A stretch of DNA of 64,000 bases. It comes from Arthrospiribacter ruber. GTDB lineage: Bacteria; Bacteroidota; Bacteroidia; Cytophagales; Cyclobacteriaceae. Both the position numbers and the translations under genes were made by a program. Positions 1-64,000 of the stretch are shown piece by piece. The stretch covers positions 124,001-188,000 of the forward strand of contig NZ_RPHB01000003.1 in the NCBI RefSeq assembly GCF_019343195.1, written 5' to 3'. Each line of letters begins with the position of its first letter. The first letter of the stretch is position 1. The notes below the pieces were generated by a model. That model did no database searches, had not been told where the DNA came from, and was given only the letters and a program-made list of their open reading frames with translations.

Positions 1-432
1 TACCTTTCAAAGGACCATGGGTTGCTTCAACAAGAAAAGATTTCCCTTCCGGACTTGGAAAAGGAAGACATGTGGGTATTGCAGCAAGGGCATTGTTTTA
101 GGGATCAAGTACTCAACTTATGCAAGCAAAACAAGTTTGAAAGAATGAATTTCCACTACGAAAGTGGTTCTCTGGAAGGGCTTAAGAACATGGTCAATCA
201 ATACACTGGGGTCACCCTGTTACCTGAACTGGCCACGTTTTCCCTGAATGAAGAGGAAAAGAAGCGCTTGAGGAAATTTTATCCTGAAGAACCTACAAGG
301 GAGGTGAGCATAGTCCTGACCAGGAGTTTTCTGAAGAAAAAACTGGTAGAGCTGCTTTACAAAGAAATCTCTGAGACCATTCCACAGGAAATGACTTCCA
401 AAGCACATGGGAAAGTGGTGAAGTTCAAGTAA
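1..432 (+). CDS. oxyR: OxyR, LysR-family peroxide-sensing regulator (C-terminal part)
   Basis: The reading frame is already open at base 1, so only the C-terminal ~143 residues are present; the DNA-binding helix-turn-helix lies outside the window. The fragment is the end of a LysR-type effector-binding domain. The decisive motif is GHCFRDQVLNLC, which matches the OxyR redox loop: the two cysteines eight residues apart correspond to the peroxidatic and resolving Cys of E. coli OxyR (GHCLRDQ...C). It continues with a typical segment around VTLLPELA. Known for the family: hydrogen peroxide forms the intramolecular disulfide and turns on catalase, peroxiredoxin and Dps genes. A TTG at position 22 is in frame but is not a start. 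No catalase or peroxidase gene lies beside it within this window. Confidence 0.9.
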   Translation, partial: YLSKDHGLLQQEKISLPDLEKEDMWVLQQGHCFRDQVLNLCKQNKFERMNFHYESGSLEGLKNMVNQYTGVTLLPELATFSLNEEEKKRLRKFYPEEPTREVSIVLTRSFLKKKLVELLYKEISETIPQEMTSKAHGKVVKFK

Positions 433-497
433 AGAAAATGAGGTGAATTTTAGCCTAATCCCAACTTTGGAACTACATTTCATGTTTGTAGCATGAT

Positions 498-1628
498 ATG
501 ATCAGATCTCTATGTTTTTCTTTGATTTTTCTAATGGGAAGCGCCGGCTTTCTACAAGGGCAGGATTTTTTTACCCGCTATGTCAATAGCCTGCTCAATG
601 ACACCTCCGATATCAGCAGACCGCAGTTTTTGATTTACCCCACTTTGGCCTATGCTCCTGAGACAAGCTGGGAAATTGGGCTTTCTTCCCTATATGTGTA
701 TTATGCCAATAGGGACTCAAGCAATAGGCTCAGCGAGGTAAACGGCTTCACCTTTGTCACCTTGGAAAACCAATATGGGCTGTGGTTTGACCATGCGGTA
801 TATACGGACAAGGACAAGTGGTTCTTTTTGGGCAGGATCAGGATTCAGAGTTTTCCGCTCAAGTATCACGGTATTGGTATGGACAGTCCAAAAGAATACC
901 TTTCTCTGGTGGATGCCAATCAGATATTGATCAAGGAAAGGGTGCTAAGGGAGCTGAGAAAGAATCTGTACTTTGGATTGGAGGCTGATTTTCAGAGGAT
1001 GTCCTCAGTGAGTTTCAACGATTCGCCCGAAGCACCTGCATTTGAAATGCCCTTGGGTAATGAAGGTTCCAATAATCTTGGCTTGGGCTTGGGTTTGGTT
1101 TATGACGATCGGCACAATGTGCTGAATGTCCGCAAGGGGAATTTTTCTGAATTGGCTTTTCTAAAGTATGCAGGAGCCTTGAGCACCTTTGATTTTTCCA
1201 CGGTGATATCTGATACGAGGATCTTTCGACCGATAGGACAGTCCAATGTGCTGGCGTTTCAATTTCTTGGACAGTTCAATTTTGGGGATGTTCCTTTCAA
1301 TCAGATGGCTTTGATGGGGGGAGACAGCATGATGAGGGGATATTATCTGGGTAGATTCAGGGACAGGCATCAGTTGGCCAGTCAGGTGGAATACAGGATG
1401 CTTCCCCTTCCTTTGGGGTTTACGGACAGGATCGGTGCGGCAGCATTTGCCGGTGCGGCGACGGTATTTCCTGATTTCTCTTTGGCCTCAATCCATAAGG
1501 TGGTGTGGTCTGCGGGAGGAGGCTTGCGTTTTTTGCTTTTTCCGAAAAAGGACATTTATACGAGGTTTGATGTTGCATTTACCCAAGAGGGAACAGGGTT
1601 TTATTTGTTTATTGGAGAAGCGTTTTAG
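498..1628 (+). CDS. Omp85/D15-type outer-membrane beta-barrel protein
   Basis: A 376-aa protein with an N-terminal signal peptide (hydrophobic residues ~4-21, ending near QGQDFF). The whole mature part looks like a 16-strand surface-antigen (D15/BamA-like) barrel without POTRA domains. The barrel signature is visible as the MMRGYYLGRFRDRHQ segment around residues 280-295, equivalent to the conserved RGF/RGY of Omp85 loop 6, followed by alternating hydrophobic strands and a terminal aromatic residue (IGEAF). Members without POTRA are common in Bacteroidota as stand-alone barrels, often next to phosphatase or transport genes; their function is mostly unknown. ATG at 498 is chosen because it opens directly into the signal peptide. 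It follows oxyR by 65 bp on the same strand, but a common transcript is not proven. Confidence 0.75.
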   Translation: MIRSLCFSLIFLMGSAGFLQGQDFFTRYVNSLLNDTSDISRPQFLIYPTLAYAPETSWEIGLSSLYVYYANRDSSNRLSEVNGFTFVTLENQYGLWFDHAVYTDKDKWFFLGRIRIQSFPLKYHGIGMDSPKEYLSLVDANQILIKERVLRELRKNLYFGLEADFQRMSSVSFNDSPEAPAFEMPLGNEGSNNLGLGLGLVYDDRHNVLNVRKGNFSELAFLKYAGALSTFDFSTVISDTRIFRPIGQSNVLAFQFLGQFNFGDVPFNQMALMGGDSMMRGYYLGRFRDRHQLASQVEYRMLPLPLGFTDRIGAAAFAGAATVFPDFSLASIHKVVWSAGGGLRFLLFPKKDIYTRFDVAFTQEGTGFYLFIGEAF

Positions 1629-2291
1629 AGTGTGGATACTATTGTTTCTCGCAAGGACGCTAAGGGGTTTTGGGTAAGAAGTTAGCTGTGATTTAAGAGG
1701 TACGATCTACGATTTACGAGGCCTAATTCATACTCCAACCTTATGCCTAGCGCCTTTGCGTCTCCCGATTCTCGGGACAGGTTAGGCGCGAACCTTTATT
1801 CCCCCTAAGAGACCAAGTTGACTTCGCCTTGTCATTTTGAACGAAGTGAAAAATCCATGTTTGTATTTAATAAACAGACCTCTCCTTTGTACCAATGACA
1901 GATATGTGGGGATCGTCATTCTGAGATTTTAAAATTTTGCATTTACAGAAAGGCAATGACAGTTGGTGTACGTCATCCTGAATCGGAGCTTGCGGAGATG
2001 AAGGATCTCCTCTATTTTGGGAGACTCTTCCTTCGTCAGAGTGACGTACGTTTCTGTCATTGGTGACGTAGTGAAGAATCTCCTACCATGTGGGAGATGC
2101 CCCGCAATGCTGCGGGACAGGCTTTCGACTCCGCAAGCTCCGCTCAGCATGACGCGTAATTTTGTCATTTCCTTTCTGTAAATGCCAATTTTAATAACTC
2201 TGGGGTGACAAGGAGAAGCCTCTTCCATACTCCAACTCATCTTCGTACTTTATACCCTCTCCTGCCTCTTGTCCTCTTCGCGTGAACCCTT
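1629..2291. repeat. intergenic island of REP-like repeat modules
   Basis: No credible gene. The stretch is a mosaic of modules that recur in four other intergenic regions of this window: the 'agcgcctttgcgtct' and 'tcattttgaacgaagtg' modules near 1745-1860, and a long palindromic module (about 2064-2170) that is the reverse complement of copies at 37696, 42605 and 44501. Several arms have the form GTCAT..TGA.CG.AG.GAA, so the region can fold into imperfect hairpins. The small antisense reading frame inside it is a by-product of the repeat. Confidence 0.8.
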
Positions 2292-4358
2292 TTAATCTTT
2301 ATCCCCTTCCCCTGTTATCACCCCAAGCTCTGCAAAAGCTGCCGGCCCCCCGTCTACCGTCTGCATAGCTCTCAACCTGATGTACTTTGCCTTTGTAGTA
2401 CTGAAACTGACGCGCTGCTCCACAGGGTTGTTTTTGATATTGGAAAATTCTCCCAATGCTACCTCTCTCCATTTTTTCCCATCACTACTTACCGCAAATC
2501 CATACCTTGAAATGATCCCTTTCATGTACCTGTTTTGTGGAGGGAGATAAGTAAAGCCTTCCAATGTCAATTCCTCACCCAAATCCACGATGAGTTCATC
2601 ATTATCGCTTTGCCAAAAGGTGTCTGGGTTCTCGTCTATGGCTTTTTCCGCATCTTGGTTTTCATGGAGAACAAGCCATTCTGCCTTAGGTCTCTCGATT
2701 TGAAATCTTAATACCTCACTTTTTCTGCCACTGCTTTGATCTATGGCCAATACCTGAAGGGTCAATGGAGCATCTAAAACCAATGCCTCTTCATACCTTA
2801 AGGAAGTGCCATCAGGAGTGGTGTCATCAATGGTATAAAATATATCCACACCGTCTTCGGGAACCTCTAGTGTTATTTCCCCGGATTTTTTCCTTTTGAG
2901 AACCGGCTCGGTTACAAGTTTGGGTGCATCAAAGATTCCAACCTCCATGATTAAGGGTTCTGATTTGGCATCCAAAATATTTAGCCTCAGTTTTTTGACC
3001 TCTATGTCTTCAAATCTCAGGATTCTTTTGGCCCCGATAGTGGTGCCTTCTGCTATCAGGTTCCAGCCATTGCCGGAATCTCCTTCCAAACTGAATTTTC
3101 TGACCCTTTGACCCAGTGGGAAATATTCCCGCACCATAAACCTGTTGATCCAGGTAGGCTGGTCAAATTCAAATGTAAGGTGGCCTTGAATCACTCCCTC
3201 TCCAGCTGCCCAATAAGTTTCAGGATTCTTATCTAGGACATTTTTGGCAGCATATTGACCTCCTCTTTCTTTATTGGCTTTTACTTTGGTACCCTTCGCA
3301 AGGTCATCACGGAAATCCTCCTTGATTTTTTCTGCCAACTTTAAGATTTGCTGCTCGTCTTTTTCATGGATCAACCCTCTGCGATCTACCGGAAAATTGA
3401 TCAGCAGGGAGGCATTTCTACCAATGGATTTGTAATAAATGTCTAAAAGTTGCGCCAGGGTTTTGACCTTGTGGTCTTCATACTCATGATAATACCATCC
3501 GGGACGGATAGATACATCCGCCTCTGCCGGCACCCAATGAGTACCGTTTTCCTGTCCTGACGCATATACATCAGCATATTCAGGCATTCCGGCATAAACA
3601 GAATCCCGCAAAAGGTTTGACCAGGTAGTTTCGTATGCGTACCCATTTTCATTGCCTACCCACCTTACATCCGGTCCTGCATCACCGAAGATTACCGCAT
3701 TGGGCTGTAACTCCCGAACAAGTGCAAAAGTATTTTCCCAATCGTAATAGGTTTTTTTGTCCACCCTTCTTGTTTCATTTGCCCCTCCGTAATAACCGTC
3801 TCCTCCATTTGCTCCATCAAACCACACCTCAAAAATATCCCCGTAATTGCTCAGTAATTCAGTAAGTTGATTACGCATGTATGTGATGTACTCGGGCTTA
3901 CCATAGTCAGCGTGATTTCTGTCCCATGGTGAATAGTAAATGCCCATTTTCAAGCCATATTCATCACAGGCTTCCTTAAGTTCCTGAATCAGGTCTCCCT
4001 TTCCGTCCCTCCAAGGTGAATTTTTTACAGAATGCTCTGTATAAGCCGATGGCCATAGGCAAAAACCATCATGATGCTTCGCGGTAATGATGATTCCCTT
4101 CATCCCTGCATCCTTGACTATTCTGGCCCATTGTCGTGTATCCAGTTCACTTGGATCAAACTGGGAGGGTTTTTCGTCTCCCATGCCCCATTCCATATCC
4201 GAAAAAGTATTCATATTGAAATGGACAAAGCCATAATACTCCAGCTCATGCCAGGCCAGTTGCCGCTCAGAAGGAATGGGCAAAACAGGCTCAGGGGCTG
4301 ATGATTCCTTTGCTTGACAGGCAAGCAAGAGAAAAATGGGAAGCAGGTATTTTTTCAT
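2292..4358 (-). CDS. alpha-L-fucosidase, GH29, lipoprotein
   Basis: A 688-aa secreted glycosidase that removes terminal alpha-L-fucose. The ATG at 4358 is preferred over an in-frame upstream ATG because it starts a clean lipoprotein signal with Cys14 (LLACQAKES). Residues ~30-370 carry GH29 motifs: HFNMNTFSDMEW, the substrate-binding KHHDGFCLWPS (about 94-104) and VWFDGANGG, where Asp181 is the expected catalytic nucleophile. C-terminal to it are a discoidin/F5-8-type carbohydrate-binding region with WAAGEG, a chitobiase-like Ig segment (IFYTIDDTTPDGTSLRY), and a second F5-8-type module ending in FSTTKAKYIRLRA. This multi-domain layout is typical of Bacteroidota GH29 enzymes. It is encoded alone on the minus strand and not inside a Sus-type operon, so its substrate (fucosylated algal or host glycan) cannot be inferred from context. 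Confidence 0.93.
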   Translation of the reverse strand: MKKYLLPIFLLLACQAKESSAPEPVLPIPSERQLAWHELEYYGFVHFNMNTFSDMEWGMGDEKPSQFDPSELDTRQWARIVKDAGMKGIIITAKHHDGFCLWPSAYTEHSVKNSPWRDGKGDLIQELKEACDEYGLKMGIYYSPWDRNHADYGKPEYITYMRNQLTELLSNYGDIFEVWFDGANGGDGYYGGANETRRVDKKTYYDWENTFALVRELQPNAVIFGDAGPDVRWVGNENGYAYETTWSNLLRDSVYAGMPEYADVYASGQENGTHWVPAEADVSIRPGWYYHEYEDHKVKTLAQLLDIYYKSIGRNASLLINFPVDRRGLIHEKDEQQILKLAEKIKEDFRDDLAKGTKVKANKERGGQYAAKNVLDKNPETYWAAGEGVIQGHLTFEFDQPTWINRFMVREYFPLGQRVRKFSLEGDSGNGWNLIAEGTTIGAKRILRFEDIEVKKLRLNILDAKSEPLIMEVGIFDAPKLVTEPVLKRKKSGEITLEVPEDGVDIFYTIDDTTPDGTSLRYEEALVLDAPLTLQVLAIDQSSGRKSEVLRFQIERPKAEWLVLHENQDAEKAIDENPDTFWQSDNDELIVDLGEELTLEGFTYLPPQNRYMKGIISRYGFAVSSDGKKWREVALGEFSNIKNNPVEQRVSFSTTKAKYIRLRAMQTVDGGPAAFAELGVITGEGDKD

Positions 4359-4535
4359 AGGAAGGGATTTTATGTGAGTATAAAGATTTTCCTTTTGGCA
4401 GAAAACACAAATAGTGCAGAACGGCAATAATGGCACATAATTTTTCAGTGAAAGCAAAAAATGTATACCAAATCATGATGACATTTTTCCAATTCCGCAA
4501 TGCTGAGGTGTAAAAAGACCAAAACCCTTACCGAT

Positions 4536-5747
4536 ATGAAACCATCCTTTTTGAAACTTACACTTTTGCTGCTCAGCTTTTGTATTTGTTTTACTTCCTG
4601 TGCCAGCCCAAATGAAAAAGCGTCAAACAGCCATGATCCTAAACCATCAATGACTGAAAATGAAGGGGTCCAAAAGGCTGATTCAGAAGCCAAGGAACTC
4701 CCAAAATCATCCAGCATGAAAAAAGTGGAGGTAAAAGACCAGGCCCTGAACATGACCATGATGACCCTTAAGGTACCAGCAGGCTGGGTGCTCCATCAGG
4801 ATGTGGCTTCCAACCCAAATGGGTCAGGGTACCTGAAATTCCTTTTGGCTATGGAAAGTCCCGAAGGCGAAATCCACGGATTTCTCCCCTTGATGATGAA
4901 CTACAACGCTTATGTCATGTATGGGCAGCAAAGCGGAGTGTACTTTGATGATTTGGTGAATTATTTGATGCACTACTGCTCAAGACCATTTTTGGAAAAA
5001 TTCATCATCGGTAGCAGGCAATCGGATAGGGAAGCTTTGGCTTCTGACGAGGGTAGACAATACAGGGAATTCGCCCAAAATTATACCAATATGGTCGGAC
5101 AGGCAGGAGCTTATGCTACAATGGACTTTGATATTATAAAAATGGATTTTACTGCTTCAAGAAAGAATGTTCCTTATAAAGGTGTTCTGAAAGCAGCCAA
5201 AATCGGGGTAATAGACCAAAACCCATACCTCACAAGCAAATATGGGATTGTCCTAGGTGGATTTACTCTTGCTCCGGAAAATCTTTTTGCCCAGGCAGAG
5301 AAAAGAGAGATGGACATGGACTTGCAGGTAAACCCTCAGTGGGATGCCAAAAGGTCTCAGATCATCGATATGGAAACCCAGCGCATGTCTCAAGATCATC
5401 AGGCAAGAATGGCCCAACAAAGGCAGCAATTCAATGCCCATCAGCAAAACATGGCATCCATGAGACAGACTTTTGACCAGCAAAACCAAGCCTGGTATGA
5501 AAGAAATTTTGGAAGTGGAGGTTCCAGCTCTTATTCCGGAAATGCTTCCGTAACAGATGCAATAACGGGATATAGCAGCTTTAGCGATCCATACACAGGA
5601 CAACAGATCAAAAAAGAAGGCCACTACAATTACTGGTACACTAATGAGTTTGGGGAATACCACGGCACAGATGATCCCAATTTTCAGCCCGGCAATCATT
5701 ACAGTGGCAATTGGACTCCGGTTCAGCCTCTGAAACCCGATCATTAA
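4536..5747 (+). CDS. hypothetical lipoprotein with Gln-rich helical segment
   Basis: A 403-aa protein not recognised as a named family. ATG at 4536 begins a lipoprotein signal peptide with Cys22 (CFTSCASPNEK); the in-frame codons before it add no signal and were dropped. After a short Ser/Lys/Glu-rich linker comes a folded region (~65-255) with phrases such as VPAGWVLHQDV that suggest a periplasmic beta-rich domain. Then a Gln-, Met- and Arg-rich helix (~280-325, probably coiled coil) and a Gly/Ser/Tyr-rich tail with YNYWYTNEFGEYHGTDDPN, which looks like a surface or scaffold tail. It is divergent from the fucosidase (177 bp between starts), so both promoters lie in that gap. Role unknown. 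Confidence 0.75.
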   Translation: MKPSFLKLTLLLLSFCICFTSCASPNEKASNSHDPKPSMTENEGVQKADSEAKELPKSSSMKKVEVKDQALNMTMMTLKVPAGWVLHQDVASNPNGSGYLKFLLAMESPEGEIHGFLPLMMNYNAYVMYGQQSGVYFDDLVNYLMHYCSRPFLEKFIIGSRQSDREALASDEGRQYREFAQNYTNMVGQAGAYATMDFDIIKMDFTASRKNVPYKGVLKAAKIGVIDQNPYLTSKYGIVLGGFTLAPENLFAQAEKREMDMDLQVNPQWDAKRSQIIDMETQRMSQDHQARMAQQRQQFNAHQQNMASMRQTFDQQNQAWYERNFGSGGSSSYSGNASVTDAITGYSSFSDPYTGQQIKKEGHYNYWYTNEFGEYHGTDDPNFQPGNHYSGNWTPVQPLKPDH

Positions 5748-5780
5748 AGTAAAAGACCATCAAACAAAAAGCTCCTAATC

Positions 5781-5858
5781 ATGAAAACTATCAGGTATCC
5801 ATTCATCCTATTTTTTTTGATCGGGCTGATGACATCGAACAATTTTTCCAATGTATAA
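5781..5858 (+). CDS. possible 25-aa leader-like peptide or gene remnant
   Basis: A very short ATG-initiated frame beginning MKTIRYPFILFFLIG. It is a basic N-terminus plus a hydrophobic core, like a signal peptide, followed directly by a stop. It sits 33 bp after the preceding lipoprotein gene and 33 bp before the next one. It may be a genuine small membrane peptide, or the surviving leader of a deleted lipoprotein gene; only the leader-like composition supports it. Confidence 0.25.
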   Translation: MKTIRYPFILFFLIGLMTSNNFSNV

Positions 5859-5891
5859 ACAAATCTTCGGTTTAAGTAAAATTTTAATGCT

Positions 5892-6350
5892 ATGAAAAAA
5901 TCACATTACTTCTCCTTATTCAGTTTAGCCTTGGCCTTGTTGCTCTATAGCTGCCAGGAAACAGAAGAGCCTGACAGGATTGATGACCTTCAATTTTTAG
6001 TCGACTACAAATTGGTCCAGCCTGCTGAACTAAGATCAGATGGCTGGTATGTGTCCAATCCGTATTATGAAGCTGCTTTTCAGCATAGGGAAAATGTACA
6101 GCAATACGAGTTTCGAAATGTACGAGAGGACGGAAGTAAATCCGATGTATTTGTCAGAAGACCCAATCAACTCACCATACAAGACAACACCGTTCAGCAT
6201 AGAATCATCATAGGCTCCCCCTATTTGGGCCTTGGAATTTCCGAGGCTGCCAAAAACCAGATGCTCGCAGAATTTCAGCAGATCATTGATCAAAGAGCAG
6301 GGCAATACCATAAGCTGGAGGTGACTGTAATTCCGACTCCGGCTCCATAA
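5892..6350 (+). CDS. hypothetical lipoprotein
   Basis: A 152-aa protein with a lipoprotein signal peptide and predicted lipidated Cys21. The residues after the cysteine are acidic (CQETEEPD), resembling the Bacteroidota lipoprotein export signal that sends lipoproteins to the cell surface. The mature part has no recognised domain; it contains a central beta-rich stretch and an Ala/Gln helix (ISEAAKNQMLAEFQQI) near 115-135. The serine hydrolase gene begins 27 bp downstream on the same strand, so the two probably share a transcript. A surface partner role for the hydrolase is inference from position only. Confidence 0.7.
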   Translation: MKKSHYFSLFSLALALLLYSCQETEEPDRIDDLQFLVDYKLVQPAELRSDGWYVSNPYYEAAFQHRENVQQYEFRNVREDGSKSDVFVRRPNQLTIQDNTVQHRIIIGSPYLGLGISEAAKNQMLAEFQQIIDQRAGQYHKLEVTVIPTPAP

Positions 6351-6377
6351 TTTTTTTTGAACCTAAAACTAACAGTT

Positions 6378-7550
6378 ATGAAAAATATCAAATACCTAAT
6401 TTATCTATTTCTAGGGTTAGTAATCTTCTCCTGCTCGGAAAAGGAAGACGAAAATCCCATCAACCGTCCAGAGCAAGAGGATATTCTCGCCATAGACAAT
6501 AGGGTTCAGGACATCATGAATGAATTCTTGTTCCCGGGACTTTCAATTGCCATTGCTGAAAACGGCAGATTGGTTTACACCAAAGCTTATGGGCTGTCAG
6601 ATGTCAACACAGGTTCCAGGGTAAACATCAATAGCGAGTTTCGTTATTCCAGCTTCGCAAAGACCATTACAGGCATTGCCATCATGCAGTTGGTGGAAGA
6701 AGGCAAGCTTGCTTTGGATGACCCTGTTTTTGGGGAAGGGGCAATTCTCGGGACAGAATATGGAAGCAAAGCATACTCCAACCGAATCAGAAATATCACA
6801 GTCAATCACCTGCTACATCATCTTTCCGGTGGATGGAGAAACTTTGTAGATGACCCAGTTTTTGACTCGCCTTTTAACCTTTCCCAAAATGAAATGATTT
6901 CTTGGGGATTGGATAATGTCGCTCAAGCTACCAACCCAGGAACCACCTACCATTATTCCAATTTTGGATATGTCTTATTGGGCAGAGTAATCGAAAAGGC
7001 ATCAGGGATGTCCTATGAGGCCTATGTCAAATCGGAAATATTAGACCCTGTAGGAGCAAAAAATACGTACCTGGCAAATACATCTGCCAATGATAAAGGG
7101 CCTAATGAAGTATCCTATCTTGCTGATGACAGTTTGGATCCTTACACAACATATAATATCGGTAGAGCTGATGCCACAGCCGGTTGGGTAAGTACACCTA
7201 GTGATGTGGTAAGAATTCTCAGCGCTGTAGACCAGCAACCTAACCGTCCTACCTTGCTCAGCACTCAGTCCAATCAATTAAGGCGGACGCCTTTGAACAA
7301 TTCAGGTAACTACGGTAAAGGTGTTTATCGGTTGGCACACCCTGATCTTGGCAATGTCTATTGGCATGACGGATCTTGGCCAGGAACTCAGACATTGTCA
7401 GTTTCCATACCTGGGAATATTTCAATCAGTGTTGCAATGAATTCAAGTAATTATGCAGAATACCAACGTTCATTGAATTTCATTGCCGGAAAGCTGTTTG
7501 AAATTGTGCAGGATGAATCCATCACTTTCCAGGATATAGACCAATTTTGA
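6378..7550 (+). CDS. serine hydrolase, class C beta-lactamase/PBP-like, lipoprotein
   Basis: A 390-aa protein starting at ATG 6378, where MKNIKYLIYLF opens a lipoprotein signal with Cys19; CSEKEDEN after it is a strongly acidic surface-export-like signal. The catalytic motifs of the beta-lactamase/DD-peptidase fold are in order: SxxK as SFAK with Ser92 and Lys95, YSN at 193-195, and HDG at 330-332 in place of KTG. HxG at the third motif is typical of the esterase/D-aminopeptidase-like branch more than of true antibiotic-hydrolysing AmpC. Likely substrates are peptides, esters or cell-wall fragments at the surface; drug resistance should not be assumed. It lies downstream of the 152-aa lipoprotein gene. 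Confidence 0.85.
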   Translation: MKNIKYLIYLFLGLVIFSCSEKEDENPINRPEQEDILAIDNRVQDIMNEFLFPGLSIAIAENGRLVYTKAYGLSDVNTGSRVNINSEFRYSSFAKTITGIAIMQLVEEGKLALDDPVFGEGAILGTEYGSKAYSNRIRNITVNHLLHHLSGGWRNFVDDPVFDSPFNLSQNEMISWGLDNVAQATNPGTTYHYSNFGYVLLGRVIEKASGMSYEAYVKSEILDPVGAKNTYLANTSANDKGPNEVSYLADDSLDPYTTYNIGRADATAGWVSTPSDVVRILSAVDQQPNRPTLLSTQSNQLRRTPLNNSGNYGKGVYRLAHPDLGNVYWHDGSWPGTQTLSVSIPGNISISVAMNSSNYAEYQRSLNFIAGKLFEIVQDESITFQDIDQF

Positions 7551-7730
7551 CAAAATGATTTCAGAAAAGCTGTAAGACAAGGGGATTTTTTTAGTAAGTG
7601 AACACACTTCGGTAGACGGAGAAGATCAAGTTGAATCACTGGGTAATCAGGGGTATAATTTGCTTTTCTCCATTTTTTTTGATGACAAAAAGCAGCTTAT
7701 CCGATGTTTTAAAAAAGACATTTTATTAAC

Positions 7731-7856
7731 ATGAGAAAATTAGCATGAATTATTGCCCTTACAATCTTCGCCCTCGCAGGGCATGTATAGGTAGAGAACC
7801 TAAATCTGGAGAAAGTGGATGTAATCTCCGAAACCTTGCCATTTCAATTGGTCTAA
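7731..7856 (+). pseudogene. degraded small exported-protein gene
   Basis: From ATG 7731 one frame reads MRKLA, stop, IIALTIFALAGHV, stop, VENLNLEKVDVISETL and ends at TAA 7856. Removing the two in-frame stops (TGA 7746-7748 and TAG 7788-7790) leaves a convincing signal peptide followed by a polar stretch. Two single-base nonsense changes in an otherwise signal-like frame suggest a decayed gene. Chance cannot be excluded in so short a frame. Confidence 0.35.
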
Positions 7857-7951
7857 CTTATTTATTTAAAATGTAAAAGTTTGGTGGTAAAAAACACCAT
7901 TAAATTGGTCTGAAATTCAATAGATTGTATATTTCTGTATTATTTATCGAA

Positions 7952-8515
7952 ATGCAGCAATATACTTTTGAAAAATATAGTCAGGAAGAAATAATAGAAG
8001 GAATCAAAAATAATGATTCCAGGATGATTCAGGTATTCTATCAAAGCCAGTACAAAAAGATCGAACAATACATATTGGCAAACAATGGAGATCCTGAAGA
8101 CGCCAAAGATATCTACCAAGAAGCATTTGTGGTCCTTTGGAGAAACATCAAGCTGGAGAAATTTCATCCTGAAAACGGAACCGCGATAGCGGGATACCTT
8201 TATCAGATTGCCAAAAACAAGTGGCTGGATAAGTTGAGAAATGCCAAAAACAAAATTACCGTGGAACTGCAACCAAACCTTCACGAGGCTGAGGAAGAAA
8301 ATGAACCTGAAACAGAAGCCTACCATCAGTGGGTCGTCAAAGAGTTTGAAAATCTTGGCGAAACCTGCAAGGAAGTTCTGAAAAGGTTTTACTTCCAGAA
8401 AGAAAGCATGGAGCAAATAGCCTCAGCCTTTGACTGGACTTCTGCAACTGCACGCAACAACAAGTACCGCTGCATTCAACAGCTGAAAGAAAAGTGGAAA
8501 ACTAAAACCAAATAA
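7952..8515 (+). CDS. ECF-type RNA polymerase sigma factor
   Basis: A 187-aa sigma-70 family protein from ATG 7952 (a TTG further upstream is in frame but adds residues that fit no sigma region). Region 2 covers about residues 22-85, with the -10 recognition helix around DPEDAKDIYQEAFVVLWRN. Region 4 is the C-terminal helix-turn-helix (about 130-180) with KEVLKRFYFQKESMEQIA and a basic end. A non-conserved Glu-rich linker joins them. It is the first gene of a three-gene operon: the next start is 5 nt after its stop. Known for the type: ECF factors are held inactive by a membrane partner and released on an envelope signal. The likely targets are the three downstream lipoprotein genes, which share an upstream motif; that regulatory link is inference. 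Confidence 0.92.
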   Translation: MQQYTFEKYSQEEIIEGIKNNDSRMIQVFYQSQYKKIEQYILANNGDPEDAKDIYQEAFVVLWRNIKLEKFHPENGTAIAGYLYQIAKNKWLDKLRNAKNKITVELQPNLHEAEEENEPETEAYHQWVVKEFENLGETCKEVLKRFYFQKESMEQIASAFDWTSATARNNKYRCIQQLKEKWKTKTK

Positions 8516-8519
8516 GACT

Positions 8520-9260
8520 TTGAATAACCCAAATCATATATCACAAGAAGAGTTTGAAAGGATAGAGCAGTATATTCTAGGAAGTATGTCTGCTTCTGAA
8601 GCTGATTTATTCCGGGAGGAACTGGAGCAAAGTGAGGACTTGAGAAAAAAGCACGCAGAAGTCAAGGCTTTGATTTCGGCCGTGGAAGAAGGGGCTTTAC
8701 GAAATAGCTTGGATAAATTCCATCAGGACATGGAAAGCGAATCATCTGGACCAGCTCCTGTCAAAAAACTCACACCTTGGTTTTGGTCTGCTGCAGCGGC
8801 CATAGCATTGGTAATAGCAGCGGCTGTATGGACACTTTATCCTCAGCCAACTAGCCATGAAAGGTTGTTTGCCCAATACTTTCAGGAAGACCCAGGTTTG
8901 ATCACTGCCATGAGCTCAGAGGGACAATATGACTTTGATAGGGCAATGGTGGATTATAAGTCCGGGAATTACAGGGATGCAATACGTAGATGGGAAACAA
9001 TTCTATTGGAGAAACCTGAAAATGACACCCTGCTTTATTTTATAGGCTCCTCACACCTTGCCCTGAAAGAGACGGAGGCTGCCATCTCCTATTTCGAAAA
9101 AGTGCTCTTACTGCCGGAAGGCAGGTTTACTGAAGACAATTATTGGTATCTGGGTTTGGCACACCTGAGAGAGGGAAGAATGGAGGAAGCGAAAGTCAAT
9201 CTGGCAAATTCCACACATCCCCTCAAAGATCAACTGCTCAAAACTTTAGAGGAAAAATGA
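8520..9260 (+). CDS. membrane-anchored TPR protein, probable anti-sigma factor
   Basis: A 246-aa protein beginning with TTG at 8520, 5 nt after the sigma gene. The N-terminal ~80 residues are helical and charged (HISQEEFERIEQYILGSM), resembling the cytoplasmic part of Bacteroidota anti-sigma factors, but the HxxxCxxC zinc motif of the ZAS class is absent. One membrane segment follows (about 87-107, Ala-rich), and then periplasmic tetratricopeptide repeats with RDAIRRWETILLEKP and ALKETEAAISYFEKVLLL. Its stop overlaps the start of the CHAT gene (ATGA), so translation is probably coupled. Inference: the inside helix binds the sigma factor while the TPR part senses or docks the CHAT protein or a surface lipoprotein. 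Confidence 0.75.
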   Translation: MNNPNHISQEEFERIEQYILGSMSASEADLFREELEQSEDLRKKHAEVKALISAVEEGALRNSLDKFHQDMESESSGPAPVKKLTPWFWSAAAAIALVIAAAVWTLYPQPTSHERLFAQYFQEDPGLITAMSSEGQYDFDRAMVDYKSGNYRDAIRRWETILLEKPENDTLLYFIGSSHLALKETEAAISYFEKVLLLPEGRFTEDNYWYLGLAHLREGRMEEAKVNLANSTHPLKDQLLKTLEEK

Positions 9261-12200
9261 AAGCCTTGCTGCTGATCGTGTTGGCCTTGCTTTTGGCAGG
9301 CATGCAATCTGACAATCCCGTGGATGCACAATTGGCGGCAATTCAGGCATATTTATCAGATGGACAAACTCAGCAAGCTGAGAAGCTTTTTGAAAAATAT
9401 ACCCAAGAATATCTTGAGCAATCCGACTACCTAAATCTTGCTTATTTTATTCCCTATGCCGGATACATTGCACAACAAAAAGAATCCACCACTGCGGGGA
9501 TAGAAGCTGCAGAAAACTGGTTGAACCTTATTAGGGAAAAAACCAATGAAGCCAGATCCTTAAGACAGGCATATCTGGAAATACACACCTATTACCTGGA
9601 AGCAGGGAAAACGCAGATGGCTTACGATGCCAATCTTAAAGCACTGGAATTTACCTATCAGATGCCGGATTATAGGGGAGAAGAATGGGGCATAATCGAA
9701 AAAAACCTTGGCGTCATAGCTTCCTTGTTGGGTTCACCAGAGCTCGCCAAATCACATTCTTTGAAAGCCCATAAGGGTTTTGAGGAAGATCCTCTGACCT
9801 CTGCTGTCAGTAAATTCAACTCACTCAATGACCTCGGAGTAAGGTATTGGTATGAAGCCAAATGGGATTCAGCGGAATATTTTTGGCTGGAGGGGATCAA
9901 AATGCTAGATCAGATGGAGGCCAATCCTACCAACCAATACTACCGAAAAGCCATGATCGATGGCAACCTGGCTGCAGTTTATGATGTCAAAGGCAATCCT
10001 CAGGAAAGTATCAAAAGGGTCAAATCTTCTATTGACCTGATCCAACATTTTTTGGAAAATGCCAAAGATGATCCAAAATGGAACCGTGCACATATTTCCC
10101 TCTTTTACAGCACTGCCAATCTCGCAGCTGTTTATAAAAGTGTAGGTAATTATCAAAAGGCACTTCAGCTGCATGAGTACACCCTTAGAGAAAAAGAAAA
10201 GCGCTTTGATCCCTTGCACCCTGAGGTAATAGAGACTAAAATCCACCTGGGCCAGGCACATAATTCTCTCAAAAATTTCTCTCAGGCAGAGGGGTTGCTA
10301 TTGGAGGCTTTGGAGGGAATCAGCCAAAATGAAGGTGAGTTTTTCATTCAGGCAGGAGATGCCCACTATACCCTTGGGATGCTTTATGAATCCACTCAGC
10401 ACATTGAAAAAGCCAAGTCACATTACCACAAAGCCAATGAATACTTTCTGAAAGGACTCAAAGACAAAGCTGACTATGTATATCTGGGTTTTTTGGGGAA
10501 TGCCTCCCGTTTTTTTTCATTGCAGGAAGAGTCCAAGACAGCATTGGAAATGGCTCAAAAAGGAGTTGATTATGTCCTCAAAACCGACGGGAAAAATACG
10601 GTCACCGGTTTCAACCAGATATTAAATTTGGGAGAAGTACATTTCAATTTAAAAGCATACCAAAGGGCCAAAGTTTTAGCCGATGAAAGTCTGGAAATCT
10701 TGGAAAGCCTGATCCGAAATACCAAGGGAAGCTTAGATTCAGTAAGGGTAGAATTTGACAAACCTCAGGCAGTTTTGCTTCAGGTAAAATCCGAATATTA
10801 CCTCAACCAGGACCCCTCGCAGTATTTTTTGGAATCCAGCTTGGAAAAACTGATGGATGCACAACAGGTTTTGGAAAGGAGAAAAAATACACTCAACAAC
10901 TCTGAAGACATCTCTGTACTTCAAAGCCAAAGTCAGGAACTCCTCTCTTTTATCAAAAAGATACAGTTGGAACTTTACCAAAAATCAAAAGATGAGGCCT
11001 ACTTGAAGTCTTTGTTGGCAGTACAGGAATCAGAAGTCTATGCAAAAATCCGTGCTCAGGTCAATCAGGCCGGTCTGGTATCTTTCAAGGATATTCCACA
11101 AAAAGTGCTGGACAGAGAGGCGCAAATAAAAGCAAATTTGAGAGATGAACTTGAAGAGGCGAGTTCTTTGTCAGATTTCATAAAGCTCTCAAATGAATGG
11201 GATGATTTTCTCCAGATGCTCAGAACTGAATACCCAGACTATTATCAAACCCGCTATGCCAACATCAGCCGGCAGGAAATCCGTCTTCCAATATCCCTTC
11301 AGGCTGTAAGGTACATTTTTGTAGAAGACCACCTGTATGCCATTGTCATCAGACAGGGCAAGATGAAGCTTTATCCTCTGGATTTTCAGGCAGACTTGAT
11401 CTCTAAGTTATCTGAAAACTGGCATGAGACAAAAGTAATCTGTGCCTTTAGCCATGAGTTGTACAAGCAGCTTTGGGAGCCATTTGCGAATGATTTGACA
11501 GAAGAAAGGGTGCTGATCATTCCGGATGGCATTTTGTATAACCTGAGCTTTGACATGTTGCTGACCGAAAGTACAGACAGTTTTCGGGATTTTTCCAAAA
11601 AAAGTCTCTTGGCCAGGCATGACATTTACTATCATTTTAGCCTCAGCATGACCCAAAAGAAGCCTACTTCAAAAATTTCCTCCAATTACGTTGTTTTTGC
11701 TCCCGGATTCATCGACAATATGAAAGAAAAATATATGGCTTTTGTCCAAGACAGTACTTTGGTAGACAAAGCCTATCTCTCATTATTGCCACAACCCTTT
11801 ACTTTGAGCTTGGCGGAGAATGCGAGCAGGTCTTTTGAAGGAGAACGGTATGTCCTTGAGGAATCCACTCCAGCTGCATTTCGGCAAAAGGCCGGCAACC
11901 ACAAGATCATCCATATTGGCACCCATGCCGAGTCCGATAATATAAGCCCGGCATTTTCCCGCTTGATTTTTGCCAAATCCAATGGAGGGGGTTTGACAGA
12001 TGAAGACAACTCACTTTATGCTTACGAAATTTACAATACAGACCTGCGGGCTGAATTGGCAATATTGACTGCATGCGAAACCGGTAAACCCATCTATCAA
12101 CCAGGTGAAGGAATGATTTCCCTAAGCCATGCTTTTACTTATTCAGGCAGTGAGAGCCTATTGACCAGCCTTTGGAAAATTGATGAAAAGGCCAGCAACC

Positions 12201-12460
12201 AGATCACAGAATTTTTCCTCCAATATATCAAAGATGGCCAGCCAAAAGACAGGGCACTCCGTCTGGCCAAATTACAATACCTTGAAACGGCACAGGGCAG
12301 AACACTCTCTCCTCAGTATTGGGCAGGGCTGATACTGATCGGTGATCCTGGACCTATTTCTGACCTTGGGGCTAAAGATTATAGGTTGTATTGGATAATT
12401 GCATTATTTCTGCTTTTTGCCCTTATCATTTTTTTCAAAAGGAAGAGAGCAGAAGCTTAA
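9257..12460 (+). CDS. TPR-CHAT caspase-like protein
   Basis: A 1067-aa protein from ATG 9257, which overlaps the previous stop and opens a signal peptide (MKALLLIVLALLLAG). About residues 20-560 are tetratricopeptide repeats, for example NYQKALQLHEYTLREKEKR. A helical linker leads to a C-terminal CHAT domain (~730-1030) of the caspase/separase clan. The catalytic pair is visible: HIGTHAESD with His886 and His890, and ILTACETGKP with Cys940, followed by the usual end SPQYWAGLILIGDP. A final transmembrane helix (IIALFLLFALIIFF) with a basic tail anchors it, so the protease part is predicted outside the cytoplasm. CHAT enzymes are peptidases activated through partner domains. Sigma, TPR and CHAT genes in one operon suggest proteolysis-linked signalling; a substrate is not shown. 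Confidence 0.9.
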   Translation: MKALLLIVLALLLAGMQSDNPVDAQLAAIQAYLSDGQTQQAEKLFEKYTQEYLEQSDYLNLAYFIPYAGYIAQQKESTTAGIEAAENWLNLIREKTNEARSLRQAYLEIHTYYLEAGKTQMAYDANLKALEFTYQMPDYRGEEWGIIEKNLGVIASLLGSPELAKSHSLKAHKGFEEDPLTSAVSKFNSLNDLGVRYWYEAKWDSAEYFWLEGIKMLDQMEANPTNQYYRKAMIDGNLAAVYDVKGNPQESIKRVKSSIDLIQHFLENAKDDPKWNRAHISLFYSTANLAAVYKSVGNYQKALQLHEYTLREKEKRFDPLHPEVIETKIHLGQAHNSLKNFSQAEGLLLEALEGISQNEGEFFIQAGDAHYTLGMLYESTQHIEKAKSHYHKANEYFLKGLKDKADYVYLGFLGNASRFFSLQEESKTALEMAQKGVDYVLKTDGKNTVTGFNQILNLGEVHFNLKAYQRAKVLADESLEILESLIRNTKGSLDSVRVEFDKPQAVLLQVKSEYYLNQDPSQYFLESSLEKLMDAQQVLERRKNTLNNSEDISVLQSQSQELLSFIKKIQLELYQKSKDEAYLKSLLAVQESEVYAKIRAQVNQAGLVSFKDIPQKVLDREAQIKANLRDELEEASSLSDFIKLSNEWDDFLQMLRTEYPDYYQTRYANISRQEIRLPISLQAVRYIFVEDHLYAIVIRQGKMKLYPLDFQADLISKLSENWHETKVICAFSHELYKQLWEPFANDLTEERVLIIPDGILYNLSFDMLLTESTDSFRDFSKKSLLARHDIYYHFSLSMTQKKPTSKISSNYVVFAPGFIDNMKEKYMAFVQDSTLVDKAYLSLLPQPFTLSLAENASRSFEGERYVLEESTPAAFRQKAGNHKIIHIGTHAESDNISPAFSRLIFAKSNGGGLTDEDNSLYAYEIYNTDLRAELAILTACETGKPIYQPGEGMISLSHAFTYSGSESLLTSLWKIDEKASNQITEFFLQYIKDGQPKDRALRLAKLQYLETAQGRTLSPQYWAGLILIGDPGPISDLGAKDYRLYWIIALFLLFALIIFFKRKRAEA

Positions 12461-12468
12461 TTTTTTTT

Positions 12469-12499
12469 GATGATGTTTTCAAGGTTTTACGATGTAAGG
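12469..12499 (+). promoter_or_regulatory. bipartite element upstream of lipoprotein gene 1
   Basis: GATGA (12469-12473), 16 nt, then CGATGTAAGG (12490-12499), followed by ATATACC; the gene starts 20 nt after the second box. The same two boxes, spaced 16 or 17 nt, precede both other paralogs although much of the surrounding spacer differs. The geometry is that of a -35/-10 pair, plausibly read by the ECF factor at 7952. It is not seen upstream of the sigma gene itself. Confidence 0.5.
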
Positions 12500-12519
12500 A
12501 TATACCAACCTTAATCATC

Positions 12520-15096
12520 ATGAAACCGAAGATTTACCTCCTCCTGTTTTTTGCCTTTTTTCTGGCAGTAAACTCCTGTAAAGACGTGGAAGAACCTGAT
12601 CTGCCACCTATCATTGACAACCCGGATCCAGATCCTGACCCAGACCCTGATCCACAACCCACCGATTATCCCACCATGGATATCAATGTGGTATTTCCCG
12701 AGAATGTCAGTCCCGACCTGGAAGGTGCCAAGGTGATCGGGGCATTCAAGGAGCATCCGCTACAGGGCAACAGTTCCAAAGTATTCGTGCCACAGGGAAA
12801 AAGCCAGCTGGCCTTTCTTCAGGACAAGGATGATAATATACTTTTACTCGGCTTTATCAATGACAAAAACAAAACCCTCAGCATTCAGTCTTCGGCTGAA
12901 GCTTTGGCTTTCTTGGGCCTTGGCGGATTTATCCTGCCTTCATCTGTGCAGCAGAAATACCCCGATGAAGCTGCAAGCCTGCCGGGAATGGATGAGTTCA
13001 AAAAGAAACTGGCCGAACTATATGTAAGCGACAATAAGCTCTTTGAAACCGAAAAGTACATCCCTGCTCTGGAAGACTTTGCAAGGCCGATTTATGAAAA
13101 AGGGGAGGAAATAGACATCCGGGCCAGACAGATCAATGTTGGTCCCACCGGGTACAAAAGCGGTATACAGGTATTTGACAATGACTTTCAGTCCATACTC
13201 ATCAGGAACCAATACCTGCGTGTGGCCTATGCTTATTTGTACAAACTTTCCTTTAAGGACAAAGAAGGCACAAAAACAGAATTGATCAAATCCAACAGTT
13301 TCAATCCCTCCCAGAGTCCTGCCATATTCAGTGAAAAGGCCATAGATGCAGCGAATAAATCCGGAGGTATCATGGGAGTGCTGACAGATCATCTGGCGGG
13401 AAATGGGATGGAAGTCTTTATGAAGGAGACCGGTCCTGTTTCCATACCATTAGGAGCCAATGAATCCGAAGCTGAGTATGCAGTAAGGGTAGTAGGTCCT
13501 ACCTTCAACAACTTTGACCAAAGCAGGATGACCACGACTGAACTGGAAAAGTACAAGGAGCTCGCCCTGGAGACCTTTTTCAAAGAAGCTTTGCTGCCCG
13601 CAGTCACATTCATCATCAATAAAAACCTGAAGGTAGAAGGAGATGATGCCTGGCCTATGGATCTTATGAATTCAATAACGACCACATTTTTAAAAGAATA
13701 CCCTGAAATCCTGGCCAAAGTAGAAGAGGGAAAGTATAGGGATGCCCTGAAGCAGACATTGGAAGAGCTGTTTTTCAATCCGACAAAAGATGCGGTTGCC
13801 GGCCAGCTCAGTGGAAAATTGATGGATATGATTTATTCGAAATATGCCAAAGAACCGGAGTTTGGGAATTTCTATGATGATAGGGAGCTGCAGACCAAGA
13901 GGAACATTGCCAGGTTTCAGAAAGCCTTTGAACTGATAGAGGCAGCGCTGACAGCGTGGGATGCGGGAAGAATGATAGCCCATCTTACCAATGCCTTGCC
14001 CATAGAGCAGTTTTTGGTAACGGCCCGGGAACATGATATCAAACTCTTGCCAGAGGAGACCTCGGTCACGGTCTTCACCAACAAGGACTTTACTGTAGAG
14101 ACCAGGACAGAGCTGAGTGATGGACAGGCATTCCTTTACAAATGGTCCACCTCAGGTACTTACGGCACGATCCGGGACAATATTGGCAATGATGGGAAGT
14201 CATTTGAAAATGGTCAGAAGACGGTTACCTACCGGGCCACGGCATCCAATATTCCGGATGATGCCAAAGAAACGATTACAGTGGTTGCCTATGTCAAACA
14301 GGGTCAGAATGAATCGAAAATCGGTGAAGCCACCGCTACGGTTTCGGTCAAGCCGGCAAGGCTGGAAATCAAACCTGATGGAATCACTTTGGTTGGAAAA
14401 GAAAAACAGAGCCTTGCCCTATATGTGGAATGGGCCAATGGGGATGCATTTGAAAGCACCAATAGTTTTGAGTACAAGTACGAGTGGTCCACACCGGGCC
14501 TATATGGTAAATTTGATGGTAGGATGACTCATGCCACCACTTCTAGGCCAAGGATTATCTATCAGGCCTTGGACGAGGATGTGGAAAAAGGAGAGGAAAA
14601 TTTAAAAGTGGATATTTACATGAAGGATAAAGACGGGGGCGATTGGTTCAAATACCACACTGCCGAAGGTAAAGTAAAAGTTGAAAATGACGATAATTAT
14701 TTGATTTATCATGAAGCATTTACTGTGGCAACTTTTAACCACGTTGTAAGAGACAGGATAGGAGGTTTGTCTAATTTTATAAAAGTTGATATACCCAAAA
14801 AAGAAGAATATGAAGAATATACCGTACGATTGTATGGCTTTAGAACTAGATTTACTGCTAGAAATGAGGGAGTGGTTTTGAAATGGAAAAGAGATGGAAG
14901 TGTTCCAACATTATATGACCTTGCTGGAGCTTTAACCCACCGTGTTTATGACATTGAATACCCGGATGATGTCTTTGCAATCGGTATTAGAATAAATTCA
15001 AGAAGTTGCTTTATCGATGATGGTTGTCCTAATGATATTATTGATGCAGCATTAAGCGCTGGAGGAATGGCAGAAATAAAAATCAAGTTGAAATAG
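12520..15096 (+). CDS. large variable surface lipoprotein, paralog 1
   Basis: An 858-aa lipoprotein starting at ATG 12520; upstream in-frame codons overlap the CHAT gene and were rejected. Signal peptide with Cys20 (LAVNSCKDVEEPD), where KD plus EE after Cys fits a surface-export signal. A DP-rich linker (PDPDPDPDPDPQPTD) follows, then a long helical body (~100-520) of unknown fold. Two Ig/PKD-like repeats are marked by YKWSTSGTYG and YEWSTPGLYG, and a ~130-aa C-terminal domain ends in EIKIKLK. Body residues ~20-690 are almost identical to paralog 2, yet its leader is identical to paralog 3 and its C-terminal domain differs from both. The C-terminal coding DNA is visibly more AT-rich than the body. 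No named family recognised; adhesin-like surface role is inference. Confidence 0.85.
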   Translation: MKPKIYLLLFFAFFLAVNSCKDVEEPDLPPIIDNPDPDPDPDPDPQPTDYPTMDINVVFPENVSPDLEGAKVIGAFKEHPLQGNSSKVFVPQGKSQLAFLQDKDDNILLLGFINDKNKTLSIQSSAEALAFLGLGGFILPSSVQQKYPDEAASLPGMDEFKKKLAELYVSDNKLFETEKYIPALEDFARPIYEKGEEIDIRARQINVGPTGYKSGIQVFDNDFQSILIRNQYLRVAYAYLYKLSFKDKEGTKTELIKSNSFNPSQSPAIFSEKAIDAANKSGGIMGVLTDHLAGNGMEVFMKETGPVSIPLGANESEAEYAVRVVGPTFNNFDQSRMTTTELEKYKELALETFFKEALLPAVTFIINKNLKVEGDDAWPMDLMNSITTTFLKEYPEILAKVEEGKYRDALKQTLEELFFNPTKDAVAGQLSGKLMDMIYSKYAKEPEFGNFYDDRELQTKRNIARFQKAFELIEAALTAWDAGRMIAHLTNALPIEQFLVTAREHDIKLLPEETSVTVFTNKDFTVETRTELSDGQAFLYKWSTSGTYGTIRDNIGNDGKSFENGQKTVTYRATASNIPDDAKETITVVAYVKQGQNESKIGEATATVSVKPARLEIKPDGITLVGKEKQSLALYVEWANGDAFESTNSFEYKYEWSTPGLYGKFDGRMTHATTSRPRIIYQALDEDVEKGEENLKVDIYMKDKDGGDWFKYHTAEGKVKVENDDNYLIYHEAFTVATFNHVVRDRIGGLSNFIKVDIPKKEEYEEYTVRLYGFRTRFTARNEGVVLKWKRDGSVPTLYDLAGALTHRVYDIEYPDDVFAIGIRINSRSCFIDDGCPNDIIDAALSAGGMAEIKIKLK

Positions 15097-15123
15097 TTGG
15101 AATACCCTCGTTGAACAGATAAT

Positions 15124-15152
15124 ATCCCGGAGAAATTTCTTCGGGATTTTTT
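15124..15152 (+). terminator. rho-independent terminator after paralog 1
   Basis: ATCCCG (15124-15129) and CGGGAT (15142-15147), with further pairing inside, followed by a T run. It separates paralog 1 from the control element of paralog 2, so each paralog is its own transcription unit. Confidence 0.8.
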
Positions 15153-15160
15153 AAATAATT

Positions 15161-15191
15161 GATGACAATTGCCTTCGCTTTCGATGTAAGG
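15161..15191 (+). promoter_or_regulatory. bipartite element upstream of lipoprotein gene 2
   Basis: GATGA (15161-15165), 16 nt, CGATGTAAGG (15182-15191), then TCATATACC; the start codon is 25 nt later. The spacer shares little with the copies at 12469 and 17853, which argues that the two boxes are under selection and not just carried along by duplication. Confidence 0.5.
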
Positions 15192-15216
15192 TCATATACC
15201 CTTAACCTTTACTGTT

Positions 15217-17781
15217 ATGAAAGTCAGATTTAACCTTTTGCTTCTGTTTTCGGTTCTGTTGTTTTTCAATTCCTGCAAAGACGTGGAAGAACCTGATCTG
15301 CCACCTATCATTGACAACCCGGATCCAGATCCTGACCCAGACCCGGATCCACAACCCACCGATTATCCCACCATGGATATCAATGTGGTTTTTCCCGAGA
15401 ATGTCAGTCCCGACCTAGAAGGTGCCAAGGTGATCGGGGCATTCAAGGAGCATCCGCTACAGGGCAACAGTTCCAAAGTATTCGTGCCACAGGGAAAAAG
15501 CCAGCTGGCCTTTCTTCAGGACAAGGATGATAATATACTTTTACTCGGCTTTATCAATGACAAAAACAAAACCCTCAGCATTCAGTCTTCGGCTGAAGCT
15601 TTGGCTTTCTTGGGCCTTGGCGGATTTATCCTGCCTTCATCTGTGCAGGAAAAATACCCCGATGAAGCAGCAAGCCTGCCAGGAATGGATGAGTTCAAAA
15701 AAAAACTGGCCGAACTATATGTAAGCGACAATAAGCTCTTTGAAACCGAAAAGTACATCCCTGCTCTGGAAGACTTTTCAAGGCCTATTTATGAAAAAGG
15801 AGAGGAGATAGACATCCGGGCAAGGCAGATCAACGTCGGTCCCACCGGGTACAAGAGCGGTATACAGGTTTTTGACAATGACTTTCAGTCCATACTCATC
15901 AGGAACCAATACCTGCGTGTGGCTTATGCTTATTTGTACAAACTTTCCTTTAAGGACAAAGAAGGCACAAAAACAGAATTGATCAAATCCAACAGTTTCA
16001 ATCCTTCCCAGAGTCCTGCCATATTCAGTGAAAAGGCCATAGATGCAGCGAATAAATCCGGAGGTATCATGGGAGTGCTGACAGATCATCTGGCGGGAAA
16101 TGGGATGGAAGTGTTTATGAAGGAGACCGGTCCTGTGTCCATACCATTGGGAGCCAATGAATCCGAAGCTGAGTATGCAGTAAGGGTAGTAGGTCCTACC
16201 TTCAACAACTTTGACCAAAGCAGGATGACCACGACTGAACTGGAAAAGTACAAGGAGCTCGCCCTGGAGACCTTTTTCAAAGAAGCTTTGCTGCCCGCAG
16301 TCACATTCATCATCAATAAAAACCTGAAGGTAGAAGGAGATGATGCCTGGCCTATGGATCTTATGAATTCAATAACGACCACATTTATAAAAGAATACCC
16401 TGAAATCCTGGCCAAAGTAGAAGAGGGAAAGTATAGGGATGCCCTGAAGCAGACATTGGAAGAGCTGTTTTTCAATCCGACAAAAGATGCGGTTGCCGGC
16501 CAGCTCAGTGGAAAATTGATGGATATGATTTATTCGAAATATGCCAAAGAACCGGAGTTTGGGAATTTCTATGATGATAGGGAGCTGCAGACCAAGAGGA
16601 ACATTGCCAGGTTTCAGAAAGCCTTTGAACTGATAGAGGCGGCGCTGACAGCGTGGGATGCGGGAAGAATGATAGCCCATCTTACCAATGCCTTGCCCAT
16701 AGAGCAGTTTTTGGTAACGGCCCGGGAACATGACATCAAACTCTTGCCAGAGGAGACCTCGGTCACGGTCTTCACCAACAAGGACTTTACTGTAGAGACC
16801 AAAACAGAGCTGAGCGACGGACAGGCATTCCTTTACAAATGGTCCACTTCAGGTACTTACGGCACGATCCGGGACAATATTGGCAATGATGGGAAGTCAT
16901 TTGAAAATGGTCAGAAGACGGTTACCTACCGGGCCACGGCATCCAATATTCCGGATGATGCCAAAGAAACGATTACAGTGGTTGCCTATGTCAAACAGGG
17001 TCAGAATGAATCGAAAATCGGTGAAGCCACCGCTACGGTTTCGGTCAAGCCGGCAAGGCTGGAAATCAAACCTGATGGAGTGACCCTTCAGGGCAAAGAG
17101 AAACAGAGCCTTGCCCTATATGTGGAGTGGGCCAATGGAGATGCTTTTGAGAACGCCAGTACTTTTGATTACAAGTATGAATGGTCTACCCCTGGTAAAT
17201 ATGGAAAATTTGATGGAAGTATGATCAATGCTACGACCAGAAATCCCAGGATCATCTACCAGGCCTTGGATGAGGATGTGGAGGAAGCGGAGGAAGATTT
17301 GAAAGTAGACATCTATATGAGGAGAAAAGATGGAGGCGACTGGTTCAAATACCATACAGCTGAAGGCAAAGTCAAAATCGAGAATGATGAAAAACTGAAA
17401 ATTCTTCACCTTCCGCTTACTGTATTTACCTCTTACCATACAAATAGTCAGCATGGAGGAGGAACAAATTTCCTGCATGCCTCTTTTCCAAGAAGTGATG
17501 ACTATGAAAGGATTAGCGTGCGATTTTATGGGTATAAGAGAACTACAATACCATCTTCAGAAGGTAGGGCCTTTTCTTGGGATACAGAAGTTGGAGCCCC
17601 AATAAGAATTAATTTGAACAACCAAGTCTCAGCTGATCGATATATCGACAAAGTGCCTGATAACCTGATTGCAATTTATTACTTGACTAATAGTGCAGCA
17701 AGTGGAACAAGGGTTCCTGAATTAGCAGCAGGCCTTCAGACTTTTGGTGGTCAGGTAGAGGTGAAAATCAGATTGAAATAG
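15217..17781 (+). CDS. large variable surface lipoprotein, paralog 2
   Basis: An 854-aa lipoprotein of the same family. The signal peptide is different (MKVRFNLLLLFSVLLFFNSC, Cys20), but from KDVEEPD onward residues ~20-690 match paralog 1 nearly without change, including the DP linker and first Ig-like unit. The second Ig-like unit (YEWSTPGKYG) and the sequence around DGGDWFKYHTAEGKVKIEN match paralog 3 better. The last ~130 residues are unique but keep a shared frame: a YE.. VR.YG core, an EG..W segment, and an ending VEVKIRLK. This patchwork indicates gene conversion or domain exchange among the three genes. Exported to the surface by its acidic post-Cys residues; function unknown. Confidence 0.85.
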   Translation: MKVRFNLLLLFSVLLFFNSCKDVEEPDLPPIIDNPDPDPDPDPDPQPTDYPTMDINVVFPENVSPDLEGAKVIGAFKEHPLQGNSSKVFVPQGKSQLAFLQDKDDNILLLGFINDKNKTLSIQSSAEALAFLGLGGFILPSSVQEKYPDEAASLPGMDEFKKKLAELYVSDNKLFETEKYIPALEDFSRPIYEKGEEIDIRARQINVGPTGYKSGIQVFDNDFQSILIRNQYLRVAYAYLYKLSFKDKEGTKTELIKSNSFNPSQSPAIFSEKAIDAANKSGGIMGVLTDHLAGNGMEVFMKETGPVSIPLGANESEAEYAVRVVGPTFNNFDQSRMTTTELEKYKELALETFFKEALLPAVTFIINKNLKVEGDDAWPMDLMNSITTTFIKEYPEILAKVEEGKYRDALKQTLEELFFNPTKDAVAGQLSGKLMDMIYSKYAKEPEFGNFYDDRELQTKRNIARFQKAFELIEAALTAWDAGRMIAHLTNALPIEQFLVTAREHDIKLLPEETSVTVFTNKDFTVETKTELSDGQAFLYKWSTSGTYGTIRDNIGNDGKSFENGQKTVTYRATASNIPDDAKETITVVAYVKQGQNESKIGEATATVSVKPARLEIKPDGVTLQGKEKQSLALYVEWANGDAFENASTFDYKYEWSTPGKYGKFDGSMINATTRNPRIIYQALDEDVEEAEEDLKVDIYMRRKDGGDWFKYHTAEGKVKIENDEKLKILHLPLTVFTSYHTNSQHGGGTNFLHASFPRSDDYERISVRFYGYKRTTIPSSEGRAFSWDTEVGAPIRINLNNQVSADRYIDKVPDNLIAIYYLTNSAASGTRVPELAAGLQTFGGQVEVKIRLK

Positions 17782-17810
17782 ACGCTGACTTCATTAATAA
17801 GGTTGTGTTT

Positions 17811-17842
17811 CCCGGAGCTTGATGAGTTCCGGGTTTTTTTTT
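17811..17842 (+). terminator. rho-independent terminator after paralog 2
   Basis: CCCGGA (17811-17816) pairs with TCCGGG (17828-17833) and is followed by nine T. It ends the paralog 2 unit ahead of the third control element. Confidence 0.85.
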
Positions 17843-17852
17843 CAATAATTCA

Positions 17853-17884
17853 GATGACAAAGCCATGATGGTTACGATGTAAGG
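17853..17884 (+). promoter_or_regulatory. bipartite element upstream of lipoprotein gene 3
   Basis: GATGA (17853-17857), 17 nt, CGATGTAAGG (17875-17884), then ATATACC, with the start 20 nt after the second box. From the second box to the start codon the sequence is identical to paralog 1, while the spacer differs. Confidence 0.5.
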
Positions 17885-17904
17885 ATATACCAACCTTAAT
17901 CATC

Positions 17905-20481
17905 ATGAAACCGAAGATTTACCTCCTCCTGTTTTTTGCCTTTTTTCTGGCAGTAAACTCCTGCAAAGACGTGGAAGAACCTGATCTGCCACCAATCATT
18001 GATAATCCGGATCCCGATCCTGACCCAGACCCTGATCCACAACCCACCGATTATCCCACCATGGATATCAATGTGGTTTTTCCCGAGAATGTCAGTCCCG
18101 ACCTGGAAGGTGCCAAGGTGATCGGAGCATTCAAGGAGCATCCGCTACAGGGCAGCAGTTCCAAAGTATTCGTGCCACAGGGAAAAAGCCAGCTGGCCTT
18201 TCTTCAGGACAAGGATGACAATATACTTTTACTCGGCTTTATCAATGACAAAAACAAAACCCTCAGCATTCAGTCTTCGGCAGAAGCTTTAGCTTTCATA
18301 GGGCTCGGCGGATTTACCCTGCCTTCTTCTGTGCAGGAAAAATACCCCGATGAAGCTGCAAGTCTTTCGGGAATGGATGAGTTCAAAAAGAAACTGGCCG
18401 AACTATATGTAAGCGACAATAAGCTTTTTCAAACTGAAAAATTCATGTCTGCTTTGGGTGAATTTGTTAAACCCTACTATGAAAAAGGGGAGGAAATAGA
18501 CATCCGGGCCAGACAGGTCAACGTGGATCCCACCGGGTATAAAAGTGGGATCCAGGTTTTCGAGAATGACTTCCAGTCGGTATTGATCAGAAACCAATAT
18601 CTCCGCGCTGCCCATGCATTTATGTACAAGCTTTCCTTCAAGGATAAAGAAGGGAAAAAGACAGAGCTGTTCAAGTCTGAGAATTTCAACCAGTCCAGCA
18701 GTCCTGAAATAATCAGCGAAACCCCCATAGATGCAGCCAACAAGTCCGGAGGAATTATCGGCGTAATTGCCGATCACCTCGCAGGAAACGGGCTTGAGGT
18801 ATTTATGAAAGAGACAGGCCCTATTTCCATCCCCTTAGGGGCAAATGAATCAGAAGCTGAATATGCGGTTCGATTGGTTGGCCCCACATTTGGGAACAGC
18901 GCACAGAACAGGATGACTACCAAAGAACTGGAAAAGTATACCGAGATGGCTATACAGACATTTCTAGTGGAAGCACTGATCCCGGCTATAGGATATTTTA
19001 TTAACAATAATATCAAAATAGATGGAGACGAGGGATGGCCTTTGGAAATGATGAATTCCGCAACCACTTCGTTTATAAACGGATACCCTGAGATCGCCAA
19101 AAAGGTGGAAGAAGGACAGTATAGGGAAGCCCTGAAGGAATCATTGGAGAAGCTTTTTATTGATCCTTTGCAGGATGCAGTAGCTGACAAGGCCAAAAAT
19201 CAATTACTGGACATGATTTTTTCTAGATATGCCAAAGATCCTGAGTTCGGTAATTTATATGACACCAAAGACCTGCAGACCAAAAGTCGGACTGCTAAAT
19301 TCTTAAAGGCTTTTGATCTGATTGAGAAAGCATTGGGATTTTGGGATGCTGGCAGATTGATGGCACACCTGACCAATGCAAGGCCCGTAGAGCAGTTTCT
19401 GGTGACAGCAAGGGAGCATGATATCAAACTTCTTCCAAAAACCCAGTCAATCACTGCACTTTCCAATCAAGAATTTACTGTGGAGACTAAAACGGAACTC
19501 AGCGATGGACAGGCATTTCTATACAAGTGGTCGACTTCAGGCACCTACGGTAATATAAGAGATAATCTGGGCAATACCGGCAAAGAAATCGAAAATGGGC
19601 AGAAGACTATAACTTATCGGTCCGACAAGGCAGCTGTACCAAATGATGCCAAGGAAACCATATCAGTGCAGGTATTTGTGAAGCAAGGACCTAATGAAAC
19701 CAAAATTGGAGAGGCATCCTCTACCTTGACAATCAAACCGGCAAGATTAGTACTTAAACCTGATGGAATCACCTTATCCGGAAAAGAAAAGCAATCGCTA
19801 GCATTATATGTGGAATGGTTAAGTGGAACCCCTTTTGAACAGGAAGAGTTTTTTGAATATAGATATGAATGGTCAACACCCGGTCAATACGGTATGTTTG
19901 AGGGCAAAACTACCGCAATCACCACCCAAAGACCAAGACTTACTTATCAGGCACTTGATGAGGATGTGGAAAAAGCAGAGGAAAGTTTAAAAGTGGACAT
20001 CTACATGAGAAGAAAAGATGGAGGTGATTGGTTCAAATACCATACAGCCGAAGGCAAGGTCAACATCGAAAATGATGAAAAACTGAAAATACTTCACCTT
20101 CCTATTCAGATATCCACTTACCGCCATGCTTTAGCAAATACTAATGGTTATACCAGTATCATGAATGTTTCTTTCCCAAAAAGTGATGAATATGAAGAAT
20201 ACTCAGTAAGGCTTTATGGTTTTAGGCGGCAATTGAGCCCATCTTTAGAAGGTGTCTCCGGTTCTTGGCAAGAGGGAAAAGACATGCCAAGTAGATTCAA
20301 CATGGCAGCATTTTTAGGACAAAATCTATTCGGTGTCAGTTATCCATCTGACCGGGTAGGCATCATGGTCTATACTGGAAGCAAAAGCTGTCCATTAAGT
20401 CATGGTTGTCCTTCTGATGATACTATTGCCTTTTTGAGTTCACTTGGAGGCATGGTGGAAGTCAAAATCAAGTTGAAATAA
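17905..20481 (+). CDS. large variable surface lipoprotein, paralog 3
   Basis: An 858-aa member of the same family with the paralog 1 leader (Cys20, NSCKDVEEPD) and DP linker. The first ~170 residues are nearly identical to the other two; the helical body then diverges at many positions while keeping length and landmarks (GNGLEVFMKETGPISIPLGA, EFGNLYD, HDIKLLP). Two Ig-like units (YKWSTSGTYG, YEWSTPGQYG) and a variable ~130-aa C-terminal domain with EEYSVRLYGFRRQ and a terminal VEVKIKLK follow. A pair of cysteines in SCPLSHGCPSD has a counterpart in paralog 1 (SCFIDDGCPND) but not in paralog 2. It is the oldest-looking divergent copy, so the array probably grew by at least two duplication events. 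Confidence 0.85.
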   Translation: MKPKIYLLLFFAFFLAVNSCKDVEEPDLPPIIDNPDPDPDPDPDPQPTDYPTMDINVVFPENVSPDLEGAKVIGAFKEHPLQGSSSKVFVPQGKSQLAFLQDKDDNILLLGFINDKNKTLSIQSSAEALAFIGLGGFTLPSSVQEKYPDEAASLSGMDEFKKKLAELYVSDNKLFQTEKFMSALGEFVKPYYEKGEEIDIRARQVNVDPTGYKSGIQVFENDFQSVLIRNQYLRAAHAFMYKLSFKDKEGKKTELFKSENFNQSSSPEIISETPIDAANKSGGIIGVIADHLAGNGLEVFMKETGPISIPLGANESEAEYAVRLVGPTFGNSAQNRMTTKELEKYTEMAIQTFLVEALIPAIGYFINNNIKIDGDEGWPLEMMNSATTSFINGYPEIAKKVEEGQYREALKESLEKLFIDPLQDAVADKAKNQLLDMIFSRYAKDPEFGNLYDTKDLQTKSRTAKFLKAFDLIEKALGFWDAGRLMAHLTNARPVEQFLVTAREHDIKLLPKTQSITALSNQEFTVETKTELSDGQAFLYKWSTSGTYGNIRDNLGNTGKEIENGQKTITYRSDKAAVPNDAKETISVQVFVKQGPNETKIGEASSTLTIKPARLVLKPDGITLSGKEKQSLALYVEWLSGTPFEQEEFFEYRYEWSTPGQYGMFEGKTTAITTQRPRLTYQALDEDVEKAEESLKVDIYMRRKDGGDWFKYHTAEGKVNIENDEKLKILHLPIQISTYRHALANTNGYTSIMNVSFPKSDEYEEYSVRLYGFRRQLSPSLEGVSGSWQEGKDMPSRFNMAAFLGQNLFGVSYPSDRVGIMVYTGSKSCPLSHGCPSDDTIAFLSSLGGMVEVKIKLK

Positions 20482-20504
20482 AAGCTGCGATACTGTATTT
20501 CTCC

Positions 20505-20534
20505 AAACCCGAAGGAACAATCCTTCGGGTTTTT
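20505..20534 (+). terminator. rho-independent terminator after paralog 3
   Basis: AACCCGAAGGA pairs perfectly with TCCTTCGGGTT around an ACAA loop, followed by T4. It closes the array before the alanine racemase gene. Confidence 0.9.
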
Positions 20535-20577
20535 ACCTTTTTATATGTCAGAGAGCAAAATTTTATAATTTTAAAGC

Positions 20578-21732
20578 ATGCAGCATACCTCATATATCGA
20601 AATCAGTAAATCTGCTTACGCCAAAAACATAGATTTTTTAAGATCTGAAGTCGGTAAAAAAACAGAAATCTCAATAGTCGTCAAAGGCAATGCCTACGGA
20701 CATGGCATTGAAAATATTGTGCCCTTGGCAGAGGAAAACGGGATACGGCACTTTAGCACCTTCAGTTCGGATGAAGCCTTTAGGGTGTACAATTCCAGCC
20801 TTCACAATTCTCAGGTGATGATCATGGGAATGCTGGAAAATGCTGACCTCGAAGAAATTACCCTTAAAGGAATCAGTTTTTTTGTATTTGAATTTGATAG
20901 GCTTGAGGCTGCGATCAGCACCGCTAAAAAGCTAAAGAAAAAAGCCAAGGTCCATATAGAAGTAGAAACAGGGTTTCACCGTACTGGATTTGAATGGGAA
21001 GACAGGGAAAAGCTTGCAAAGATCCTCCAGGAAAATCAGGACTGTCTGGACCTAAAGGGCCTCTGTACCCATTACGCCGGGGCAGAAAGCATCAGCAATT
21101 ACGTGAGGGTAAGAAGGCAGATCAAGGAATACAAAAGGTTTAAAAAATGGTTTTCGGCCCAAAGACTTATATTTGAAAAATACCACACGGCCTGTTCAGC
21201 TGCCACGCTTAGTTATCCTGAAACCGTTATGGATATGGTAAGGATAGGAATAGCCTCTTATGGGCTTTGGCCTACCATGGAAACCTATATGTACCGTTTT
21301 CAATCACTTCCTGAAAACAACAAAAATCCGCTCAAAAGACTGATATCCTGGAAAAGCTCTGTCATGAACACCAAAAAGGTGGACATGGGTGAATTTATTG
21401 GCTATGGTTCCAGCTACATGGCACCTCGTAATATGAGCATTGCCTTGGTTCCCATAGGATATGGCCATGGATATAGCCGCTTGTTGAGCAATCAGGGAAA
21501 GGTGTTGGTCAGAGGAAAAATGGTAACGGTGGTAGGAACAGTTACCATGAACAGTATCGCAGTGGATGTAACAGATGTAGAGGATGTGAGCAAAGGAGAT
21601 GAAGTGGTGATCATTGGCTGTCAGCAGGATAAGGAAATTACAGTGGCCTCCTTTGGGGAATCCACCCAGCAGGTCAATTACGAACTGCTTACTAGACTGC
21701 CGCTAGATATACCCAGAAAAGTAGTGGATTGA
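20578..21732 (+). CDS. alr: alanine racemase
   Basis: A 384-aa fold-type III PLP enzyme that interconverts L- and D-alanine for peptidoglycan. ATG 20578 opens straight into the TIM-barrel domain. The PLP-binding lysine is in VVKGNAYGHG (Lys36), the family signature. The C-terminal beta domain carries GYGSSYMAP, with the expected catalytic tyrosine region, and GTVTMNSIAVDVT, which corresponds to the usual VGRVCMD segment. Length is normal for the family. The usual His-Arg-Gly region is covered by HYAGAES. It follows the lipoprotein array on the same strand but behind a terminator, and converges with the sensor kinase gene with only 6 nt between stops. Confidence 0.93.
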   Translation: MQHTSYIEISKSAYAKNIDFLRSEVGKKTEISIVVKGNAYGHGIENIVPLAEENGIRHFSTFSSDEAFRVYNSSLHNSQVMIMGMLENADLEEITLKGISFFVFEFDRLEAAISTAKKLKKKAKVHIEVETGFHRTGFEWEDREKLAKILQENQDCLDLKGLCTHYAGAESISNYVRVRRQIKEYKRFKKWFSAQRLIFEKYHTACSAATLSYPETVMDMVRIGIASYGLWPTMETYMYRFQSLPENNKNPLKRLISWKSSVMNTKKVDMGEFIGYGSSYMAPRNMSIALVPIGYGHGYSRLLSNQGKVLVRGKMVTVVGTVTMNSIAVDVTDVEDVSKGDEVVIIGCQQDKEITVASFGESTQQVNYELLTRLPLDIPRKVVD

Positions 21733-21738
21733 TTTTTC

Positions 21739-24700
21739 TTATACTGCAACCCTTTCTACCTCATGCTTTGAAAGTGAAATATGAAATGTACTGCCCTCAC
21801 CCGGAGTACTCTCGGCCCAGATGTCTCCCGCATGTTTTTTGACGAATTCTTTGCACAAGAGCAGTCCTAAACCTGTTCCAAAGTCGCTTTTTTTCCCTTG
21901 GCTTTGATCTTCTGATAGATCAAAAAGTCCTTTTAATACCTCTTCTGCCATGCCTCTTCCATAGTCCCTAACAGAAATGACCACATTTCCGGACATTTCC
22001 GTAGCAGATATTTCTATTTTAGATCCCTGCCTGGAAAATTTAATGGCATTTGACATCAGGTTCCTGAGAACGGTTAAGATCATATTTTTGTCTGCACAAA
22101 TGTGAATGTCTTTGGGGCATGATTTTTCCAGCTTGATCTTTTTGTAAAGTGCTTGGGGAGAGGCCATGGACAGTGCCGTATCCAATAGCTTATCCAATTG
22201 CACCGGTTCAGCCTTTAGTTCATACATTTTTATTTTTTGGCTGGCCCACAGCAATAAGTTCTCGAGTAAGTTGTGGGTGTTTCTGGACACATTCAGCAAA
22301 TGCTTGATATACGTGAGTTGTTCGGAATTCTGACTGTTTTCAAACTCTTCCTCCAATATTTCCAAATAGCCGATGATGGAGATGAAAGGATTTCTGAGGT
22401 CGTGTCCAATGATAGAAAATAGTTTATCCTTTTCCTGAATATGCTTCTTAAGCTCACTGTTGGTATGCTTAAGCAAAGTGGTCCTTTCCTCCACCTTTTT
22501 TTCCAGCTGTTTATTCTGTTTTTTGATAGATTGAACGCGAAGCCTGAACAACCCTAGGATAAGCGCAATAGAGAAGAGGGTGGCCAAAGCTATAAACCAA
22601 AGCGTTTTCCAAAATGGCGGAGCGATCTTAATGATCAACGAGGATCCTGTTTCATTCCAAATCCCATCATTATTGGCTGCTTTGACTTTGAAAATATAGG
22701 TGCCGGGATCCAAGTTGGTGTAAGTGGCATTTCTCTGGTTTCCCACATAGTTCCATTCCTTTTCAAATCCTTCCAAAATATAGGCATACTGGTTCTGTTC
22801 GGGATGGGTAAAATTCAAAGCAATGAAATCGAAACTCAGCACATTTTCTTTGTAACTCAAACTCAATGTGTCTGTCATACCTATGTGCTTTTGCAAGAAT
22901 GATCCCTGATCTCTAAAGTTGACGGACTTGTTGAAAATTTTCAGGTCGCTCAGATAGACAGGAGGGGCGTATGGGTTGTATTGAAGACTGGATGGATCAA
23001 AAAGATTGAAGCCATTCAGCCCTCCAAATAGCAACTCTCCTTTTTTTGTCTTTAATACGGCATACCGGGAAAATTCATTTCCCGAAAGCCCGTCATTTTT
23101 GTCAAAATTAACGAACAACTCCCTTTCAGCGTCAAACCTCGAAATTCCTTTGATGGTGCCGATCCAAAGATAGCCTTCATTGTCCTCAACGATGGAATTT
23201 ATTTCATTGATTGGAAGCCCATCCTTTTCACGGTAAGTCTTAAAATCGTCAGTTCGGGAGTTGTAGCGTGAAAGGCCTCTATCTGTAGCTATCCAAACCC
23301 TCTTTTTACTGTCTTCAACAATGTGTCTGATGGTATTTCCAGGAAGACTGTAGGGATGCTGCTCTGAGGCGAAATAGTTTATGAACTTGATATTTCCTTT
23401 TTGGCCTTTGTTGATTTTGCTCAAACCTGCCTGAGTACCTACCCAAATGTGGCCCTTGGAATCCTCCATGATCCTAACGGGCATATTGGAGGAGATACTT
23501 TCAGGATCGTTTTCATCATGGGAAAAGAGTTCCAGACGTGCATTTTTTCGGTCATAGCGGTACAGTCCCTCATTCAAAGCTGCTATCCAGATGAATTCTG
23601 CATCAAAATGTACATCGAAGACATTTTTGATTGGATGGCTTGAGTTTTGAATATATTCGTTGAAGAGCTGGAATTCGCCTTTTTGTTGGTCTTTCAGCAC
23701 ATGAAGTCCTCCTGCCCAAGTGCCGACCCATAACCTTCCCTCTTCATCTTCTTTGAGACAGATCACAGCGTCTGAACCTAGGGATTTGGGGTTTTTGGAA
23801 TCGTGTCTAAATGCTGTAAATGTACCTTCTTCTCTATTGAAGTAATTGAGACCGCCACCATCCGTAGCAACCCACACATTGCCCTCCTTGGTTTCCAAAA
23901 AATCCCTGATGATGTCATTGTTGAGGCTGTTGGGATGAAGTGGGTTTTTGAAATAATGGGCAAATTTAGAGGCATAAGGGTCCGCAAGGTTGATTCCCGA
24001 ATGTGCCGTACCCACCCAATACCTGCCTTGGGCATCCTGAAAAATATTCCAGACGGAATTGTGGGTGAGGCTATGGGGGTTTTTTGGATCATGGAGATAG
24101 CGGACAAAAGAGTCACTTTCTTTTTGGTATAGGTGAAGGCCCCCATTTTCATTGCATGACCAAAAGTTTCCAAGGTTGTCTGGGTAAAGCCTGTAAATGT
24201 TATTGTTATAAAGACTTCCCGGATCTTCCTGGCTATGGGTATAGCGGACAAAAACAGTTTTTCCCTCTGCTTTTTGCATCCTGTTGAGTCCGGCATTTCT
24301 GGTACCGGCCCATAGTCGACCATCTTGATCAAACGCTACTGTACGTACATCATCCGAACTGATTGACCCTATATCATCCTTAAGGTATCTGTGGAAGTTG
24401 ATTTCATTCTTTTCAGGATCTAGCTCCACCAATCCTTGATTTGAAGTGGCCAGCCAAAGGGAGCCCTCCGGGCCAAAAGCCATGGACTGTATGTTTGTGA
24501 TTTTATCGGTGTATTGAGGAACAAAAGTCTGTGTCTTTTCATCCAGCAAAAACAGTCCAGAGCCTATGCTTGAAGCCCAGATCTTTCCTTCACGGTCTTC
24601 CAAAATGGTATTGGTCAGGTTGCTTTCTCCAAATTTGATCTTAAAGTCAGAATTCAGCTTATACCTTACAAAATCATCTGTTTCCCTAACATACCTCCCT

Positions 24701-25056
24701 ACTCCATCTCCTGTACCTACCCATAGCCGCTTTTTTTTGTCTTCCATCAAAGCGCCGATAAAGTTGTCATTGATGCTATTGGGGTCTTCGGAAGTGGTAT
24801 ATACCTTGAAATCCAACCCATCATACCTGTGTAAGCCACTGTACGTCGCAATCCACATGTAGCCAAAGCTGTCCTGATAAATGCCTGAAATGCGGTTATT
24901 GACCAGACCTTCTGAAATCCTTTGGAACTTCAATTCCGGAATGTTTTTTGGTGATTGGCAAAAAGCAGGGTTTACCAAAATGTGCAGGCATATAGCCAGC
25001 AGGAAAATTGCGGGGGAGGTATCTAAGCACAATTTATGGAACAGCTTTCTTTCCAT
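21739..25056 (-). CDS. sensor histidine kinase with Reg_prop beta-propellers and Y_Y_Y domain
   Basis: An 1105-aa sensor. After a signal sequence (~15-34), about residues 40-740 form two beta-propellers of repeated blades such as GYMWIATYSGLHRYDG and GHIWVGTQAGLSKIN. A Y_Y_Y domain (~750-830, with AYILEGFEKEWNYVG) is followed by one membrane helix, a coiled coil, HisKA with GHDLRNPF (His885), and HATPase with LRNLMSNAIKFS, DYGRGM and GTGLGLLLCKEF. This is the layout of Bacteroidota hybrid two-component systems that sense oligosaccharides, but the usual receiver and AraC domains are missing: the protein ends just after the ATPase domain. It must therefore signal to a separate regulator, and none is adjacent. 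No polysaccharide locus adjoins it. Confidence 0.92.
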   Translation of the reverse strand: MERKLFHKLCLDTSPAIFLLAICLHILVNPAFCQSPKNIPELKFQRISEGLVNNRISGIYQDSFGYMWIATYSGLHRYDGLDFKVYTTSEDPNSINDNFIGALMEDKKKRLWVGTGDGVGRYVRETDDFVRYKLNSDFKIKFGESNLTNTILEDREGKIWASSIGSGLFLLDEKTQTFVPQYTDKITNIQSMAFGPEGSLWLATSNQGLVELDPEKNEINFHRYLKDDIGSISSDDVRTVAFDQDGRLWAGTRNAGLNRMQKAEGKTVFVRYTHSQEDPGSLYNNNIYRLYPDNLGNFWSCNENGGLHLYQKESDSFVRYLHDPKNPHSLTHNSVWNIFQDAQGRYWVGTAHSGINLADPYASKFAHYFKNPLHPNSLNNDIIRDFLETKEGNVWVATDGGGLNYFNREEGTFTAFRHDSKNPKSLGSDAVICLKEDEEGRLWVGTWAGGLHVLKDQQKGEFQLFNEYIQNSSHPIKNVFDVHFDAEFIWIAALNEGLYRYDRKNARLELFSHDENDPESISSNMPVRIMEDSKGHIWVGTQAGLSKINKGQKGNIKFINYFASEQHPYSLPGNTIRHIVEDSKKRVWIATDRGLSRYNSRTDDFKTYREKDGLPINEINSIVEDNEGYLWIGTIKGISRFDAERELFVNFDKNDGLSGNEFSRYAVLKTKKGELLFGGLNGFNLFDPSSLQYNPYAPPVYLSDLKIFNKSVNFRDQGSFLQKHIGMTDTLSLSYKENVLSFDFIALNFTHPEQNQYAYILEGFEKEWNYVGNQRNATYTNLDPGTYIFKVKAANNDGIWNETGSSLIIKIAPPFWKTLWFIALATLFSIALILGLFRLRVQSIKKQNKQLEKKVEERTTLLKHTNSELKKHIQEKDKLFSIIGHDLRNPFISIIGYLEILEEEFENSQNSEQLTYIKHLLNVSRNTHNLLENLLLWASQKIKMYELKAEPVQLDKLLDTALSMASPQALYKKIKLEKSCPKDIHICADKNMILTVLRNLMSNAIKFSRQGSKIEISATEMSGNVVISVRDYGRGMAEEVLKGLFDLSEDQSQGKKSDFGTGLGLLLCKEFVKKHAGDIWAESTPGEGSTFHISLSKHEVERVAV

Positions 25057-25631
25057 CTTATCACTGGGTTATTTTGGGGTTGTCAGGCGCTTTATTATCC
25101 AATTTACTTTAGGGAATTGGCTTGTCTGCCTTATTATTTGGAGGCAATGTATATAATAATTTTTATACTACCTATACCTCTGGATTCGCATTATATACCG
25201 CTTTAATTCTTGTTTTTCAGGAATTTATAAAGATTGACACGATAAACTAAATATTGGAAAAATACTATTTTTCAAATTTAACTTTAGGATCAACTTAAAG
25301 TTATTTACATGAAGCATTTTTGTATATACCAAGTGAAGCAGGCGTTTTTTTTGCCACTGTTTATTTTTCAAAAATTTCACTTGGATTAGGGATTGAATTA
25401 ACCCGGTTCCATCAAAAAAAATTAAATAATTTTTTCAATTTTTTAAGCTTTCCTCTATTTCGAATAAATGTTTATGAGTATCCGCTAATTTGAAAAAGTA
25501 GGACTAATAACGTGTTGAATTCATCTAACTGCGCTGTGGACAGTCACCATAGACTTTCCATTGGATCATGCTTGATTTTTTCCTCAACAAATACATCCCA
25601 TTTTTCAACATCGCCCGGAAAAGTCAAAGCA
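25057..25631. other. AT-rich intergenic region, no gene seen
   Basis: Holds the promoter region of the minus-strand sensor kinase and the downstream end of the amidohydrolase gene. It is rich in poly-A/T runs around 25260-25500 and no conserved reading frame, hairpin terminator or window repeat was found. Confidence 0.6.
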
Positions 25632-26768
25632 TCACTTATAGTGAATCTCCTGGGCAATCTCCCAAAACATGTTTACTCCTGTAGGTATCAACTCATCCGG
25701 AAAATCAAAATTTGGTTCATGCAGTTGAGGCTGCTTTTTTCCAGACCCCAATCCAAACAACAGGGTCTTGGTATTAGCTGAAAACAAACCGAAATCCTCT
25801 GACCAGCGGAAGGGAATTCTGATATGCTTCACTTTTAGCTTAAGTTTCTTTGCAGCTTCATTGCCATATTCCCAAGCGTCCGGATCATTGTGGGTGGCAG
25901 CAAATCTTTCTGTGTATTCAAAGCTTATTTCCAGTCCGTATTCTTTGGCAATCTGGGTGCAGAGTTTTTCTGCATAAGCCACCAAAAGATCTCTTGTTTC
26001 ATCTTCAAAAGCCCGTAATGTAGCGCAGACAATTGCATCGCCCGGAGTAGTCCCGAATGCCATTTCCCCAAGCTGGGCATGGATCACCGTCACTAGTGTA
26101 AATTTTTTCATGGCATCAGGTAGCTTCTCTAGCCCTACGATGCACTTTGACATGGCTTCGGCCGGGGAATTACCGGCCTCTGGATGGGCCGAGTGTGCGT
26201 TCCTTCCTTTCAGCTTGATTTTCATCCCCACTGAGGCTGCTGCAAAAGCTCCCTTTTTGATCACAATCTGATGCTTGTCATATCCTGGAAGGTTGTGCAG
26301 GGCAAATGCTACATCAGGATGGATCTTGTGAAACTTCTTGTCAGCAAGGACCGCCTGCGCACCTTCCCCCGTTTCTTCTGCTGGCTGAAAAAGCAGCACT
26401 ACTTTCCCCTTATGTGGCCTTTCTTGTGACAATTTCATCCCCAATCCGCTTATAATGGCCATGTGGCCGTCATGTCCACAGGTGTGGGACTTTCCCTGAT
26501 TCTTGCTGATATGCTCTATATCGTTGTCTTCCAGGATGGGCAAGCCGTCCAGTTCACAGCGGAACAAGCTGGTAGGCCCCTCTTCTTTTCCTTCAAAAAT
26601 AAATGCAAGACCAGTCCCCCCCAATCCCTCTAGGACTGTATCAGGTTGAAGTTCACTGAAAAAATCCAGTACCCGTTTGGCCGTCTCCTTTTCTTTGCCG
26701 GAGACTTCTGGATACTGATGAAGTGTTTTTCTAAATGCAGTGACTTGCTTAATTTCGGACTTGTTCAT
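25632..26768 (-). CDS. M20 family amidohydrolase (hippurate/IAA-amino acid hydrolase-like)
   Basis: A 378-aa metallopeptidase. ATG 26768 (MNKSEIKQ) is preferred to an upstream in-frame ATG because the family normally begins just before the FRKTLHQYPEVSG helix. Metal-site motifs are present in order: HTCGHDGHMAI, LLFQPAEETGEGAQ with the catalytic Glu-Glu, and FALHNLPG. The dimerisation (lid) domain follows with GRNAHSAHPEAGNSPAEA. The family cleaves N-acyl amino acids such as hippurate, N-acetyl-diaminopimelate or IAA conjugates; the exact substrate cannot be told from sequence. No signal peptide, so cytoplasmic. It is a single-gene unit. Confidence 0.9.
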   Translation of the reverse strand: MNKSEIKQVTAFRKTLHQYPEVSGKEKETAKRVLDFFSELQPDTVLEGLGGTGLAFIFEGKEEGPTSLFRCELDGLPILEDNDIEHISKNQGKSHTCGHDGHMAIISGLGMKLSQERPHKGKVVLLFQPAEETGEGAQAVLADKKFHKIHPDVAFALHNLPGYDKHQIVIKKGAFAAASVGMKIKLKGRNAHSAHPEAGNSPAEAMSKCIVGLEKLPDAMKKFTLVTVIHAQLGEMAFGTTPGDAIVCATLRAFEDETRDLLVAYAEKLCTQIAKEYGLEISFEYTERFAATHNDPDAWEYGNEAAKKLKLKVKHIRIPFRWSEDFGLFSANTKTLLFGLGSGKKQPQLHEPNFDFPDELIPTGVNMFWEIAQEIHYK

Positions 26769-26967
26769 GATCTGTAGGTTTTGATTAAAAAGAGGATATG
26801 AATCCAAAAACAGTTAAAAATCACCGCAATGATTGTTCCTGAATTCATTTTTTTCATGTTGCTCTATTCTATTTCGGTTGTTTTTTTTAGCCTGAACTTC
26901 AGAATACTTACAATTTTGACAGAACTTTTTTATATTCAAAACTGCTAACCTTTAAATCCATTTGAAA

Positions 26968-27144
26968 ATGACAACAGAACAAAAATCAGCGATCGAAAAA
27001 GAAATAGAGGGACTCAAAGCTATCCTTACAGGTGACATGTTTCAGGACATGGAGACCCGAGACAAAATACACAACCTTGAAATGCAGCTCAAGGGTGTAA
27101 AACCAATGGACAGTCACTTTGATTGTATCGGCTGCGGAAGCTGA
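26968..27144 (+). CDS. 58-aa protein with C-terminal DCIGCGS motif
   Basis: ATG 26968 is taken as start; a TTG two codons earlier is in frame. The protein is a charged helical hairpin (about 5-45, with EKEIEGLKAIL and IHNLEMQLKG) and a tail ending FDCIGCGS. The CxxC tail resembles a metal-binding or redox hook. I recall similar small conserved proteins in Cytophagales but cannot name a family. It has its own terminator just downstream and is flanked by ~200 bp of upstream AT-rich DNA, so it is an independently expressed small gene. Confidence 0.65.
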   Translation: MTTEQKSAIEKEIEGLKAILTGDMFQDMETRDKIHNLEMQLKGVKPMDSHFDCIGCGS

Positions 27145-27166
27145 CCATTCTCCGAATCATGCCTAC

Positions 27167-27196
27167 ACCCTGCTTTGTCAAGTCAGGGTTTTTTTA
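27167..27196 (+). terminator. rho-independent terminator after the small CxxC protein gene
   Basis: ACCCTG (27167-27172) pairs with CAGGGT (27184-27189), followed by seven T. Confidence 0.85.
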
Positions 27197-27231
27197 TTTT
27201 TGCTAATTTGCAGGCCCAACCTATACTGCCC

Positions 27232-27888
27232 ATGAACAGATACTTTGTCATTTACAAGCCATTCGGAATCCTCAGCCAGTTTAGTGGGGAAAAAGATACC
27301 CTGAAGGAGCTGTCAGATTTCCCCAAAGAAGTCTATCCTGTAGGTCGGCTTGACAAAGACAGTGAAGGCTTACTTTTGTTGACCGATGACAAGGCCCTCA
27401 ACCATTATCTTCTCAACCCTCACTTTGCACATAGCCGGACTTATTTGGCACAGGTAGAAGGGCTACCGGACAAAGATGCCCTGAGGCTATTGGAAAAGGG
27501 AGTGACTATCAATGTGGAGGGAAAAATGTATCAGACCAAGCCGGCATTGGCCAGGTCATTGGAAAGTGCTCCGGTACTGCCAGAAAGAAATCCCCCCATC
27601 AGATACCGAAAGTCCGTGCCTGATTCATGGATCAAGCTGAGTCTGATCGAAGGCAAAAACAGGCAGGTGAGAAAAATGACCGCGGCAGTGGGCTTCCCTA
27701 CCTTGAGATTGGTAAGGTGGTCCATGGAGTCTCTAAGCATTGAAGGGTATGAAGTGGGAGAAGTGAGGGAGTTTGCTGAAGAAGAAATCTACCGCCTTTT
27801 GAATATCAATAAAGAAAAGGTCCAAAAACAAAATTTAACATCTCAGAGGAAATCTTTCCAAAGACCTTCCGTTAAGAGAAGGAAATAA
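27232..27888 (+). CDS. 23S rRNA pseudouridine synthase, RsuA/RluE family
   Basis: A 218-aa enzyme that isomerises a uridine in rRNA. ATG 27232 is chosen because MNRYFVIYKPFG is the normal beginning of the short RluE-type proteins, which lack an S4 domain; earlier in-frame codons overlap the terminator. The catalytic motif is VGRLDKDSEGLLLLTDD with Asp41. Downstream motifs KLSLIEGKNRQVRKMTAAVG and LRLVRWSM are typical. The last ~30 residues are a Lys/Arg/Gln-rich tail (SQRKSFQRPSVKRRK), probably an RNA-binding extension. RluE acting on helix 89 is the closest assignment, but RluB/RluF-type targets cannot be excluded. Confidence 0.88.
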   Translation: MNRYFVIYKPFGILSQFSGEKDTLKELSDFPKEVYPVGRLDKDSEGLLLLTDDKALNHYLLNPHFAHSRTYLAQVEGLPDKDALRLLEKGVTINVEGKMYQTKPALARSLESAPVLPERNPPIRYRKSVPDSWIKLSLIEGKNRQVRKMTAAVGFPTLRLVRWSMESLSIEGYEVGEVREFAEEEIYRLLNINKEKVQKQNLTSQRKSFQRPSVKRRK

Positions 27889-28463
27889 TCCAGCCAGCTA
27901 AAAAACCATTTATCAATTACAAAAATCAGAAATTGGGATAGAGGGTATTTTGTTTTAATTTAGCCCGCGGGTGAGAAGAGAGACGTGAGATGTGAGACGC
28001 TAGACATAAGATGGGTTGGAGTATGGAAAAGACTTTACCTTGTCACCCCGACGAAGGAGGGGTCTGTTTATTACAGGCAAAAATGGATTTTTCACTTCGT
28101 TCAAAATGACAAGGGGAAGCATTCTTGGTGTCTTCGTGGCTATTAAAAATGGGTTCACGCCTAACCTGTCCCGAGAATCGGGAGACGCAAAGGCGCGAAG
28201 TAGTGCAGAGAAATCAGATGTCTCATTGCATTCGACATGCCGTAGGTGGCCGGTTGAAGATCTTTATAGGTTTTCAGGCCGATCGGGTATAATCCCGTGG
28301 GACTATTCATTCAAAATCTTTGCGTCCTTGCGGGAAAAAAAGTGGTTCATGCGAAGACGCTAGACAAAAGACATAAGATGGGTTGGAGTGAGTAATAGGC
28401 CTCGTAATTCGTAAATCGTATTTCAACTATATTTCAATTATATATCATTAAAAAGAACATTCC
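27889..28463. repeat. intergenic island of REP-like modules, inverted orientation
   Basis: Contains the CTTGTCA..TGACAAG hairpin module at 28038-28114 and the 'cccgcaaggacgcaaag' module at 28241-28335. Both are the reverse complement of copies in the 37-44 kb islands. Between them is a 'ctaacctgtcccgagaatcgg' type segment also seen near 1760. A 115-codon frame across it is only repeat translated. No gene is supported; the MoxR promoter must lie in the last ~80 bp. Confidence 0.8.
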
Positions 28464-29435
28464 ATGCATCAGGAAAAAATCCAGCAGGTCATAGAGGAGG
28501 TAAAAAAGATAGTAGTCGGACAGGACAAGATGGTCAACAGACTCTTGATCGGGCTATTTACCAATGGACACATTCTGTTGGAAGGTGTTCCGGGTCTGGC
28601 TAAGACCCTAACAGTAAATACCCTGGCCAAGGTCCTGCACCTTGATTTCAAAAGGATTCAGTTTACGCCGGATCTTTTGCCTTCAGATCTGGTAGGTACC
28701 ATGATTTACAATCAGCAGGAAGCCAGCTTTGAAGTAAAGAAAGGACCTATTTTCGCCAATATCATTTTGGCTGATGAGGTCAACAGGTCCCCGGCCAAAG
28801 TACAGTCAGCACTTTTGGAAGCCATGCAGGAAAAGCAGGTCACAATTGGAGAAACCACCTTCCTTTTGGACCGACCGTTTTTGGTGTTGGCAACCCAAAA
28901 CCCCGTGGATCAGGAAGGAACCTATCCTCTGCCGGAAGCGCAGGTGGACAGGTTTATGATGAAAGTGCATATCGACTACCCGAGCAAGGCAGATGAAATG
29001 GAAGTCATGAGAAGAATGGCCAACATGCAGTTTAATTCTGAAGTGAATGCCATCCTTTCCAAAGAGGATATCTTTGCCATCAGGAGCATGATCAACGAGG
29101 TGAAGATTGCCGAACCTTTGGAAAACTACATCATCGAATTGGTATTCGCTACCAGGTTCCCTGAAAAATACGGACTTACTGAAGAAGCCAAATACATACA
29201 GTTCGGCGTGTCTCCGAGGGCCAGCATCAACCTCAACCTTGCCTCAAGGGCGGCGGCATTTATGCAGGGAAGGGATTTTGTGCTTCCGGAAGATATCAAA
29301 TCTGTGGCCGAAGATGTGCTTAATCACAGAATTATCCTCAATTATGAAGCAGAGGCGGACAATGTGTCCACCAGAGACCTGATCCGGATATTTTTGGATA
29401 AAATCCCCATTAACAAAACGGTAACATTAAAATAA
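28464..29435 (+). CDS. MoxR-family AAA+ ATPase
   Basis: A 323-aa chaperone-like ATPase. Walker A is GVPGLAKT (41-48), Walker B NIILADE (99-105) with EVNRSPAK directly after, sensor 1 in LATQNPVDQEGTYPLPEAQ, and the MoxR-specific RFMMKVHIDYPS. The C-terminal lid domain contains GVSPRASINLNLASRAAA. Family members help assemble or activate partner proteins carrying MIDAS/VWA or DUF58 domains. Usually DUF58 and VWA genes follow at once; here a strong terminator and a TonB receptor follow instead, so this is an orphan MoxR in its neighbourhood. Cytoplasmic. Start ATG at 28464 gives the standard N-terminus. Confidence 0.93.
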   Translation: MHQEKIQQVIEEVKKIVVGQDKMVNRLLIGLFTNGHILLEGVPGLAKTLTVNTLAKVLHLDFKRIQFTPDLLPSDLVGTMIYNQQEASFEVKKGPIFANIILADEVNRSPAKVQSALLEAMQEKQVTIGETTFLLDRPFLVLATQNPVDQEGTYPLPEAQVDRFMMKVHIDYPSKADEMEVMRRMANMQFNSEVNAILSKEDIFAIRSMINEVKIAEPLENYIIELVFATRFPEKYGLTEEAKYIQFGVSPRASINLNLASRAAAFMQGRDFVLPEDIKSVAEDVLNHRIILNYEAEADNVSTRDLIRIFLDKIPINKTVTLK

Positions 29436-29482
29436 CCCGAATTTTAAAACCTAAACAGGAAATCGCCCATAGCGGTAAGATA

Positions 29483-29522
29483 GGGGCAGTCACAATGTTA
29501 AAAAATTGTGACTGCCCCTTTT
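29483..29522 (+). terminator. strong rho-independent terminator after the MoxR gene
   Basis: A perfect 13-bp stem, GGGGCAGTCACAA (29483-29495) with TTGTGACTGCCCC (29506-29518), then T4. Confidence 0.9.
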
Positions 29523-29626
29523 GCTTTTTGGTACTTCATTTAATGAATTGATAATTTTTCATACCCACTCAATTAATATTAAGTGTGGACTTTTGTGCTG
29601 TTCAAAGCTGTACAAAAACCAACACT

Positions 29627-32440
29627 ATGAAAAAACACATTTACCTCACGCTATTGGGGCTTTTTGTAGCGGGATTCTCATTTGCCCAATCCGGTACCAT
29701 CAGAGGAGTAGTCTCTGATGCAGTCACAGGAGAAACCATCATCGGAGCAAATGTTAGAATCGAAGGCACCATGATGGGTGTCGCTACAGGCCTGGATGGG
29801 GATTTTGAAATCTCCAGAGTAGAGCCGGGAATTTACAACATCGTCGTATCATTTATTTCATATAAAAGCCTCAGGTTTGAGGACGTACAAGTGGTCGCAG
29901 AAAAGGCTACTGTACTCAATGTAGAACTTGATGAAGACCTTGGAGACTTGGGAGAAGTGGTCGTGGTAGCTTCCAGAGAAACCGGCAACAACATCGCCAT
30001 CGTCTCTGAAATCAGAAAATCACTGCAAGTAGTCAGTGGAATATCCTCTGAGCAAATCCGCCTTTCCCAAGATGGCAATGCTGCCCAGGTCATGAAAAGG
30101 GTTTCCGGTGTCAGTATTGTGGACAACAAATTCGTAAGAGTAAGGGGAGTAGACGACCGCTACAATGTGGTCATGATCAACAATTCCCTCGCGCCTACCA
30201 CGCAGGTGGACAAAAGGACTTTTTCATTTGACTTGATCCCAAGCGAAAACCTGGACAGGATGCTGATTTACAAGTCTGCTTCTCCTGAAGTGCCTGGCGA
30301 CTTTGCCGGTGGAATGATCAAGGTATTCACCAAAAATGCTCCTGATGAAGATTTTTTCAGTGTAGGGATGGGAATGGGATTCAGGCAGAATACCACTTTT
30401 CAGCCTTACCTTCAGACAGAAGGATCCAAGACCGATTGGTTGGGATTTGACAGCAACAGGGGCTTGCCGGCCAATTTCCCCACCACTACTGAACTGAACA
30501 GTTCCGGTACCGGCAACCCTCTTAGGGCAGAAGCCGGAAGAATGCTCCGTGACAACTACAACATGGAAGAAAGTACAGCTTTGCCCAATGGAAGTTTGGG
30601 GTTTGCTGTTGGTAAAAACTGGAATATTTGGGGAAAAAGACTTTCCACACTTACCAGTGCTTCTATTGCACAGGATCAGCAATACTTTTTAGCTGAGAGA
30701 AACAGATATTTCTTCCCCGTACCAGGTCAGCCTACTGAAAAAAGAGACGAGTATTTTGACAATACTTACATGAAATTCAATGAAGTAGGTATCATGTCCA
30801 ACTGGATGCTGAGGCTGAATGCAGATAATAAAATTGAATTCAGAAACCTTTTCAACCAAAGCGGTGAAAATGAAACGGTATTCAGGGAAGGAAGGGACTT
30901 TATACAACGCCCCAATGGTGCCAGGGACTATTCTTTCAGGTATGAATCCAGAAGGCTGTATTCAGGCCAGCTGGAAGGGACCCACTTATTCAATCAGGAA
31001 TCAGGTAAAGTCAATTGGGTAGTTGGTTACAATTCCCTTTCTCACGAAGAGCCGGATTTCAGAAGGTTAAGAACTGTTCGCGCTGATGTCGCAGGAGAAG
31101 ATCAATTTGAAATCATCGCTCCTCCGAGCTCAAGCCCACAGGATTTGGGTAGGTATTATGGTTACATGAATGAACAGGGATTGATCAATGGGGTCAATTT
31201 TGAGAAGAAATTCAAAGGTGTAGAAAAAGACAGGCCAAGGATATTGCGTGCTGGATATTTGGTGGATTACAAGTGGAGAGACTTTGATGCAAGGTATATT
31301 ACTACCTTCTTCCCGGGATTCCATGATCAGGAAAGAGGTCAGGAATTGGTAAGACTGCCGATTTCCGAGGCTTTTGCACCAGAAAATTACAGCCAAGGAA
31401 ATGGTTGGTTGATCCAGGAAGGTACCCGACCAAATGACCAATACGATGCCTCTACCTTGGTAGGCGCAGGATATGTGGGAGGTGTATATCCAATAGGTAA
31501 ATTCAACCTTTCCGGTGGGGTAAGGACCGAATACAGCATTCAGTCTCTCAACTCAGCTAATGATGCCGGACCTGTTAATGTGGAAAATATCGAATTGGCC
31601 GTGCTTCCTTCAGCCAATGTGGATTACAATTTTTCGGACAGGTCTCTATTGAGATTGGGATATGGAAAGACAGTAAACAGACCCGAATTCAGAGAGCTTG
31701 CACCGTTTCTTTACTACAGCTTTGAATTTATCGCTGGCTTCTTCGGTAACCCGGACCTGCAAATGGCCAGGATAGACAACATAGACCTGAGGTACGAATT
31801 TTACCCTAATGAAGGAGAGACGATCAGCGTGGGAGCCTTCTACAAGTTTTTCAAAGACCCCATAGAAAGGATTCAGAGAAACATCACAGAAACACTATCC
31901 TTTTCTTACGACAATGCAGATGACGCTACAGTATATGGAGTAGAGGTAGAAGCGAGAAAATCATTGAGCACCGTGACTTCTGTCAGGTATTTAAGAAATC
32001 TTTCTGTCAACGTCAATGCCTCTCTGATCTATTCAGAGGTATTCTTGGGTGATAATGTATCCTTTGAAGCCAACAGAAGGGCCCTACAGGGACAATCCCC
32101 TTATGTGGTAAACGCAGCTTTGTATTACATTGATCCTATTTCTGACTTCCAGGCAAGCTTAGCTTACAACGTACAGGGGCCTAGGATTTTTGTAGCGGGC
32201 AATGTCAATAACCCCTCAATCTATGAACTTGAAAGACATGCGGTAGACCTGACTGTATCCAAGACTTTTAGAGAAAGAACCACAGTCAAATTTGGTATCC
32301 AGGATCTGCTCAACTTCCAGTACAGGTTTTACCAAGATTCCAATTTTGATAAAAAAATCGATACCAGTATCGATGATCCTATGTACCTGTGGAGAAAGGG
32401 AACACTTTTCAGCTTAAGCCTGGGCTACAGAATCAAATAA
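29627..32440 (+). CDS. TonB-dependent outer-membrane receptor with carboxypeptidase-regulatory domain
   Basis: A 937-aa receptor from ATG 29627, where MKKHIYLTLLGLFVAGFSFAQ would be a clean signal peptide (only its core is quoted: HIYLTLLGLFVAG). Residues ~22-105 form a CarboxypepD_reg-like domain (GTIRGVVSDAVTGETIIGAN). The plug follows (~115-260) with AAQVMKRVSGVSIVD, VRVRGVDDRYN and SPEVPGDFAGGMIKV. The rest is a 22-strand barrel ending FSLSLGYRIK. RVRGVDDRYNVVMINN is typical of the large receptor clade paired with a secreted lipoprotein like the next gene, 40 bp downstream. The two probably form one uptake or surface system; the ligand is unknown and no SusD partner is present. Confidence 0.92.
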   Translation: MKKHIYLTLLGLFVAGFSFAQSGTIRGVVSDAVTGETIIGANVRIEGTMMGVATGLDGDFEISRVEPGIYNIVVSFISYKSLRFEDVQVVAEKATVLNVELDEDLGDLGEVVVVASRETGNNIAIVSEIRKSLQVVSGISSEQIRLSQDGNAAQVMKRVSGVSIVDNKFVRVRGVDDRYNVVMINNSLAPTTQVDKRTFSFDLIPSENLDRMLIYKSASPEVPGDFAGGMIKVFTKNAPDEDFFSVGMGMGFRQNTTFQPYLQTEGSKTDWLGFDSNRGLPANFPTTTELNSSGTGNPLRAEAGRMLRDNYNMEESTALPNGSLGFAVGKNWNIWGKRLSTLTSASIAQDQQYFLAERNRYFFPVPGQPTEKRDEYFDNTYMKFNEVGIMSNWMLRLNADNKIEFRNLFNQSGENETVFREGRDFIQRPNGARDYSFRYESRRLYSGQLEGTHLFNQESGKVNWVVGYNSLSHEEPDFRRLRTVRADVAGEDQFEIIAPPSSSPQDLGRYYGYMNEQGLINGVNFEKKFKGVEKDRPRILRAGYLVDYKWRDFDARYITTFFPGFHDQERGQELVRLPISEAFAPENYSQGNGWLIQEGTRPNDQYDASTLVGAGYVGGVYPIGKFNLSGGVRTEYSIQSLNSANDAGPVNVENIELAVLPSANVDYNFSDRSLLRLGYGKTVNRPEFRELAPFLYYSFEFIAGFFGNPDLQMARIDNIDLRYEFYPNEGETISVGAFYKFFKDPIERIQRNITETLSFSYDNADDATVYGVEVEARKSLSTVTSVRYLRNLSVNVNASLIYSEVFLGDNVSFEANRRALQGQSPYVVNAALYYIDPISDFQASLAYNVQGPRIFVAGNVNNPSIYELERHAVDLTVSKTFRERTTVKFGIQDLLNFQYRFYQDSNFDKKIDTSIDDPMYLWRKGTLFSLSLGYRIK

Positions 32441-32480
32441 TCACAATTACTAAACTTTATAATTTATCAATCCAAAAATC

Positions 32481-34091
32481 ATGAAACAAATCAATTTCCT
32501 TACCAAGCTGAGCTTTATGATGGCCCTTGCTTTGGTTCTCTTCTCTTGTGGAGAAGACACACCTGAACCTAATGTGACATACACTTTGTCCACAGTAGCG
32601 CTTCCAAATGCAGGGGGTAGTGTTTCCCCAACCACTACCACTCACGCAGCCAATGCAAGCGTTGAGGTAACCGCTACAGCCAATGAAGGCTGGACATTTG
32701 TAAGATGGGAAGGTGACCTTAGCGGATCGACAAACCCTACTACCATTACCATGAATGGAGACAAAGCCATCGTGGCGGTTTTTGAGGAAGGTTCCAACAT
32801 TGTAGAATTGGAAGGCAACCTGACTACCAGAACCCTTACCAATGATAACCAATATCTGATCAAAGGCCAGGTGTTCGTACCGGACGGAGTTACTGTTACC
32901 ATTGAAGAGGGAACCATCCTTTACGGACAAAAGAGCTCAAGAGGAACACTTATCGTAGATAGAGGCGGTAGATTGATCGCCAGAGGTACCAAAGAAAACC
33001 CAATTGTGATGACTTCTGCGCAAGAGCCAGGAGAAAGAGACAGAGGTGACTGGGGTGGATTGGTGATTTTGGGCAGAGCCAGAACCAACCAAGTTGAACC
33101 TGCTATTGAAGGTATTGATCCAGTCAGAATCTTCGGTGGTGACAATGACGATGACGATTCAGGTGTATACGAGTATTTGAGAGTAGAGTATGCCGGTATT
33201 GAATTGACTCCTAATAATGAGACCAACTCCATCACCATGGGTGGTGTAGGAAGAGGAACCGTAATGGAAAACCTAGTGGTATCTTACGGTGGTGATGATG
33301 GATTCGAGTGGTTTGGCGGTAGCGTAGATGGCAAAAACCTGGTTTCTATTTCCACTTGGGATGATGACCTTGACGTAGATTATGGTTACTCTGGAAATGT
33401 TCAGTTTGCTTTGGTAGTAAGAAACCCATTCTTCGCTGACCAGTCCCAATCCAATGCTTTTGAGTGTGACAATGGTCCTAACGACAATGACGTTCAGCCT
33501 TATACTACTGGTACATTCTCTAATGTGACTGTATATGGTCCAAGAGACAGAGTGGGCAGATCTATTTCAGGTAACAACGTACAGATGATTGACCTGAGAA
33601 GAAGAACTGCGGTTTCCATTTTCAACTCTGTATTTACAGGATTCCCTACAGGCCTAAGGTTCAATACCGCGTCTGTTACTGAGCAATACAAAGCCGAAAG
33701 AGGTGTTTTGGCCAACAACATCATGATTTATCCAAACACTGCTTTTGCTGCCGGTGGTGGTGCTGATGTGGCTGATGTAGAGCAAATCTGGAGAGCTTCC
33801 AATGAAACGGTACAGCTTCCTGCTGCTGATCAGGATTGGGAAGGTTTCTATAGAGGTTATGGTCTTAACCCTGATAACTTCTTCGCGAGATACACCGTTC
33901 AGACTTACCCTAACAACCCTGATTTTACCTTGCTTCCTAACGGTTCATTGGCCAGCGGAGCGGATTTCTCCCACTCCAAATTGGGCAGCTTCTTTGAATC
34001 TGTTGAATTCATAGGTGCTTTCGGTGACGAAGACTGGACTGACGGATGGGTAGAATTCAACCCATTGAACATCGACTACAGAAACAAATAA
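32481..34091 (+). CDS. surface lipoprotein with Listeria/Bacteroidetes-type repeat and beta-helix-like domain
   Basis: A 536-aa lipoprotein (Cys23, FSCGEDTPEP, acidic post-Cys signal). Residues ~33-105 are a bacterial Ig-like repeat with the usual GWTFVRWEGDLSG. The remaining ~430 residues belong to a widespread Bacteroidota family beginning LIKGQVFVPDGVTVTIEEGT and DWGGLVILGRA, which probably folds as a right-handed parallel beta-helix. Such genes typically sit right after a TonB receptor of the type encoded upstream, and database entries carry misleading names such as multidrug transporter; I would not use that name. Ligand capture for the receptor is the most reasonable inferred role. The coding DNA has a strongly biased, highly-expressed-looking codon pattern. 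Confidence 0.8.
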   Translation: MKQINFLTKLSFMMALALVLFSCGEDTPEPNVTYTLSTVALPNAGGSVSPTTTTHAANASVEVTATANEGWTFVRWEGDLSGSTNPTTITMNGDKAIVAVFEEGSNIVELEGNLTTRTLTNDNQYLIKGQVFVPDGVTVTIEEGTILYGQKSSRGTLIVDRGGRLIARGTKENPIVMTSAQEPGERDRGDWGGLVILGRARTNQVEPAIEGIDPVRIFGGDNDDDDSGVYEYLRVEYAGIELTPNNETNSITMGGVGRGTVMENLVVSYGGDDGFEWFGGSVDGKNLVSISTWDDDLDVDYGYSGNVQFALVVRNPFFADQSQSNAFECDNGPNDNDVQPYTTGTFSNVTVYGPRDRVGRSISGNNVQMIDLRRRTAVSIFNSVFTGFPTGLRFNTASVTEQYKAERGVLANNIMIYPNTAFAAGGGADVADVEQIWRASNETVQLPAADQDWEGFYRGYGLNPDNFFARYTVQTYPNNPDFTLLPNGSLASGADFSHSKLGSFFESVEFIGAFGDEDWTDGWVEFNPLNIDYRNK

Positions 34092-34108
34092 TCAATACAA
34101 TTAAAAGT

Positions 34109-34140
34109 CTTGTCGGGTCAATTTGCCCGACAGGATTTTT
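34109..34140 (+). terminator. probable terminator between receptor/lipoprotein pair and next gene
   Basis: TGTCGGG (34111-34117) pairs with CCCGACA (34126-34132), followed after GGA by five T. The next gene starts 22 bp later, so some read-through is likely. Confidence 0.7.
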
Positions 34141-34161
34141 CTTCACTCTTAAAGCAAGGAA

Positions 34162-34743
34162 ATGAGAGTTTATATTACAACGCTGTTATTACTATTGGTG
34201 ATTTTGGGTGCATGCAAGCCATCCGAAAGTACCTATGCTCCTGAAGAACATCTTTCTGAAAGAGAACAAAAAGAAATTCTGTACACTACCATACGCTACT
34301 TGGGTCATTTGCCCAAAAAAGGATCCCACGAAAACAAGTTTGAGGAAAGGTTTGATGAGTATTACAGCAAATTGGCCCTGGATTACACTTTAGAAGCCTA
34401 CCATCAGGCAGATGGATATGAATATTTTTTGGTCAGCCGGATAGCCCCTTCTTTCAAAGTGAAAAAAGTAGCCACGGGTGTCAAAATGAAAAGAGACTCC
34501 AATGGAGAGGTAGTTTTTTACCAGGAAGTGTTCAGAACCTGGAAGTTTGAAGTGCCCGAAATGCTTGAAAAAGGTTTGATGCTGTTTGATAAAATGGTGA
34601 AAGGTGAAGACCTGAGCCCTTATTACATTGCCAACTCCGGAGAGGAGGAATACATTGAATTCCCAGATGGAAAAATCCAGTATGATACCATTCAGAGGAG
34701 ATGGATAGTGAAAAGTGCCCAAGATGCCATTTCACTGAATTAA
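34162..34743 (+). CDS. hypothetical lipoprotein
   Basis: A 193-aa protein with a lipoprotein signal and Cys18 (VILGACKPSES). The mature part is mixed alpha/beta with many charged residues and phrases such as SEREQKEILYTTIRYLGHLP and YYIANSGEEEYIEF. No family name recognised. It lies 70 bp after the surface lipoprotein gene on the same strand and may be expressed with it in part, since only an imperfect terminator separates them. Accessory role in the same uptake system is a guess from position. Confidence 0.7.
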   Translation: MRVYITTLLLLLVILGACKPSESTYAPEEHLSEREQKEILYTTIRYLGHLPKKGSHENKFEERFDEYYSKLALDYTLEAYHQADGYEYFLVSRIAPSFKVKKVATGVKMKRDSNGEVVFYQEVFRTWKFEVPEMLEKGLMLFDKMVKGEDLSPYYIANSGEEEYIEFPDGKIQYDTIQRRWIVKSAQDAISLN

Positions 34744-34779
34744 AAACATTGGCCTGATCCACACACAGGCAAAAAAACT

Positions 34780-34862
34780 CGGTGGAGGAACATTCATAGT
34801 TGAAAATGGGTAATTGTACAGCAAACTTTACCTTCAATGTGCCAACCTCCACCGTTGATTTT
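34780..34862. terminator. long-loop hairpin between convergent genes
   Basis: CGGTGGAGG (34780-34788) is the exact complement of CCTCCACCG (34846-34854), with a 57-nt loop and a T run after it. It could act as a terminator for the lipoprotein gene, but the long loop makes that uncertain. Confidence 0.4.
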
Positions 34863-34931
34863 TTAATCTTAAATCTTAAATCTTAAATCTTAAATCTACA
34901 ATCTACAATCTTAAATCTTAAATCCTAAACC
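34863..34931. repeat. heptanucleotide tandem repeat (TTAAATC)n
   Basis: About ten units of 7 bp, mostly TTAAATC with two TACAATC and one CTAAACC variant. It lies immediately after the stop of the minus-strand receptor gene, so a change in copy number would not alter a reading frame. Slippage-prone. Confidence 0.85.
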
Positions 34932-34936
34932 TACCC

Positions 34937-37183
34937 CTAATACCGCATCCCCACTTTTACTCCTCCATAGAAATTCCTGCCAGGAGCAGGTTGATAGAAC
35001 CTATTGGCAAAGGCATTCAGGTCATTGCCAAGGCTGTAGGTTTCGTCCAGAAGGTTATCCACACCTCCGTATACTTCCACATCCCACCTGCTTCCCAGGG
35101 TATTTCTCCAGCCCAGTCTTGACCCCAACAGGTTATAAGATTCCTGGAAAACCGTATTGGCATCATTCAAGGGGATTTCATCCACATATTGATGGGTGAC
35201 GTTGAGGTAAAGGCCTGTTCTGCTCCTCAAATCCAAGAGGTTGACAAGTGAATTGGGCGCCACTCCGGTAAGCTGGTTTCCTGAAAAATCATTGCCTCCG
35301 CTCTGAAATTCCGCAAAAGAAAAATAATGTCCGGTAAAGGCATGGTTCAGCTTCACCTCCTCCAAAAAGCTTCCCTGCCTCCTGTATGGCGCATAGTCTA
35401 TGCTTATTTCAAGACCTTTTTGATCCGTAGCTCCTGCATTTCTGAAAAGAACCACGCCCTGCTCGTTGGTAAAAGTGGTAATGGTCTCGCTTAATTTGAA
35501 GTAAAAGGCCGTAAAGTCCAAGTTGAATATTCCAAACTGACCCCGGTATCCGGCCTCATAGTTGATTCCGCGTTCTGCTTCCAGGTCTAAGTTGATGCTG
35601 CCCTCATTGGTCCGGACTTCGGCGATGCTTGGAGGAGAGAATCCCGAGCTTATGCTTCCGTGAATACCTGATTTCTCGTTGACCTTATAGACCAAGGCGA
35701 TCCTGGGGATGAATATGGGGTCAAACCTTCTTTCATTGTTGGAAGGATCATTGGGGCCTGCATCTATGCTTCTTTTGATATCATACCTGGAAAAATTCTC
35801 CGAAAATCCCAAGGTCATAAGCAGTTTGGGTGTCCATTCCAGCTCCAGTTGCTGAAAGAGAAATGCCTGGGTAGTGGCCAGTTCATCCGAAAACCTCACC
35901 GTATCTGCCCTTCCGTCTCTGTTGCCGAAGTTTTGGGCAAGGGTCTTTCCATACTGATATTCTCCCCCCAGGACAAGCCGTACAGGCAGGTTCCACCAAG
36001 TGTCATTTAGCACAAACTTTGTCCTTCCCCCATAGCTAAAGGCCGTTTCGGTTTTGTAATCCAGGATAAATGGGTTTTCAAAATCTTTGGTATTGGCATA
36101 GAGGGAGCTGGTATTTTCCCATTTATCTGTGAGCTGCATCTGATGGCTCAAAGTGGCAATCAATGTTTTTTGGGCGATGGAGCTGTTTTGCTCCACAGAA
36201 CCAGGCCTTGCCTGCCTTCGGTCTTCCTCAAGCTGTGCAGGGGTAAGGGCTCCGGGGATCTGGTAGTGAAGGTCAGAATAAAGTACCTGGGCTGATAGGG
36301 ATTGTTTTTCGTTGATATCGGTGTTGAAAGCCAGTTGAAATACCTTTCTGTCCACTGCGCTGTGTTCACGGTAGCCATCAGACTGTTGGCTTACAAAGGA
36401 TGCACTGACGCTGCCATTTTCCAGTACCTGGTCTACGCCTATCCTGTAACGGAGAAGGCCAAAATCCCCAAACCCCACATCTGAAGAAAGGTAGCTTTCG
36501 GTGATTTGTTTTTTACTTTCAAAGCTGATCACGCCTCCGTTTCCAGCTCCGAAAATACTTCCCGCAGGACCTTTGATCACTTCTGAATTTTGGATATTGG
36601 AAAGGTCCAGGATATTCAGGTCAGTAGTACCGTCCGGAAAGGTAAATGGAATGTCGTTCCAGTAGATTTTTACATTTCTGACACCAAAGGGAGAGCGCAG
36701 CGAACTGCCCCGGATAGAAATCCGGTAGCTGGCAGGGGCCCGTTGCTCTATGCGTATTCCCGGCTTGGTATTGAAGGCACTCAGTATGGAGTTTTCATTG
36801 AAGCGGTAGAGTTCATTTTCCAAAACCTTGGAAATGGCACCCGCCTGGTGTACCAGAGGCCGTTCTGATTCAAATCCCGTTACGACCACCTCACCAAGCG
36901 AACCGATGGACGGACTGAGGTAGACGATCGTTTCCTGACCGGCTTGGATTTGCATGCTTTGGGTTTCAAAGGCAATATGGGTAAAGACCACCAGGCTGTT
37001 TTTGTCCAAATCGGCCACGGCTTTTCCGGCCTCATCTGTGACTTTGTTTTCCTGACCCTGTATTTTGATCAGCACACCTGGAACAGGTTCTTTTGAAGTG
37101 TTGTCCAGTACCAAAAAGGTAGTCTGCGCTTGGGTATTGTTCCATATCAGACAGAGGGAAATAAAAAATAAGATTCTGTTCAT
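34937..37183 (-). CDS. TonB-dependent receptor, siderophore/cobalamin-type
   Basis: A 748-aa outer-membrane transporter with signal peptide (RILFFISLCLIWNNTQAQ). A short carboxypeptidase-regulatory domain (~20-95) and a TonB-box-like LGEVVVTGFE precede the plug, where RAPASYRISIRGSSLRSPFG, NVKIYWNDIPFTFPDGTTD and EVIKGPAGSIFGAGNGGV are seen. The latter is the FecA/BtuB-type plug motif. The barrel ends GRNFYGGVKVGMRY. The architecture and size fit ferric-siderophore or related metal-complex receptors; no sigma/FecR pair or ferric reductase is adjacent, so the ligand is open. Single-gene unit on the minus strand with its promoter in the repeat-rich region above 37183. Confidence 0.9.
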   Translation of the reverse strand: MNRILFFISLCLIWNNTQAQTTFLVLDNTSKEPVPGVLIKIQGQENKVTDEAGKAVADLDKNSLVVFTHIAFETQSMQIQAGQETIVYLSPSIGSLGEVVVTGFESERPLVHQAGAISKVLENELYRFNENSILSAFNTKPGIRIEQRAPASYRISIRGSSLRSPFGVRNVKIYWNDIPFTFPDGTTDLNILDLSNIQNSEVIKGPAGSIFGAGNGGVISFESKKQITESYLSSDVGFGDFGLLRYRIGVDQVLENGSVSASFVSQQSDGYREHSAVDRKVFQLAFNTDINEKQSLSAQVLYSDLHYQIPGALTPAQLEEDRRQARPGSVEQNSSIAQKTLIATLSHQMQLTDKWENTSSLYANTKDFENPFILDYKTETAFSYGGRTKFVLNDTWWNLPVRLVLGGEYQYGKTLAQNFGNRDGRADTVRFSDELATTQAFLFQQLELEWTPKLLMTLGFSENFSRYDIKRSIDAGPNDPSNNERRFDPIFIPRIALVYKVNEKSGIHGSISSGFSPPSIAEVRTNEGSINLDLEAERGINYEAGYRGQFGIFNLDFTAFYFKLSETITTFTNEQGVVLFRNAGATDQKGLEISIDYAPYRRQGSFLEEVKLNHAFTGHYFSFAEFQSGGNDFSGNQLTGVAPNSLVNLLDLRSRTGLYLNVTHQYVDEIPLNDANTVFQESYNLLGSRLGWRNTLGSRWDVEVYGGVDNLLDETYSLGNDLNAFANRFYQPAPGRNFYGGVKVGMRY

Positions 37184-39191
37184 GTTCGGTTTTTTGTGGA
37201 AAGTTAATGTAATCGCATTTAGGATAAAACCTCTTGACCAGATAAGGGTTCAGTTTTTAGTTAGATATTTGAAAAAAGGGTTATTTTGGGTCCGCAGCCC
37301 CCCAGCCTATTCTCATGTCTGTCATTTACGATTTACGAAGCCCACTACTCACTCCAACCCATCTTATGTCTTTTGTCTAGCGTCTTAAGTCTTAAAAGAT
37401 TTACGAAATACGATTTACGATTGACGAGGCTTTGACCATACTCCAACCTTATGTCTAGCGCCTTTGCGTCTTGGCGTGAACCACTTTTTTCCCGCAAGGA
37501 CGCAAAGATTTTGAATGAATAGTCCCACGGGATTATACCCGATTGGCCTGAAAACCTATAAAGATCTTCAACCGGCCACCTACGTCATGCTGAGTCATTA
37601 AAATTGACATTTACAGAAAGGAAATGACATCTGCAGACCCGTCATTCTGAGTTATTAAAATTGACATTTACAGATAATCAAATGACAAAATTACGCGTCA
37701 TGCTGAGCGGAGCTTGCGGAGTCGAAAGCCTGTCCCGCAGCATTGCGGGGCATCTCCCACATGGTAAGAGATTCTTCACTACGTTCAGAATGACGATCCC
37801 TCCATATCTGTCATTGGTAGTGAGGAACGAGCGAAGAATCTCCTGCACTCAAGTCCAAAAGACCCCCCGAAAAAATCGGGGCAGGCTTTCGTTTCACTCA
37901 GGGTGACGCGTAATTTTGTCATTAGCCTTTCTGAACATTCCCCTAAATGTTAATTTCTCGGGGTGACAAGGAGAGGCCTTTTCCATACTCAAACCCATCT
38001 TATGTCTTTTGTCTAGCGTCTTATGTCTTAAAAGATTTACGAGGCTTTGACCATACTCTAACCTTATGTCTAGCGCCTTAGCGTCTTCCCGTGAACCTTT
38101 ATTGCCACTAAGGCACTAAGACACCAAGAAGGCTTCGCCTTGTCATTTTGAACGAAGTGAAAAATCCATTTTTGCCTGTAATAAACAGACCCCTCCTTCG
38201 TCGGGGTGACAAGGAGAAGCCTTTTCCATACTCCAACCCATCTTGGTTCTTCGTACTTGGTACTTAGTACCTTTCTCATATCTCAAGTCTGTTATTAACG
38301 ATGTACGAAGTACGATTTACGAATTACGAGGCTTTGACCATACTCCAACCTTATGTCTAGCGCCTTTGCGTCTTGGCGTGAACCTTTATTGCCACTAAGG
38401 CACTAAGACACCAAGATGACTTATCCTTGTCATTTTGAACGAAGTGAAAAATCCATTTTTGCCTGTAATAAACAGACCCCTCCTTCGTCGGGGTGACAAG
38501 ATGAAGCCTTGACCATACTCCAACCCATCTTATGTCTTTTGTCTAGCGTCTTATGTCTTAAAAGATTTACGAGGCTTTGACCATACTCCAACCTTATGTC
38601 TAGCGCCTTTGCGTCTTGGCGTGAACCACTTTTTTCCCGCAAGGACGCAAAGATTTTGAATGAATAGTCCCACGGGATTATACCCGATTAGCCTGAAAAC
38701 CTATAAAGGTCTTCAATCGGCCACCTACGTAATGCTGAGTCATTAAAATTGACATTTACAGAAAGGAAATGACATCTGCAGACCCGTCATTCTGAGATTT
38801 TAAAATTTTGCATTTACAGAAAGGGAATGACAGTTGGTGTACGTCATCCTGAGATTTTAACATTCCCCTAAATGTTAATTTCTCGGGGTGACAAGGAGAG
38901 GCCTTTTCCATACTCCAACCCATCTTGTGTCTTTTGTCTTGCGTCTTAAGTCTTAAAAGATTTACGAGGCTTTGACCATACTCCAACCCATCTTGGTTCA
39001 TCGTACTTTGTACTTGGTACCTTTCTCACATCTCAAGCCAATGAGTCCTTTTCCCTTACCAACACTTCCTTGCTTATTCGGCTATTTGCTGCATTCATTT
39101 GCTTTTTTCCCTGACTCATTGGAATCCTGGAGGAGATGGAAAACATCAGGCATAATTTTATCCAAGAATTAAAAACAAAAAGGCAAAAATT
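37184..39191. repeat. 2-kb intergenic island of mosaic REP-like repeats
   Basis: Almost wholly built from four recurring modules. The 'cccgcaaggacgcaaag' module is at 37491-37629 and 38636-38774. The palindromic module starting CGTCATGCTGAGCGGAG is at 37696. The CTTGTCA..TGACAAG hairpin module is at 38138-38215 and 38425-38500. 'gaggctttgaccatactccaacc'-type joints lie between (several). Copies inside the island are nearly identical to each other, so they have recently been copied or exchanged. No gene is supported; short frames within are repeat translations. The promoter for the gene at 39192 must lie in the last ~150 bp, which is unique sequence. Confidence 0.85.
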
Positions 39192-39941
39192 ATGAACAGA
39201 GAATTAGTAGTACTCAGAAGTTTTTCGACCGCAATGGCCCTAGGGCTGGTTTTACTCGCTACCCTGGCATTCAAGAACAACGGCAACCACCATTTCGAAG
39301 AGATCGATGTGCAGCGCATCAATATCGTAGAAGCCGACGGTACGGTCAAAATGATCATCACCAATGTGGACAAATTTCCTACAGGCGATACGCAGATCAA
39401 TGACAGACCTACCAACGCGGAAAGAAAAAAGCGCTCCGGTATGATTTTCTTCAATGAAGAAGGGATTGAATGTGGAGGCTTTATATATGATGGTGCCTTG
39501 ACGGAAAACGGGCACAGCTCAGGTCTTTCTCTGACTTTTGACCAATTTGATGGGGATCAGGTGATGCAATTGCTGACAACTGATTCCAAGCAAGGGGATC
39601 GTAGAAGGGTGAGCAGTAGCTTGGTATTTATGGATAGACCGGAAAAGGAATCCCAGCTTAGAACTATGGAAATCATGGCCGAAATACAGGAGTTGAGAAA
39701 AACCGATCCTTCTGCCGCCCGTGCCAAAATGATGGAATATCAAGAAGAAGGACTGATAGGAGGAGCCCCCAGGGTGATGCTGGGCAAGTCAGGCAGTCAA
39801 AACAATGGCTTGTTCCTTTTTGATGATCAGGGAATGCCAAGAGCCATGTTTTATGTAGATCAGGAGAATCAGGCCAAGCTGGACTTTTTCAGCGAAACAG
39901 GTGAGGTTCTGTACTCCTTTCCTCCGACAGAGGAAAACTAA
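39192..39941 (+). CDS. hypothetical membrane-anchored protein
   Basis: A 249-aa protein with one N-terminal membrane segment (about 12-27, STAMALGLVLLATLAF) and no lipobox. The rest is a repetitive beta-rich exported domain: INIVEADGTVKMIITN, SGMIFFNEEGIECGGFIYDG and GLFLFDDQGMPRAMFYVD are related strands that may form a small propeller or sandwich. I recall similar hypothetical proteins in Bacteroidota but know no function. A hairpin terminator directly follows, separating it from the histidine kinase gene 59 bp downstream. Confidence 0.7.
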   Translation: MNRELVVLRSFSTAMALGLVLLATLAFKNNGNHHFEEIDVQRINIVEADGTVKMIITNVDKFPTGDTQINDRPTNAERKKRSGMIFFNEEGIECGGFIYDGALTENGHSSGLSLTFDQFDGDQVMQLLTTDSKQGDRRRVSSSLVFMDRPEKESQLRTMEIMAEIQELRKTDPSAARAKMMEYQEEGLIGGAPRVMLGKSGSQNNGLFLFDDQGMPRAMFYVDQENQAKLDFFSETGEVLYSFPPTEEN

Positions 39942-39954
39942 TTGCCCTACTTTT

Positions 39955-39982
39955 AGCCCATTTCCAGGAATGGGCTATTTTT
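39955..39982 (+). terminator. rho-independent terminator
   Basis: AGCCCATT (39955-39962) pairs with AATGGGCT (39969-39976), followed by A and T5. It separates the hypothetical gene from the two-component pair. Confidence 0.85.
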
Positions 39983-40000
39983 ACACATTCAATTCCTGCT

Positions 40001-41032
40001 ATGAAAAAGTTTTTTGCGTCGCTTTACCTCAACAAATACTTTTTGGCATTTATCATTGTCTTCGCCTATCTGGAGTCTGTTCAGATCAGGTACTTGTTTT
40101 TGCGTGAGGTCAAATGGTTTCTTTTTACTCCAGAAGCGGCCATTGGTCAGCTGATCAATGCCCTGATTTTATTTGTGATCATCGGCTTTGTCATTCATCG
40201 CTTTGACAGCAAAACCTCCCTATCCAGGGCGGTTTCCGTATTCTTGATCTCCCTTGTCATCTATGTATTGGTCAATAACCTGCTTTCTTACCTGGTGGCG
40301 CTGGCATTTGGCACAGTGGAGCGGAATTTCAAGGCCGGACCCTTAACCAGCTCCAACATCAAATATACCATGGATGTATTTGTGTACGGGGGCTTCTTTT
40401 TGGCGCATTACTATTTTCAGAAAAATCAGGAAGACAAGACCAAATTGGCCAAACTGGAGAAAAGCCAGATGCAAAGCCAATTGAGCCAGCTCAAAGCACA
40501 GCTTGACCCACACTTTCTATTCAACAACCTGAATGTGCTTGACCAGCTGATCGAGGAGGATCAAGTTCAGGCTTCGGCCTTTTTGCACGATTTTTCGGAT
40601 ATTTACCGGTACGTATTGCTGTCTTCGGACAAGCCTCTGGTGGAGCTCAGGGATGAACTTGCTTTTGCCAATCGATACTTTAGTCTGATGCAACATAAAT
40701 ATGGGGAAGCTTATCTTTTCTCGATCAAAGGGAATACTCCTGAAAATGCCCTATTGCCTGCCCTGAGCATTCAGTTGCTTTTGGAAAATGCCATCGAACA
40801 CAACCTGGGCACAGCTCAGGCCCCTGTGGAGATCAGCTTGAGAATAGAAGAAAATTCCCTAATTATGACCAATACCCTAAAACCCAAGAAGCAGGGCAAG
40901 AATGGTGGTGGTAGGGCTTTGCAGAATTTAAAGACACAGTTTGAATTGTTGGGTAAGTCAACTGTAGTCATACAGCAGAGTGCAGGTACATTTGAAGTTA
41001 GCTTACCTTTAATATTCAAAGATGGACATTGA
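40001..41032 (+). CDS. LytS/YehU-type sensor histidine kinase
   Basis: A 343-aa kinase with about four N-terminal membrane helices (~1-130, e.g. AIGQLINALILFVIIGFV and AVSVFLISLVIYVLVNNLL), a short coiled coil (AKLEKSQMQSQLSQLKAQ), and the His_kinase domain signature LDPHFLFNNLN with His171. The ATP-binding domain follows with SIQLLLENAIEHN and a degenerate GGGRALQNL. It has no separate sensor domain, so the signal is probably read through the membrane part. The response regulator gene overlaps its end by 11 nt, giving a translationally coupled pair. In Bacteroidota such pairs control small, diverse regulons; target unknown. Confidence 0.92.
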   Translation: MKKFFASLYLNKYFLAFIIVFAYLESVQIRYLFLREVKWFLFTPEAAIGQLINALILFVIIGFVIHRFDSKTSLSRAVSVFLISLVIYVLVNNLLSYLVALAFGTVERNFKAGPLTSSNIKYTMDVFVYGGFFLAHYYFQKNQEDKTKLAKLEKSQMQSQLSQLKAQLDPHFLFNNLNVLDQLIEEDQVQASAFLHDFSDIYRYVLLSSDKPLVELRDELAFANRYFSLMQHKYGEAYLFSIKGNTPENALLPALSIQLLLENAIEHNLGTAQAPVEISLRIEENSLIMTNTLKPKKQGKNGGGRALQNLKTQFELLGKSTVVIQQSAGTFEVSLPLIFKDGH

Positions 41033-41753
41033 GATTTTGATCATTGAAGACGAGTTGCCGGCGCGAAGGAAATTGAAGCGCTACCTGGACCAATTGGATG
41101 AGAGTACCCGGGTGCTTGCAGAATGTGCTACCGTGGAGGAAGCCATAGTCTTTTTTGAAAAGGGAGGCAAAGCAGATCTGATCTTGTCTGATATTGCCTT
41201 GCAGGACGGAAACGCCTTTGAGATTTATGAGGAGATAGCCTTAAAGTCCCCTGTAATTTTCACTACTGCCTACGAAGCACATATGATGCAGGCTTTTGAG
41301 AGTTATGGCATAGACTACCTTTTGAAGCCCTTTACCTTTGAGCGCTTCCAAAAGGCCTGGAAAAAATTCATGCTGTTGCATAAGGGACCTGTATCCAATT
41401 CGGAAAAACCGGCTTACAGAAGCAGGATAGTGGTACATACCGCTAGGGACAGTTATTTTCTTCCTGTGGAATCTATCTCTTACTTTCTGGCAGAAGGGGG
41501 AATTGTGAAAGCCATTGACCGGGAAGGGAAAAGCCATCTTTTGGGACTTGGCAGCTTGAAGGACCTTGCAGCCGATTTGGATCCTGATGTTTTTTTCCGC
41601 CTCAACCGCTCAGAACTGGTCTCCAAGGCTGCGATTCTGCGCATGGAGCGATACGGAAAAAACAGTCTTGCGATACAGGTGGTAGGCTCTGAGAAAAAGT
41701 TGATAAGTAGTCAGGGAAATACTTCTGACTTTAGGGAATGGGTAGAAAGGTAG
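41022..41753 (+). CDS. LytTR-family response regulator
   Basis: A 243-aa regulator. The receiver domain (1-~120) has the acidic pocket in IEDELPARRKL, the phospho-acceptor Asp57 in LILSDIALQDG, and the conserved Lys in YLLKPFTFERF. The C-terminal LytTR DNA-binding domain (~140-240) carries RIVVHTARDSYFLPVESISY and FFRLNRSELVSKAAI. It pairs with the upstream kinase by an 11-nt overlap. LytTR proteins bind paired direct repeats about 21 bp apart; none was evident by eye in the repeat-filled flanks, so autoregulation is not claimed. Confidence 0.92.
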   Translation: MDIEILIIEDELPARRKLKRYLDQLDESTRVLAECATVEEAIVFFEKGGKADLILSDIALQDGNAFEIYEEIALKSPVIFTTAYEAHMMQAFESYGIDYLLKPFTFERFQKAWKKFMLLHKGPVSNSEKPAYRSRIVVHTARDSYFLPVESISYFLAEGGIVKAIDREGKSHLLGLGSLKDLAADLDPDVFFRLNRSELVSKAAILRMERYGKNSLAIQVVGSEKKLISSQGNTSDFREWVER

Positions 41754-43394
41754 GGTTATTGGGAGATGGATCCACTGCCACGGCCCTGCCTCTGATTTCA
41801 ATTTACGAAGTACGATTTACGATTTACGAGGCCTAATTCATACTCCAACCTTATGTCTAGCGCCTTAGCGCCTCCGCGTGAACTTTTAATGCCACGAAGA
41901 CACCAAGGCACCAAGAAGGCTTTACCTTGTCATGTCGAATGCAATGAGACATCTGATTTCTTTGCGGCCCTTAGCGCCTTTGTGTCTTCGCGTGAACCTT
42001 TAATGCCACCAAGGCACTAAGACAACAAGAAGGCTTCACCTTGTCATGTCGAATGCAATGAGACATCTATTTCCTCCGCGACCCTTAGCGCCTCCGCGTG
42101 AACCATTTTTACTTCGTTGTGAGCACTGCGTTACCGTCGCGAGCGCCGCGAGAAACTATTATTTTCTTGGTTCATCGTACTTTGTACTTGGTACCTCTTT
42201 CCCCTCCGCGTGAACTTTTAATGCCACGAAGACACCAAGGCACCAAGAAGGCTTCACCTTGTCATTTTGAACGAAGTGAAAAATCTATGTTTAATTGTGA
42301 TAAATAGACCCCTCCTTCGTCGGGGTGACAAGGAGAGGCCTTTTCCATACTCCAACCTTATGTCTAGCGCCTTTGCGTCTTGGCGTGAACCACTTTTTTC
42401 CCGCAAGGACGCAAAGATTTTGAATGAATAGTCCCACGGGATTATACCCGATTAGCCTGAAAACCTATAAAGGTCTTCAATCGGCCACCTACGTAATGCT
42501 GAGTCATTAAAATTGACATTTACAGAAAGGAAATGACATCTGCAGACCCGTCATTCTGAGTTATTAAAATTGACATTTACAGATAATCAAATGACAAAAT
42601 TACGCGTCATGCTGAGCGGAGCTTGCGGAGTCGAAGCATCTCCCACATGGTAAGAGATTCTTCACTACGTTCAGAATGACGATCCCTCCATATCTGTCAT
42701 TGGTATCGGAGCTTGCGGAGATGAAAGCCTGTCCCGCAGCATTGCGGGAGATCTCCTCTATTTTGGGAGACTCTTCCTTCGTCAGAGTGACGTACGTTTC
42801 TGTCAATGGTAGAGAGGAACGAACGAAGAATCTCCTGCACTCAAGTCCAAAAGACCCCCCGAAAAAATCGGGGCAGGCTTTCTTTTCACTCAGGATGACG
42901 TGCCGCTCCGATTTATGTCAATGGTAATCGGAGCTTACGGAGATGAAAGCCTGTCCCGCAGGATTGCGGGAGATATCCTCTCTTTAAAAGTTGGAGATTC
43001 TTCAGAATGACGATCCCTCCATACCTTGTTGTCCGGAGGCTGTGCCTTCGGACTGCTGGTAAAGGAGTTTGTAACTCCGATCCTGCCTTTATTGTCTCTG
43101 CGCTACTTCGCGCCTTTGCGTCTTGGCGCGAACGCTCTCTCCCCTCCGCATGAACCCCCACCCTCAAAAAAAAAGCTACTCCAAAAGAAGCAGCTTTTCC
43201 ATCAGTAGTAATTAACATTCAATCGCAATTGGTGCCTGCACGGGTTCAGGAGAACAGGATAACCACTATTTAATTGCAGGACTTAAAAGTAGAATTTTAC
43301 CATATTATGGATATAAACTGGAAGGAGAACATGGAAGTTGTCGGTAATTAAAGGTTTAATTATAAAATGATTTTATGGGATAGATAAGTGGATT
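41754..43394. repeat. 1.6-kb intergenic island of mosaic REP-like repeats
   Basis: Carries the same modules as the 37-39 kb island: the hairpin module at 42257-42333, the 'cccgcaaggacgcaaag' module at 42400-42538, the CGTCATGCTGAGCGGAG palindromic module from 42605, and a GC-rich 'gcgttaccgtcgcgagcgcc' segment at about 42128 repeated at about 44930. Repeats end near 43150; the remaining ~240 bp are unique and AT-rich. No gene supported. Confidence 0.85.
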
Positions 43395-44048
43395 TTAAAC
43401 CTCCCCCAAATACACCGAATCGGACAGTATTACTTTTCCTTTATACTTTTCCTGGCTGAATGCCAGATAGACATGCCAGGACTTGGCATGCGCCTGTTCG
43501 GAAAGTGGGATAAGGTGCTGTTTGGCTGAGCGAATGCTTCCCTGGAAATCCCAGACCACTTGCTTAGTGCCGGGATGATGAAGTACCAGAAAAGACCTGT
43601 CTGATGGTTTGGCGCTGGATTGCCAGGAATTATCCTCCCAGGATATCAAAATACCCTCGGATGTTCTTTCTGCTTTGGGCTCAATGGCCGGCATGAGTGA
43701 ACCCCTGCTCATTTTGACCAAGGCTGGATCTATGAAATAGCCTTCACCTTCATAACTGAAGCAATGGGTTTTGGTGTAGGATACACAGGCATGGTAGGGC
43801 CTTTTGGCTCCTTCGGCGAATTCCTGGTACCCAAATGCGATGACCTTGGTCAGGCCTTTGAGGTATTGCTGGGTCAGGCCCATTTTGTCCTGAGACATTT
43901 TTTTCAGGGGGCTGACTTTCCGCTTTTTGGCTTTGGACTGTTTGCCCGGTGCGGAGCGGACATAGGTCACTCCGTCCACTTTATAAAAAATCAGGTTGCC
44001 AACCCTGCCTTCAATGGCTGATGCAAGTGTGCCTCTTACTCTTCCCAT
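43395..44048 (-). CDS. DUF6266 family protein
   Basis: A 217-aa protein matching my memory of the DUF6266 family of Bacteroidota: the N-terminus MGRVRGTLASAIEGRVGNL is the family's usual small-residue, phage-coat-like beginning (compare MGKIKNGILGGFSGKVG in others), followed by a basic hinge (KQSKAKKRKVSPLKK) and a C-terminal Ig-like beta domain with ISWEDNSWQ and WHVYLAFSQEKYKG. Function unknown; no signal peptide. It stands alone between two repeat islands, a setting in which such genes may be easily gained or lost. Confidence 0.75.
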   Translation of the reverse strand: MGRVRGTLASAIEGRVGNLIFYKVDGVTYVRSAPGKQSKAKKRKVSPLKKMSQDKMGLTQQYLKGLTKVIAFGYQEFAEGAKRPYHACVSYTKTHCFSYEGEGYFIDPALVKMSRGSLMPAIEPKAERTSEGILISWEDNSWQSSAKPSDRSFLVLHHPGTKQVVWDFQGSIRSAKQHLIPLSEQAHAKSWHVYLAFSQEKYKGKVILSDSVYLGEV

Positions 44049-45554
44049 ATCAGTGTTTGCTTAAAGTGAACTATGAAGATAAGGATAAATTCCGAAATAT
44101 CAATTGTATATGTAGTTGATTTTAAAAGCAATCTAAGAGCATTATAATAATCAATAAAAAATGCTGTAGAGATGCATTTGGATTGGTAAAGGAATAGTGA
44201 TACTGCTGAGAATGGGTAAGAAAAAGTGAAAGCTTTGTTTGTTATGTATCGGGAGAGAGGGAGGGATTTACGAAGTACGAAGTACGATTTACGAAGCCTA
44301 ATTCAAACTCCAACCCTTATTAAGCCTAGCGTATTGGCATGAACCAATTTTTTCCCGCAAGGACGCAAAGATTTTGAATGAATAGTCCCACGGGATTATA
44401 CCCGATTGGCCTGAAAACCTATAAAGATCTTCAACCGGCCACCTACGTCATGCTGAGTCATTAAAATTGACATTTACAGAAAGGAAATGACAAAATTACG
44501 CGTCATGCTGAGCGGAGCTTGCGGAGTCGAAAGCCTGTCCCGCAGCATTGCGGGGCATCTCCCACATGGTAAGAGATCCTTCACTACATTCAGAATGACG
44601 GTCCCTTTAATCTGTCAATGGTAATCGGAGCTTGCGGAGATGAAAGCCTGTCCCGCAGCATTGCGGGGCATCTCCCACATGGTAAGAGATTCTTCACTAC
44701 GTTCAGAATGACGATCCCTCCATATCTGTCATTGGTAGTGAGGAACGAGCGAAGAATCTCCTGCGCTCAAGTCCAAAAGACCCCCCGAAAAAATCGGGGC
44801 AGGCTTTCGTTTCACTCAGGGTGACGAGCCGCCCCGATTTATGTCAATGGTAATGCAGTGAGACATCTGATTTCTTTGCGGCCCTTAGCGCCTTAGCGCC
44901 TCCGCGTGAACCATTTTTCCTCGCCCGCGAGCGCTGCGTTACCGTCCCGACCGCCGCGAGAAACTATTATTACCAATTTTTATAGCAAAATTAAGGTTAA
45001 AGTAAAGCTGAAAATCTGGGTTGGGCCACAAATTTTCCGTATTGAAAGCCTTAGCGTCTGGGTTGGACGAATTTTTTTTGAATAGAGTGTCAAAGTCCTT
45101 TGTTTAGTATTACAATCTAAAGACTTGATAAAGTGATGACCACAGATTCAAACACATGTATAAAAATTGTTATTTCCAAGTGAAAAACATTAATTAGTAT
45201 TAACTGATATAAAAAAGGTTCTAAATGGGACTTTTTTTCTGGAAAACAGTAAAATGTACATTTTTGGACATTGGATTAATTTTAATATTGTTAAATTTAT
45301 TTTAACAAAATGAAATATGGACACAAAATACAGATTTCAAAACAATTCCTTGGCTGAAATACATCTTGTATGAGCAGGTTTAAGTTACGCTTTTCATAGA
45401 AAAAGAAAGGAAAAAATAACACAGAAAGTAAGTTCACCAGGTGACAGGCTTTCACCAGCAGGGGTAAGTAAAACCGGCCATTCCTCTCAGAAGATCGTTA
45501 GGCATGACATCAGATCGAAACAGCCGGCATTCATTAACTTTAATAAAATTAATT
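44049..45554. repeat. repeat island followed by AT-rich leader region
   Basis: From about 44250 to 44990 the same modules recur: the 'cccgcaaggacgcaaag' module at 44354-44493, two tandem copies of the palindromic module from 44501 and ~44627, and the GC-rich segment near 44930. From ~45000 the sequence is unique and AT-rich (poly-T and TTTTAATATT-like runs), and probably contains the promoter and a long untranslated leader of the small exported peptide gene. No other gene seen. Confidence 0.75.
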
Positions 45555-45836
45555 ATGTCAAAGTTAGTAAAAAATCTGCTACGGGCGAGCGTTTTCGCAG
45601 TAGCAGTGGTATTTGCTTTCGCATTTACCCAACCTATGGACTCATCAACCGTCAGATTCGCTCCGATTCTTGATGGGTCAGGTCAAATTGTGGGCGGCAC
45701 TCCGGTTCAGCCAGGTTATAGTTGTGACACTGCTCCAACTCAAATCTGTACTGCGCTTTTCTTGAATGATGATCCCAAAGAGGAAAATCTAATTCAAGAA
45801 AGTATTGAACCAGGTGTTTATCAGCCACCAATGTAA
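45555..45836 (+). CDS. small exported DUF6520-like protein
   Basis: A 93-aa preprotein from ATG 45555 (an upstream in-frame ATG at 45504 would place 17 polar residues before the signal). Signal peptide ~1-26 (SVFAVAVVFAFAFTQ) and a short mature part with two cysteines (YSCDTAPTQICTALFLND) and a Pro-rich end. This matches the pattern of DUF6520 proteins of Bacteroidota: one short signal peptide, a CxnC pair, no known fold. It converges with the SusD gene across a shared bidirectional terminator. Such peptides are often found beside TlpA/SusCD genes, so involvement in a redox or surface-export pathway is possible but not shown. Confidence 0.6.
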   Translation: MSKLVKNLLRASVFAVAVVFAFAFTQPMDSSTVRFAPILDGSGQIVGGTPVQPGYSCDTAPTQICTALFLNDDPKEENLIQESIEPGVYQPPM

Positions 45837-45840
45837 AGTT

Positions 45841-45872
45841 AGAACCCCGGTCCACCCGGGGTTCTTTTTTTT
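45841..45872. terminator. bidirectional terminator between convergent genes
   Basis: A perfect 10-bp stem AGAACCCCGG (45841-45850) with CCGGGGTTCT (45856-45865), followed by T8 on the plus strand. It lies between the small peptide gene and the SusD gene stops. Confidence 0.9.
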
Positions 45873-45877
45873 CATCC

Positions 45878-47224
45878 TTATCTTGGATTCTGTATCATGT
45901 CACTTCTATCGATCTCGTGAGGTGGAATCTGAAATACATAGGACTGGCTATTTGGGCTCAGCGTATGTGTGATTTCACCAAAATCCCTCACCAAGGTTGT
46001 TTCAAGCCCCTCATAATTCAGCCTTTTTAAGTCCATCCATCTTAATCCACGGAACAACAGTTCTTTTCTTCTTTCCGATAAAACCAATTCCAATGCCTGC
46101 TGCTGACCAGTGAAACTGATTCCATCAAAATCTCTGATCCTCAATTCAAGGAATGAATTCATAAGCTCTTCAGCGGTATTCAGGTCTCCTGATCGTATGA
46201 GACATTCTATATACATCAGAAGGACTTCATTGGTGCCTATTCCTCCAAACCAGAATTGCCTCCCGGTATGGAAGGCTTTGAAATTCAATCCCCCGTTACC
46301 CCGATCTATAAAAAACACTTCCTTTCTGGTATCATTGTCACCATATAAGGATAGAAGGTTAAGGTCAACAAAGGTCAATGGAGAGCTGTAAAATTCATAA
46401 AGCATCAACTGACTGTGAAATATCACTTCATCATTGAATATTCCAAATGGGTTGGCTGTAGTAAGAGGCAACTGGGTATAATCAATAAGTGATAAACCAT
46501 TTGCGTGGATTACCTGTCCAAGTTCTAATGCGGCATTGTAATTTCCTTCCATAAAATGAACGCGCATGAGGAGTGCCCGGGCGGATTGTTTTGAAGGCAA
46601 AGTTTTTAATGGCTCGATTTCAGGAAGTAGTTCAACGGCACTTGAAAGATCTGATTTTATAAATGCTTTAACTTCTGAAACTTTCGCTCTATCAGAATTT
46701 GGGGTAACATTGGAGCTTCTTCGTAATGGCAAACCAAAATCTGAATCTTCTCCATCAAACCTTGTATAGGGAGTAAACAGCTCCAACAATTGATGATAGG
46801 CAAATGCACGGAAAAACAATGCTGTGCCTTTCAATTTATCCGCACGCTCCTGCTCACTTGAAGAGATTTCCAGATCAGACAAGCCATCCAGGACTATATT
46901 GGCATAAAACACCTGTTCAAATGGCCTGGACCAATCAGGAAGTTCCCCGTTTTGGTTTACATCTTCTGCCCAGATATAAGCCTGCCTCTCCCATTCAAGC
47001 CTTAAACTCTGCCAGTGCTGCAGTGGAATGAAATAGTCACCTGATGCAATTTCTCCAATGGCCGGAGTATGGTTGAAAATCTGGTGGTCATTGTTGAGTA
47101 TTGCCTCAAAATCATTCAGGTTGGAAGGTACAACCAGCCCTAAACTGGGTTTTTCTGACAGGAAGTCCTGACAGGAAACAAGTACAAACCCTATCAGGAA
47201 AAGTAAGTAGATTGTATTTTTCAT
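45878..47224 (-). CDS. SusD/RagB-family outer-membrane lipoprotein
   Basis: A 448-aa lipoprotein (Cys18, VLVSCQDFLSEKPS). The opening C.DFL..KP is the hallmark of the family, in which Cys is followed by the substrate-binding superhelix. TPR-like helices are seen in GTALFFRAFAYHQLLELF and LLMRVHFMEGNYNAALELG. The C-terminal part has the typical ELVLSERRKELLFRGLRWMDLKRLN and a terminal HEIDRSDMIQNPR. SusD lids the SusC channel and captures the nutrient. It begins 28 bp downstream of the SusC gene, same strand. The partner SusC and a TlpA-type thioredoxin upstream suggest a peptide or redox-linked substrate more than a polysaccharide, since no glycosidase is in the cluster. Confidence 0.93.
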   Translation of the reverse strand: MKNTIYLLFLIGFVLVSCQDFLSEKPSLGLVVPSNLNDFEAILNNDHQIFNHTPAIGEIASGDYFIPLQHWQSLRLEWERQAYIWAEDVNQNGELPDWSRPFEQVFYANIVLDGLSDLEISSSEQERADKLKGTALFFRAFAYHQLLELFTPYTRFDGEDSDFGLPLRRSSNVTPNSDRAKVSEVKAFIKSDLSSAVELLPEIEPLKTLPSKQSARALLMRVHFMEGNYNAALELGQVIHANGLSLIDYTQLPLTTANPFGIFNDEVIFHSQLMLYEFYSSPLTFVDLNLLSLYGDNDTRKEVFFIDRGNGGLNFKAFHTGRQFWFGGIGTNEVLLMYIECLIRSGDLNTAEELMNSFLELRIRDFDGISFTGQQQALELVLSERRKELLFRGLRWMDLKRLNYEGLETTLVRDFGEITHTLSPNSQSYVFQIPPHEIDRSDMIQNPR

Positions 47225-47252
47225 TTCTGTTTCATTTTGGTTTGGAAAGATT

Positions 47253-50200
47253 TTACAGTGTTATGTTCAGGCCTGTGGAGAAATTTCTCAGTTGTCTGGT
47301 AGTTCTGAAGTCAGGATCCAATGGGTCACTGGTGGCTTTCCATAACAATCCCAGATTGTCACCATAAAGGAAAATCTCAGCATCGCGGAAAGGTAATTTT
47401 CTCTTACTTGCGGTATTGATCCTGTAGCTCAATCTGATATCTCTTAGGCGGATGTTATCCCCTCTTTCAACCAGAATTTCTGAAAACCTGTAAATGTTGT
47501 CCCTGTTGGCACTTCCCACTTCTGGGACTGAAGGCACTTGGGTCGAAAGCTCATCCCCGGGCTGTTGCCACCTGTCTATGTAATCCAGATGTCCTCCTAG
47601 CCCCCTGTTGGTACCGTACAAAATCGACTCTCTTCTGAAATAGTAACCTCCGCTGTAAGAAATATTAAAAGAAAGGTTAAAACCTTTATATCCGAAATCA
47701 TTTCTTATTGCTCCAAAAAATGTAGGCCTTGAAGAACCCATGAACAAAAGATCTTCAGGATTGGCAGAGGACAAAATAGCATTGTAGTTTTCGCTTGGTT
47801 CACCATCGAGAATTCCCATTGGATTGCCGTTATCCGGATTCAGACCTCCCCAAGGGAGCGCATACACTGCAAAAAGCGGATTGCCTTCCAGAGGAAGTGT
47901 CATTGTGCCGACGGCTGAGAAGTTCAGGTATTGTTGTGCTGTCGCTTTTAATTCGTAAGAAGTGACTTTCTCATTGATGGTACTTAAGAAAAAGTTTGTG
48001 TTCCAGCTGAATTTCCCCCTGATATTTTCAGTAGTCAGCACCAGATCCATTCCTGAAGCCCTGGTTTCGGCAATGTTCCCTTTAAAAAGGGTAATCCCTG
48101 TTGATGGAGGGTAAGGCTCTTCTCCTATAAGGTCGGTTCCGTTTTTGATAAAATATTCCACGGAGCCATATACCCTGCCATTCTTTCCTTCAAAGTCAAG
48201 AGCCAGGTTTGATATGGAAATCCTTTCCCATCTAAGGTTTGGGTTTGGAGGGTTTTGAACTCTGGCAAAAGGCCTTCCGGTCAAGAAACTGTTTCCGAAA
48301 ATTTCTGCTGTTGTAAATGCAGATAAACTTCTGTCCACATTACCGTTATACCCTTGGGTAAACCTCAGTTTTAAATGGGGCAGATAATCAAACCCATAAA
48401 AATCCTCGTTGGAAATGATCCAACCCAGACCTGCTGACCAAAGCGGAACCCCTCTTTGGTTGGTTTCTACGCCAAAAATATTGGAAGCATCTTTTCTGGC
48501 GCTGAAAGAAAGCAGGTATTTGTTATTGAAAGTATAACCTGCATTGGCAAATACCGAGGTAAACCTTTCTGCATTTCCGCTAAATCCCTGCATAAAAGGG
48601 ATTCTGGTAACAGAAAGCGGGAAGTGGAATGTACTGAAAAAAGAGGTATAATCCACAGCAGAAGTTCTTCCGATTTCAGAATCAAATCCATAGAACCTAT
48701 TGTTGTTGTTCAGTCCCTGAAGATCCTTGACTTCTGCTCCGGCTATTACCGACAAATCATGCTTGTCCTTCCAGGTATTGTTATAGCTCAACATTCCCCT
48801 CAGTTGATGGCTGAATGAACTGGAGTTGTTGATATCGAGAATATCACCATGAGGAATAGGAAAGCTCAGGGAGCCGTCAGGGCCCACCTGAGTAAGCCTG
48901 TTGATCAAGTTACGTGTAAAATAAGTGCTTTCCGGATTGAGCTGGTTTCTGCTGCTCTTATTCTGCCAAAACTGATAGGCAGCACTTACCCTGAAGTTTT
49001 TATGGATATCGTAGTCCAGACCCAGATTCAATCTCAGATCAATGGCACTGGTGCGGTAATCTCTGGCCTGTATTTCTTCCAGAGGCCTGTATTGCCAGTC
49101 CAGCAGACCCTGGTTCTCTGCGTCCAAAACAAAACCTTTTCTGTATTCATGGGTTATGGGAAGCGGATTACCTTCCCGATCAGCCAACTGGGCGTAGGGA
49201 TACAGCCTTTCATTTCCAGCGGATTGCATAGATAAAACGATCGGATTGATACCGTTATTAGTGCCTTCAGACTTGACCGCATAGAGTCCTGTACTGAGGT
49301 TAAGTTTCCCGTCCAGAAACCTGTTGTCATTCTGAAATGAAACAGTAAACCTTTCCCCTTCATTTCCTACCAGCTCAGCTGCTGTCCTGTCATAACCTGC
49401 GGAAATACCATATCTTGAGGCTTTCCCACCTCCCTGAATGTTGACGGCCTGTTGGATCAGAGTGCTGGGCCTGTAGATGTAATCATTTATATCATTTCTT
49501 ACATCCATCATAGAAAAGCCTTCAATGATATTGTCAGCTTGCTGTTGAGTGATCCTGCCATCACGGGCATCTATGAGGGTTTCTATCACAGGGCTCAAAG
49601 GTGCTCTTACAATGGAGTTTTCAGTTCCTGCATAGAATCCCCTGTTGAACAGGTCCCTCTCAATACCAATATAGTCTTGGGTGCCCATCAGAGGCCTGTA
49701 AAATGCATCCTGTCTGTCTGTGGTACTTATATTTGAGGTAATGGAAACGGTGACCGGAGTGTTGAATCCTCCACGCTTGGTATTGATCACAATTACACCA
49801 TTACCTGCTCTGGCACCCCATATGGAAGCTGCCGCAGCATCCCTCAGAACGGTAATGCTTTCCACATCATTGGGATTGATGTTTTCAAGTGGACCGTCAT
49901 AAGGAAAGTTATCGATAATCACCAAAGGCCTGTTGTTGGCAAACAAGGTGCCCCGACCCCTGATATTTATAGGGTCGGTTCCGGTCCGGTTAAACCTCAA
50001 TCCCGGAGTGACATCTTCTAGCCTGTCAATCAGGTTGGTGGTAATCCTTCTGGAAATCAATTCATTGTCCACTTGGACAAATGATCCTGTTGCCCTTTCC
50101 TTTGGTAGCTGTTGGTATCCTGTAGATACTATTTCCACCTCTGAAAGTGAGAGATCCTCAGCTCGTAACTTGATCAAAAGAGGCTCTCCTTCGGGAGCGC

Positions 50201-50462
50201 TCACCGTTATTTTTTCAGTTTCATATCCAATAAAAGAGCAGGACAACTCATACTCCCCTTCTGTCAGTCTGATGACAAACTCCCCTGAAGCATTTGCCAC
50301 TACGGCCTGCTGGGAGTCCGAAACTTTAATCAGGGTGCCAGGCAATACTTCATCTGTTGCGATATCCAGTACTTTTCCTCTGATAGGGAAAAGCTGTTGG
50401 CCTATTGCCTGACTTCCCATCAGGCAAAGCAGCATGATCATTATGGTAAACTTTTTTTTCAT
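47253..50462 (-). CDS. SusC/RagA-family TonB-linked outer-membrane protein
   Basis: A 1069-aa transporter; ATG 50462 (MKKKFTIMIMLLCLMG) gives the signal peptide, 10 nt after the TlpA gene's stop. A carboxypeptidase-regulatory domain (~25-105, IRGKVLDIATDEVLPGTLIK) and the SusC plug follow: TGYQQLPKERATGSFVQV, PINIRGRGTLFANNRPLVII and ESITVLRDAAAASIWGARAG, the last being the family signature. The barrel makes up the rest and ends TGLNITL. No STN domain is present at its N-terminus. With SusD it forms a pedal-bin importer; energy comes from TonB. Operon order TlpA-SusC-SusD suggests joint control from the leader upstream of 52221. Confidence 0.95.
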   Translation of the reverse strand: MKKKFTIMIMLLCLMGSQAIGQQLFPIRGKVLDIATDEVLPGTLIKVSDSQQAVVANASGEFVIRLTEGEYELSCSFIGYETEKITVSAPEGEPLLIKLRAEDLSLSEVEIVSTGYQQLPKERATGSFVQVDNELISRRITTNLIDRLEDVTPGLRFNRTGTDPINIRGRGTLFANNRPLVIIDNFPYDGPLENINPNDVESITVLRDAAAASIWGARAGNGVIVINTKRGGFNTPVTVSITSNISTTDRQDAFYRPLMGTQDYIGIERDLFNRGFYAGTENSIVRAPLSPVIETLIDARDGRITQQQADNIIEGFSMMDVRNDINDYIYRPSTLIQQAVNIQGGGKASRYGISAGYDRTAAELVGNEGERFTVSFQNDNRFLDGKLNLSTGLYAVKSEGTNNGINPIVLSMQSAGNERLYPYAQLADREGNPLPITHEYRKGFVLDAENQGLLDWQYRPLEEIQARDYRTSAIDLRLNLGLDYDIHKNFRVSAAYQFWQNKSSRNQLNPESTYFTRNLINRLTQVGPDGSLSFPIPHGDILDINNSSSFSHQLRGMLSYNNTWKDKHDLSVIAGAEVKDLQGLNNNNRFYGFDSEIGRTSAVDYTSFFSTFHFPLSVTRIPFMQGFSGNAERFTSVFANAGYTFNNKYLLSFSARKDASNIFGVETNQRGVPLWSAGLGWIISNEDFYGFDYLPHLKLRFTQGYNGNVDRSLSAFTTAEIFGNSFLTGRPFARVQNPPNPNLRWERISISNLALDFEGKNGRVYGSVEYFIKNGTDLIGEEPYPPSTGITLFKGNIAETRASGMDLVLTTENIRGKFSWNTNFFLSTINEKVTSYELKATAQQYLNFSAVGTMTLPLEGNPLFAVYALPWGGLNPDNGNPMGILDGEPSENYNAILSSANPEDLLFMGSSRPTFFGAIRNDFGYKGFNLSFNISYSGGYYFRRESILYGTNRGLGGHLDYIDRWQQPGDELSTQVPSVPEVGSANRDNIYRFSEILVERGDNIRLRDIRLSYRINTASKRKLPFRDAEIFLYGDNLGLLWKATSDPLDPDFRTTRQLRNFSTGLNITL

Positions 50463-50472
50463 AGTATATTGA

Positions 50473-52221
50473 TTATGGGTTGGTGTCGGTTGCGTCAATT
50501 ATTCTCAGGATTGTGATTTCATCCATTTCTTCCTTCAGTTCAAGGTCATATGGAGCCAATGCCTCGTTGATTGCATCTAGACTGGTCAAATCTGCAATGA
50601 TTGAAAGTGTCACAAAATCGGAGATGCCGGTTTTATTTTGGATGGGTCCATCCAGGTGCTGAAGGTATTTAATGCTTAGGTGGGCTATAATGTGGCCGAT
50701 AGAGGCATTTTTGACTGAAAAACCGGTAAAGTCAAATTCAGAAAATGAATCTCCACCATCTCCAAGAAATGAAGGTTCATCTCCTTTGAAATAAAGATTG
50801 TAAACCTTTCCCGGTACTTTGTCATACACCGCCTTGGCGTATGGAAACATCTTTAGTACTTCTTGTTGGAAGATGTCATGCTCTTTTCCCTTTAGATAAG
50901 GAGGGAAGTCTATTTGTAGACATTTCCCATATTGCATCTCCCACTTTACAGCATCACTACCTACGCTTTCAGTAGTGAAAACTTCAGGGTCGGAAAGCTC
51001 CACTTTTATTTGGCTATTGGGTAAAATCCTATTTGTCTGAGGATCTTTAAAAGCTATGCGGAAATACATGTATGGAGCCATGTTCGAAACAATAATCCTT
51101 GATCCCCCATTTTCTGTTTCAGGGAAAAAATTATAGATCCCTTTTCTGCCTGGCTGATAATCTGTCATCAGGGATTTGTAGAAAGCCTGATCAGGATCCA
51201 GGGGTGTTTCCACTGGGATAGTCACCAAATCGACTTCCCTCTGATTGGGTAAGCTGCCTTTATTAAGGAAATCCAAAATCTTCTCTTCAGAGATTTCCTC
51301 GCTGCCTGTCACGGTAAGGAATTCGCCTTTAGGGCTGATCCAGACATAATGTGGAAGTTGTTGGTGGGGGAACAAATGCCTAAGGGTATTGTCCTTGTAC
51401 AGCATGGGCATTTCTATGTCCTTCAGCCTTGGGAGTCTTCCAAAGAGTTTTTCTACTTCTTCTTTGGACTGATAGGTGACCGGGAGTATGGTGAGGTTTT
51501 CCAGTTCTTTGCTGAGCCGGTTGTTTTTGGGAAAGGCGGCTATACAGGGAGAGCACCAGGTAGCCCAAAAGTCCAGGATCAGCAACTGGCCCTTATACTT
51601 GGATAATGATATTTCATTTCCGGCATTGAACAGGGAGTTTTCAAAGCTGAGTCCGGGTATTACATCTCCCTGTTTAAGGGGAATAATTCCCGTAGCTGTT
51701 TCATCAAGGGAGTCATTCAGGGGCAGCCCCTGCCCGAATGCCAAATGAATGCTGCACAGAAAGACTGCTGTGATCAACTTTTTTGGCTTTATGTATGAGG
51801 GTACACAAACATGTCGGCTTCCATCTTTTAGGGAGAGCTTCTTGTAAGCAAGACCATGGACCTGAATATCGGCAGAACGAAGAGAAACTAAAGAGAACCG
51901 CTCCTGGGCCTTTTCCAAGGCAACTTTAGTGGTAATTGCCAGAGTGGCCAGCCACAGTAAATTATTCAAGGTTTTGGGATAATTGGCCCCCAGATAGCTT
52001 AAGCCCTGTAATCGTACAAATGCAGGGCAGCTGCCTTTGGGGTAGAGGTATCTATGAAGTATGTTGGAACACAGGTTCCGCAAACCCAGATATGGAGCGG
52101 GAGGAGTGTTTCCTGCCCGTCTCCACTGAGGGTGATCCACAACTTCATTTCTGATATTTTGATATTTGCTTCGGTACAGGCATAGGAATGCCAGGAAGCA
52201 TGAGTATATAAATTTTTTCAT
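50473..52221 (-). CDS. TlpA-like thioredoxin protein with unusual N-terminal extension
   Basis: A 582-aa protein and first gene of the TlpA-SusC-SusD operon. Three parts are visible. Residues 1-~165 are an extension with hydrophobic stretches at ~4-16, ~87-98 and ~150-163, the last resembling a signal peptide (LITAVFLCSIHLAFGQ). No Met occurs between residue 1 and the thioredoxin core, so either ATG 52221 is used or a non-ATG start near residue 140. The redoxin domain (~185-330) has FWATWCSPC with Cys223 and Cys226 (WCSPC) and QLPHYVWISPKG. The C-terminal ~250 residues end in a DUF3738/TIGR03435-like segment (GFSVKNASIGHII, then DGPIQNKTGISD). It likely works in the periplasm on disulfides of the cargo or partner proteins. 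Confidence 0.8.
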   Translation of the reverse strand: MKKFIYSCFLAFLCLYRSKYQNIRNEVVDHPQWRRAGNTPPAPYLGLRNLCSNILHRYLYPKGSCPAFVRLQGLSYLGANYPKTLNNLLWLATLAITTKVALEKAQERFSLVSLRSADIQVHGLAYKKLSLKDGSRHVCVPSYIKPKKLITAVFLCSIHLAFGQGLPLNDSLDETATGIIPLKQGDVIPGLSFENSLFNAGNEISLSKYKGQLLILDFWATWCSPCIAAFPKNNRLSKELENLTILPVTYQSKEEVEKLFGRLPRLKDIEMPMLYKDNTLRHLFPHQQLPHYVWISPKGEFLTVTGSEEISEEKILDFLNKGSLPNQREVDLVTIPVETPLDPDQAFYKSLMTDYQPGRKGIYNFFPETENGGSRIIVSNMAPYMYFRIAFKDPQTNRILPNSQIKVELSDPEVFTTESVGSDAVKWEMQYGKCLQIDFPPYLKGKEHDIFQQEVLKMFPYAKAVYDKVPGKVYNLYFKGDEPSFLGDGGDSFSEFDFTGFSVKNASIGHIIAHLSIKYLQHLDGPIQNKTGISDFVTLSIIADLTSLDAINEALAPYDLELKEEMDEITILRIIDATDTNP

Positions 52222-53751
52222 GCTGTCAGGTTTAGGACCGAGGCGGTGAGTGGTGTCTGATAGCTTAAATGGCCCTGGGACAGTTCACAGCGCTTGGGTC
52301 AGTGGAAAACTGAAATGGAATTTCTGATTAAGAAGATGAAAGAAGAGGGAGGCCGGAAGATATCAACTACACCCAATCCGGCCCGGAAGCGGGGCTTCCC
52401 TCCCGGGGTAGTACCGTCACCTTCTGTGAATCCGCTAGCTACATTTGGGTCTTTAAATCAAATCACCTTATGAGGAGTGAAAACCGGGAGCCTTTATCAT
52501 TAGATAGGACCTTTAAGGAGGAATACCATGAATATGGATTTGGAGGTAAAGTGCCATGGTAGATTGAAGATTGAAGATTGGACCTTTGATACCGTAGGTA
52601 CGGTATCGAAGGTCTTTACAAATACATTTTGATTGTAGATTTAAGATTGAGAGACAAAGCCTGCCCCGATTACGGGGAGACAAGAGCCGAGATGCGAGAG
52701 CCGAGAAGGTCCACGGTAGGAGAGTAGACATTGGAATGCCCCTACAACAGGCCAATCCTTTATGGTCTAAGAGCTATTGTCCATTATCTAAAATATAGAC
52801 TACAGCATCTCAAACCTGTCTCAAATCTCATGTTCCCGATATTCGGGACAGGCTTCACGACTTACTCCAAGACTTCTGTAAATCGCCTATCAACTAGTAC
52901 AATAGACTCACAGACCAGTCTTTTGTCTTGTGTCTATTGTCTTTTATAAAGTTGCTTCCGGTACCTTCCGACTGGATCAAACCCATACAACAGGTCAATC
53001 CATTATGGTTTAAGTGCTATCGCCTCGTATTTAGAATATAGACTTCAGTATCTCATACCTGTCTTGTTTCTTGTCTCTTGATTCTTGTATCTCATACGTG
53101 GGCCTAAAAGAGTATCTATAGCTTGTGGAGGTTTCGTATGCCCACCTGGAAGGAAAATAGGTTCAAATAGGGTTTTTGGGCTTGAGGGGGAAGAGCCTGT
53201 CAAATGCAGTCAGTGTCCAAGCCAAGCTCAAGCCAAGTACAGTAAGGTCATTGTTTACAGACCCGATCACTGCTTTTCTGGCCAGGAAAGGCAATACAAA
53301 TCTGCTTCTTCCGGAAAGAAGCTTTCCGGTATCTAGAATATAAAGCTGTATGGTTTTGCTCGTTTCCATGGTTTTGAAAAGTTGTATAACGAGTCTTTAG
53401 GTTAAAAAGGAGTTATGGAGGGCTCCTTACAACCAAGCTGCTGGCTTCTGACGGCCTACGGATTGGAATTACGATAAGGAACCCATAACATAACTATACA
53501 AATATAGTTAGCTATGGGTATTTCCCTATCGTCTCGTCCGTTGAAAGTGTCAGAATTTGCAGCCGAGACTCTTTAGAAATACCTTTTGTTTATTCTTTAT
53601 TTAGAACAAGTAACTCAACTCATAGAGGTTAAATTTTTCAGTTATAATTAAGATTAACAGCCACTAATATATTAATGTATCTTTACTTATCAAAATATAA
53701 ATTCCTATTATAATAGGTTTTTCTCAATTTTTTTTGTTTATTCATTTGGGG
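52222..53751. other. 1.5-kb noncoding region with two direct repeats and hairpins
   Basis: No gene is supported. 52222-52480 is the leader of the TlpA operon (see structured element). 52560-52720 contains 'gattgaagattgaag'-like simple repeats. An ~84-bp imperfect direct repeat sits at 52739-52822 and 52983-53066 (ACAACAGG.CAATCC.TTATGG..TAAG and ATATAGACT.CAG.ATCTCA.ACCTGTCT). A nested inverted repeat with arms ACCCATA (53481-53487) and TATGGGT (53513-53519) encloses ACTAT..ATAGT. From ~53560 AT content rises sharply, marking the edge of the accessory segment. Confidence 0.65.
52351..52440 (-). promoter_or_regulatory. GC-rich structured leader upstream of the TlpA operon
   Basis: Within an AT-rich setting, two adjacent perfect hairpins occur: GGCCGG (52351-52356) with CCGGCC (52378-52383), and GGAAGC (52385-52390) with GCTTCC (52394-52399), continuing into CCCGGGG. 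On the minus strand this lies about 130-220 nt before the start codon, where an untranslated leader would be. It may be a folded RNA control element. No known riboswitch consensus was recognised. Confidence 0.35.
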
Positions 53752-54357
53752 ATGTCCAAAAAAGTCATTCCAAACCTTGAAAATGAAAAAGAAAGAAACC
53801 TTGAAAAGCTTAAAAAAGAACTAGGCGATTTTTTTAAAGCGACTAGGGAGGAGCTAGGTTATAAGACCAAGGATGATTTTTCAGATGCTAAAAATCTTAC
53901 CAGATCGCAGTATGCCCTATATGAAAGCGGTAAGGCTAACCCAACAATAGAAACTATTTTTAACCTTTTATGGGAATTTGGTTTAGACTACCAAGAATTG
54001 TTTAATCTACCTCATAGTAATAATAAATACGGGAGTGTAATTATTAAAGAAGTTGCTCCCATGAGAAAAATAGAACAAGTAAAAGAACAAGTATATTTAT
54101 TAAAAGAGGAGGGTTTAGACAAAAGACTTTCAGATTTAATGGTTCTTAGAATATTAAGGACTTTGGCATTTTGTATCAAACCAAAATCGAAAGGTGAAAT
54201 TCTTGAAAATCTTGGATTAAAAAATACCACAAATAATTTTCAAAGGTCTATTGGACTGGCCTTAGAGTTAGAGTGGCTTGTAATGACAGATCCCTTTACT
54301 CCAAATAGTCCTCAACAAAAGTATTTTACAAGTGAGGAGGGTAGGAAGTTTATTTGA
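53752..54357 (+). CDS. XRE-like regulator with C-terminal winged-helix-type domain
   Basis: A 201-aa protein from ATG 53752; a TTG six codons earlier is possible. An N-terminal coiled helix leads into a lambda-repressor-type HTH (~20-85) with KTKDDFSDAKNLTRSQYALY and ESGKANPTIETIFNLLWEFG, the classic Y..GK..P...T pattern. The C-terminal ~75 residues look like a small winged helix (KPKSKGEILENLGLKN, LELEWLVMTDPF, KYFTSEEGRKF), similar to the modifier domain attached to Fic-like or helicase-like proteins. It probably represses its own or the following accessory genes; three inverted repeats just downstream (54434-54554) are candidate operators. Codons are AT-rich compared with the core genes to the left. 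Confidence 0.8.
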   Translation: MSKKVIPNLENEKERNLEKLKKELGDFFKATREELGYKTKDDFSDAKNLTRSQYALYESGKANPTIETIFNLLWEFGLDYQELFNLPHSNNKYGSVIIKEVAPMRKIEQVKEQVYLLKEEGLDKRLSDLMVLRILRTLAFCIKPKSKGEILENLGLKNTTNNFQRSIGLALELEWLVMTDPFTPNSPQQKYFTSEEGRKFI

Positions 54358-54433
54358 TTTATGAATACTGGATATAGGTTTATATTCAAATGATTCATTA
54401 GTTGAATTAATAAGAAAATTGGAGTTTTTAGGT

Positions 54434-54493
54434 AAAATTACCCTGTACAGGGTAATTTTGGGAGTGAGGAAATGGGTAGGTTTGGTAATTGGG
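54434..54493. repeat. palindromic 60-bp repeat, left copy
   Basis: Begins with a 26-bp perfect palindrome (54434-54459) centred on CCCTGTACAGGG with AAAATTA/TAATTTT arms, followed by TGGGAGTGAGGAAATGGGTA and GGTTTGGTAATTGG. The same block recurs at 57417-57477 in the same orientation with few changes. The pair brackets the DGQHR/HEPN genes, the small gene and the IS21-like end. Confidence 0.85.
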
Positions 54494-54496
54494 AAA

Positions 54497-54554
54497 TATC
54501 AACAATCTTGTTGATAGCATTCCATTTAGGGATGCTTTTCGCTATTGCGAAAAG
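54497..54554. promoter_or_regulatory. two further inverted repeats before the DGQHR-like gene
   Basis: TATCAACAA (54497-54505) pairs with TTGTTGATA (54508-54516), and CTTTTCGC (54535-54542) pairs with GCGAAAAG (54547-54554), both perfect. The second lies 33 bp before the start codon at 54587. They are candidate operators for the XRE-type regulator or part of a recombination site; neither is absent of alternative readings, and the first has a 2-nt centre typical of a protein-binding palindrome more than of an RNA hairpin. Confidence 0.45.
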
Positions 54555-54586
54555 TAATTGTTGTAATGCACTAAAAAAAACTTGAA

Positions 54587-55609
54587 ATGAACATATACGA
54601 GATAGATTTTGATGAAGTGATTAACGCTGTTGTCATTAGTGGCTCAATAACCTATAGAGAAGCAGTTGAAAAGCTGGTTCCTCTGATTAGTAAAACCGAA
54701 TTTCAAAGAAAACTTCAAGACAAAAAGTTCTATGAAAAACTAGAACGTGACATTGTAGACGGTTGTATAATGCCTTCATTGACCATTGCCTTTGTGGATA
54801 AGACAATTTCTAAAGGTTCAAAAAAAGATGAAATCACCGAATACTTCGAAAAATATCATAAAAAATCATTTGTACTTGACGGAATTCAACGGTTAAATAC
54901 TTTGTCGAGAGTGAGCGCCTCTAAGGAAATAGATCTAGAGAGAAAATTGTATCTAAACATTGTTTTCAGTGATTCAGTAGACAAACTGCTTTATCGAATG
55001 ATAACTTTAAATAACGGTCAAAAACCAATGACACCTCGACATCAAGTTGAAGTGATGATGGCAAATGCTTTCGATTTTAAAAAGCTAGGGATTGAAGTTC
55101 AAACTGAAAAAGAAAGGGCTGTTAAAATAAAAATGAATTCATTCAATAAATCAGACTTGGTTCAAGCATACCTCGCATACATGGCTGACAGCCCCATGGT
55201 TGATAACAAGAAGATTATACAAGACAAGATGGACGAACTTATTGTCAGTAAGATCGTTTCTGCTGAAAAAGTCGATAGGGATTCTACATTTGAAAATGTA
55301 ATAAAAGCAATAGCCAGATTTCAAGAAAGTCCGACTTCTTTAAAATGGCTGAAGCAAGCCAACAACTTAGTCGGATTTGCTGTAGGGATGAAGACTTCTT
55401 TTAAAATTATACAAGAATTGTCAGTAGAGGAATTTGAGAATTCAATTAAAACATTCGACCAGGCCTTTTCAGATTTTAATCCGTCAAAAATTAAATTAGG
55501 AAAACTAAGAAGAGAACTTTCATATGATTACTTCAAGAACTACTCTAAACTGAGAGAGTTGGATAGTTTAGAGTTATTGGAATATTTCAGCGAGTTGACC
55601 AATGATTAA
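54587..55609 (+). CDS. ParB-fold DGQHR/DUF262-like protein
   Basis: A 340-aa protein. The region ~18-160 looks like the ParB/sulfiredoxin-fold nucleotide-binding domain found in DGQHR (DndB/DpdB-like) and DUF262 (GmrSD-like) proteins: an N-terminal helix with EFQRKLQDKKFYEKLERDIVDG and IMPSLTIAFV, then SFVLDGIQRLNTLSR (LDGIQRL, 97-103, in place of DGQQRLTTL/DGQHR), and LNNGQKPMTPRHQVEVMM (141 onward), equivalent to the 'iN...+pls..e' element. The C-terminal half is helical and unrecognised. It overlaps the next gene by 8 nt, so the two proteins are probably made together. Families with this fold are common in phage-defence loci; a role here is inference. Confidence 0.7.
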   Translation: MNIYEIDFDEVINAVVISGSITYREAVEKLVPLISKTEFQRKLQDKKFYEKLERDIVDGCIMPSLTIAFVDKTISKGSKKDEITEYFEKYHKKSFVLDGIQRLNTLSRVSASKEIDLERKLYLNIVFSDSVDKLLYRMITLNNGQKPMTPRHQVEVMMANAFDFKKLGIEVQTEKERAVKIKMNSFNKSDLVQAYLAYMADSPMVDNKKIIQDKMDELIVSKIVSAEKVDRDSTFENVIKAIARFQESPTSLKWLKQANNLVGFAVGMKTSFKIIQELSVEEFENSIKTFDQAFSDFNPSKIKLGKLRRELSYDYFKNYSKLRELDSLELLEYFSELTND

Positions 55610-56507
55610 TCGCTATACATATGAAGACCCAATTTTTAAATCAACGACTAAAAATCAGCATTTAAGAATTGAAAGTGCCAATAAGATATTAAATATCTTC
55701 CGTTTAATTTCAGGCACAATTAATTGCACAGACTCCTATGATAATAGGGTGTATAAGTTTAGAGTGAACTACTCTAACTTTCCATTCTCAACTAACGACA
55801 AGATAAACCAGTCGGTGGCGCTAAATAACTTTCCAGATGAGGTTAAATTAAGAGATTTGAACGAGTACTTTAAGCGTTCTCGATTCAACTCAAAATTCTA
55901 TGGCTCAATTGAGCCAGAAATCATTAAATGTCTCATTGCTGTTGAAAAAAACAATCACTTGGAGGCATTTTTTTACCTCTACAGAGTGATTGAGGGGATT
56001 TCATACTCTATTCCCTTAATATATGTATCAAAGAATAAAAATTATGATAAAACATACAAACAACTGCAATCATTCTTTAACAATGAACAAGATGGAGAAT
56101 TAGCTTTTTTTAAACGGTTTTTATCTGAAACGTTTAAAGAAGAAGATTTTTTTAAGTCAACTATTGATATTGATTTTAATACGATTGATAAGATAGACCT
56201 GAGAGAAGCTTACTATAAAATTTATATCGATAAAATCAGCGGAAAACCTATGTCTGGAAAAGGACTCAAAGGTCACACTTTGAATCAAGAAATAAAGTTG
56301 TCTTTTATCGGATTCTATGATTTTATGATTTTGATAAGAAATCGATTTTTCCACCTCACAAAAGGAACTTGGCAAGAAAATCTTAGTTCGACTGAAATTC
56401 TATATCCCGATTACTTTTTTAAGCCGATTATCAATCATGGTCTAAACTGGATTGCAATAGTAATATTTGAAATAATTAAAGTTGACTTTGAGAAAGGAAT
56501 AAAATAA
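55602..56507 (+). CDS. HEPN-like protein, probable RNase partner
   Basis: A 301-aa, AT-rich-coded protein. Near its C-terminus LIRNRFFHLTKGT contains the HEPN RNase signature R-x4-H (Arg246, His251) with a polar Asn after the first Arg, as in many Abi/Mnt-type toxins. Earlier helices such as NHLEAFFYLYRVIEGISY and FIGFYDFMIL fit the four-helix HEPN bundle. The first ~100 residues are beta-rich and unrecognised. Its start lies 8 nt inside the DGQHR-like gene (overlap), the arrangement expected for a toxin-partner or sensor-effector pair. HEPN proteins typically cut tRNA or mRNA; the trigger here is unknown. An attC-like hairpin follows 20 bp after the stop. Confidence 0.6.
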   Translation: MINRYTYEDPIFKSTTKNQHLRIESANKILNIFRLISGTINCTDSYDNRVYKFRVNYSNFPFSTNDKINQSVALNNFPDEVKLRDLNEYFKRSRFNSKFYGSIEPEIIKCLIAVEKNNHLEAFFYLYRVIEGISYSIPLIYVSKNKNYDKTYKQLQSFFNNEQDGELAFFKRFLSETFKEEDFFKSTIDIDFNTIDKIDLREAYYKIYIDKISGKPMSGKGLKGHTLNQEIKLSFIGFYDFMILIRNRFFHLTKGTWQENLSSTEILYPDYFFKPIINHGLNWIAIVIFEIIKVDFEKGIK

Positions 56508-56520
56508 AAACGCATTACAA

Positions 56521-56583
56521 AAAAGCCTATAAGTAATAGCGCCCTGCGGGACGCTACTGCTCATAGCCAAACCGTTGGGATAA
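56521..56583. repeat. attC-like imperfect hairpin
   Basis: Between two genes in the same orientation: an imperfect stem with arms CCTATAAGTAATAGCG and CGCTACTGCTCATAGCC (5 mismatches or extra bases) around CCCTGCGGGA, ending in AACCGTTGGGA. The next start codon is about 15 bp further on. The last part is one base away from the integron R' core GTTRRRY. The left core is not clear and no integrase is in the window. Confidence 0.35.
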
Positions 56584-56592
56584 AGCTATAAA

Positions 56593-57133
56593 ATGAACCA
56601 AATACTAAAATACGGACGGATTACAATTTCAATTTTGATAATTGGGATATTTGTTTCATATGGAATTTTTGTAAATAATTTTGACATGTTCGGAGAACCT
56701 GAGAAAGAGATTTTGAATACAAAATATGACAATCTAGGCGTAAGACAGGCGACAACTTTCGAATACGGTGGAAATGCAGTGACCAATGCAGCAATATTAG
56801 TTTCAATTGACCTAGGATGCTCTGACAATCCAGACGATTCGAAAAAGAAAATAGTCTTTTCTGCTGAGAACAAAGGAGGAACGGCACTGCAAACGGAATG
56901 GAAATCGTTTGAAACTCTTAAAATAATCTTTTCGGATAGGCTTGAACCAGTTTCCCAAATTGACTTATATTGATTCGACTTTAAACGTTACAATTATTTA
57001 TGAAATAACACCTGAAAAGGATATTCAAAACTCAACCGACCGAACCGACTATAATAGTCAAGATTTGAGTTATGAATTCAAAAACGCAACCATATTTAAA
57101 CTGACGGACACAATAACCGCAGACTTTAATTGA
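56593..57133 (+). pseudogene. small membrane-anchored protein gene with probable frameshift
   Basis: The first frame (56593-56973) gives a signal anchor (ITISILIIGIFVSYG) and a domain with TFEYGGNAVTNAAILVSID; it ends at ...LEPVSQIDLY. A second frame opening before that stop (around 56942) continues with TYIDSTLNVTIIYEITPEKD to 57133. The two parts read as one DUF5412-like pattern (GGA..N-type strand, then a beta strand ending in IIYE) if a single-base shift is placed between about 56940 and 56973. It could also be two separate ORFs. A sequencing or assembly error would look the same. Confidence 0.45.
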
Positions 57134-57140
57134 GACGGTG

Positions 57141-57213
57141 TTTTCGGTAAATAGAACTACACCAATTTCGGTAAATAAGAATGTACCATATTTGGCAACA
57201 AGAATGCACCACC
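57141..57213. mobile_element. IS21-family-like element end (remnant)
   Basis: Three imperfect tandem units at exactly 25-bp spacing (57141, 57166, 57191), each of the form TTTCGGTAAATAAGAATGTACC. Multiple short terminal repeats like these are the transposase-binding ends of IS21-type elements. No istA or istB gene is present, so only an end survives; the ~200 bp following to the palindromic repeat may be more of the same remnant (no coding frame supported). Confidence 0.4.
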
Positions 57214-57416
57214 AATAATCCTAAGGGGCATGCTGCGGAATATCAAGATGGTCGTATTGATATGGTTTTCTTAGGTTTTTTTCGCGGCAGATGCTTTCGA
57301 GAGTTTACTTTAGCTTTCCAGTACCATTCTAGACTTTTACTTTTTCTGGATTTAAAATGCCCCCAACGAGTGTCTAAAGCTCCGGATTCCGGGGCTATTT
57401 TTGGTTTTTATTGGTG

Positions 57417-57477
57417 AAATTACCCTGTACAGGGTATTTTATGGGAGTGGGGAAATGGGTAGGTTTGGTAATTGGTG
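57417..57477. repeat. palindromic 60-bp repeat, right copy
   Basis: AAATTACCCTGTACAGGGTA followed by TTTTATGGGAGTGGGGAAAT, GGGTAGGTTTGGTAATTGG. It is colinear with 54435-54493; the palindrome is slightly degraded on its right arm. It stands 50-100 bp before the DisA_N-like gene, at the same sort of distance as the left copy stands before the DGQHR-like gene. Confidence 0.85.
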
Positions 57478-57564
57478 AGTTTAGATAATATTATTCAAAA
57501 GCATGCCAACTTGTAATGCTATCCGGTATTGAAGAAAGTGATTGTTGGGCACAATACAACCAAA

Positions 57565-58878
57565 ATGGAAATAGGGGACTTAAAAAACTTTTCAAATTTT
57601 AAAAGAGACGCTCTCGGAATATTAATTAACCATTTAGAAGATTTTATATCTGCTGAGATTACATGTTATTTGTACCCAATCAAGCAACTAAAAAAGCAAT
57701 ATAATATTGTTATTGAGGAAAACCCTAAAAGAGGAGTTTATCAATTAGATGAAAATAATGTAATCATTATTCCCAAAGTTTATCATAATAAAGATATAAT
57801 CGCAAGAATTGCTTTCTCTATTAAAAAGCCGAATGTTTCTATTGACAAAAAGATATTTAATGTCCTTGAAGGAGCCATTTCAAAAAATCTATCTCGTGCC
57901 TACATATTTGGTTTTAGGGAAACCATTCAATATTTTGATGATGGGCTCATAGAAAAGGTAATTGCAAACTACTTTAGCAAAGGGTATTACAATCCCAGTC
58001 GTATAATCTATTTGCTTAATTATTTTCACAAACTGAGAACTACTTCATTTGAAGGACAATTCTTTTCAACAGGAATGATCCTAACAAGGGCAGGTCATGC
58101 TTTCGGCGAAAAACATAATCAAAATAGATCTGGAAAAGCTCATGCACTAATATCACAACAAGAATTAGAAGGTCATTCTATAGAAAGACGTTTTTGGTTT
58201 ATGGTTGATGGTAAACAGTCATATTTTCTTTGTAATAGAAGCATGACAATTACTCATTTATTCAATTTGACTGCCGAAAAGGAATCAGAATTTAACTATA
58301 TCAACAGCTTAACATTATCAAAAACACTCAAAGGAGGTGACGTTCTACTTAGAATAGAAAGTGAAAAAGAACTTTCAGTTATTACTTCAGAAGGAATAGA
58401 ATTCATTTATCAAGAAAACAAATGGAAGTACAGGAATTATAATTATATAGAAAAATTAATTAAATCCAATATATCATTCAATGAAAGCTCATATAATCAC
58501 CTCATATTTTATATACTATACTGCTCCAAGCATGGTATAAGTTCGATAATTTGGATTCCCGAAGACTTGCAGGACGTTAATATCATATTGAAAACAAAGA
58601 ACCGGCTTTTTAGAAATGATATTAATGTCGATAACCGTGATTATTCTAATCTAATTATTAGATTTCTATCAAGTGATGGTGCAACAATTATTGATTCGAA
58701 TGGTAATATTTGCTATTATGGTTGTATTGCTGATCTGAGTAAAACTAAAATAAAAGGAGTACAAGGTACAGGTGAAAATGCTGCTGGTGCTTTATCATGT
58801 AATGGAATTTCAATAAAAATATCACAGGATGGGACAATAAAATTATATTTAAGTCCATCATGTAAAATAATAATCTAA
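57565..58878 (+). CDS. DisA_N (diadenylate cyclase-like) domain protein
   Basis: A 437-aa protein from ATG 57565; a TTG twelve codons earlier is also in frame. The C-terminal ~120 residues match the DisA_N/DAC fold: SSDGATIIDSNGNICYYGC has the DGA nucleotide motif (Asp371), and GVQGTGENAAGALSCNG, then ISIKISQDGTIKLYL, lines up with the GtRHRAA..S.et segment and the final strands. The RHR motif is replaced by GEN, so the catalytic base-contact residues are altered. The N-terminal ~250 residues have no recognised motif and may be a sensor. Related DAC-like proteins occur in nucleotide-based conflict systems, some probably inactive and acting as ligand sensors. No membrane segment is seen. Confidence 0.65.
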   Translation: MEIGDLKNFSNFKRDALGILINHLEDFISAEITCYLYPIKQLKKQYNIVIEENPKRGVYQLDENNVIIIPKVYHNKDIIARIAFSIKKPNVSIDKKIFNVLEGAISKNLSRAYIFGFRETIQYFDDGLIEKVIANYFSKGYYNPSRIIYLLNYFHKLRTTSFEGQFFSTGMILTRAGHAFGEKHNQNRSGKAHALISQQELEGHSIERRFWFMVDGKQSYFLCNRSMTITHLFNLTAEKESEFNYINSLTLSKTLKGGDVLLRIESEKELSVITSEGIEFIYQENKWKYRNYNYIEKLIKSNISFNESSYNHLIFYILYCSKHGISSIIWIPEDLQDVNIILKTKNRLFRNDINVDNRDYSNLIIRFLSSDGATIIDSNGNICYYGCIADLSKTKIKGVQGTGENAAGALSCNGISIKISQDGTIKLYLSPSCKIII

Positions 58879-58887
58879 GTACTGTGG

Positions 58888-59040
58888 CTAATGAGTAGAC
58901 GGCCTTGCCAACCTTTAAATTGATGAGGTGCTCCTCTCACATCACCGAGCGTACGGGTCTTCCCGCACGTGCGGGAGCGGTCCATCAAGTATAGGATAGC
59001 CGCTCTTTTCACCGACTATCCTTTTCCGCTACTTTTAAGA
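58888..59040 (-). mobile_element. group II intron-like 3' remnant
   Basis: On the minus strand a chain of structured elements is seen: GGATAG..CTATCC stem, a CCCGCACGTGCGGG palindrome (58962-58975), a CGTACGCTCGGTGATGTGAG segment, and an end near CCGTCTACTC. This order (the CGTACGGT..GTGAGAGG part and the YCTACTC-type end) resembles the region after a reverse transcriptase in bacterial group II introns. No RT gene is left nearby. Similarity is from memory and weak. Confidence 0.3.
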
Positions 59041-59064
59041 AAGGGCTACAAGGTGGCTCCCCAT

Positions 59065-59163
59065 CGTATATATACAATGAAGGTTTATATTTTTTTTAGC
59101 TGTCTACCAGCTTTTGTCTCGGTGGATAGTTAATAGCCAACAATCCTGCACTGTATATATACG
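59065..59163. repeat. distant inverted repeat CGTATATATAC
   Basis: CGTATATATAC (59065-59075) and its exact reverse complement GTATATATACG (59153-59163), 77 nt apart, in otherwise noncoding DNA beside the intron-like remnant. Could be element ends or simple AT alternation. Confidence 0.4.
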
Positions 59164-59405
59164 AGAAACATTTTGTACTTTATGCGAGCAGATAGATACG
59201 ACTATTGGAAAATACAATGATATAAAGTAAATTTGTTATATAAAAAGAGGATGATCCAGCTTTGGACACTGGATCTAAATTTTAATTTTCGGATTTCTGA
59301 CCAAGTTTGGACCTTAGTCAGTTTGGACAATCAAAAAATAAAATTTCCTCTTCCATGCAAGAAGGTGGCCTGGGTTTGGAAGCCAAGCCCATTAATAAAA
59401 TTCTG

Positions 59406-59434
59406 AATCCATGGGTTTTGGATGCCCATGGATT
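59406..59434. terminator. hairpin downstream of the minus-strand HTH gene
   Basis: AATCCATGGG (59406-59415) pairs exactly with CCCATGGATT (59425-59434), 30 nt beyond the stop of the minus-strand gene. The minus-strand side lacks a strong T run, so termination is only probable. Confidence 0.45.
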
Positions 59435-59464
59435 TTACCAGTTTTTAATTAACTTTTATCCTCC

Positions 59465-60226
59465 TCATTTTTTGTTGTGACTCACATAAAGTTCTATAAC
59501 TGTCATTTGAGCCTTAATAATTTCAATATCCTTTTCATTCAAATTCTTTGGGATATGAAGTGTGGCAGATTTATCATTTGTTAAATAAATCGGAATAACT
59601 CGAATGTCATTATTAGATGGAGGTTGTGAGTTTGTCACTTGTTTATCAACTTTAGGAGCATTTTGTGTTTTTGTTACATTATCAAATCCATTTGTGTTAT
59701 CGATTAATTCCTTATCACTTTCTTCCTCTCGATTTTCAGATGCATTTTCTAATTTCAAGATATTATTTTCAAGTATATTTAAATCATCTATGTTCTTCAA
59801 GAAAACATCAGCGGCCTTATCCGCTGCTTTATCGGCTATGCTATAATCTCTGGTTAGTAAATTTGCTAAAGCCTTTTTCTGCGGTAGGTGATTACCAGCA
59901 AATTTGCTAATTAGCTTCTTATAAAGTTTGGGACTACTAAAAGCCTCTGCTTTAGATTCAATTACTTCTTCTTCATGTAAAGGTTTATGTATTTTTTTGA
60001 ATAGCTCAGTTGGTTTATATCCTTCTTTAACTTTTACATCAAGAAGGTTATACTGAGCGCAAGAACTTACTCTGATATTAACAGAAGGTGTTGATAAGCC
60101 TAGAATATCTGCAATATCTTCTCTCGTAAGATATGTAGAATCACCATATTGAGCATAAATCTGTTTTACCATAATTATGCATTCATTTATAGTATATGCT
60201 GGATAAGAACTGCTACGTTTTGTCAT
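59465..60226 (-). CDS. HTH-domain protein of unknown function
   Basis: A 253-aa protein with an N-terminal winged-helix-like segment (~10-70): YTINECIIMVKQIYAQYG, then TREDIADILGLSTPSVNIR, a convincing helix-turn-helix. A long Ala/Lys and Asn/Glu-rich helical linker follows (SIADKAADKAADVFLKN, ELIDNTNGFDN). The last ~45 residues form a strand-helix unit (VIPIYLTNDKSATLHIP then LNEKDIEIIKAQM) that may mediate dimerisation. Similar two-part proteins occur singly in accessory regions of many bacteria, function unknown. No partner gene adjoins it; the region upstream (60227 onward) is 1 kb of noncoding DNA. Confidence 0.7.
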   Translation of the reverse strand: MTKRSSSYPAYTINECIIMVKQIYAQYGDSTYLTREDIADILGLSTPSVNIRVSSCAQYNLLDVKVKEGYKPTELFKKIHKPLHEEEVIESKAEAFSSPKLYKKLISKFAGNHLPQKKALANLLTRDYSIADKAADKAADVFLKNIDDLNILENNILKLENASENREEESDKELIDNTNGFDNVTKTQNAPKVDKQVTNSQPPSNNDIRVIPIYLTNDKSATLHIPKNLNEKDIEIIKAQMTVIELYVSHNKK

Positions 60227-61232
60227 AGTATTTTAATTATGTTTCAAATATAATCACAAAAAACATATTGCACAACATAGACACAAATAAAAAACAAATA
60301 ATTTAACATAATATTAACAAAGATCGATGGAAGTCAACCTACAGCATATACTCGGTGTAGCGCGACCTGAGACAATTGGCTCAAGTTTAAGCTTTTAAAT
60401 CACTGCCTGTAACAGCATACGGATCTCCCCGAAACAAGCCTGCCAGCTGTCAAACGCAGGTTAGACGCAGGCTGTATACGGTGGTTCAGTAGATTATAGG
60501 TTATGTTTTGAGGTGATAAGAATGTTATATTCATACTATTTTCTTCTCATTCTTATCAGCGAAAAGACCTCTGCACAAAAGTCCAGCATTTTTTTGGATA
60601 ATTTAGATATTCCGGAGCATGCTGATCCTCTCTGAACGAAAATCTTTTTGAGTTGTGTATTTGGCTGGGTTTGACTGACAATCTGGATGATATTGACTCC
60701 TTTAGCATAAATTAAATATAAAGATTCAGGAAGTATCTACTGACTAGGTTCGGTATTACACTAACTAAAATTTATTAATACTCCCTACCCCTGTCCTTCC
60801 TATCCTATGGCAAAACCATACTAAAGTATTATCAAAGCTGAGGATACTGGGACTTTTGGTAAAAATGATATCATTTGAAAAACATATTCTCTGACATTAT
60901 GTGTCTAAACCTATTGCATCTAGAGGAATTTTGCCATTTTAATGGTAAAATTGCCATGTACTTGAGCTATATATTAAAGGATGGGTATTATATGTTTATA
61001 AGAAATTAATGAAAAGGAATTAAGAATAGCAGGCAGGTGGTCTGATAATGGGGTATATTATATAATGCCCTAAATAGATAGGTTTGTGATGTTTATTGCT
61101 ATAATTATTTTAGTAGTCAATTACCAAGACACAGCTACTCTTTCCTTTATAAAAGACGCATAAGACTACTAGTCTTAAGAAGAAAACTGATGGCGGAAAG
61201 AGTGATAATTAGAACCATAATTTCAAATAACT
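60227..61232. other. 1-kb noncoding region, remnants only
   Basis: No gene is supported. A GCCTGC (60438-60443)/GCAGGC (60467-60472) inverted repeat sits in a 150-bp stretch of mixed composition that may be a structured remnant; the flanks are AT-rich. A window repeat module was not found here. The final ~60 bp hold the presumed promoter for the gene at 61233. Confidence 0.55.
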
Positions 61233-62348
61233 ATGCTTTTTATTCAAAAATATGATGAGACTGTTTTACCTGAAGAGTTTCATTTTATCAACAATGTTTG
61301 TGCAATTCTGTATGATCAGATTGTAGATCTTTATAGGTTTAAAGATTATGAAAATTTTAATATTCATAAGATATATTTTGACAACAACTTTAATAAAGAA
61401 GAAATTAGTTCATTTAAATCAACTGAGGAATTACTCCAATACCTATTAAGCAACAAAATGCATGATAAGTTAACTGACGCCTTAACAAAGCATGTAGCCA
61501 CAGCAGTAATATCGGATTTAAGTAATTTTATTTACGAGGCGATTTCAGCAGCTTCAAAATGTAAAGTTACAGTTGCTTTCTCCTTATTAAGGAAACCTTT
61601 CACTGACGAACTAACACTGTTAGAGAGATTATTTATTGAACCAAAAACTTTTATTGAAAACTTTTATATTGAAGGGGATATAAAGAAATATGACCCATCA
61701 AATAATTTTACTTCAAACAAACTTGATCATTTTCAATTAACTAAAAAGTGTGTTTCCAAATTGAAATTCAATTCTTTTCTATACCCCACTCTTGTTCACG
61801 ATCTTCGATACGACAAATCCTTTCCTGGAGCCATTCAAGAATTGACCAATAAATCAATTCATATTGTTACAAATCATAAGGACTATAAGACAGAAGCAAA
61901 AAGCTTAAATTACATTTTCGACGCTGTCACTAACATAGATCAATATCTTGGTACGTTTTACATAAATACCCATTACTTATTACTTTATTCTGCCGCAGTA
62001 ATTGATGAACTTTATTTTAGATATTTAACAGATCAGGAGCACCATGCATTGAGAAAATCCAAAGCATTAAGACGGTTTTTTAGTTTAATGTTAGTAAGAT
62101 TGACCCATGAAGAAGACCCAGACACCTCAATTCTAAAGACGGTCCTTACAATATTTGAAAACAATAAAATGAAGTGCTCTAACTGCAAATTTGAATTTAT
62201 ACCCACTGGAATTGATCTAGAATTTTACTTCTTCGAAGAGAACATTAAATGCCCAGATTGCCTTCAATTTGCAATTAATTCTGATGAAGAATTTGAGTCT
62301 TTTGTATCAAGATTTGATGATATACTAAATAATTCTGAAGCATGCTAA
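61233..62348 (+). CDS. helical protein with C-terminal zinc ribbon
   Basis: A 371-aa, AT-rich-coded protein. Most of it is alpha-helical (DLSNFIYEAISAASKCKVTV, then AFSLLRKPFTDELTLLERLF, and YLLLYSAAVIDELYFRYL), resembling DUF5677/HEPN-like bundles in general layout. The C-terminus has two CxxC knuckles (Cys315/Cys318 in CSNCKFEF and Cys340/Cys343 in CPDCLQF) that would form a zinc ribbon. No family name assigned with confidence. It faces the DUF6904 gene (convergent, 22 bp apart). Helical bundle plus nucleic-acid-type ribbon suggests an RNA- or DNA-linked function, but this is inference. Confidence 0.6.
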   Translation: MLFIQKYDETVLPEEFHFINNVCAILYDQIVDLYRFKDYENFNIHKIYFDNNFNKEEISSFKSTEELLQYLLSNKMHDKLTDALTKHVATAVISDLSNFIYEAISAASKCKVTVAFSLLRKPFTDELTLLERLFIEPKTFIENFYIEGDIKKYDPSNNFTSNKLDHFQLTKKCVSKLKFNSFLYPTLVHDLRYDKSFPGAIQELTNKSIHIVTNHKDYKTEAKSLNYIFDAVTNIDQYLGTFYINTHYLLLYSAAVIDELYFRYLTDQEHHALRKSKALRRFFSLMLVRLTHEEDPDTSILKTVLTIFENNKMKCSNCKFEFIPTGIDLEFYFFEENIKCPDCLQFAINSDEEFESFVSRFDDILNNSEAC

Positions 62349-62370
62349 CCACTTTAATTGCTTCATAAAG

Positions 62371-63030
62371 TCACCATTCTATAAGGTAAATAGATTCATC
62401 TTCATCCAATTCAATTTCCAAAGGATCGCATTGAAACTCCTTTGCTGACTTTAGTAATGACCTTTTTATTGATTTAAAAAGTTCCGTTCCTTTAACCCCT
62501 GAAGCTAAAAGTTTCGGTAATTGGTTAAACCCATTTTTTCCTCCTCCCAAAGCAAAATAATCAGCATTGACCAATCTCATATAATAGTAGATGTATGGGT
62601 TTCCGCCGAATAAGGTATTGCCTACAAATGGGATTAACATTTTTCCGGTTTTTATGTCGAAGGACTCCAGTGATTTTTCTGTCCAATATTCAATTTGGAG
62701 CATTATTCCATCAAGTAGTTTGTTTCTAGAAGAGGATGATTTTTTGTGGTTTATATAAGCAATAAGGAAAAGAAGCTGAACCCATGAAATCTGAAAACCA
62801 TAATGTGCAACAGGATCATGCCCAAAGTGACTTGACTCTCTATTTAACCGATCTCCTTGATACGCATGTCGAATTTCATAACATATACTACTTATTAAAC
62901 TTTCCCTATTTGGTTCATAAAAATCAACTTCCCAAAAAGAGTAAAGTACCTCATAAATTGTCCTCAAATCGTCATAAGAACCCCAAAATTCAACTCCTAG
63001 ACCTCTTTTAGTGGGAAGTAAATAAAACAT
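62371..63030 (-). CDS. DUF6904 family protein
   Basis: A 219-aa protein that I recognise by its centre: LISSICYEIRHAYQGDRLNR is the conserved C.DIRHAYQGDR element of DUF6904. The N-terminal half begins with the family's short beta unit (YLLPTKRGLGVEFWGSYDDL). Helical C-terminal half with WVQLLFLIAYINH and YYYMRLVNADYFALG. Function unknown; members are found scattered in defence-rich and accessory regions. It converges with the zinc-ribbon gene and stands 75 bp upstream-side from the ASCH gene on the same strand, so the three minus-strand genes here may be co-expressed. Confidence 0.65.
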   Translation of the reverse strand: MFYLLPTKRGLGVEFWGSYDDLRTIYEVLYSFWEVDFYEPNRESLISSICYEIRHAYQGDRLNRESSHFGHDPVAHYGFQISWVQLLFLIAYINHKKSSSSRNKLLDGIMLQIEYWTEKSLESFDIKTGKMLIPFVGNTLFGGNPYIYYYMRLVNADYFALGGGKNGFNQLPKLLASGVKGTELFKSIKRSLLKSAKEFQCDPLEIELDEDESIYLIEW

Positions 63031-63105
63031 TACCTTTTATTTTTTTGTCTTGATCTATGGAAGTCCTTGCTAAATTTACTTTGCCGGTATGCTGATGTAA
63101 CCTCA

Positions 63106-63483
63106 TCACACAACATCCACATAAGCAAAAGACTGAGGCGGCGCAATTCCAAAGGTTTCACGTATGCCAAGGGGGGCCTCGTACTTCCTTACCTTTTTCA
63201 CTTCTATGGCATAGCCTGAATCTTTTCCATTGAAATATTCCCGGTAGAAAGCTTCTGATATTCCCGCAAACTCATAGGTAGAATCCCAAAGTGAATCTAA
63301 CTCATCATGGTGAACGGTCTCAATTTCGAACTCCCCGATCACTTTGCTAATTGGGGCTGAGGCATAGACAACCACCGATTTCACATTCTCATTTTTGTAA
63401 ATTCTTCTTCTGAACTCAAATTTTTTGGAGCCATCAAAAATCCTTTCTGCAAATTCAGGTTTGATTGATAATAGTACTTTCAT
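63106..63483 (-). CDS. ASCH-domain protein
   Basis: A 125-aa single-domain protein of the PUA-like ASCH superfamily. The family opening LLSIKPEFAERIFDGSKKFEFRRR is present at residues 4-27 (quoted in two pieces: LLSIKPEFAERIFDGSK and KFEFRRR), with the RNA-binding-type strand VVVYASAPISKVIGEFEI and a C-terminal ...PLGIRETFGIAPPQSF. ASCH proteins act on RNA or modified bases, some as RNases. Its ATG (63483) overlaps the stop of the upstream gene (ATGA), so it is co-translated with it. Confidence 0.85.
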   Translation of the reverse strand: MKVLLSIKPEFAERIFDGSKKFEFRRRIYKNENVKSVVVYASAPISKVIGEFEIETVHHDELDSLWDSTYEFAGISEAFYREYFNGKDSGYAIEVKKVRKYEAPLGIRETFGIAPPQSFAYVDVV

Positions 63484-64000
63484 ATTCCTGCTAGAGTTAT
63501 AAGTGTTTTAAATTCTTCCCTTCCCATTTTACATATGGTTTTAATTGAGTCCATACTAGGCAAAATCTTTTTATCAAGCATTTCTTTTAAATTAATCCGC
63601 TTCTTAAACGAGAATGCGTACAGGAAATTGAACACAAAAGGTCTGTTTTTTGGGAACCTATTCCAGTATTCTGCTAACTCCTCTTCAGTCAAAACAGACC
63701 GTTTTTTACAAATTTGGATTAACTCTTGGAGGCTTTTTAATCCGTCAATCGTCCCTTCTACTATCCCAATAGTAGTTGCAACACCTTTATAAATTCCTCC
63801 AGAACGGTAAAAAACCACAATATCTCCAGATTTGAGCCCTCTATTCCATGAATGAGAAATATACGATTTTGAAATCGAATTCCGATGAGGTTTGTTTTCC
63901 ACAAATGTTAAAGGACTCTCTGTCTTTAATATAGAATCAGGAAATAATTCTGTGTGGTACTCCGGTTTTATAGGAACTATGTAAACAGAGCTCGTTGATG
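63480..64000 (-). CDS. EVE/PUA-like C-terminal domain protein, possibly acetyltransferase fusion (truncated by window)
   Basis: The frame stays open to the window edge, so the true start is beyond 64000; a GTG at 63902 is internal. The visible ~173 residues read, from the edge, SSVYIVPIKPEYHTELFPDS, then KPHRNSISKSYISHSWNRGL, then KSGDIVVFYRSGG and GVATTIGIVEG, which look like a small PUA/EVE-type beta barrel (residues to about 90), then a helical tail with RFPKNRPFVFNFLYAFSF. In related Bacteroidota proteins such a domain follows a GNAT N-acetyltransferase; that half would lie outside the window. It overlaps the ASCH gene by 4 nt, giving a two-gene operon of PUA-fold proteins likely acting on RNA. 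Confidence 0.55.
   Translation of the reverse strand, partial: STSSVYIVPIKPEYHTELFPDSILKTESPLTFVENKPHRNSISKSYISHSWNRGLKSGDIVVFYRSGGIYKGVATTIGIVEGTIDGLKSLQELIQICKKRSVLTEEELAEYWNRFPKNRPFVFNFLYAFSFKKRINLKEMLDKKILPSMDSIKTICKMGREEFKTLITLAGI

Follow-up and report, generated by a model that had tools for sequence, protein, structure and literature searches.

A mosaic lipoprotein family with exchanged C-terminal domains, linked to an ECF sigma factor, a TPR protein and a TPR-CHAT protease in Cyclobacteriaceae

Results

Tandem lipoprotein genes behind a sigma–TPR–CHAT module

We analysed a window of 64,000 nucleotides from Arthrospiribacter ruber (RefSeq assembly GCF_019343195.1, contig NZ_RPHB01000003.1, positions 124,001 to 188,000 of the forward strand), and all coordinates of this locus are those of the window. 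Three intact open reading frames of 854-858 aa, here called P1, P2 and P3, lie in tandem on the + strand behind genes for an ECF sigma factor, a one-pass TPR protein and a TPR-CHAT protease. A recurrent upstream motif and terminator-like hairpins accompany them (Table 1).

Table 1 Features of the locus in window coordinates
Feature	Position	Strand	Description
Motif	4476..4502	+	1 mismatch; before lipoprotein-like ORF 4500-5747 (inner ATG 4536)
Motif before small lipoprotein	5827..5853	+	1 mismatch
Small lipoprotein	5892..6350	+	152 aa; leader and C-terminal domain of shorter family members; HMM E = 6.6e-25
Motif TGATGACA-N14-CGATG	7680..7706	+	Exact; ~270 nt 5' of sigma gene
ECF sigma factor	7952..8515	+	
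One-pass TPR protein, anti-sigma-like	8520..9260	+	246 aa; one hydrophobic segment; TPR by Pfam
TPR-CHAT protease	9257..12460	+	1067 aa; predicted periplasmic; His890/Cys940
Motif before P1	12468..12494	+	2 mismatches
Lipoprotein P1	12520..15096	+	Leader P3-like, body P2-like, C-terminal type its own
Terminator-like hairpin after P1	15124..15147	+	
Motif before P2	15160..15186	+	Exact
Lipoprotein P2	15217..17781	+	Own leader, body P1-like, Ig2 end P3-like; C-terminal type also in a Mongoliibacter MAG copy
Terminator-like hairpin after P2	17811..17833	+	
Motif before P3	17852..17879	+	1 mismatch
Lipoprotein P3	17905..20481	+	Leader P1-like, body diverged, C-terminal type as in Mongoliibacter ruber
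Terminator-like hairpin after P3	20505..20532	+	

Judged by their leader and an invariant cysteine, P1, P2 and P3 are lipoproteins: Cys20 follows a hydrophobic leader and is the same in every row of a 45-row alignment. The sequence CKDVEE at the lipobox cysteine resembles the surface-export signal of Bacteroidota lipoproteins. The proteins are probably exposed on the cell surface; behind the word 'surface' in the original prediction stand the lipobox and the predicted Ig-like domains. The layout of the family is best explained as a lipid anchor, an acidic linker, a conserved N-terminal part, a mixed helical/beta body, two Ig-like domains and a C-terminal beta domain. Fold searches with whole proteins returned generic Ig-like matches, mostly at residues ~505-723, and the C-terminal domain alone is a predicted beta domain with a mean pLDDT of 92. 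For this domain neither Foldseek (best E 0.063) nor VIA-align 2 (best Z 5.2, rmsd 3.8 over 94 residues) found a clear structural relative; this alone does not make the fold a new one. A profile search of PDB sequences also reached a best E of 0.063. The C-termini of 37 relatives align as one domain family, for which Pfam offered five weak families only, with no toxin among them. No named family was found for the full-length proteins in Pfam or NCBIfam, in line with the original prediction: Pfam had no family at E <= 1 for P1, P2 or P3, and NCBIfam gave no match near its cut-off, the best for P1-P3 being BamK (E 0.0017; 18.3 of 120 bits).

Within its own genome, the full-length matches to the family are P1, P2 and P3, and two more matches (E 0.03 and 0.1) cover the leader only. 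Family matches occur in 35 of 390 family-level genomes and 16 of 390 order-level genomes; fifteen of these 16 are in Cyclobacteriaceae, and the sixteenth match is weak. Named relatives carrying the family are Mongoliibacter and Indibacter, both Cyclobacteriaceae of the Bacteroidota. In one genome (G347, contig C76, 19297-20643), a family copy with two stop codons adjoins an intact copy.

The window also holds other repeats. Direct repeats between 42000 and 45000 comprise two 164-nt copies that are 96% alike, two 130-nt copies that are 94% alike and five 102-nt copies that are 61-100% alike. Two further repeats, at 54419-54512 and 57401-57495, lie ~3 kb apart, are 81-85% alike and carry a CCCTGTACAGGG palindrome. 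An HTH gene lies close to these CCCTGTACAGGG repeats, as does a gene resembling GmrSD_N below cut-off; the repeat at 57401-57495 has numerous short matches spread over several Indibacter contigs.

Leader, body and C-terminus of P1, P2 and P3 have different histories

The three genes form a real patchwork, in which leader, body and C-terminus pair up differently. In 60-nt windows, the leader of P1 is identical to that of P3 at 57 of 57 positions over 12505-12561, versus 32 of 57 to that of P2, and the comparison of upstream regions places the start of the P1/P3 identity ~33 nt 5' of the ATG. In the body, P1 and P2 agree at 405 of 433 informative sites between 12579 and 14370, with 53-60 matches per 60-nt window (mostly at least 57), and P3 falls to 34-47 in most windows. 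Both the P3 leader on P1 and the near-identity of the P1 and P2 bodies had been claimed in the original prediction, and both stand. Residues 50-135 are 98-100% identical across all three proteins. Between P1 and P2, dS is 0.05 for residues 21-120, 0.15 for 121-290 and 0.04 for 291-620, and reaches 1.9 in the C-terminus.

The same prediction assigned to P2 a second Ig-like unit of P3 type. This proves correct for the last ~35-40 residues of the unit and the junction that follows, and not for the unit as a whole, over which P1 and P2 are 80% identical versus 74% for P2 and P3. Around MRRKDGGDWFKYH, P2 and P3 agree at 30 of 39 informative sites (14613-14716), and over the ~120 nt of the Ig2 end P2 is nearest to P3 (54/60 and 53/60 in 60-nt windows, versus 35-48/60).

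The mosaic is larger than first described, as its largest swap, which is also the main discontinuity, had been overlooked: the C-terminal ~125 residues are only 31, 35 and 39% identical among P1, P2 and P3, each copy carrying another type, though two of the bodies are 99% identical. In 60-nt windows over the last ~125 codons, every pair is diverged. The recombination test suggested at the outset was run as a GENECONV-like permutation. The longest shared runs span 82, 25 and 9 polymorphic sites where 12.1, 3.6 and 3.1 would be expected, and every pair reaches P <= 2e-4; the test treats sites as exchangeable, uneven conservation can inflate its result, and the run of 9 is the least safe. A three-state segmentation recovered the same main blocks, together with many short segments in the diverged C-terminus.

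C-terminal types have moved between genes and species

Mosaicism, distinct C-terminal domain types and recent exchange between species are seen in the family. In AU tests on 37 full-length relatives, protein trees of the body, of Ig1-2 and of the C-terminal domain reject one another in all six comparisons (p <= 8.7e-5), and no single bifurcating tree fits all three parts. With 'like' set at >=60% identity and 'unlike' at <50%, for bodies and C-termini, pairs among these sequences comprise 20 with like bodies and unlike C-termini, 18 with unlike bodies and like C-termini, and 15 alike in both. For example, two copies from two genera (G063b and G026b) are 32% identical in the body and 95% identical in the C-terminus; for G318a and G320 the values are 36% and 87%. 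Conversely, P3 and an Indibacter copy have bodies that are 90% identical and C-termini that are 28% identical. The Indibacter gene resembles P1 (91-98%) as far as P1 position ~13356 and P3 (91-98%) from ~13477 to ~14640, and the C-terminus that follows is of the same type as those of MON2 and G078. Within one C-terminal type, dN lies well below dS where computable (e.g. 0.05/0.61 and 0.08/3.1).

The block from the sigma gene to the CHAT gene was itself recently exchanged with Indibacter. Positions 7842-12358 are shared at 96.3% identity. The sigma gene has a dS of 0.105, the TPR gene 0.073 and the CHAT gene 0.17, compared with ~2 for the adjacent alr. Block 7057-7689 is 91% identical to Indibacter; downstream, collinear pieces of at least 1 kb on the Indibacter contig of the shared module reach 68-79%. 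Comparison of 50-64 kb of the window with three relatives gave short scattered matches only, so 20.5-40 kb was taken as the background. At ~39-40 kb, a 1.1-kb piece is 94% identical to another Indibacter contig, with shorter pieces of 87-93% nearby; since this piece breaks the uniform background, the sigma-CHAT module is not the sole close stretch.

The gene conversion or domain shuffling originally proposed is therefore supported, as recombination both among tandem copies and between species. The description of the family as 'actively exchanging' is borne out as far as the exchange is recent; exchange in the present day is a possibility.

The lipoprotein genes are linked to a predicted regulatory triad

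The sigma factor matches Pfam Sigma70 region 2 at 3.8e-12, above cut-off; its match to region 4, at 17.1 of 24.1 bits, stays under the cut-off. Its neighbour, the TPR protein, is conserved across 28 aligned copies and probably serves as an anti-sigma factor. The protease carries a CHAT domain (Pfam E 1.6e-41), and the His/Cys pair is kept in all 29 CHAT proteins. By eye, these proteins have one hydrophobic stretch at the N-terminus and another at the C-terminus, the latter followed by basic residues, on which account the catalytic part is predicted to be periplasmic.

A CHAT gene is present in 29 of 35 family-bearing stretches, the window included (adding the leader-only matches L051 and L052 would make this 29 of 37), and sigma and TPR genes in 27 of 35, with varying gene orders. 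L067 has the CHAT gene, with sigma and TPR genes unmatched or outside the stretch. The six stretches where the CHAT gene is absent are L048, L058, L066, L068, L070 and L074, two of which are at contig ends. TPR-protein matches above 200 bits occur in 32 of the 35 lipoprotein-bearing genomes and in 7 of the other 355, a contrast that takes both draws of 390 genomes as one set and is biased upward by a profile built mostly from lipoprotein loci. Given these seven genomes, and the weaker matches seen in 240 of 390, the TPR regulator is not confined to the lipoprotein family.

A phmmer search with the CHAT protein found no Csx29 chain among 17 matches at E <= 0.1 (kinesin-light-chain-like, TAX-1). 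A role in defence was considered and set aside, PADLOC having matched no model at E <= 0.01 with five proteins of the locus (P2 not among them). Ahead of the sigma gene, at 7731-7876, lies the degraded remnant of an outer-membrane protein gene with an early stop, the ends of which resemble, by eye, an intact 225-aa Indibacter ORF (L010:747-1424) that also precedes a sigma gene.

A shared motif precedes the lipoprotein genes

The motif TGATGACA-N14-CGATG was derived from sequences upstream of 20 family genes and of some further genes. Allowing up to 2 mismatches, 34 of 45 family genes have it within 150 nt upstream (19 of the 20 defining genes and 15 of the 25 held out), compared with 1.8% of windows drawn at random from these loci, a control that still contains true sites. 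For 31 of these 34, the distance from the start of the motif to the assumed ATG is 48-57 nt; six of the 11 genes without the motif are among the most diverged full-length members. The window has five sites at up to 1 mismatch (4476, 5827, 7680, 15160 and 17852), on the + strand only, and letter shuffles give 0.05 per strand. Three of eight exact-pattern matches in the genome fall in the locus, and a reversed control pattern has 3 matches. Across 20 genomes, 44 of 124 exact-pattern matches fall in ~20-kb module loci (assigned by eye; one of the 44 is inside a coding region) where ~0.5 are expected, and the control pattern has 28 matches. G306, G345, G277 and G194 have no exact match at the module. 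Of 30 loci, 13 have the motif within 400 nt of the sigma gene when one mismatch is allowed. Searched over 7.5-20.7 kb, Sigma-70-type promoters occur at chance (21 found versus 23.2 expected).

Two genomes of one genus (L129 and L130) possess the triad without this lipoprotein family; in these the motif is found ahead of genes for a small lipoprotein and for an outer-membrane protein, which links it to the regulator and not to the lipoprotein. Other genes appear in the predicted regulon as well. A serine hydrolase (PF00144) with a lipoprotein-like leader is found in two genera, at 6357-7550 of the window and at L065:2626-3903, and stands directly behind the motif in G063. In Indibacter (L010:6188-9897), three other envelope genes, one FISUMP and one weakly FadL-like, lie between the CHAT and lipoprotein genes, and the motif occurs at up to 1 mismatch at 6014 and 7903 of the same stretch.

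Discussion

We propose, with confidence slightly better than even, that these lipoproteins serve in recognition through exchangeable tips and are expressed from an ECF regulon of their own, which a CHAT protease controls. Homologous recombination among tandem copies, together with copies acquired from other species, would place old C-terminal types on new bodies. Since discrete, maintained types are swapped on a kept scaffold, we infer that the C-terminal domain is the recognition part, likely specific for a ligand or partner, and swaps would change this specificity with the scaffold kept. From the TGATGACA-N14-CGATG sites, the ECF sigma factor would transcribe the lipoprotein genes, each with its own motif and terminator, and probably also the operon that encodes it. 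The one-pass TPR protein is predicted to restrain the sigma factor until the periplasmic TPR-CHAT protease cuts the TPR protein upon an envelope signal. This cleavage and the resulting sigma release are suggested by topology and by analogy with Csx29, a TPR-CHAT protease described as cutting Csx30, the inhibitor of an ECF sigma factor (PMC10028731). Several results count against the scheme: 11 of 45 family genes lack the motif, under half of the sigma genes have it nearby, no CHAT gene is seen in six of 35 stretches, the TPR regulator ranges more widely than the lipoproteins, and the C-terminal domain found no clear structural relative.

Parts of this arrangement have precedents. In Craspase (Csx29/Csx30/CASP-sigma of type III-E CRISPR), a TPR-CHAT gene similarly stands beside genes for an ECF sigma factor and its inhibitor, and the accessible text describes sigma binding motifs within the locus itself, as here (PMC10028731). 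Unlike in Craspase, a signal peptide and a C-terminal anchor are predicted for the protease of our locus, the inhibitor-like protein crosses the membrane and carries TPRs, and the motif precedes envelope lipoproteins. RseA/DegS, as outlined in the same source, likewise joins a one-pass anti-sigma protein next to an ECF sigma factor with an envelope protease as first cutter (PMC10028731), a part for which the protease here is a candidate; here, however, it is the CHAT protein of the same locus, and cleavage is predicted. Caspase genes beside ECF sigma and TPR genes have already been described in another setting (PMC8195603). In the EACC2-caspase neighbourhoods, as far as the accessible description goes, the variable domain sits on the caspase protein itself, unlike here, and the proteins of our locus matched neither EACC2 nor DUF1822 in Pfam. 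In the open-access literature on CHAT proteases with ECF or anti-sigma factors, covered as titles and abstract openings (subscription papers and preprints mostly fall outside), type III-E CRISPR and the EACC2-caspase neighbourhoods were the relevant settings.

For the lipoproteins, the myxobacterial kin-recognition receptor TraA offers a parallel, with recognition types residing in one variable domain and both horizontal allele transfer and recombination suggested in the text available (PMC6372800). It was compared by description only, and differs from the present proteins, which match no Pfam family, occur in several tandem copies, belong to another phylum and have a presumed recognition role. 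Within the Bacteroidota, surface proteins of Porphyromonas gingivalis are reshaped by domain rearrangement and allelic exchange (PMC5266723); these are different proteins, and the accessible part of that account mentions no sigma/CHAT module (PMC5266723).

A possible but less probable alternative is that the lipoproteins are adhesins or bind glycans, their domains diversifying with the substrate, and that the regulator is an ordinary envelope or nutrient switch, with no self-recognition involved. Tandem Ig-like domains with a C-terminal beta domain would suit such a role, as would the company kept by the motif, which also precedes a FISUMP-domain lipoprotein, the PF00144 serine hydrolase (G063) and a weakly FadL-like outer-membrane protein (G152, below cut-off). 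However, no carbohydrate-binding family reached the Pfam cut-off, and fold matches to such modules are weak.

We think it improbable that the C-terminus is instead the receptor or target of phages or predators, with attackers selecting for exchange and the specificity unused by the cell. Discrete types recombined between genera would fit frequency-dependent selection of this kind, but the low dN/dS within types and the dedicated regulator suggest a function that is used. Sequence alone cannot separate this explanation from the recognition reading.

The variable C-terminus could in principle be a toxin delivered to neighbours, as in the SitA lipoprotein toxins, which according to the accessible text share with our family a lipoprotein leader, a related front, a variable C-terminus and several copies (PMC5562445). 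We set this aside as very unlikely, since immunity genes are absent directly downstream and the 37 C-termini form one common domain family, modelled as a beta domain and matching no Pfam toxin: the gaps of 120, 123 and 96 nt are too small for an immunity gene and hold the terminator-like hairpins. Finally, mis-joined reads of near-identical copies could be imagined, as the genome is a draft in 20 contigs and its tandem stretches are nearly identical, but an artefact of this kind is scarcely credible: independent assemblies show the same swaps and modularity, and in the three genes the frames are intact, the C-termini dissimilar and the motifs and terminators separate.

The recognition reading can be taken further, to a version that we consider unlikely as a whole: a CRISPR-free, Craspase-like logic of the envelope, in which the periplasmic, caspase-like CHAT protease would cut the TPR anti-sigma factor, the freed ECF sigma factor would express an array of lipoproteins with recognition tips traded among genes and genera, and the regulon would both sense and display identity or ligand specificity. 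For environmental bacteria, the locus offers a compact system for following how specificity domains pass from one tandem gene to another and from genus to genus, along with the regulator that likely controls them. If the CHAT step is true, CHAT control of an ECF sigma factor would extend beyond CRISPR systems.
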